A stretch of 23,028 nt of DNA from assembly GCA_031285115.1 (NCBI GenBank), contig JAITWU010000203.1:1-23028 (forward strand), read 5' to 3'. The position numbers and the translations under genes are program-made. Below are positions 1-23,028 of the stretch, piece after piece; within the stretch, counting starts at the first letter, position 1; every line of letters begins with the position of its first letter. A model generated the notes under the pieces. That model did not search any database, was not told where the DNA came from, and saw only the letters and a program-made list of their open reading frames with translations. This DNA is from Azonexus sp. (lineage in GTDB: Bacteria; Pseudomonadota; Gammaproteobacteria; Burkholderiales; Rhodocyclaceae).

Positions 1-45
1 GCTCACCCGTTCGGGCGGCGCAAAGCGGTGCTTTGCGAAATCCCG

Positions 46-69
46 CCCTCACCCCGCAAGGGGAGAGGG
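46..69. repeat. GC-rich imperfect palindrome
   Basis: The arms ccctcacccc and ggggagaggg surround a gcaa loop and differ by one mismatch. A second short hairpin, gcaaagc-ggt-gctttgc, sits at 20-36. Both lie downstream of the trkH tail on its strand, so they could serve as terminator-like or dispersed intergenic repeat sequence. There is no T-run, so intrinsic termination is not supported. I see no credible gene in 1-171. Confidence 0.35.
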
Positions 70-171
70 ATGATCGCGCCGGGGTGGTTGTGGCGTATGA
101 GCTTTGTGCAGTGGCCCAGCAAAATTCCAGCCGCGCCTTTCCGGCAGGAAGGGGCGGCCAGCCAGTGACTC

Positions 172-249
172 TCACTTGCGCCAGAAAGCGGGCGTCAGCA
201 CAACCAGCAGGGTGAAAATTTCGAGACGCCCGAGCAGCATCGGCTCTAG
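172..249 (-). pseudogene. trkH: C-terminal remnant of TrkH potassium transporter
   Basis: The minus strand reads EPMLLGRLEIFTLL followed by VVLTPAFWRK and a TGA stop at 172-174. From memory this is the characteristic carboxyl end of TrkH, the membrane subunit of the Trk potassium uptake system (last helix ending in TPAFWRK or TPAFWR). Upstream (right), the reading frame runs into the 3' end of the exonuclease gene and the TrkH similarity stops at about 245, so only about 25 codons remain of a protein of roughly 480 residues. There is no start or ribosome binding site, and it should not be functional. It marks an old rearrangement or deletion junction, or an assembly join. The family assignment rests on a short but distinctive stretch. 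Confidence 0.6.
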
Positions 250-899
250 CCCACCCGCCCCAACAAACTGCTGGCGCGGGATTCGGCGATGAGGGTGGCG
301 GCGGTGTCAAATCCTTTACTGGTGGCTTTGGCGAGTGTCATTTGCAACAGACGGGCGAGCAGCAGGGTGTTTTCCATGGCGTCGCGGCGACCGGCGCCGG
401 GGTTGAGGCTGAGTTTTTCCAGCCAGTAATCGAGCGGTTGCACAGCGTCGCCCCGCTTGCCGAAGAGAATCGGCAAGAGCCAGGCGAGGTCGATCCATTG
501 CGGCTGGAAATTGACGCCGAGATATTCCTGACAGGCGGGCTGGAGAAGGCCGCTGACATAAGGCGCGTGATACGTGACCAGCGGCGCTTTGGCGGCGTAA
601 CCGAGAAAGGCGAGGAGCTTTTCTGCAACCGCGCCATCGGCAAAATCGGCGTAGAACGCGTCGACAGGCGTCATCCGGCCCTGATGGACGGCCACTGCGG
701 CGATGCCGCTCATGTGCTTATCCGCCGCCTCGCCGCTGGCGGCAATGTCGACTACCAGATAACGGGTCTGAAAATGCCCGGCTTCCAGTGAGGGGGGCTT
801 CTTTTCGCGCCAGGCGGCGAGCGCGGCCTGGGCGGCGGCGGGCAGTTGTTCCGGGGCCGAATTGCCGAAGAGCATTTTTTTGATGTCGAACATGCTCAT
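246..899 (-). CDS. Degenerate DnaQ-fold 3'-5' exonuclease-like protein
   Basis: This 217-aa protein has the layout of the DnaQ/DEDDh exonuclease domain found beside DUF294 proteins. Motif I is at residues 48-55 (LVVDIAAS), motif II at about 110-119 (YHAPYVSGLL) and motif III at about 171-182 (RRDAMENTLLLA). Only Asp51 of the usual acidic set remains: the expected Glu of DxE is Ala53, the motif II Asp is Val115, the motif III His is Arg172 and the last Asp is Asn177. Length and fold signals are otherwise normal, and the ORF is open. I infer a catalytically dead paralogue used for binding or regulation. The start ATG overlaps the upstream DUF294 stop in an ATGA (896-899), showing translational coupling. 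A second Met three codons in is possible. Confidence 0.8.
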   Translation of the reverse strand: MSMFDIKKMLFGNSAPEQLPAAAQAALAAWREKKPPSLEAGHFQTRYLVVDIAASGEAADKHMSGIAAVAVHQGRMTPVDAFYADFADGAVAEKLLAFLGYAAKAPLVTYHAPYVSGLLQPACQEYLGVNFQPQWIDLAWLLPILFGKRGDAVQPLDYWLEKLSLNPGAGRRDAMENTLLLARLLQMTLAKATSKGFDTAATLIAESRASSLLGRVG

Positions 900-2839
900 T
901 GCACCTGATAGTCGAGTTTCAGGCGCGACTGGAGTTTTCGCGCCTGACGGAAGGATTCTTTGAGAATGCGGCGGTCGAGTTCGTTGAGTTTTTCAGGATC
1001 AATCAGGTTGTCGCCCTGCCGCCCCGGCTCGCCTTCGAGGTACTGGTGTTGCAGGCGCAGCAACTGGATGAAGTTGAGGCCGTCGAGCATGGCGTTGATA
1101 CCCCCGGCCAGCGCCGGCAGGCGCTGCGAAGCCTGGCGCAGGCGTTGCTGGGTATTGGTGGCGGCAACGCCGGAAGCCAGCGCGTAAATGCGGGCGACGT
1201 CGACAAAAATGCGCGAGCCGTATTTTTTCAGGTCGATCTTGCCCGGATGACCGGCTTCGAGATCGGTGAGGAAATCGCGGATTTTGCCGAGCGGCGGGCT
1301 GACATCGAGGGCATTGCGGGCCATTGCCTGCAAAAAGAGGGGCGTCGCCGCCGCCTGGTCGAGCAGATGACGGCGCATGGCCTCCGCCAGTTCACCCCTG
1401 CCCCACAGCGGGCGAAAGTCGAAAAAGATGCTGGCGTTCAAGAGGGCGGTCGGCACGGGTTTTCTCACCCATTCGCTGAACTGCGTCCGCCACTCATCGA
1501 GGGTCAGACACCATTCCGGGTTGCTGGCCATGATATTGCCCTTGCACAGCGGAAAGCCGATGGCGTCGAGGCCGTTGTTCACGTCTTGGGCAAAAGCCAG
1601 AAAACGCGCCTTGAGCGCGGCTTTATCTTCGCCCGGCGGCGCTGTGAAAACGATGCCGTTATCCTGATCGGTGCTGAAAGTCTGCTCATCGCGCCCTTCC
1701 GAGCCGAAGGCGAGCCACGCCCAGTCGATGCCGACAAAGCTGTGATGTTCGAGATTGAGCGAGATGACGCGCCGCGTCAGCGCGTCATTCAAGGTCGAGA
1801 TGAATTGCGTCAACTGTTCAGCGCCAATGCCTTGGGCCAGCATATTGAAGGCCAGTTGGCGCACATCCGCCGCCGACTGGCGGAGCGCCGCGACATCGGG
1901 GGCTACTTCGATGGTCTGGCGAATCTGGCGCAAACCGACGCGCTGCAAGGCAAACAAATCGCGCTCAGAAACGATGCCGGAAAGCCGTCCGGCCAAGTCA
2001 GTGACCAGCACATGACGGATGCCGCGCGTCGCCATGCCGAGCATCGCGTCATAGGCCGTGGCGTGTTCGCCGAGCGCCAGCGGCGAGGGCGACATCGCCG
2101 CGCTGATCGGCGTATCGAGCGGCAAATTGGCGAGCACGACGCGGTCGAGCAGATCGCTGCGGGTAAAGATGCCAAGCGGTTTTTGTTCGGCGTCGCAGAT
2201 GACAATGGAGCCGACAGCGGCCCGCGACATGGCTTCGAGCGCCTCGCGCAACGGCGTTTCTGGCCGTGTCGCCAGCGGATTTCTGACGCCGATGCCGGAA
2301 AGCGGCGAATTGAGCGTCTGCTGCTCGCTCGCCTTCTGCGCGAACTGCTGCTGCAACTGCTGCCGCGACTGGTCGAGCAGGCTGGCGATGTACTGCGTGC
2401 AAAAGAGGTTCAATTCCGGGCTGCTCGCCATCAGGCTGAGAAAATCCTCGGCTGGCAGGCGGTAGCAGAAAGTATCTTCCAGCGCCGTGTAAACATTGGT
2501 CGTTGGCCGTCCCGCCGTCACCGAACCAATCGGGAAGCTCTCCCCGGCGCCCAGGGTGAAGATCGAATACTCCGTCACCACCACCTCGCCCGCCTGCCGC
2601 GCCTGCACCTTGCCGGATTCGATCAGGTAAAAGAAGCGAACCTTGCCCGCATCCGGCCCGACAATCTCGCTGCCCGCCGGGTAGAAGGTGATCTCCGCCT
2701 TATCGGCAAAGGCTTGCAGCGCCGCCGCCGCCATCTTGTCGAAGGGCGGGTGCTGGCGCAGAAAAGCCTGCGTATTGCCAGCCATCCGCCGCTGCCCCTC
2801 GGCGCGCAGGAGGTCGTGTTTTTCGTACTGTTCAGTCAT
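896..2839 (-). CDS. cNMP-binding/CBS/DUF294 nucleotidyltransferase-like protein
   Basis: This is a cytosolic 647-aa multidomain signalling protein. Domains in order are a cyclic-nucleotide-binding-like domain (about 33-150), two CBS domains (about 185-240 and 248-300), a DUF294 nucleotidyltransferase-like domain (about 325-460) with the signature GSEGRDEQ at 379-386 and TDQDN at 390-394, and the DUF294 C-terminal helical domain (about 490-640). The GS...DxD pattern matches GlnD-like nucleotidyltransferases, so metal-binding Asp391 and Asp393 are present. The substrate is unknown. Relatives sit next to exonuclease, actP and acs genes in proteobacteria, pointing to acetate or carbon-status signalling. 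A GGGAGA ribosome binding site lies about 10 nt before the ATG. The gap to marR upstream is 58 nt, so co-transcription is possible. Confidence 0.9.
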   Translation of the reverse strand: MTEQYEKHDLLRAEGQRRMAGNTQAFLRQHPPFDKMAAAALQAFADKAEITFYPAGSEIVGPDAGKVRFFYLIESGKVQARQAGEVVVTEYSIFTLGAGESFPIGSVTAGRPTTNVYTALEDTFCYRLPAEDFLSLMASSPELNLFCTQYIASLLDQSRQQLQQQFAQKASEQQTLNSPLSGIGVRNPLATRPETPLREALEAMSRAAVGSIVICDAEQKPLGIFTRSDLLDRVVLANLPLDTPISAAMSPSPLALGEHATAYDAMLGMATRGIRHVLVTDLAGRLSGIVSERDLFALQRVGLRQIRQTIEVAPDVAALRQSAADVRQLAFNMLAQGIGAEQLTQFISTLNDALTRRVISLNLEHHSFVGIDWAWLAFGSEGRDEQTFSTDQDNGIVFTAPPGEDKAALKARFLAFAQDVNNGLDAIGFPLCKGNIMASNPEWCLTLDEWRTQFSEWVRKPVPTALLNASIFFDFRPLWGRGELAEAMRRHLLDQAAATPLFLQAMARNALDVSPPLGKIRDFLTDLEAGHPGKIDLKKYGSRIFVDVARIYALASGVAATNTQQRLRQASQRLPALAGGINAMLDGLNFIQLLRLQHQYLEGEPGRQGDNLIDPEKLNELDRRILKESFRQARKLQSRLKLDYQVQ

Positions 2840-2897
2840 TTTTCGCCATCTCCCTTTTTGATGGGACGCAGTTTATGCCACCTGCGCCATCCGTGGA

Positions 2898-3359
2898 CTA
2901 ATCGCCTTTCCGCTCCCCCTCGGCAAACCGGCGCAGTAGGGTCTGGAAAAGATCGAATTCTTCGCGGCTGAAACCGCGCAGGTGCTGGTTGAGGCTCTCG
3001 GTGATGATATGCGGAATTTTTTGCGCCAGACGGTGGCCTTCTTCGGTCAGTTCGATGTCGACGACGCGGCGATCAGAGGCGTTGCGTTGGCGGGTGATGA
3101 GTTTTTTGTTTTCGAGCCGATCCAACATGCGCGTCATGGTGCTGGTGTCGACGTTGTGGCAGCGTGAAAGTTGAGCCGCCGTGGAGGCTTTGCCGTTGGC
3201 GAGCAAAACGAGCGGCCCCCATTGCAGCGAAGTCAGACCAAGATCGGCGACTTTTTCATCGACGGTGCGGTGGAAGGCTTGAACGCCTTGTTTCATAAGC
3301 GCGGCGACGGATTTTCCGACGGCATAGGTTTCACTGCTGTAAAAATTTTTCTGCGCCAT
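2898..3359 (-). CDS. MarR-family transcriptional regulator
   Basis: This 153-aa protein is of typical MarR length. It has a winged helix-turn-helix core at about residues 40-110, including the recognition-helix region NVDTSTMTRMLDRLENKKLI and the wing motif NASDRRVVDIELTEEG (Asp96-Arg97-Arg98). MarR proteins bind palindromic operators as dimers and usually release DNA on binding small phenolic or drug-like ligands. It is divergent from the RND pump across a 178-bp intergenic region containing palindromes, so it most likely represses the pump and itself. The inducer cannot be deduced. The downstream DUF294 gene is on the same strand 58 nt away and may be read through. Confidence 0.92.
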   Translation of the reverse strand: MAQKNFYSSETYAVGKSVAALMKQGVQAFHRTVDEKVADLGLTSLQWGPLVLLANGKASTAAQLSRCHNVDTSTMTRMLDRLENKKLITRQRNASDRRVVDIELTEEGHRLAQKIPHIITESLNQHLRGFSREEFDLFQTLLRRFAEGERKGD

Positions 3360-3406
3360 GAGTTCCGTACCGGGAAATTTTTTCCATCAATTGTGACATC
3401 GGCATT

Positions 3407-3438
3407 AGTATACTGCATATGCAACTATTGCCGTTGCA
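3407..3438. promoter_or_regulatory. Candidate marR/RND promoter-operator
   Basis: AGTATACT (3407-3414) is its own reverse complement, so a TATACT -10-like hexamer occurs on both strands. It is followed by TGCATATGCA (3414-3423) and an overlapping inverted repeat TGCAAC-N7-GTTGCA (3420-3425 and 3433-3438). Nested palindromes between divergent genes, one encoding MarR, are what a MarR operator looks like. No good -35 box is visible in either direction. Inference only. Confidence 0.45.
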
Positions 3439-3447
3439 ATCTACAGG

Positions 3448-3495
3448 GAACCTCTGCATCAAGCCCGTTTGCGGTCAGGCTTGATGCAGAGGTTC
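3448..3495. repeat. Perfect 18-bp inverted repeat in RND leader
   Basis: The arms gaacctctgcatcaagcc (3448-3465) and ggcttgatgcagaggttc (3478-3495) are perfectly complementary around a 12-nt loop. The element lies between the presumed promoter and the RND start codon, so the mRNA leader would form a very stable hairpin ending 42 nt before the ATG. No T-run follows on either strand, so it is not a standard terminator. It could be a miniature mobile-element relic or a 5'-UTR regulatory or stability element. No target-site duplication is visible. Confidence 0.75.
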
Positions 3496-3537
3496 TTTAA
3501 TGGGCGGCAAAAGTAGATCAACTGTGCTGGAAAAGCT

Positions 3538-6500
3538 ATGCAAAATATCGTCAAAATCGCCCTGAGTCGGCCTTACACCTTCATCGTGATGTCGGTGTTG
3601 CTGCTCATCATGGGCGTTTTCTCCGCGCTGCGGACTTCGGTCGACATTTTTCCTGACATCCCGATTCCGGTCATTGCCGTCGCCTGGCAATACACCGGTC
3701 TGCCGCCCGACGATATGGCGGGACGCATCACGACGCTGTATGAGCGGGTGCTGACCACAACCGTGAACGACATCGAGCATATCGAGGCGAACTCCTACAC
3801 CGGCTTCGGCATCGTCAAGATTTTCTTTCACCCCAACGTCAACATCGCCACCGCCAACGCCCAGGTAACGGCGATATCACAAACCATCGTCAAGCAGATG
3901 CCGCCCGGCACGACGCCGCCGCTCATCCTCAATTACAACGCTTCGACGGTGCCGATTCTGCAGGTGGCGTTATCAGGAAAAGGGCTGACCGAACAGGCGC
4001 TGGGCGACCTCGGTCTCAATGTGGTTCGCACTGGCCTCGTGACAGTACAGGGAGCGGCGATTCCCTTCCCTTTTGGCGGCAAGCAGCGGCAGGTGCAGCT
4101 TGATCTCGATTCCCACGCCATGCAGGCGCGCGGCCTTTCGGGGCAGGATGTGGCGAACGCGCTGGCGGCGCAAAATCTGATTCTGCCAATCGGCACGCAG
4201 AAAATCGGCAGTCACGAATACACGCTCAGTCTCAATAACGCGCCTTCGGCGATCGAGGAACTCAACAACCTGCCGATCAAGTCGGTCAAAGGCGCGATGG
4301 TGTACATGCGTGATGTCGCCCGCGTCCATGACGGTAATCCGCCGCAGACCAATATCGTGCATGTCGATGGCGACCGTTCGGTGCTCATGTCGGTGCTCAA
4401 AAATGGCGAGACCTCGACGCTCGATATTGTTTCCGGCATCAAGGACAAATTGAAGGAAATGCAGCCGGCGCTGCCGGAGACGCTGACGGTCAAACCGATC
4501 AACGATCAGTCGCTGTTCGTGCGGGCGGCGATCAAGGGCGTGGTGGCCGAGGGGGCGATTGCCGCCGCCTTGACCAGTTTGATGATCCTGCTTTTTCTCG
4601 GTAGCTGGCGCTCGACCGTCATCATTGCTATTTCGATTCCGCTCTCCATTCTGGGCGCCATCGCCATGCTCGCCGCCGTCGGCGAGACGCTCAACATCAT
4701 GACCCTGGGCGGCCTGGCGCTGGCCGTCGGCATCCTGGTCGATGATGCGACGGTGACGATTGAAAACATCAACTGGCATCTTGAACAGGGCAAAGCCGTG
4801 GTGCCTGCGATCCTCGATGGCGCGCGGCAGATCGTGACGCCCGCTTTTGTCTCGATGCTGTGCATCTGCATCGTCTTTGTGCCGATGTTTCTGCTCGAAG
4901 GCGTGGCGCGTTTTCTTTTTGTGCCGATGGCGCTGGCCGTGATGTTTGCGATGGTGACTTCTTTCATCCTGTCGCGGACGCTGGTGCCGACCATGGCCAT
5001 GTACATGCTGCGGCCGCACAAGCCACATACCGACCTGCACGGCAACGACGAGGCGCTGCCGCCGTCGAAGAATCCGCTGGTGCGTTTTCAGCGCGGGTTT
5101 GAGGAAAAATTTGAGCGTTTCCGCGATGGCTACCGCGATATTCTCAGGCTGGCGCTCGCCAATCGCCGCAGATTCGTGATTGGTTTTATCGGTTTTGTGC
5201 TGCTTTCATCGGCCTTGATACCTTTTCTTGGCCGCAACTTTTTCCCGTCCGTCGATAGCGGCCAGATTCTCATGCACGCCCGTGTGCCGATTGGCACGCG
5301 CATCGAAGAAACCGCTGAACGCTTCGCCAAAATCGAGGAGGCGATTCGGCAAACCATTCCGCCCGATCAGATCGAATCGCTGGTAGACAATATCGGTATG
5401 CCGATCAGCTCGATCAACCTGACTTACAACAACACCGGCGTCATCGGCTCGCAGGATGGCGATATTTCCATCGCCCTCAAGGAAGGCCATCCGCCAACCG
5501 AGGATTACGTCCAAACTTTGCGCGAACGGCTGCCCAGGCTTTTTCCCGGCACGGCCTTTTCTTTTCCGCCAGCGGACATCGTCAGCCAGATTCTCAATTT
5601 TGGCGCGCCAGCGCCGATTGACATCCAGATTCGCGGCAGCAAGATGGATGAGAATTTCACCTATGCCAATCTGCTCCTGGAAAAAATCCGCCGGGTGCCG
5701 GGCGTGGTCGATGCGCGAATTCAGCAGGCGCGCACGGCGCCCAAGTTCAACATCAATCTCGACCGCAACCGGGCGCAGGACGTTGGCCTGACCGCGCGTG
5801 ACGTGACTAACAGCCTGGTCGTGAGCCTTGCTGGCAGTTCGCAGGTCGCGCCGACTTTCTGGCTCAATCCGGCCAATGGCGTCTCTTACCCCATTGTGAT
5901 GCAAACGCCGCAATATCAACTCGACAATCTGACCGCGCTCGCCAACCTGCCCATCGGCAACAGCGCCTCCGGCAGGCCGCCGCAGACCCTGGGCGCAATT
6001 GCCCGCTTTGATCGCAGCATGTCGAACGCGGTAGTCAGTCAGTACGATATTCAAACCATGGTGCAAATCCGCGCCAGTACACAAGGACGCGACCTCGGCG
6101 CGGTCTCGGCGGAAATCAGCAAAATACTCAAAGAAACCGCCGGAGAAACGCCCAAGGGCGCCAAAGTCGTCATGCTGGGCCAGGTGCAGACCATGAACGA
6201 CTCCTTCTCCGGCCTCCTGTTCGGCCTCATCGGCGCAATCGTGCTGATTTACCTGTTGATCGTGGTGAACTTCCAGTCGTGGAGCGACCCGTTCGTCATC
6301 ATCATGGCGCTGCCTGCGGCGCTGGCCGGTATCGTCTGGATGCTGTTCGCCACTTACACGCCGCTCTCCGTTCCGGCGCTGACCGGGGCCATCATGTGCA
6401 TGGGCGTGGCGACGGCCAACAGCGTGCTCGTCATCAGCTTTGCCCGCGAAAGGCTCGCCGCGCTTGGCAACGCCACCGAGGCCGCCATCGAAGCCGGTTT

Positions 6501-6744
6501 CGTGCGCTTCCGCCCGGTGCTGATGACGGCGCTCGCCATGATTATCGGCATGACGCCGATGGCGCTGGGTCTGGGCGACGGCGGCGAGCAGAACGCGCCC
6601 CTGGGCCGCGCCGTGATCGGCGGCCTGATCTTCGCCACCATCGCCACCCTGCTCTTTGTGCCGGTGGTCTTCAGCATCGTCCATCGCCATTACAAAAAAC
6701 CTGAAATCGACCCTTTGCTCAACGGAGAAACCCATGCCATCTGA
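3538..6744 (+). CDS. RND-family multidrug/solute efflux permease
   Basis: This 1068-aa inner-membrane, proton-driven transporter has the duplicated RND plan. Each half has one transmembrane helix (about 10-30 in the first), a large periplasmic porter/docking domain, then a helix bundle (about 340-500 in the first half). The TM4 proton-relay acids are present (VDDATVTIEN, Asp402-Asp403). The position of AcrB Lys940 in TM10 is Ala960 (GVATANSVLVISFARE). I have seen this in a lineage of HAE-like pumps, so it is a subfamily trait rather than damage. The gene is divergent from marR and overlaps the adaptor gene by 11 nt. The order permease-then-adaptor is less usual than adaptor-permease-outer-membrane factor. 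Substrate unknown. A weak GGAAA site precedes the ATG. Confidence 0.93.
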   Translation: MQNIVKIALSRPYTFIVMSVLLLIMGVFSALRTSVDIFPDIPIPVIAVAWQYTGLPPDDMAGRITTLYERVLTTTVNDIEHIEANSYTGFGIVKIFFHPNVNIATANAQVTAISQTIVKQMPPGTTPPLILNYNASTVPILQVALSGKGLTEQALGDLGLNVVRTGLVTVQGAAIPFPFGGKQRQVQLDLDSHAMQARGLSGQDVANALAAQNLILPIGTQKIGSHEYTLSLNNAPSAIEELNNLPIKSVKGAMVYMRDVARVHDGNPPQTNIVHVDGDRSVLMSVLKNGETSTLDIVSGIKDKLKEMQPALPETLTVKPINDQSLFVRAAIKGVVAEGAIAAALTSLMILLFLGSWRSTVIIAISIPLSILGAIAMLAAVGETLNIMTLGGLALAVGILVDDATVTIENINWHLEQGKAVVPAILDGARQIVTPAFVSMLCICIVFVPMFLLEGVARFLFVPMALAVMFAMVTSFILSRTLVPTMAMYMLRPHKPHTDLHGNDEALPPSKNPLVRFQRGFEEKFERFRDGYRDILRLALANRRRFVIGFIGFVLLSSALIPFLGRNFFPSVDSGQILMHARVPIGTRIEETAERFAKIEEAIRQTIPPDQIESLVDNIGMPISSINLTYNNTGVIGSQDGDISIALKEGHPPTEDYVQTLRERLPRLFPGTAFSFPPADIVSQILNFGAPAPIDIQIRGSKMDENFTYANLLLEKIRRVPGVVDARIQQARTAPKFNINLDRNRAQDVGLTARDVTNSLVVSLAGSSQVAPTFWLNPANGVSYPIVMQTPQYQLDNLTALANLPIGNSASGRPPQTLGAIARFDRSMSNAVVSQYDIQTMVQIRASTQGRDLGAVSAEISKILKETAGETPKGAKVVMLGQVQTMNDSFSGLLFGLIGAIVLIYLLIVVNFQSWSDPFVIIMALPAALAGIVWMLFATYTPLSVPALTGAIMCMGVATANSVLVISFARERLAALGNATEAAIEAGFVRFRPVLMTALAMIIGMTPMALGLGDGGEQNAPLGRAVIGGLIFATIATLLFVPVVFSIVHRHYKKPEIDPLLNGETHAI

Positions 6745-7924
6745 TCACCCGCAAAACCAATCCCGCCGCGCCTTGCGCACCGGCGGTCTGGTCGCCATGA
6801 CGCTGGCGGCAGTGATCGTGGTCATCGGCATTGTGACGCGCGTCGGCGATGGTAAAAAGCTCGAAGCCTGGACGGAGGAACAAGCCCTGGCCAACGTCAG
6901 CGTGGTCACGCCGGGTGCAACCGATACGGCATCTTCCATCGACTTGCCAGCGCGTTTTGAGGCTTACATCCGCGCGCCGATCTATGCCCGCACCAGCGGC
7001 TATCTCAAAAAATGGTATGTCGACATCGGCGCCAAAGTACGCGCCGGACAGGTGCTGGCCGACCTCGAAACGCCGGATCTCGACCAGCAACTGCTGCAAG
7101 CCCGCGCCGACCTCGCTACCGCCAAGGCCAATGAGGCGCTGGCCAAGACGACTGCGGATCGCTGGACATCTCTCCTCGATTCAGGCTCGGGCGCAGTAGC
7201 GCCGCAGGAAGTAGACGAGAAAAAGGGCGATTACGCAGCCAAACAGGCCGTCGCCAAGGCGGCGCTTGCCAATGTTGATCGTCTCATCGCCACCAAGGGC
7301 TTCGCGCATCTGGTCGCGCCGTTCGACGGCGCCGTTACCGCCCGCAACACCGATGTCGGCGCACTCGTCAGCGAAGGCGGCGGCGCCAACAGTCCGGCGC
7401 TGTTTGAGGTTTCCGACACCCGCAAGCTGCGCCTGTTCGTCAACATCCCGCAGAACCATGCGTTCAGCATCAAGCCCGGCGTTACGACAGCGACCATCAC
7501 TGTGCCGGAACACCCTGGACAGACCTTCACGGCAACCGTCGAATCCAGCGCCCAAGCGGTTGATAGCGCCTCGAACTCGATGCTGGTGCAACTGATCGTA
7601 GACAACCGCAACAACCAGTTGCTGTCCGGTGGCTATGCCAATGTCAGCTTCAAACTGCCGAACGCAGTAACCGCCCTCAGCATTCCGTCGAGTGCGCTGA
7701 TTTTCAACAAGTCCGGTCTGCAAGTCGCAACAGTGGGCGATGGCAACAAGGTCAAGTTGAATCCCGTGACCATCGCCCGCGACCTGGGTCGAACCGTGGA
7801 AATCGGCAGCGGCTTGACGCCCGCCGATCAGGTCATCGAAAACCCGCCGGACGGCGTTGTCGATGGGCAAATGGTGCGTGTGGCCGAGAACGAGAAGAAA
7901 GAGCAGTCGGCGGCAAAACATTGA
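6734..7924 (+). CDS. RND periplasmic adaptor (membrane fusion protein)
   Basis: The HlyD/AcrA-type adaptor has 396 aa when started at ATG 6734, which has a GGAG site 6 nt upstream. A longer reading from 6656 lies inside the permease gene and lacks a site. An N-terminal helix at about 17-36 anchors it or acts as a signal. There is no lipobox Cys, so it is probably not a lipoprotein. Then come a lipoyl/barrel-sandwich half (YARTSGYLKKWYVDIGAKVRAG), an alpha-helical hairpin at about 115-180, a second lipoyl half and beta-barrel, and a membrane-proximal domain. It would connect the permease to an outer-membrane channel of the TolC type, which is not encoded here, so the partner must be supplied elsewhere. 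Confidence 0.92.
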   Translation: MPSDHPQNQSRRALRTGGLVAMTLAAVIVVIGIVTRVGDGKKLEAWTEEQALANVSVVTPGATDTASSIDLPARFEAYIRAPIYARTSGYLKKWYVDIGAKVRAGQVLADLETPDLDQQLLQARADLATAKANEALAKTTADRWTSLLDSGSGAVAPQEVDEKKGDYAAKQAVAKAALANVDRLIATKGFAHLVAPFDGAVTARNTDVGALVSEGGGANSPALFEVSDTRKLRLFVNIPQNHAFSIKPGVTTATITVPEHPGQTFTATVESSAQAVDSASNSMLVQLIVDNRNNQLLSGGYANVSFKLPNAVTALSIPSSALIFNKSGLQVATVGDGNKVKLNPVTIARDLGRTVEIGSGLTPADQVIENPPDGVVDGQMVRVAENEKKEQSAAKH

Positions 7925-7970
7925 ATCGCGCATGATCGGAGCGGGGTAGCCCACGTTTTCCCAAGTTTTC

Positions 7971-8006
7971 TGGACACCTCCTTATTTTTGTCATACATTT
8001 ATGACA
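7971..8006 (+). promoter_or_regulatory. Toxin-antitoxin promoter with overlapping operator
   Basis: TGGACA (7971-7976) and TACATT (7994-7999) are separated by 17 nt and match sigma-70 boxes at 5/6 and 4/6. The inverted repeat TGTCAT-N6-ATGACA (7989-7994 and 8001-8006) covers the -10 box. This fits negative autoregulation by the ribbon-helix-helix antitoxin encoded 23 nt downstream. Confidence 0.55.
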
Positions 8007-8028
8007 GAACTGGGAATTGGAATCAACC

Positions 8029-8346
8029 ATGTCCACCGCAAATGTAGCCGACGTTCGCATCAATGCCCGCCTCACCGGCGACGATGCCGCGCGTTTTCAG
8101 GAATTGCTCGACCACAGCGGCTTTTCCGCCTCCGAGTTGCTGCGCGCGGCCTTGCGCGAATATCACAGCAGACATAGCCAAACCCGGCGCAATCCGCTCG
8201 AATTGCTGGCGGGTTATATCGGCGCAGGCGAGGGGCCGGAAGATTTGTCAGTCAATTACAAGGCTTACCTGACCAAGGCGCTGGAAAACAAGCTGCCGCT
8301 GGCGGTGCATGAGCCGCCTTCGCCAACTTATGATTCTGGCCGATAG
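8029..8346 (+). CDS. Ribbon-helix-helix antitoxin (VapB-like)
   Basis: A 105-aa protein whose first ~45 residues fit a CopG/Arc ribbon-helix-helix DNA-binding domain: a beta strand ADVRINARL, helix A TGDDAARFQELLDHSG, and helix B SASELLRAALREYHSRH. The C-terminal half would wrap and neutralise the toxin. It starts at ATG 8029. An in-frame TTG four codons earlier is possible but less likely. The toxin gene overlaps its 3' end, as in type II toxin-antitoxin operons. The protein likely binds the inverted repeat at 7989-8006. The exact antitoxin family is not recognised. Confidence 0.75.
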   Translation: MSTANVADVRINARLTGDDAARFQELLDHSGFSASELLRAALREYHSRHSQTRRNPLELLAGYIGAGEGPEDLSVNYKAYLTKALENKLPLAVHEPPSPTYDSGR

Positions 8347-8755
8347 CGGCTTCTGGATTGCGCTCGGTAACAAGCGCGACCGCCATCACACAGTCGCCTG
8401 CGCCGCCGCCAAGCGTTGGGCGGGTGAAGGGTTTGTCAGCACCTGGCCGGTACTGACGGAGGTCACGCACTTGCTGACGGCGCGCATCGGTATCAATCAG
8501 GCGCTGGATTTCATGGACGCCATCGCCCAAGGCGCGTGCGAAGTGCCGCCGCCACCGGAAAACGCGCTGGCTCACGCCGCCGCACTGATGCGCCGCTATC
8601 GTGATTTACCGATGGATCTGGCCGATGCCTCGCTGGTTATCCTGGCCGAAGAACTGAACGAAGGCCGCATCCTTTCGACTGACTTGCGCGATTTCAGCGG
8701 CTATCGCTGGAAAAACAGGCAGCCTTTTGTCAACCTGCTGCTGCCGGACTGGTGA
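8330..8755 (+). CDS. PIN-domain ribonuclease toxin (VapC-like)
   Basis: A 141-aa PIN-domain protein, the VapC-type endoribonuclease that cleaves specific RNAs such as tRNAs and arrests growth. Conserved acids are visible: Asp5 in MILADSGFW, the Glu of LTEVTHLL, the Asp pair in DLADASLVILAEEL, and STDLRDF near the C-terminus, giving a complete metal-binding set. I chose ATG 8330 because PIN proteins begin directly with this first strand. ATG 8309, adding MSRLRQL, is equally open. Either start lies inside the antitoxin gene (8029-8346), so translation is coupled. The gene converges with the exonuclease fusion, with 43 bp between the stops. Confidence 0.85.
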   Translation: MILADSGFWIALGNKRDRHHTVACAAAKRWAGEGFVSTWPVLTEVTHLLTARIGINQALDFMDAIAQGACEVPPPPENALAHAAALMRRYRDLPMDLADASLVILAEELNEGRILSTDLRDFSGYRWKNRQPFVNLLLPDW

Positions 8756-8798
8756 GAAAACACAGCCGCTCCCGTTCTTGCTGTCGCTTGATCTCGAA

Positions 8799-10958
8799 TC
8801 AATACTTGATGCGGGCGAAGTAGGTTTTTTCCGAGGCTTCCAGCGCCTGGCGGACGGTGGTGATGCCTTTTTCTTCGAGCAGCGGCACGAGTTTCAAAAA
8901 GACTTCGCCGGTTGCCAGCGCGTCTTCCAGCGCGTTGTGGCGGGTTTCGATCTGTAGCCCGAGGCGTTCAAGAATGGCTTCGAGTTTGTGCGATTCCTGA
9001 TTGGGATGCACAACTGCCGAGAGCAGCAGGGTGTCGAGCACGGGCTGGGCGAATTGCAGCCCTGTGCGCTCTTCCTTCAATTGCAAAAAACGCATGTCGA
9101 AGGCGGCGTTGTGGGCGATCAGCACGGTGTCTTCGCAGAATTCATGGAAGGCGGGCAGCACCACGTCGATATTGGGTTTACCGCGCACCATATCTTCGGT
9201 AATGCCGTGAATCGGGATGGATTCAGGCTTGAGCGGGATTTCAGGATCGACGATCTGGTCGAATATTTCCTGATGCAAGAGGCGGTTGTTGACGATGCGG
9301 GCGGCGCCGATCTGGATGATTTCGTCGCCTTTCGAGGGTTCCAGCCCGGTCGTTTCGGTATCAAAAACCGTGTAGGTGAGTTCTGCGAGTTTGCGGTCGA
9401 GGTCGATGGATTTGTCGGCGAAGTTGAAGAGGTCGAAATCGTAGTATTCCGGCCGGCCGGCGCTGCGGCTGCGGTCTTCCGCCTCGGCCCCGATTTCCGG
9501 CGTCGCCACCGGCAGAACGAAGCGGAAAAAGGCGCGGTGCGCGGCTTTTTCGCGCTGATACCAGATTTCGCCGCCGTGGCGGTCGATGACGTCGCGCAAG
9601 GATAGCGGCGAGTTTTCGCCGCCGACGTTCATGGCGTCCATTTCCCAAGTGTAGAAGGTCTCGGACGACATCGCGGGGCCAGCCCAGATGAGGTCGAGAT
9701 AGGCGAGTTTGCCCGCCGAGGTGAGGCGAAAGCGCAGTTCGCGCGGCGCGTAGTGATCCTGCAATTTGCTGGCGAGATAGGTGAGCGCCAAAACCAGCGA
9801 AAAACTGTCGGCCTTGATCCACAGGGCGTCGTCTTGTTCCTCGGTTTTCGAGGGCAGATCCAGTTTGTCGCCGATGCGGCGCTGGGCGGCGGCGATGAGG
9901 TCGATGGCCAGCACGTCTTCGAGCGGCCAGCGGGTTTTGAGCGAATCAGAGAAGCCAGCCATCGTCCGGTCGAGACTTTGGCTCATTTTGTCGGCCTCGT
10001 CGGCGACGACTTTGACGAAACGCTCGCGCAGTTCCGTTTCCATATCCGGGTAGTCGATCAGGTTGCCGACGGCGGCGCGGATGTTGCCGAGCGCCGCCCG
10101 GCTGCCTTCGGTCAGCGCCAGCAGGGCCTGATCGCGGCGGCCTTCCTGCTCGATGCTGTGAGTAATGTTGTCGACCGTCAGGACGTAGCCCGAGAGCGCG
10201 GCTTCGCCTTCGCCGCCGGAAGCCCGCACCGGCACCATCTGCACGCGCAGCAACTGACCGCCGCGCGTGGTGGTGACGAAATTGGCGAGCGCCGCCTTGC
10301 CCGCCGCGAGGCGCTGACGGATGACTTCGAGCGCGTGTTCGATCTGGCTTTTTTCGAGAATGGAGTGAATCGAGCGCCCCAGCCCGATCAGCGCCCCGCC
10401 CGAAACCGAGGTCGGCCCTTGCGTCAGCGCCTTGAATTGCAGGCGGGCGCGGTTGTTGTAAAGAAGGATGCGGCCATCGAGATTGCACACCACGACCGCT
10501 TGCGCCAGTTCCGACATGAGGGCGGCGAGACGGTTTTTTTCTTCCTCGACCGAGGCTTTGGCGCGGGCAATCTGGCTTTCGACATCATCCATCAGCGCAT
10601 CGCGCTGGGCGGCGAGATCGTTGGCGGCGGCGGCCAGTTGCCGGACTTCCGGCGGGCCATCGAGGCTGACGCGGAAATCGCGGTTGGCGTTGAGCATGAG
10701 CCGCAGCGTTTCGGCCATGCGCAGCAAGCCTTCGATGTATTGCTTGAACAATTTGTGCAAGACGACAACGCCAATGGCGAAGCCGAACAGGGTCATCACC
10801 GTGCCGGTCGGCAGGCGGGAAGTGAGCAGCCGGATCAGCATGTCGCGTTCATCGGCTTTCATGTCCAGCCAGACAAGCAGCGAGCTGATGATAAACGGCC
10901 CGGTCATCAACAGGCCGAGAACGGCGACGGCAATCAAAAATCGCTGTTTTGCCTTCAT
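8799..10958 (-). CDS. Membrane PAS/pseudo-histidine-kinase fused to DEDDh exonuclease
   Basis: A 719-aa protein. ATG 10958 has GAGGAGG 6 nt upstream, whereas a TTG six codons earlier would put that site inside the gene. Domains: two transmembrane helices (about 8-31 and 51-69), a HAMP-like linker (70-120), a coiled coil, PAS (about 145-265), a kinase-like region (275-485), and a C-terminal DnaQ-type 3'-5' exonuclease (527-695). The exonuclease residues are all present: Asp533, Glu535 (DTETTG), Asp621 (HNAAFD), His674 and Asp679 (RHNALED). The kinase part looks dead: no phospho-acceptor His where HELRTP is expected (about 285-290), no N-box Asn, and WAGPAMSSE replaces DNGPG, although an RHGGEIW segment survives. 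It is the last gene of the sensor operon, 33 nt after the receiver. Confidence 0.88.
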   Translation of the reverse strand: MKAKQRFLIAVAVLGLLMTGPFIISSLLVWLDMKADERDMLIRLLTSRLPTGTVMTLFGFAIGVVVLHKLFKQYIEGLLRMAETLRLMLNANRDFRVSLDGPPEVRQLAAAANDLAAQRDALMDDVESQIARAKASVEEEKNRLAALMSELAQAVVVCNLDGRILLYNNRARLQFKALTQGPTSVSGGALIGLGRSIHSILEKSQIEHALEVIRQRLAAGKAALANFVTTTRGGQLLRVQMVPVRASGGEGEAALSGYVLTVDNITHSIEQEGRRDQALLALTEGSRAALGNIRAAVGNLIDYPDMETELRERFVKVVADEADKMSQSLDRTMAGFSDSLKTRWPLEDVLAIDLIAAAQRRIGDKLDLPSKTEEQDDALWIKADSFSLVLALTYLASKLQDHYAPRELRFRLTSAGKLAYLDLIWAGPAMSSETFYTWEMDAMNVGGENSPLSLRDVIDRHGGEIWYQREKAAHRAFFRFVLPVATPEIGAEAEDRSRSAGRPEYYDFDLFNFADKSIDLDRKLAELTYTVFDTETTGLEPSKGDEIIQIGAARIVNNRLLHQEIFDQIVDPEIPLKPESIPIHGITEDMVRGKPNIDVVLPAFHEFCEDTVLIAHNAAFDMRFLQLKEERTGLQFAQPVLDTLLLSAVVHPNQESHKLEAILERLGLQIETRHNALEDALATGEVFLKLVPLLEEKGITTVRQALEASEKTYFARIKY

Positions 10959-10991
10959 GGCGTGCCTCCTCGGCAAAAAAGCCCGGTCGCC

Positions 10992-11363
10992 TCAGACGAC
11001 GCCGAGCAGATGCTTGACCTTGGCGATCAATTCCTTGGTTGAAAAAGGTTTGGTCATGTAGGCGTCGGCGCCAATCGCCAAGCCCTTGGCCACTTCAGTG
11101 TCGCGGCCCTTGGCGGTGAGCATGAGAATCAGGAGGCCGCCGTGCTGCGGATCGGCGCGCAAAATCTCGCACACTTCGTAGCCGGATTTTTTCGGCATCA
11201 TCACATCGAGCAGCACCAGATCAGGATTGAAGGCCGCGACCTGGGCCAGCGCCTCGTCGCCGTCGCCAGCAAGGGCAATTTCAAAACCTTCTTTTTTGAG
11301 CAGGAATTCGAGCGAGATAACGATATTCGGTTCGTCATCGACAATCAGAATTTTGTGCGCCAT
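10992..11363 (-). CDS. Single-domain response regulator (CheY-like receiver)
   Basis: A 123-aa receiver domain without an output domain. The acidic pocket Asp9-Asp10, phospho-acceptor Asp53 (LVLLDVMMP), Thr83 (LTAKG) and Lys105 (TKPFS) are all in place. The start at ATG 11363 has GGAGGA about 10 nt upstream. A longer in-frame reading overlaps the kinase gene and lacks support. It is co-directional with the SLC5 histidine kinase (17 nt gap) and the exonuclease fusion, so it is presumably the kinase's phospho-acceptor. With no DNA-binding domain it must act by protein contact or pass phosphate onward. In Vibrio CrbS/R systems the regulator has a DNA-binding domain, so this differs. Confidence 0.93.
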   Translation of the reverse strand: MAHKILIVDDEPNIVISLEFLLKKEGFEIALAGDGDEALAQVAAFNPDLVLLDVMMPKKSGYEVCEILRADPQHGGLLILMLTAKGRDTEVAKGLAIGADAYMTKPFSTKELIAKVKHLLGVV

Positions 11364-11380
11364 CAGTTGAGTCTCCTCCG

Positions 11381-14113
11381 TTATTTTTCGGATTGTTCTT
11401 CCGGCGCCAGCAAGGGCACCGTAAAAAAGAAGCATGCGCCTTTGCCGGGCTGGCTTTCAACACTGAGGTTACCACCAAAATACTCAACAATCTGCCGACT
11501 GATAGGCAAGCCCAGGCCGGTGCCCTGTGGTTTGTCGGTCATGGTGTTGCCGCCCTGGCGGAATTTTTCAAAAACGACGCTGCATTCCTCCGCCGTCAGG
11601 CCAGGGCCGTTGTCAGCCACGGCCACCCGCGCCAGCCCGTCGGCGGCGCTGACCGTGACAGAAACCCGGCCAGCGCCGCCAGCGACGAATTTGACGGCAT
11701 TTGACAAGAGGTTGATTATCACCTGCATCAGCCGGTCGCGGTCGGCCAGCACCAGCGGGCCGTGTTCCGGGACGGTGGAATCGAGCATCACATTTTTTTC
11801 GCGGAACAGTTGACAGAGCGAATCCATCGCCTCACGCGCCAGTTCGCCCAGATCAAGCTCACGGGTTTCCCATTCGGCGCGGCCCGAATCGAGCTTGGCC
11901 ATGTCGAGAATCTGGTTGATGAGACGGGTCAGGCGCTCGGCTTCATTGACGATGATGTTCAAAAAACGGGTGCGGTCAGCCGCTTCGATGTCCGGGTCCT
12001 CGTGCAGCATTTCGGACAACGCCCGGATCGAAGTCAGGGGCGTGCGCAGTTCGTGCGTCACGGTCGAAATGAAATCGTCCTTCATTTTGTCCAGCTCGCG
12101 CAGGCGGTCGTTGGCCGAACGCAATTCCGCTGTCGCCGCTTCCAGCTCCTGCTGCTTGGCTTCAAGCTCCCGGCTGTAGGCGCGGACTTGCGTTGCTTCG
12201 TCGAGAATATCGAGCACTTCTTCGAGGCCGAGATTATCTTCTTCCGCCACCGAGGCAACCATGACGCGGGCGCTCGCCGAACCGATGGCCCCGGCGAGTT
12301 CGGCTTCGGCAAAATGGACGAAAGCGGCATCCGCTGGCAGTTCCCGCCAGTCGGCCAGACCGCGCGCCTGGGCGTGGGCGGCGAGTTGCTGATTGGCGCG
12401 GGCGGCGCCCAAAAAGCGTTCGAGCAATTCGACCAGCGCGGTGGACGAGGCTTTGCCGCGCCACAGCCGGGCCTGCTGGCTATTGGCGTTGGCGTGGCTG
12501 TGGCGGGAAATATCGACAAAACGCTCGGCCTGGCTCGCCGCCACGGCATCCGGCTTGGTCAGGAGCGAAACGGCAAGGTAAGCGGCGGTATTGGCGAGGA
12601 GGCTCCACCACAGGCAGTGCGAAATTTCGTCGAGGCCGGAAAGACCAAACAGCGCCTGGGGGTGCAGCCACGACCAGCCGAACAATCCCTGTTCGACGAA
12701 TTCCAGACCAATCCAGCCGGATTTGGCGAAAGATGGTAGCAGCAGCGTGTACAGCCAGACGGTGAAACCAGCGCACAAACCGGCGACCGCCCCGGCCCGC
12801 GTGCCCTGCTTCCAGTACATGCCGCCGAACAGCGCCGGGGCGAACTGGGCGACAGCGGCCTGCGAAATCAGCCCGATGCCGACCAGGGCGTAAGCCTCGC
12901 CCGCAGCGCGAAAGTAGATGTAGCCGAGAAAAAGGATGAGCGCGATGGCCGCCCGCCGGATGCCGATCAAGAGGCCCGACAAATCCTGACGGCGGTCGGC
13001 CTGGAACCACTTGGAGCGCAACAGCCAGGGCATCGCCAGATCGTTGCAGACCATCGTAGACAGGGCGATGGTCTCGACAATAATCATCCCGGTCGCCGCC
13101 GACAGGCCGCCGATAAAGGCCAGCAAGGCCAGCGCATTGGCGCCGTGGGCGAGCGGCAGGGTGAGGACGAAGGTGTCGGGATTGACTGCCTGGCCATTGA
13201 ACCCGAGAAGGCCGCCAATCGCCAGCGGCAAGACGAACAGGTTGATGAGCAGCAAATAGAGCGGAAAGAGCCAGACGGCGCGCCGGTAATGCGATTCATC
13301 GACATTTTCGACGACGATAATCTGAAACTGGCGCGGCAACAGAATGATCGCCAGACCGGAAAGCAGCAGCAAGGCTGTCCAGGCGCCCGCGCGGGCCGGA
13401 TCGGGGCGGAGCAGTTTTGCCAGTTCCGGGCTGGCCGCCGCTTTGGCGAAGAGGTCGGAAAAACCGCCAAAAATGCCATAGGTGACGAACAGGCCGACGG
13501 CGACAAAAGCGACGAGCTTGACCACCGATTCAACGGCAATGGCGGCGACCATGCCTTCGTGGCGCTCGGTGGCGTCGAGATGGCGGGTGCCGAAGAGGAT
13601 AGTAAACAGCGCCAGAACGATGACGATGAGAAAAGCCGAGTCGAGGCCCCAGAACAGCTCGGCATGGCCGGAACCGGCAAACAGCGTATCGAGGCTCGCG
13701 GCAATGGCTTTCAATTGCAGGGCGATGTAAGGCACGATGCCGATCACCGCAATGACGGTGACGAGACCGGCCAGCAACTGGCTCTTGCCGTAGCGCGAAG
13801 CAATGAAATCGGCAATCGACGTGATGCGGTAGGTTTTGCTGATGCGGATCATCTTGATGATGACGCCCGCCGCCAGCAACATCAGCGTCGGCCCGAGATA
13901 GGTCGTGAGAAACGACAGGCCGCCGGTCGTCGCCCGGCCAACGCTGCCGAAAAAAGTCCACGAAGTGCAATAGACGGCGAGCGACAGGGCATAGACATTG
14001 GCGCTGATAATCGAACGACCACTGTCCGCCCGCGCATCGCCAAAGCGGGCGACGGCAAACAGCAGCGCGAAATAGGCCGCCGAGAGCAGGGCGACAAACC
14101 AGCCGGAAAGCAC
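11381..14113 (-). CDS. SLC5 symporter-like sensor histidine kinase (CbrA/CrbS type)
   Basis: A 910-aa inner-membrane protein. The first ~500 residues form a sodium:solute symporter-like (SLC5) bundle of about 13 helices. A STAC-like domain follows (about 545-640; AIGSASARVMVASVAEEDNLGLEEVLDILDEA in pieces), then a coiled coil, HisKA with His687 (THELRTPL), and HATPase with Asn805 (N-box), DNGPG at 834-838 and GTGLGL at 864-869, so the kinase appears active. Relatives CbrA and CrbS sense carbon status or import; CrbS controls acs. There is no PAS domain, unlike CbrA. It starts at GTG 14113, directly after the TAA of the 65-aa gene (no gap), so translation is coupled. I do not assign cbrA because the partner regulator differs. 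Confidence 0.92.
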   Translation of the reverse strand: MLSGWFVALLSAAYFALLFAVARFGDARADSGRSIISANVYALSLAVYCTSWTFFGSVGRATTGGLSFLTTYLGPTLMLLAAGVIIKMIRISKTYRITSIADFIASRYGKSQLLAGLVTVIAVIGIVPYIALQLKAIAASLDTLFAGSGHAELFWGLDSAFLIVIVLALFTILFGTRHLDATERHEGMVAAIAVESVVKLVAFVAVGLFVTYGIFGGFSDLFAKAAASPELAKLLRPDPARAGAWTALLLLSGLAIILLPRQFQIIVVENVDESHYRRAVWLFPLYLLLINLFVLPLAIGGLLGFNGQAVNPDTFVLTLPLAHGANALALLAFIGGLSAATGMIIVETIALSTMVCNDLAMPWLLRSKWFQADRRQDLSGLLIGIRRAAIALILFLGYIYFRAAGEAYALVGIGLISQAAVAQFAPALFGGMYWKQGTRAGAVAGLCAGFTVWLYTLLLPSFAKSGWIGLEFVEQGLFGWSWLHPQALFGLSGLDEISHCLWWSLLANTAAYLAVSLLTKPDAVAASQAERFVDISRHSHANANSQQARLWRGKASSTALVELLERFLGAARANQQLAAHAQARGLADWRELPADAAFVHFAEAELAGAIGSASARVMVASVAEEDNLGLEEVLDILDEATQVRAYSRELEAKQQELEAATAELRSANDRLRELDKMKDDFISTVTHELRTPLTSIRALSEMLHEDPDIEAADRTRFLNIIVNEAERLTRLINQILDMAKLDSGRAEWETRELDLGELAREAMDSLCQLFREKNVMLDSTVPEHGPLVLADRDRLMQVIINLLSNAVKFVAGGAGRVSVTVSAADGLARVAVADNGPGLTAEECSVVFEKFRQGGNTMTDKPQGTGLGLPISRQIVEYFGGNLSVESQPGKGACFFFTVPLLAPEEQSEK

Positions 14114-14311
14114 TTACTTCATGCCTCGCGGTTCGGCGACCAGCGCCGCCAGCGCAATCAGCCCGGCCCAGACGCCGAACAGATAAAGATAACTCGCCGG
14201 AATGCCGCCGAGATTGCCTTCCGGCAAGGCGAGCAGCGGGTAAGTCAGCAACGGGACGCCAAAGAGACTGAGCGCCGTCAGTTTTTGCCGGACCGGATTA
14301 GCGCGTTTCAT
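14114..14311 (-). CDS. Small two-helix membrane protein upstream of SLC5 kinase
   Basis: A 65-aa protein starting at ATG 14311 with GGAG 6 nt upstream. An in-frame GTG precedes it by one codon. Two hydrophobic segments (about 12-28, LTALSLFGVPLLTYPLLAL, and 35-58, GIPASYLYLFGVWAGLIAL) are separated by a short loop and followed by a charged tail EPRGMK. It abuts the kinase start exactly (TAA then GTG). Small membrane ORFs upstream of SLC5-type kinases and transporters are known (for example cbrX before cbrA, and DUF485/YjcH before ActP). It may be an accessory subunit of the symporter-like sensor. I cannot assign a family by eye. Confidence 0.8.
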   Translation of the reverse strand: MKRANPVRQKLTALSLFGVPLLTYPLLALPEGNLGGIPASYLYLFGVWAGLIALAALVAEPRGMK

Positions 14312-14420
14312 CACCTACTCCACAACCACTCCTGTAAAAAACGACGGCTGGCGCCAAGGCCAGCCGTCGGGGGATGCAGTCTGATGCGACCGCACGGGAG
14401 GCCACCTTGTGGATGGCCAT
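14298..14420 (-). CDS. Putative 40-codon leader ORF before sensor operon
   Basis: On the minus strand an ATG at 14420 follows an excellent AAGGAGGAG site with an ACA spacer. It opens a 40-codon frame (starting MAIHKVASRAVASD and ending GVGDETR) that stops with TAA at 14298-14300, 14 nt inside the 65-aa gene. The frame reads straight through the hairpin and T-run at 14335-14369. No amino acid is strikingly repeated as in classical biosynthetic leader peptides. Ala, Arg and Val dominate. Likely roles are a leader peptide whose translation melts the terminator or couples to the next gene. It could also be chance, but the ribosome binding site is stronger than those of several neighbouring genes. 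Confidence 0.45.
   Translation of the reverse strand: MAIHKVASRAVASDCIPRRLALAPAVVFYRSGCGVGDETR
14335..14369 (-). terminator. Intrinsic terminator / candidate attenuator
   Basis: A perfect 11-bp stem CGACGGCTGGC / GCCAGCCGTCG with a 6-nt loop (14342-14369) is followed on the minus strand by six T residues. It would end acs transcripts. Its T-run ends only about 24 nt before the start codon of the 65-aa gene, leaving little room for a separate promoter. It may therefore act as an attenuator for the sensor operon. Confidence 0.8.
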
Positions 14421-14448
14421 TGTCTCCTCCTTGCCCTTTTTAATCGAC

Positions 14449-14476
14449 GGAAGCGGCGTGGCAAGTCACCGCTTCC
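14449..14476. repeat. Hairpin after acs stop
   Basis: The inverted repeat ggaagcgg-N12-ccgcttcc begins 9 nt past the acs stop on the minus strand. There is no immediate T-run, so it is more likely a 3'-end stabilising hairpin or part of the leader fold than a terminator. Confidence 0.4.
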
Positions 14477-14485
14477 TGTTAATCA

Positions 14486-16450
14486 TCAACCCTTCAACTG
14501 CTCCAGAATGGCCGGGTTTTCCAGTGTCGAAATATCCTGCGTCAGTTCCTCGCCCTTGGCGAGACCGCGCAGCAGACGGCGCATGATCTTGCCGGAGCGG
14601 GTCTTGGGCAGGTTGTCGCCAAAGCGGATGTCCTTCGGCTTGGCGATCGGCCCGATTTCCTTGCCGACCCAATCCTGCAATTCCTTGATGAGTTTCTTGG
14701 TCGCCTCGGCATCGGTCGGGCGCTGGCCCTTCAAGACGACGAAGGCGACGATGGCTTCACCCGTCAGATCATCGGGACGGCCAACGACGGCGGCTTCGGC
14801 AACCATCGGGTTGGCGACCAGCGCCGATTCGATTTCCATCGTCCCCATGCGGTGGCCGGAAACGTTGAGCACGTCGTCGATACGGCCAGTGATGGTGAAG
14901 TAGCCGGTCTTGGCGTCGCGAATCGCGCCGTCGCCCGCGAGATAGAGCTTGCCCTGGAAATCCGCCGGGAAGTAGGACTTCACATAGCGGTCGGGATCGT
15001 TCCAGATGGTGCGGATCATCGACGGCCACGGCTTCTTGCAGACGAGGATGCCGCCCTGGCCCCACGGCAGTTCGGCGCCGGTTTCATCAACGACGGCAAA
15101 CTGGATGCCGGGGAAAGGCAGGGTGCACGAACCCGGCACCAGCGGCGTTGCGCCCGGCAGCGGCGTAATCATGTGGCCGCCGGTTTCGGTCTGCCAGAAG
15201 GTATCAACCACCGGGCAGCGGCTGCCGCCAATGTTTTCGTAATACCACATCCAGGCCGCCGGGTTGATCGGCTCGCCAACCGAACCGAGGATGCGCAGCG
15301 ACTTCAGGTTGTAATTCTTCGGATGTACGGCAGGCGTCGAATCAGCAGCCTTGATGAGGGAGCGGATCGCCGTCGGCGCGGTGTAGAAAACGCTGACTTT
15401 GTGATCCTGGATCATCTTCCAGAAACGCCCGGCGTCGGGGTAGGTCGGCACGCCTTCAAAGACGACTTCGGTCACGCCGCAGGCGAGCGGGCCATAGGTG
15501 ATGTAAGTGTGGCCGGTGACCCAGCCGATGTCCGCCGTGCACCAGAAAATATCGCTGTCCTTGATGTCGAAAGCGTATTTCATGGTCAGGATGGCGTGCA
15601 GCAGGTAGCCGCCGGTCGAATGCTGGACGCCCTTCGGCTTGCCGGTCGAACCGGAGGTGTAGAGGAGGAACAGCGGATGCTCGGCATCGACCCATTCCGG
15701 CTCGCAGGTTTCCGGCTGCCCGGCGAGGCCGTCGTGCAGCCACATGTCGCGGCCAGCGACCATGTTCACTTCAGCGCCGGTGCGCTTGAAGACGATGACG
15801 TTTTTGACCGACTCGCAGCCGCCCAGCGAAAACGCTTCGTCGGCAATCGGCTTCAAGGGAATCGCCTTGCCGCCCCGGAACTGGCCGTCGGAGGTGATGA
15901 GCATGACGGCCCCGGCGTCGTTGATCCGGTCGCGCAGCGACTGCGAGGAGAAGCCGCCGAACACCACCGAATGGGTCGCGCCGATGCGGGCGCAAGCCTG
16001 CATGGCGACGATGCCCTCAATGGTCATCGGCAGGTAGATGACGACGCGGTCGCCCTTTTTGACCCCCCGCGCTTTGAGGAGGTTGGCCATTTTGCAGACC
16101 CTGACCAGCAGTTCCTTGTAAGTAACCTTTGTCACTTCGCCGTTGTCGGCTTCAAAAATGATGGCAACCTTGTCGCCCTTGCCAGCTTCGACCTGACGGT
16201 CGAGGCAGTTGTACGAAACATTGAGCTTGCCATCGGCAAACCACTTGTAGAACGGGGCATTGGACTCATCGAGAGTCTGGGTGAAAGGCTGCTTCCAGGC
16301 GACCATTTCGCGGGCGCGCTTGGCCCAGAAACCCGCATAGTCGGCCTCAGCTTCCGCGCACAGCGCCTTGTAGGCGTCCATCCCGGAAACCGCCGCATTT
16401 TTGACGATTTCGTCAGACGGATAAAAGAACTGCACGGACTCATTCGACAT
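14486..16450 (-). CDS. acs: Acetyl-CoA synthetase (AMP-forming)
   Basis: A 654-aa enzyme, matching the ~652 aa of Acs. It activates acetate with ATP to acetyl-AMP and then acetyl-CoA in the cytosol, the high-affinity acetate scavenging route. Visible signatures are the adenylation P-loop [12 protein letters not shown], the WWYY-type acetate-pocket segment around [12 protein letters not shown], and the C-terminal [11 protein letters not shown] with Lys621, the residue acetylated and inactivated in Salmonella Acs (Lys609). ATG 16450 has GAGGAGA 7 nt upstream; a longer in-frame reading to 16537 has no site. No strong sigma-70 promoter is visible upstream, which fits activator-dependent control. 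Its position directly before the SLC5 kinase operon supports acetate-linked regulation. Confidence 0.96.
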
Positions 16451-16799
16451 AGTTATTCTCCTCTGCGTACTTCGCATTTGATATTGGGACAGGCAATCGG
16501 TCGCGGGACCAGGTTTTGATGTAATCCAGCCGAACACACCGAGGAGTGTCTCCCCCCTCTCTGTGCAAGACGGGCATTACATAGTGATATTCTTACAAAG
16601 CCCTTACGAAAGCACGCTGCGGCGCAACAAAAGTCATAAAAGTATGCGCTGGGCGACATGCTAAAATTTTCGTTCCCAATTTATTTCATTCCGTTTTCAG
16701 ATCAGACGAACAGGCGAAGACCAGGCGGGCGACCGCGCCGTCGCCGAGGCCAGAAGCCGCTGCCGTCATCGTTTGATCGAAAAATGGAAGGACGCCGAC
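16451..16799. promoter_or_regulatory. acs / yqhA divergent intergenic region
   Basis: These 349 bp separate two divergent genes and must hold both promoters. For acs, a direct repeat CTTAC-N6-CTTAC (16592-16596 and 16603-16607, 11-nt period) lies about 145 nt upstream of the start and could be an activator site. Nearby -10-like sequences are poor. For yqhA, a TAAAAT box lies at 16661-16666 with no recognisable -35. The stretch 16680-16799 is GC-rich leader with no convincing gene. Confidence 0.4.
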
Positions 16800-17330
16800 A
16801 TGTCGCCAACCCGCCTCCTCCCTTCCTTCATTTTCGCCAGCCGCTGGATTCAGGCGCCGCTCTATATCGGCCTGATCATTGCCCAGATCGTTTATGTCTG
16901 GCTGTTCATGGTCGAGCTGAACCATCTCGTGCACGGCCTGTTCGGCGACCAGAAAATGACCGAAACCGATGTCATGCTCATCGTGCTCGGTCTGATCGAC
17001 GTGGTCATGGTCGCCAACCTGCTCATCATGGTCATCGTCGGCGGTTACGAAACCTTCGTCTCGCGTCTGCATCTCGATGAACATCCCGACCAGCCGGAAT
17101 GGCTCAATCACGTCAATGCCGGCGTTCTCAAGATCAAGCTGTCGACGGCCATCATCGGCATCTCGTCGATCCATCTGCTCAAAAGTTTCATCAATGCCGA
17201 CGCCTTGTCCGAACACACGCTGCAATGGCAAGTCATCATTCACATGGTTTTCATCGTCTCCGCCCTGGCGATGGCGATGGTCGACAAGATCATGACCCAG
17301 ACCCTGATTCTTCAACACGACAAACACTGA
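16800..17330 (+). CDS. yqhA: YqhA-like inner-membrane protein (UPF0114)
   Basis: A 176-aa protein of the UPF0114/TIGR00645 family with the usual length. Hydrophobic helices are visible at about 17-40 (PLYIGLIIAQIVYVWLFMVEL), 55-80 (VMLIVLGLIDVVMVANLLIMVIVGG), about 115-135 and 145-165, with the family-typical GGYETFVSRL segment between. The biochemical role of the family is not established. I chose ATG 16800, with GGAAGGA 7 nt upstream. A TTG nine codons earlier is also open. It is followed 15 nt later by fumarase, so the two are probably co-transcribed. Confidence 0.85.
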   Translation: MSPTRLLPSFIFASRWIQAPLYIGLIIAQIVYVWLFMVELNHLVHGLFGDQKMTETDVMLIVLGLIDVVMVANLLIMVIVGGYETFVSRLHLDEHPDQPEWLNHVNAGVLKIKLSTAIIGISSIHLLKSFINADALSEHTLQWQVIIHMVFIVSALAMAMVDKIMTQTLILQHDKH

Positions 17331-17345
17331 CCCGGAGCCGCCCCC

Positions 17346-18866
17346 ATGACCGCCATCAAGCAGGAAGACCTGATCGCATCCGTCGCCGACGCCTTTCAAT
17401 ACATCAGCTATTACCACCCGCTCGATTACATCAAGGCGCTGGGCGACGCCTACGAGCGCGAAGAATCTCCCGCCGCCAAGGACGCCATCGCCCAGATTCT
17501 GACCAACTCGCGCCTGGCCGCCGAGGGCCATCGCCCGATCTGCCAGGACACCGGCATCGGCATGGTCTTCATCAAGGTCGGGATGCAGGTCACCTGGCCG
17601 GACGCGACCATGAGCATCCAGCAAATGATCGACGAAGGCGTGCGCCGCGCCTACGCCAACCCGGACAACCCGCTGCGCGCCTCCGTGCTGGCCGACCCCG
17701 CCGGAACACGCCGCAACACCAAAGACAACACCCCGGCGATCGTGCATTTCGAGATCGTCGAAGGCGACGGCGTCGAAGTCATCTGCGCCGCCAAGGGCGG
17801 CGGTTCGGAAGCCAAATCCAAGTTCGCCATGCTCAATCCGTCCGACGATCTGGTCGACTGGGTGCTCAAAAAAATCCCCGAAATGGGCGCTGGCTGGTGC
17901 CCGCCCGGCATCATCGGCATCGGCATCGGCGGCACGCCGGAAAAAGCCATGCTGCTCGCCAAAGAATCCATCATGGCCCCGGTCGATATTCATGAACTGA
18001 AGGCGCGCGGCCCGCAAAACCGCGCGGAGGAACTGCGCCTCGAATTGTTTGAAAAAATCAACGCGCTGGGCGTCGGCGCGCAAGGCCTGGGCGGCTTAAC
18101 CACCGTGCTCGATGTCAAAGTGCTCGACTACCCCTGCCACGCCGCCAACCTGCCGGTCGCGCTGGTGCCCAACTGCGCCGCCACCCGCCACTGCCACTTT
18201 CATCTCGACGGCTCCGGCCCCGCCAAAATCGAGCCGCCCAAACTCGCAGACTGGCCCGCCGTGACCTGGACGCCCGACCTCAAATCGGCCACCCGCGTCA
18301 ATCTCGACACCTTGACCAAAGAACAGGTCGCCGCCTGGAAGCCCGGCCAGAAACTCCTCTTGAACGGCAAAATGCTGACGGGCCGCGACGCCGCCCACAA
18401 GCGCATCGCCGACATGCTGGCCAAAGGCGAAAAACTGCCGGTCGATTTCACCAACCGCGTCATCTACTACGTTGGCCCGGTCGACCCGGTGCGCGACGAA
18501 ATCGTCGGCCCCGCCGGCCCGACGACCGCCACGCGGATGGACAAATTCACCCGCACAATGCTGGAAAAAACCGGCCTCATCTCGATGATCGGCAAATCCG
18601 AGCGCGGCCCCGTCGCCATCGAAGCGATCAAGGACAACCGGAGCGCCTACCTCATGGCCGTCGGCGGCGCGGCCTACCTCGTCGCCAAGGCCATCAAATC
18701 AGCCAAAGTCGTCGGCTTCGCCGACCTTGGCATGGAAGCCATTTACGAATTTGGCGTTGAGGACATGCCGGTCACGGTTGCCGTCGACTCATCCGGCACA
18801 TCGGTGCACAACACCGGGCCGCGGGAATGGCAGATCAAAATCGGGAAGATTCCGGTGAGCGGCTGA
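17346..18866 (+). CDS. fumA: Class I (iron-sulfur) fumarate hydratase
   Basis: A 506-aa enzyme of the FumA/FumB type that interconverts fumarate and malate in the TCA cycle using a [4Fe-4S] cluster. The three cluster cysteines are recognisable: Cys66 (HRPICQDTG), Cys185 (GWCPPG) and probably Cys277 (PNCAATRH). The Cys66-Cys185 spacing of 119 equals that of E. coli FumA (105/224). Both N-terminal alpha and C-terminal beta fumarase domains are fused in one chain. The motif GGGSEAKSKFAM is also typical. GGAG lies about 9 nt before the ATG. The enzyme is oxygen-sensitive in E. coli. Downstream is a short GC-rich hairpin without a T-run. Confidence 0.95.
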   Translation: MTAIKQEDLIASVADAFQYISYYHPLDYIKALGDAYEREESPAAKDAIAQILTNSRLAAEGHRPICQDTGIGMVFIKVGMQVTWPDATMSIQQMIDEGVRRAYANPDNPLRASVLADPAGTRRNTKDNTPAIVHFEIVEGDGVEVICAAKGGGSEAKSKFAMLNPSDDLVDWVLKKIPEMGAGWCPPGIIGIGIGGTPEKAMLLAKESIMAPVDIHELKARGPQNRAEELRLELFEKINALGVGAQGLGGLTTVLDVKVLDYPCHAANLPVALVPNCAATRHCHFHLDGSGPAKIEPPKLADWPAVTWTPDLKSATRVNLDTLTKEQVAAWKPGQKLLLNGKMLTGRDAAHKRIADMLAKGEKLPVDFTNRVIYYVGPVDPVRDEIVGPAGPTTATRMDKFTRTMLEKTGLISMIGKSERGPVAIEAIKDNRSAYLMAVGGAAYLVAKAIKSAKVVGFADLGMEAIYEFGVEDMPVTVAVDSSGTSVHNTGPREWQIKIGKIPVSG

Positions 18867-18868
18867 TT

Positions 18869-18886
18869 CCCGCGCCAAGGCGCGGG
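18869..18886. terminator. GC-rich hairpin after fumarase
   Basis: CCCGCGCC-AA-GGCGCGGG starts 2 nt after the fumarase stop. It is very stable but lacks a T-run, so it is a weak intrinsic terminator at best, or an mRNA 3'-end protector. Confidence 0.4.
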
Positions 18887-18930
18887 TAACCGCCTGTTCA
18901 TCTGGCAATCACCGATTTCCGGAAACCTTC

Positions 18931-19004
18931 GTCATGGCGGGCCAAAGGGTGTGAAGCAATCCGGCAATGTCTCTCTGGATTGCTTCGCTACGCTTGCAAT
19001 ACCA
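18931..19004. repeat. Dispersed intergenic palindrome (GAAGCAATCC type)
   Basis: The arms GAAGCAATCC (18953-18962) and GGATTGCTTC (18977-18986) are perfect. The right arm continues GCTACGCTTGCAAT, and a degraded CGTCATGGCGGGC lies at the left. This resembles the common proteobacterial interspersed repeat with ends CGTCATTGCGAGC...GAAGCAATCC. No gene is supported in 18867-19071. Confidence 0.6.
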
Positions 19005-19069
19005 ACCGGGGAATCGTTGAAAGCAGTCCTAGTTTTATGGTTTTCTGAAATCAGGGGTCTGCAATTGCG

Positions 19070-19158
<89 letters not shown>

Positions 19159-19170
19159 GAAGCGGGCGCG

Positions 19171-19198
19171 ATGATAGCACAACTGAGGTCGCTGGCAA
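19171..19198 (-). promoter_or_regulatory. tRNA-Ser promoter
   Basis: On the minus strand TTGCCA (19193-19198) and TATCAT (19171-19176), spaced by 16 nt, each match sigma-70 consensus at 5/6. The sequence after the -10 is a GC-rich discriminator (cgcgcccgc), as at stringently controlled stable-RNA promoters. Initiation would fall a few nt before the mature tRNA 5' end. Confidence 0.65.
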
Positions 19199-19233
19199 CC
19201 CGGCGTTTTGTCTGATGGCCGCTGTCAGAACGA

Positions 19234-20555
<1,322 letters not shown>

Positions 20556-20729
20556 GCGACAAACGCCGGGGGGACAGCGGGGTGACGGGCGGCATAAACC
20601 CGTTGCCGCCGCCAGCCGCGCCGCGCTGCCGAAGCATTCAAGGATTGACCGTCAGGATCGCTGTTTTTTGTGACAATTCACTGGCAAGTCATGCGACAAT
20701 TTCCCACCAGGTTTTATCCGACAACGATC

Positions 20730-21179
20730 ATGGACAGTCGCTATCTTGATGACCTCACCCCCGGCCAGCGTTTCAAGACGCCGGGCCTGACCTTGAGCGA
20801 AAGTGAAATCATTGATTTCGCCTGGCGCTACGACCCGCAGCCCTTTCACCTCGACACCAACGCAGCGGCGCAGTCGCTGTATGGCGGACTGATTGCCAGC
20901 GGCTTCCAAAGCCTTGCCATCTGCTTCCGGCTCTTCATCCAGACTGGCGTGCTGGCCGATTCCAGCATGGGTTCGCCCGGCATCGACGCCTTGCGCTGGC
21001 TGGCGCCGGTGCGCCCCGGCGACACGCTGCACGGCCAAATCGAAGTGCTGGAAGTGCGGCCCTCGTCGTCAAAACCCGACCGTGGCATCGCCCGGCTCAA
21101 CTATCAGGCGATCAATCAGCGCGGCGAGACGGTCTTGAGTTTCATCGTCAATCACCTGCTGCGCCGCCGTCCGGGCTGA
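20730..21179 (+). CDS. MaoC-like (hot-dog fold) dehydratase
   Basis: A 149-aa single hot-dog protein of the MaoC/R-specific enoyl-CoA hydratase group. The catalytic hydratase-2 motif D-x-x-x-x-H is visible as Asp35...His40 (YDPQPFHLD), followed by the family segment YGGLIASGFQSLA. It probably hydrates or dehydrates acyl-CoA or a related carboxylic thioester. The substrate is unknown. I chose ATG 20730 because relatives begin MDSRYxDDLTPGQRF. Upstream in-frame starts (GTG 20670, ATG 20691) are open but add an unlike N-terminus, and none has a good ribosome binding site. It precedes pyrD by 54 nt on the same strand. Confidence 0.85.
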   Translation: MDSRYLDDLTPGQRFKTPGLTLSESEIIDFAWRYDPQPFHLDTNAAAQSLYGGLIASGFQSLAICFRLFIQTGVLADSSMGSPGIDALRWLAPVRPGDTLHGQIEVLEVRPSSSKPDRGIARLNYQAINQRGETVLSFIVNHLLRRRPG

Positions 21180-21233
21180 TCTTTTGGCGGCGCGGCGCGG
21201 CTCTGCTGCGATGCGGTAAAATTCCACCCCATC

Positions 21234-22286
21234 ATGCTCTATCCCCTGATCCGCAAATTCTTTTTCGCCCTCGATGCCGAAACCGCTCACGGCATTGGCA
21301 TGAGTGGCGTTGATTTTTTGAGCGCCGCCGGTTTTTCCTGCCTGCTCGCCAAGCCGGTCACGCCTTGTCCGGTCGAAGTGATGGGCCTCAAATTTCCCAA
21401 TCCGGTCGGTCTTGCCGCCGGGCTGGATAAAAATGGCGATCACATTGATGCCCTCGCCCGGCTCGGTTTCGGCTTTATCGAAATCGGCACCGTCACGCCG
21501 CGTCCGCAGGAAGGCAACCCGAAGCCGCGCCTCTTTCGCCTCCCGGAAGCGCAAGGCATCATCAACCGGATGGGCTTCAACAACGCGGGCGTCGACCGTC
21601 TTCTGGAAAACGTGCGGCGCGCCGAATTTCCGAAAAAAGGCGGCATTCTCGGCGTCAATATCGGCAAAAACGCGACGACGCCGATTGAAAAGGCGGCAGA
21701 GGATTATCTGGTCTGCCTCGACAAGGTGTACAACGACGCCACTTACATCACCGTCAACATCTCCTCGCCCAACACCAAAAACCTGCGCGAATTGCAGAAG
21801 GATGAGGCGCTCGACGACCTCCTGTCGCAACTCAAGGCGCGACAGGCGGAACTTGCGCAAAAGCACGGCAAATATGTGCCGCTGGCGCTCAAAATCGCCC
21901 CCGATCTCGACGACCTGCAAATCGCCGCCATTGCCGACACCTTGCGCCACCACCGTTTCGACGCCGTGATCGCCACCAACACCACCCTGTCGCGCGACGG
22001 CGTTGAAGATCTGCCCGGCGGCAACGAAACCGGCGGCCTTTCCGGCGCGCCCGTGTTTGCCCGGTCGACGGCGGTGCAGAAAAAACTGGCGGCGGCGCTG
22101 GCTGGCGAACTGCCGATCATCGGCGTCGGCGGCATCATGGGCGGCGAGGACGCCGCCGAAAAAATCCGCGCTGGAGCGAGTCTCGTCCAGTTCTACAGCG
22201 GCTTCATTTATCGCGGCCCGGAACTGGTGGCCGAAGTGGCGGAAACACTGGCGCAGGTGATGAAGAAAGACTGCCGCCAAGGGTGA
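21234..22286 (+). CDS. pyrD: Dihydroorotate dehydrogenase (quinone), class 2
   Basis: A 350-aa FMN enzyme that oxidises dihydroorotate to orotate in pyrimidine synthesis and passes electrons to membrane quinone. Class 2 features are the N-terminal membrane-associating helical extension ([20 protein letters not shown]), FMN/substrate segments [12 protein letters not shown] and NRMGFNNAG, the catalytic-loop Ser178 in [14 protein letters not shown], and the phosphate-binding [11 protein letters not shown] and [11 protein letters not shown] near the C-terminus. E. coli PyrD has 336 aa. A TAAAAT box lies only 11 nt before the ATG, so its role as a promoter is uncertain. Confidence 0.96.
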
Positions 22287-22377
22287 GCGTACAGAGTGAC
22301 TGATACATGCGGACGCCATCGAGACGCCCGTTTTGAAAACCGACAAAATCGCATTCCCGCGCCAAATCAATTGATCC

Positions 22378-22869
22378 ATGCCGCACATCGTTCTCATCGC
22401 CGCCCTTGCCCGCAACCGGGTGATTGGCCGTCATAACCAGTTGCTCTGGCATGTGCCGGAAGACATGGCGCATTTCAAGAAACTGACCCTGGGCCACACC
22501 GTTCTCATGGGGCGGCTAACCTGGGAATCCTTGCCGGAACGCTGGCGACCCTTGCCGGGGCGGCGCAATATCGTCGTTTCAAGACAACCCGCTTACACCG
22601 CGCCGGGCGCGGAGCTTGCATCCTCGCTGGAGCAGGCGCTGGCGCTGACGGCAGCGCAGGAAACCGTATTCGTCATCGGCGGCGCCGACATCTACCGCCA
22701 AACCCTGCCACTGGCCGAGCGTCTCGAATTGACCGAACTCGATCTGGAACCAGAGGGCGACGCTTATTTCCCCGAATTTTCACCCGCCGACTGGCGGGAA
22801 ACGGCCAGCCAGCCACTCGCTGCCGGGCCGATCCGTGGCCGCTTCGTGACTTACGTCACCTGCCGTTAA
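22378..22869 (+). CDS. folA: Dihydrofolate reductase
   Basis: A 163-aa protein that reduces dihydrofolate to tetrahydrofolate with NADPH. It shows the chromosomal DHFR pattern: the N-terminal strand MPHIVLIAALARNRVIGRHNQL, active-site acid Asp29 in WHVPEDMAHFKKLT, NADPH-binding VLMGRLTWESLP, RPLPGRRNIVVSR, VFVIGGADIY, and the C-terminal strand pair. The usual LPWHLPED is LLWHVPED here (Leu in place of Pro before Trp), a mild variation near the Met20 loop. ATG 22378 has no strong ribosome binding site. It is separated from pyrD by 91 bp on the same strand. Confidence 0.95.
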   Translation: MPHIVLIAALARNRVIGRHNQLLWHVPEDMAHFKKLTLGHTVLMGRLTWESLPERWRPLPGRRNIVVSRQPAYTAPGAELASSLEQALALTAAQETVFVIGGADIYRQTLPLAERLELTELDLEPEGDAYFPEFSPADWRETASQPLAAGPIRGRFVTYVTCR

Positions 22870-22941
22870 ACATATCGGCCTCGCAACAAAACATCGCTGT
22901 TGCGCAAATAAATCACCTGAAAAACTGATGGCAGCGGTCGG

Positions 22942-23028
22942 CTAACGGCCATGCGTCCCGTCCAGCATGGCCGGGAAATCGCGTTCGAGCAGTGTTTTGA
23001 CGCCCAGATTCATCTCGACGAGCGTCGC
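22942..23028 (-). CDS. 3' end of an unidentified gene (partial)
   Basis: The minus strand is open from the window edge to a TAG at 22942-22944, giving 28 codons that read ATLVEMNLGVKTLLERD and end AMLDGTHGR. The amphipathic, Leu-rich composition looks protein-like, but the fragment is too short to name. It would converge with folA, 72 bp away. Confidence 0.45.
   Translation of the reverse strand, partial: ATLVEMNLGVKTLLERDFPAMLDGTHGR

Follow-up and report, generated by a model that had tools for sequence, protein, structure and literature searches.

A membrane-anchored protein that joins a dead histidine kinase to an intact exonuclease is encoded beside an SLC5-type histidine kinase and a lone receiver in Azonexus sp. 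We consider it somewhat probable, from the comparative sequence evidence, that this fusion works as a reversed kinase of the DivL kind, in which the receiver would dock on the pseudo-DHp domain and gate the exonuclease, so that the output of the two-component system would be a nuclease. Two-component systems mostly end in transcription, and a path from receiver to dead kinase to exonuclease would be a new effector branch. In that case, what a nutrient signal switches may be a nuclease and not a gene. The locus lies in the window, which is the whole stretch of 23,028 nucleotides that was analysed, and the genome it belongs to is a draft of 2.6 Mb in 414 contigs that is 83% complete.

Kinase, receiver and fusion are encoded by three co-directional genes on the minus strand, separated by gaps of 17 and 33 b (Table 1). 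The start of the fusion was placed at the ATG at 10958, which stands behind a GGAGG box and gives a protein of 719 aa. The residue numbers of an earlier, sequence-only reading of this DNA agree with this start. In close relatives, the gene immediately following the fusion is that of DUF294 (the two adjoin in L087 and L141), whereas they are separated in the window.

Table 1. Features of the window, with the positions, strand and basis of each assignment.
Feature	Position	Strand	Basis
Degenerate DEDDh-fold protein (P0001), adjoining the DUF294 gene	246..899	-	
DUF294 nucleotidyltransferase with CBS and cNMP-binding domains	896..2839	-	
Membrane pseudo-histidine-kinase/DEDDh exonuclease fusion, 719 aa	8799..10958	-	ORF and domain matches, AlphaFold model
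Fusion: predicted DEDDh 3'-5' exonuclease domain, residues 529-699, PolC/DnaQ-like, five catalytic residues intact	8862..9374	-	
Fusion: degenerate CA (ATPase-like) domain, residues 347-484, Trp425 in place of the G1 Asp	9507..9920	-	
Fusion: pseudo-DHp, residues 266-341, Glu284 at the phospho-acceptor His position; proposed receiver docking site	9936..10163	-	
Fusion: PAS domain, residues 154-264	10167..10499	-	PAS_4 match below curated cut-off; fold present in model
Fusion: two long N-terminal helices taken as transmembrane, residues 3-74, leading into a HAMP-like coiled region	10737..10952	-	AlphaFold helices
Single-domain receiver, 123 aa	10992..11363 (counted from ATG)	-	Response_reg 2.3e-28 and conserved residues
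SLC5-type histidine kinase, active-site motifs intact	11381..14113	-	HisKA and HATPase_c; transporter part by structure-chain match
Intergenic region ahead of the kinase gene, putative promoter	14114..14485	-	Position only
acs, acetate--CoA ligase, upstream neighbour	14486..16537	-	NCBIfam NF001208 and TIGR02188 over cut-off

The overall fold of the fusion was examined with profiles and a structure model. The family profile matched VicK (4i5s) across profile positions 49-490, and hhalign of the profile of its kinase-like part against the core of the neighbouring kinase gave a probability of 99.3 and an E of 1.4e-20 over 213 columns at 21% identity. The AlphaFold model had a mean pLDDT of 86 but a pTM of 0.41; a Foldseek search with it returned VicK 4i5s (3.7e-16), a PolC exonuclease (1.7e-13) and NifL (9qq6, 7.1e-11). 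From sequence and model together, the N-terminus is probably a membrane anchor followed by a HAMP region. In a viral structure library, the matches were viral histidine kinases or DEDDh/DnaQ proteins, and none of the 50 matches listed was named as both.

The active site of the kinase-like part was then compared in 215 aligned homologues of the fusion, 207 of them distinct at 98.5% identity. Residue 284, which stands where a kinase has its phospho-acceptor His, was E in 147, D in 36, Q in 13, R in 7, A in 3, V in 2, T in 2, L in 2 and M in 1, with one gap and a single H; that is, E, D or Q replaced the His in 196/215. The G1 Asp position was Trp (W425) in 215/215, Asn was absent from the five commonest residues of every column in the N-box stretch, and the motifs of the N, G1 and G2 stretches were lost. 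Judged by these residues, the kinase-like part of the fusion lacks what the active site of an active histidine kinase requires, namely the phospho-acceptor His and the G1 Asp. The sequence-only reading had claimed the loss of His, N and G1 and had proposed structure prediction as a check for a normal active site; AlphaFold, Foldseek and the alignment bear it out, placing a degenerate active site in a correctly folded kinase module.

The nuclease has fared differently. The five DEDDh residues reported in that reading, D533, E535, D621, H674 and D679, are all present in the fusion, and all five were kept in 212/215 aligned homologues and in 79/79 of a smaller alignment. The domain is therefore predicted to be a 3'-5' exonuclease of the DEDDh class. 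The three homologues with a decayed nuclease (L078-L080) come from genomes in which neither the kinase nor the receiver was found. As to a role in anti-phage defence, PADLOC matched the fusion with a generic DEDDh model and two PDC-S48 models, all within the nuclease domain.

Both neighbours look functional, as the sequence-only reading had described them: a co-directional, active-looking SLC5 kinase and a receiver without output. The phospho-acceptor His of the kinase was kept in 98/98, and its N, G1 and G2 motifs were also kept. In the receiver, Asp53 was kept in 169/171 and Lys105 in 171/171; with a phospho-Asp, a length of 123 aa and no output domain, it is a single-domain receiver. A Pfam search of the kinase at E<=1 returned no SSF domain, and its SLC5 homology comes solely from the match of residues 8-464 to a chain of known structure that bears the name 'histidine kinase' (10ed_A, E 9e-76) and may be CbrA. 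On that match, the neighbouring kinase has the transporter domain fused to an intact-motif kinase that characterises the SLC5/STAC kinases CbrA, CrbS and RpuS. RetS was also among its sequence matches.

To see how widely this arrangement is shared, relatives of the fusion were collected at several ranks. Full-length relatives were present in 34/35 other genomes of the same genus. At E<=1e-60 relatives were found in 141/199 genomes of the family (own genome counted, some matches partial), and at E<=1e-40 in 23/369 genomes of the class (own genome counted); among the 22 other class genomes with a match, three matched outside the nuclease only and two by the nuclease only. A scan of named genomes gave at least 414 relatives among 591 stretches, of which the best 80 were kept and 78 of these used. 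By title, the best 80 of at least 414 included Beta-, Gamma-, Alpha- and Deltaproteobacteria, together with a single MAG from Nitrospirota. Among the matches listed, the closest named relatives were a Rhodocyclaceae bacterium MAG (83% identity), a Dechloromonas aromatica MAG (79%) and the isolate Azonexus hydrophilus (77%).

The gene neighbourhood was conserved, and the lack of conservation that would have refuted the earlier reading was not seen. The receiver lay directly upstream of the fusion in 158/192 distinct loci (near-duplicates removed, more than 700 b upstream in view), in 54 of 60 fetched family loci, where the kinase was present in 51, and in 60/70 of the 1.5-kb loci. In the 78 named loci from the best 80 of at least 414, the receiver was directly upstream in 53/71 with more than 700 b upstream, an SLC5 kinase stood somewhere in 46/71, DUF294 in 49/78 and acs in 18/78. 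Where an adjacent receiver and an SLC5 kinase were both in view (96 loci), the kinase was upstream in 89 and downstream in 7, on the same strand throughout. Six named genomes in which no SLC5 kinase was found (L117, L122, L127, L132, L140 and L151) carry a plain sodium:solute symporter at the locus (SSF 6/6 over the Pfam cut-off). The DUF294 gene lay within about 5 kb of the fusion in 33/54 loci, above the chance expectation from a background of 21 matches in about 41 Mb, the summed length of 9 genomes selected because they carry the fusion, and it adjoins the fusion also in G245, where the receiver was not found. These results show that both the kinase/receiver pair and the DUF294 protein accompany the fusion steadily, and that acs is a companion in some clades only, the clade of the window among them. 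For the acetate link that the earlier reading had drawn, the support is weaker and limited to certain clades: acs lies upstream in the window, and it was present in 17/57 named loci that have more than 6.5 kb upstream in view (from the best 80 of at least 414).

We next determined which kinase the pseudokinase resembles. Against the 23 HisKA kinases of its own genome, the pseudo-DHp profile scored the neighbouring kinase at 39.1 bits and the next at 15.4, whereas the CA profile ranked the neighbour sixth at 5.2 bits and showed no preference. A pseudo-DHp profile built from 19 distant loci alone also placed the neighbouring kinase ahead (29.7 vs 12.0 bits for the next). When each of 98 loci (94 distinct) was tested separately with a panel of up to 21 other kinases, all from the window's genome, the DHp of the locus's own kinase beat the other panel kinases in 97/98 and the CA in 29/98. 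This similarity, specific to DHp and not shared by CA, indicates that the part of the kinase that meets the receiver was kept neighbour-like and the ATP-binding part was not. Covariation between receiver and pseudo-DHp (MI-APC, 98 triples, Neff 61) did not exceed the background of the receiver against other domains. The same was true of the positive control, receiver against active kinase, and covariation was therefore dropped as evidence.

Lineages that have the fusion and miss its partners form a natural experiment, and in them mainly the docking domain has decayed. We searched 17 genomes in which the fusion has no adjacent receiver for an SLC5 kinase (E<=1e-120) and a receiver (E<=1e-28), and found a kinase match in 11, a receiver match in 7 and neither in six. 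Clear copies of both partners were present in four (G628, G629, G633 and G647), and seven with weak, partial or single partner matches were set apart as a weak group. Among 31 further genomes, 19 had both kinase and receiver and 12 had neither, with no mixed case; in all these counts absence was scored partly in drafts or MAGs, where assembly may omit genes. As a measure of kinase-likeness, each pseudo-DHp was scored against a profile built from the DHp of the active kinase. The median was 27.8 bits where the receiver is adjacent (162 distinct) and 29.9 bits where it is elsewhere or unknown (20 genomes, 19 scored), and it was 5.3 bits where neither partner was found (18 genomes, 17 scored) and 1.7 bits in the 7 weak genomes; L136 and L151 had no DHp score. 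Receiver-adjacent loci with an exonuclease identity below 0.66 still scored 25.5 bits (52 loci). Identity to the window in the neither-partner group was 0.63 for the exonuclease, 0.55 for PAS, 0.42 for CA and 0.26 for DHp, against 0.69, 0.63, 0.57 and 0.55 in the receiver-adjacent group. Without the partners it is mainly DHp that decays, while nuclease and PAS hold and CA drifts somewhat too.

The same association was followed on a quick tree of the PAS and exonuclease columns, with 111 loci and the window. Both traits were available for 103 loci, of which 83 had partners and at least 15 bits, 15 had neither, 3 had partners and a low score, and 2 had a high score without partners. The 2 high scorers are L069 (30.3 bits) and L070 (16.9), from genomes 90 and 95% complete in which neither partner was found; the opposite exceptions, L134, L115 and L120, have an adjacent receiver and score 2.7, 14.0 and 8.3 bits. 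Partner presence changes 7 times on the tree. In 5 supported independent pairs, the difference went in the expected direction in 4.2 and in the opposite direction in 0.0, while 0.8 showed none (the median p of the sign test was 0.125, and with so few pairs this test cannot reach 0.05); the cut of 15 bits used here was chosen after the scores were seen, and the 7 weak-match loci and L151 were left out. That the fusion occurs where both receiver and kinase are missing means that it can do without the receiver. The coupling of receiver and pseudokinase suggested in the sequence-only reading gains support from the neighbour-likeness of DHp and from its loss where partners were not found, as far as comparison of sequences can lend it.

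The pseudokinase might instead have the active SLC5 kinase as its partner, say in a DHp heterodimer of the kind that RetS forms with GacS, and tune that kinase, with the nuclease tethered for localisation. DHp is also the dimerisation domain, and the similarity of the pseudo-DHp to the DHp of the neighbouring kinase would fit such pairing. So would the 31 genomes in which kinase and receiver are found or missed together, because of which the loss experiment cannot separate the two. We examined which positions of helix 1 change when the partners are missing, numbering the His position as 0. The contacts of EnvZ were placed by counting from His243, which we take to be its phospho-acceptor. In the available parts of the two source papers, the coevolving residues of EnvZ are T250, R251, A255, E257 and M258, with L254 (PMC2991266), and the receiver-facing residues of helix 1 in DivL, modelled or mutated, stand 3, 7, 11, 12 and 15 after Tyr550 (PMC4211667). 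Together they define a contact set of seven, +3, +7, +8, +11, +12, +14 and +15.

The positions most changed in helix 1 were +8, +15, +1, +14, 0, -7, +12 and +11; past helix 1, the consensus was lost at +20, +21, +27, +29, +30 and +33, and core positions such as -2, +6, +9, +16 and +45 were kept. The change averaged 0.43 in the contact set vs 0.23 in the rest of helix 1 (one-sided p 0.018), and 0.41 vs 0.21 in a divergence-matched set (p 0.036), p values that are indicative only because the set was fixed after the pattern was seen and the rows are related. Two members of the contact set, +3 and +7, showed little change, and four positions outside it, 0, +1, -7 and +13, changed as well. The hydrophobic core of helix 1 was largely kept in the neither-partner group, with a mean divergence of 0.13 over six positions. 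A constraint at a dimer interface predicts the opposite, namely that the core and not the contact set would change more. The helix 1 pattern thus fits docking of the receiver better than it fits a heterodimer with the kinase, and we regard the latter as unlikely. Comparison across the homologues supports the conservation of a docking face of the DivL type.

Docking by itself would also suit a sink: by sequestering or draining the receiver, the pseudokinase would control the kinase pathway, and the exonuclease would lie outside its control. The same docking evidence fits, but with the exonuclease residues in 212/215 homologues and the fusion itself conserved, it is unlikely that the nuclease is carried along without a function, and we consider the sink quite improbable. 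Descent alone, with the fusion arising from a copy of the adjacent kinase and co-transcribed with it, and a constitutive nuclease that takes its own PAS input and has no contact with the receiver, is given an equally low probability: the operon spacing, the DHp similarity that shared ancestry would yield and the DUF294 gene beside the fusion in G245 agree with it, but it fails to explain why DHp and not CA is neighbour-like and why the decay falls mainly on DHp when the partners are missing.

Returning to receiver docking with gating of the nuclease, we propose the following mechanism. The SLC5-type kinase, given its intact motifs and its adjacency to the receiver gene, would autophosphorylate and hand the phosphate to the lone receiver. 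The receiver, probably in its phosphorylated form, would dock on the DHp of the neighbouring pseudokinase, as the comparative evidence suggests. Because the pseudo-DHp is not phosphorylatable on His, it would read the receiver in the manner in which DivL reads DivK~P. The docking signal and the fusion's own PAS input would then travel by way of the degenerate CA domain to the DEDDh 3'-5' exonuclease at the C-terminus, presumably at the inner membrane, and alter its activity. Its role might perhaps be the tuning of small organic acid use at the nucleic acid level, possibly after transcription, with acetate as the acid in the clade of the window. In its broadest form, the proposal is an output class of two-component systems found across Proteobacteria. 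Once phosphorylated, the lone receiver would directly switch a nuclease in the membrane by way of a pseudokinase that arose as a copy of the receiver's own sensor kinase, and nutrients would thereby gate the breakdown of RNA or DNA ends at the inner membrane; this we put forward tentatively, as a possibility that falls somewhat short of an expectation. A conserved module of this kind would account for the lone receiver beside SLC5 kinases, and it would suggest where to search for what exonuclease genes do in acetate and pyruvate regulons, a role so far unexplained.

Several known systems share parts of this design. NifL (9qq6) and RetS are kinase-fold regulators that act by protein contact, and to our knowledge neither carries a nuclease. 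The DEDDh exonuclease domains of PolC, DnaQ and DinG act in replication or repair, whereas that of the fusion is tied to a membrane signalling module. A literature search, which covered few subscription papers, gave no description of the fusion or the trio among the titles and abstracts listed, and the word 'exonuclease' is absent from the main text, as far as available, of the SLC5/STAC kinase papers PMC9100948, PMC5715377 and PMC13022988.

CrbS/CrbR is the closer comparison for the sensor. According to the accessible sections of PMC9927547, it is the same system as MxtR/ErdR, with PP_0354/PP_0353 as targets, and its SLC5/STAC kinase controls acs, much as an SLC5-type kinase adjoins acs here. 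The same sections describe, in the MxtR/ErdR regulon of Pseudomonas putida, an operon of a CBS-domain gene and a putative RNase_T-type exonuclease; loss of that separate exonuclease, PP_0353, impairs growth on pyruvate, and the authors speculate on mRNA decay (PMC9927547). There the output is a transcription regulator and the exonuclease is a separate protein (PMC9927547), whereas in the window the receiver lacks an output domain and the nuclease sits on the pseudokinase. Whereas CrbR is a DNA-binding response regulator, the gene adjoining the kinase here encodes the lone receiver of 123 aa. As stand-ins for PP_0353 we used two exonucleases beside DUF294 in one Pseudomonas genome; the fusion's exonuclease profile scored them at 61 and 77 bits and DnaQ of the same genome at 116. 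Identity of the fusion nuclease with PP_0353 was rejected on these scores, and since its likely relatives are not close to the fusion nuclease, PP_0353 is a parallel and not an orthologue.

The logic of the proposal comes closest to DivL/DivK of Caulobacter. DivL acts on its target CckA, the control of which is its output, whereas the output of the fusion would be the fused DEDDh exonuclease. DivL likewise has a kinase fold with the phospho-acceptor His replaced, and its DHp docking face reads a single-domain receiver, so that information runs from receiver to kinase fold, as we propose for the fusion (PMC4211667, available text). In DivL the His is replaced by Tyr and the N, G1, F and G2 motifs are kept, whereas the fusion has Glu in most homologues and has lost its ATP-binding motifs (PMC4211667, available text). 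The parts of the module are thus of known kinds and its logic resembles that of DivL; what is new is their combination with a nuclease as output.

A 217-aa protein is encoded beside the DUF294 gene, which specifies a nucleotidyltransferase with CBS and cNMP-binding domains. As shown in the table, its fold was assigned from hhalign and Foldseek. The DEDDh fold was recognized by hhalign (94.5%, E 8.1e-8), and a model of the protein (pLDDT 67) matched DinG in Foldseek at 2.8e-5. In the alignment, only the first of the five catalytic residues was retained, and three orthologues looked similar. This protein is probably a pseudo-nuclease.

Features on the DUF294 side of the fusion gene
Feature	Position	Strand	Remark
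Degenerate DEDDh-fold protein, 217 aa	246-899	-	Adjoins DUF294; hhalign, Foldseek
MarR regulator, RND pump, HlyD adaptor, PIN/ribbon-helix-helix pair	2898-8755		Separates fusion from DUF294

The fusion, DUF294 and pseudo-nuclease genes adjoin one another in two relatives (L087 and L141). Therefore, the stretch at 2898-8755 looks like an insertion.

The nuclease of the fusion had decayed at three loci (L078, L079 and L080), and a search of their genomes found neither the receiver nor the kinase. In genome G024, a 369-aa frame (C1:1344890-1345933) had the exonuclease attached directly to the membrane part, and PAS and pseudokinase matches were absent from this frame. In L123 (6885-12160), which comes from a record of Piscinibacter aquaticus, both the fusion and the kinase were split into several frames each; this is a broken or poorly sequenced copy. 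A plain sodium:solute symporter (SSF) gene was present at fusion loci L117, L122, L127, L132, L140 and L151, and also at L103, with SSF above the cut-off in all seven. No SLC5 kinase match was found in the genomes of the first six.

In a Pseudomonas genome, both of the strong DUF294 genes had a DEDDh exonuclease, encoded separately, as the next gene (L199/L195 and L206/L189). Thus, the joint occurrence of DUF294 and DEDDh extends more widely.
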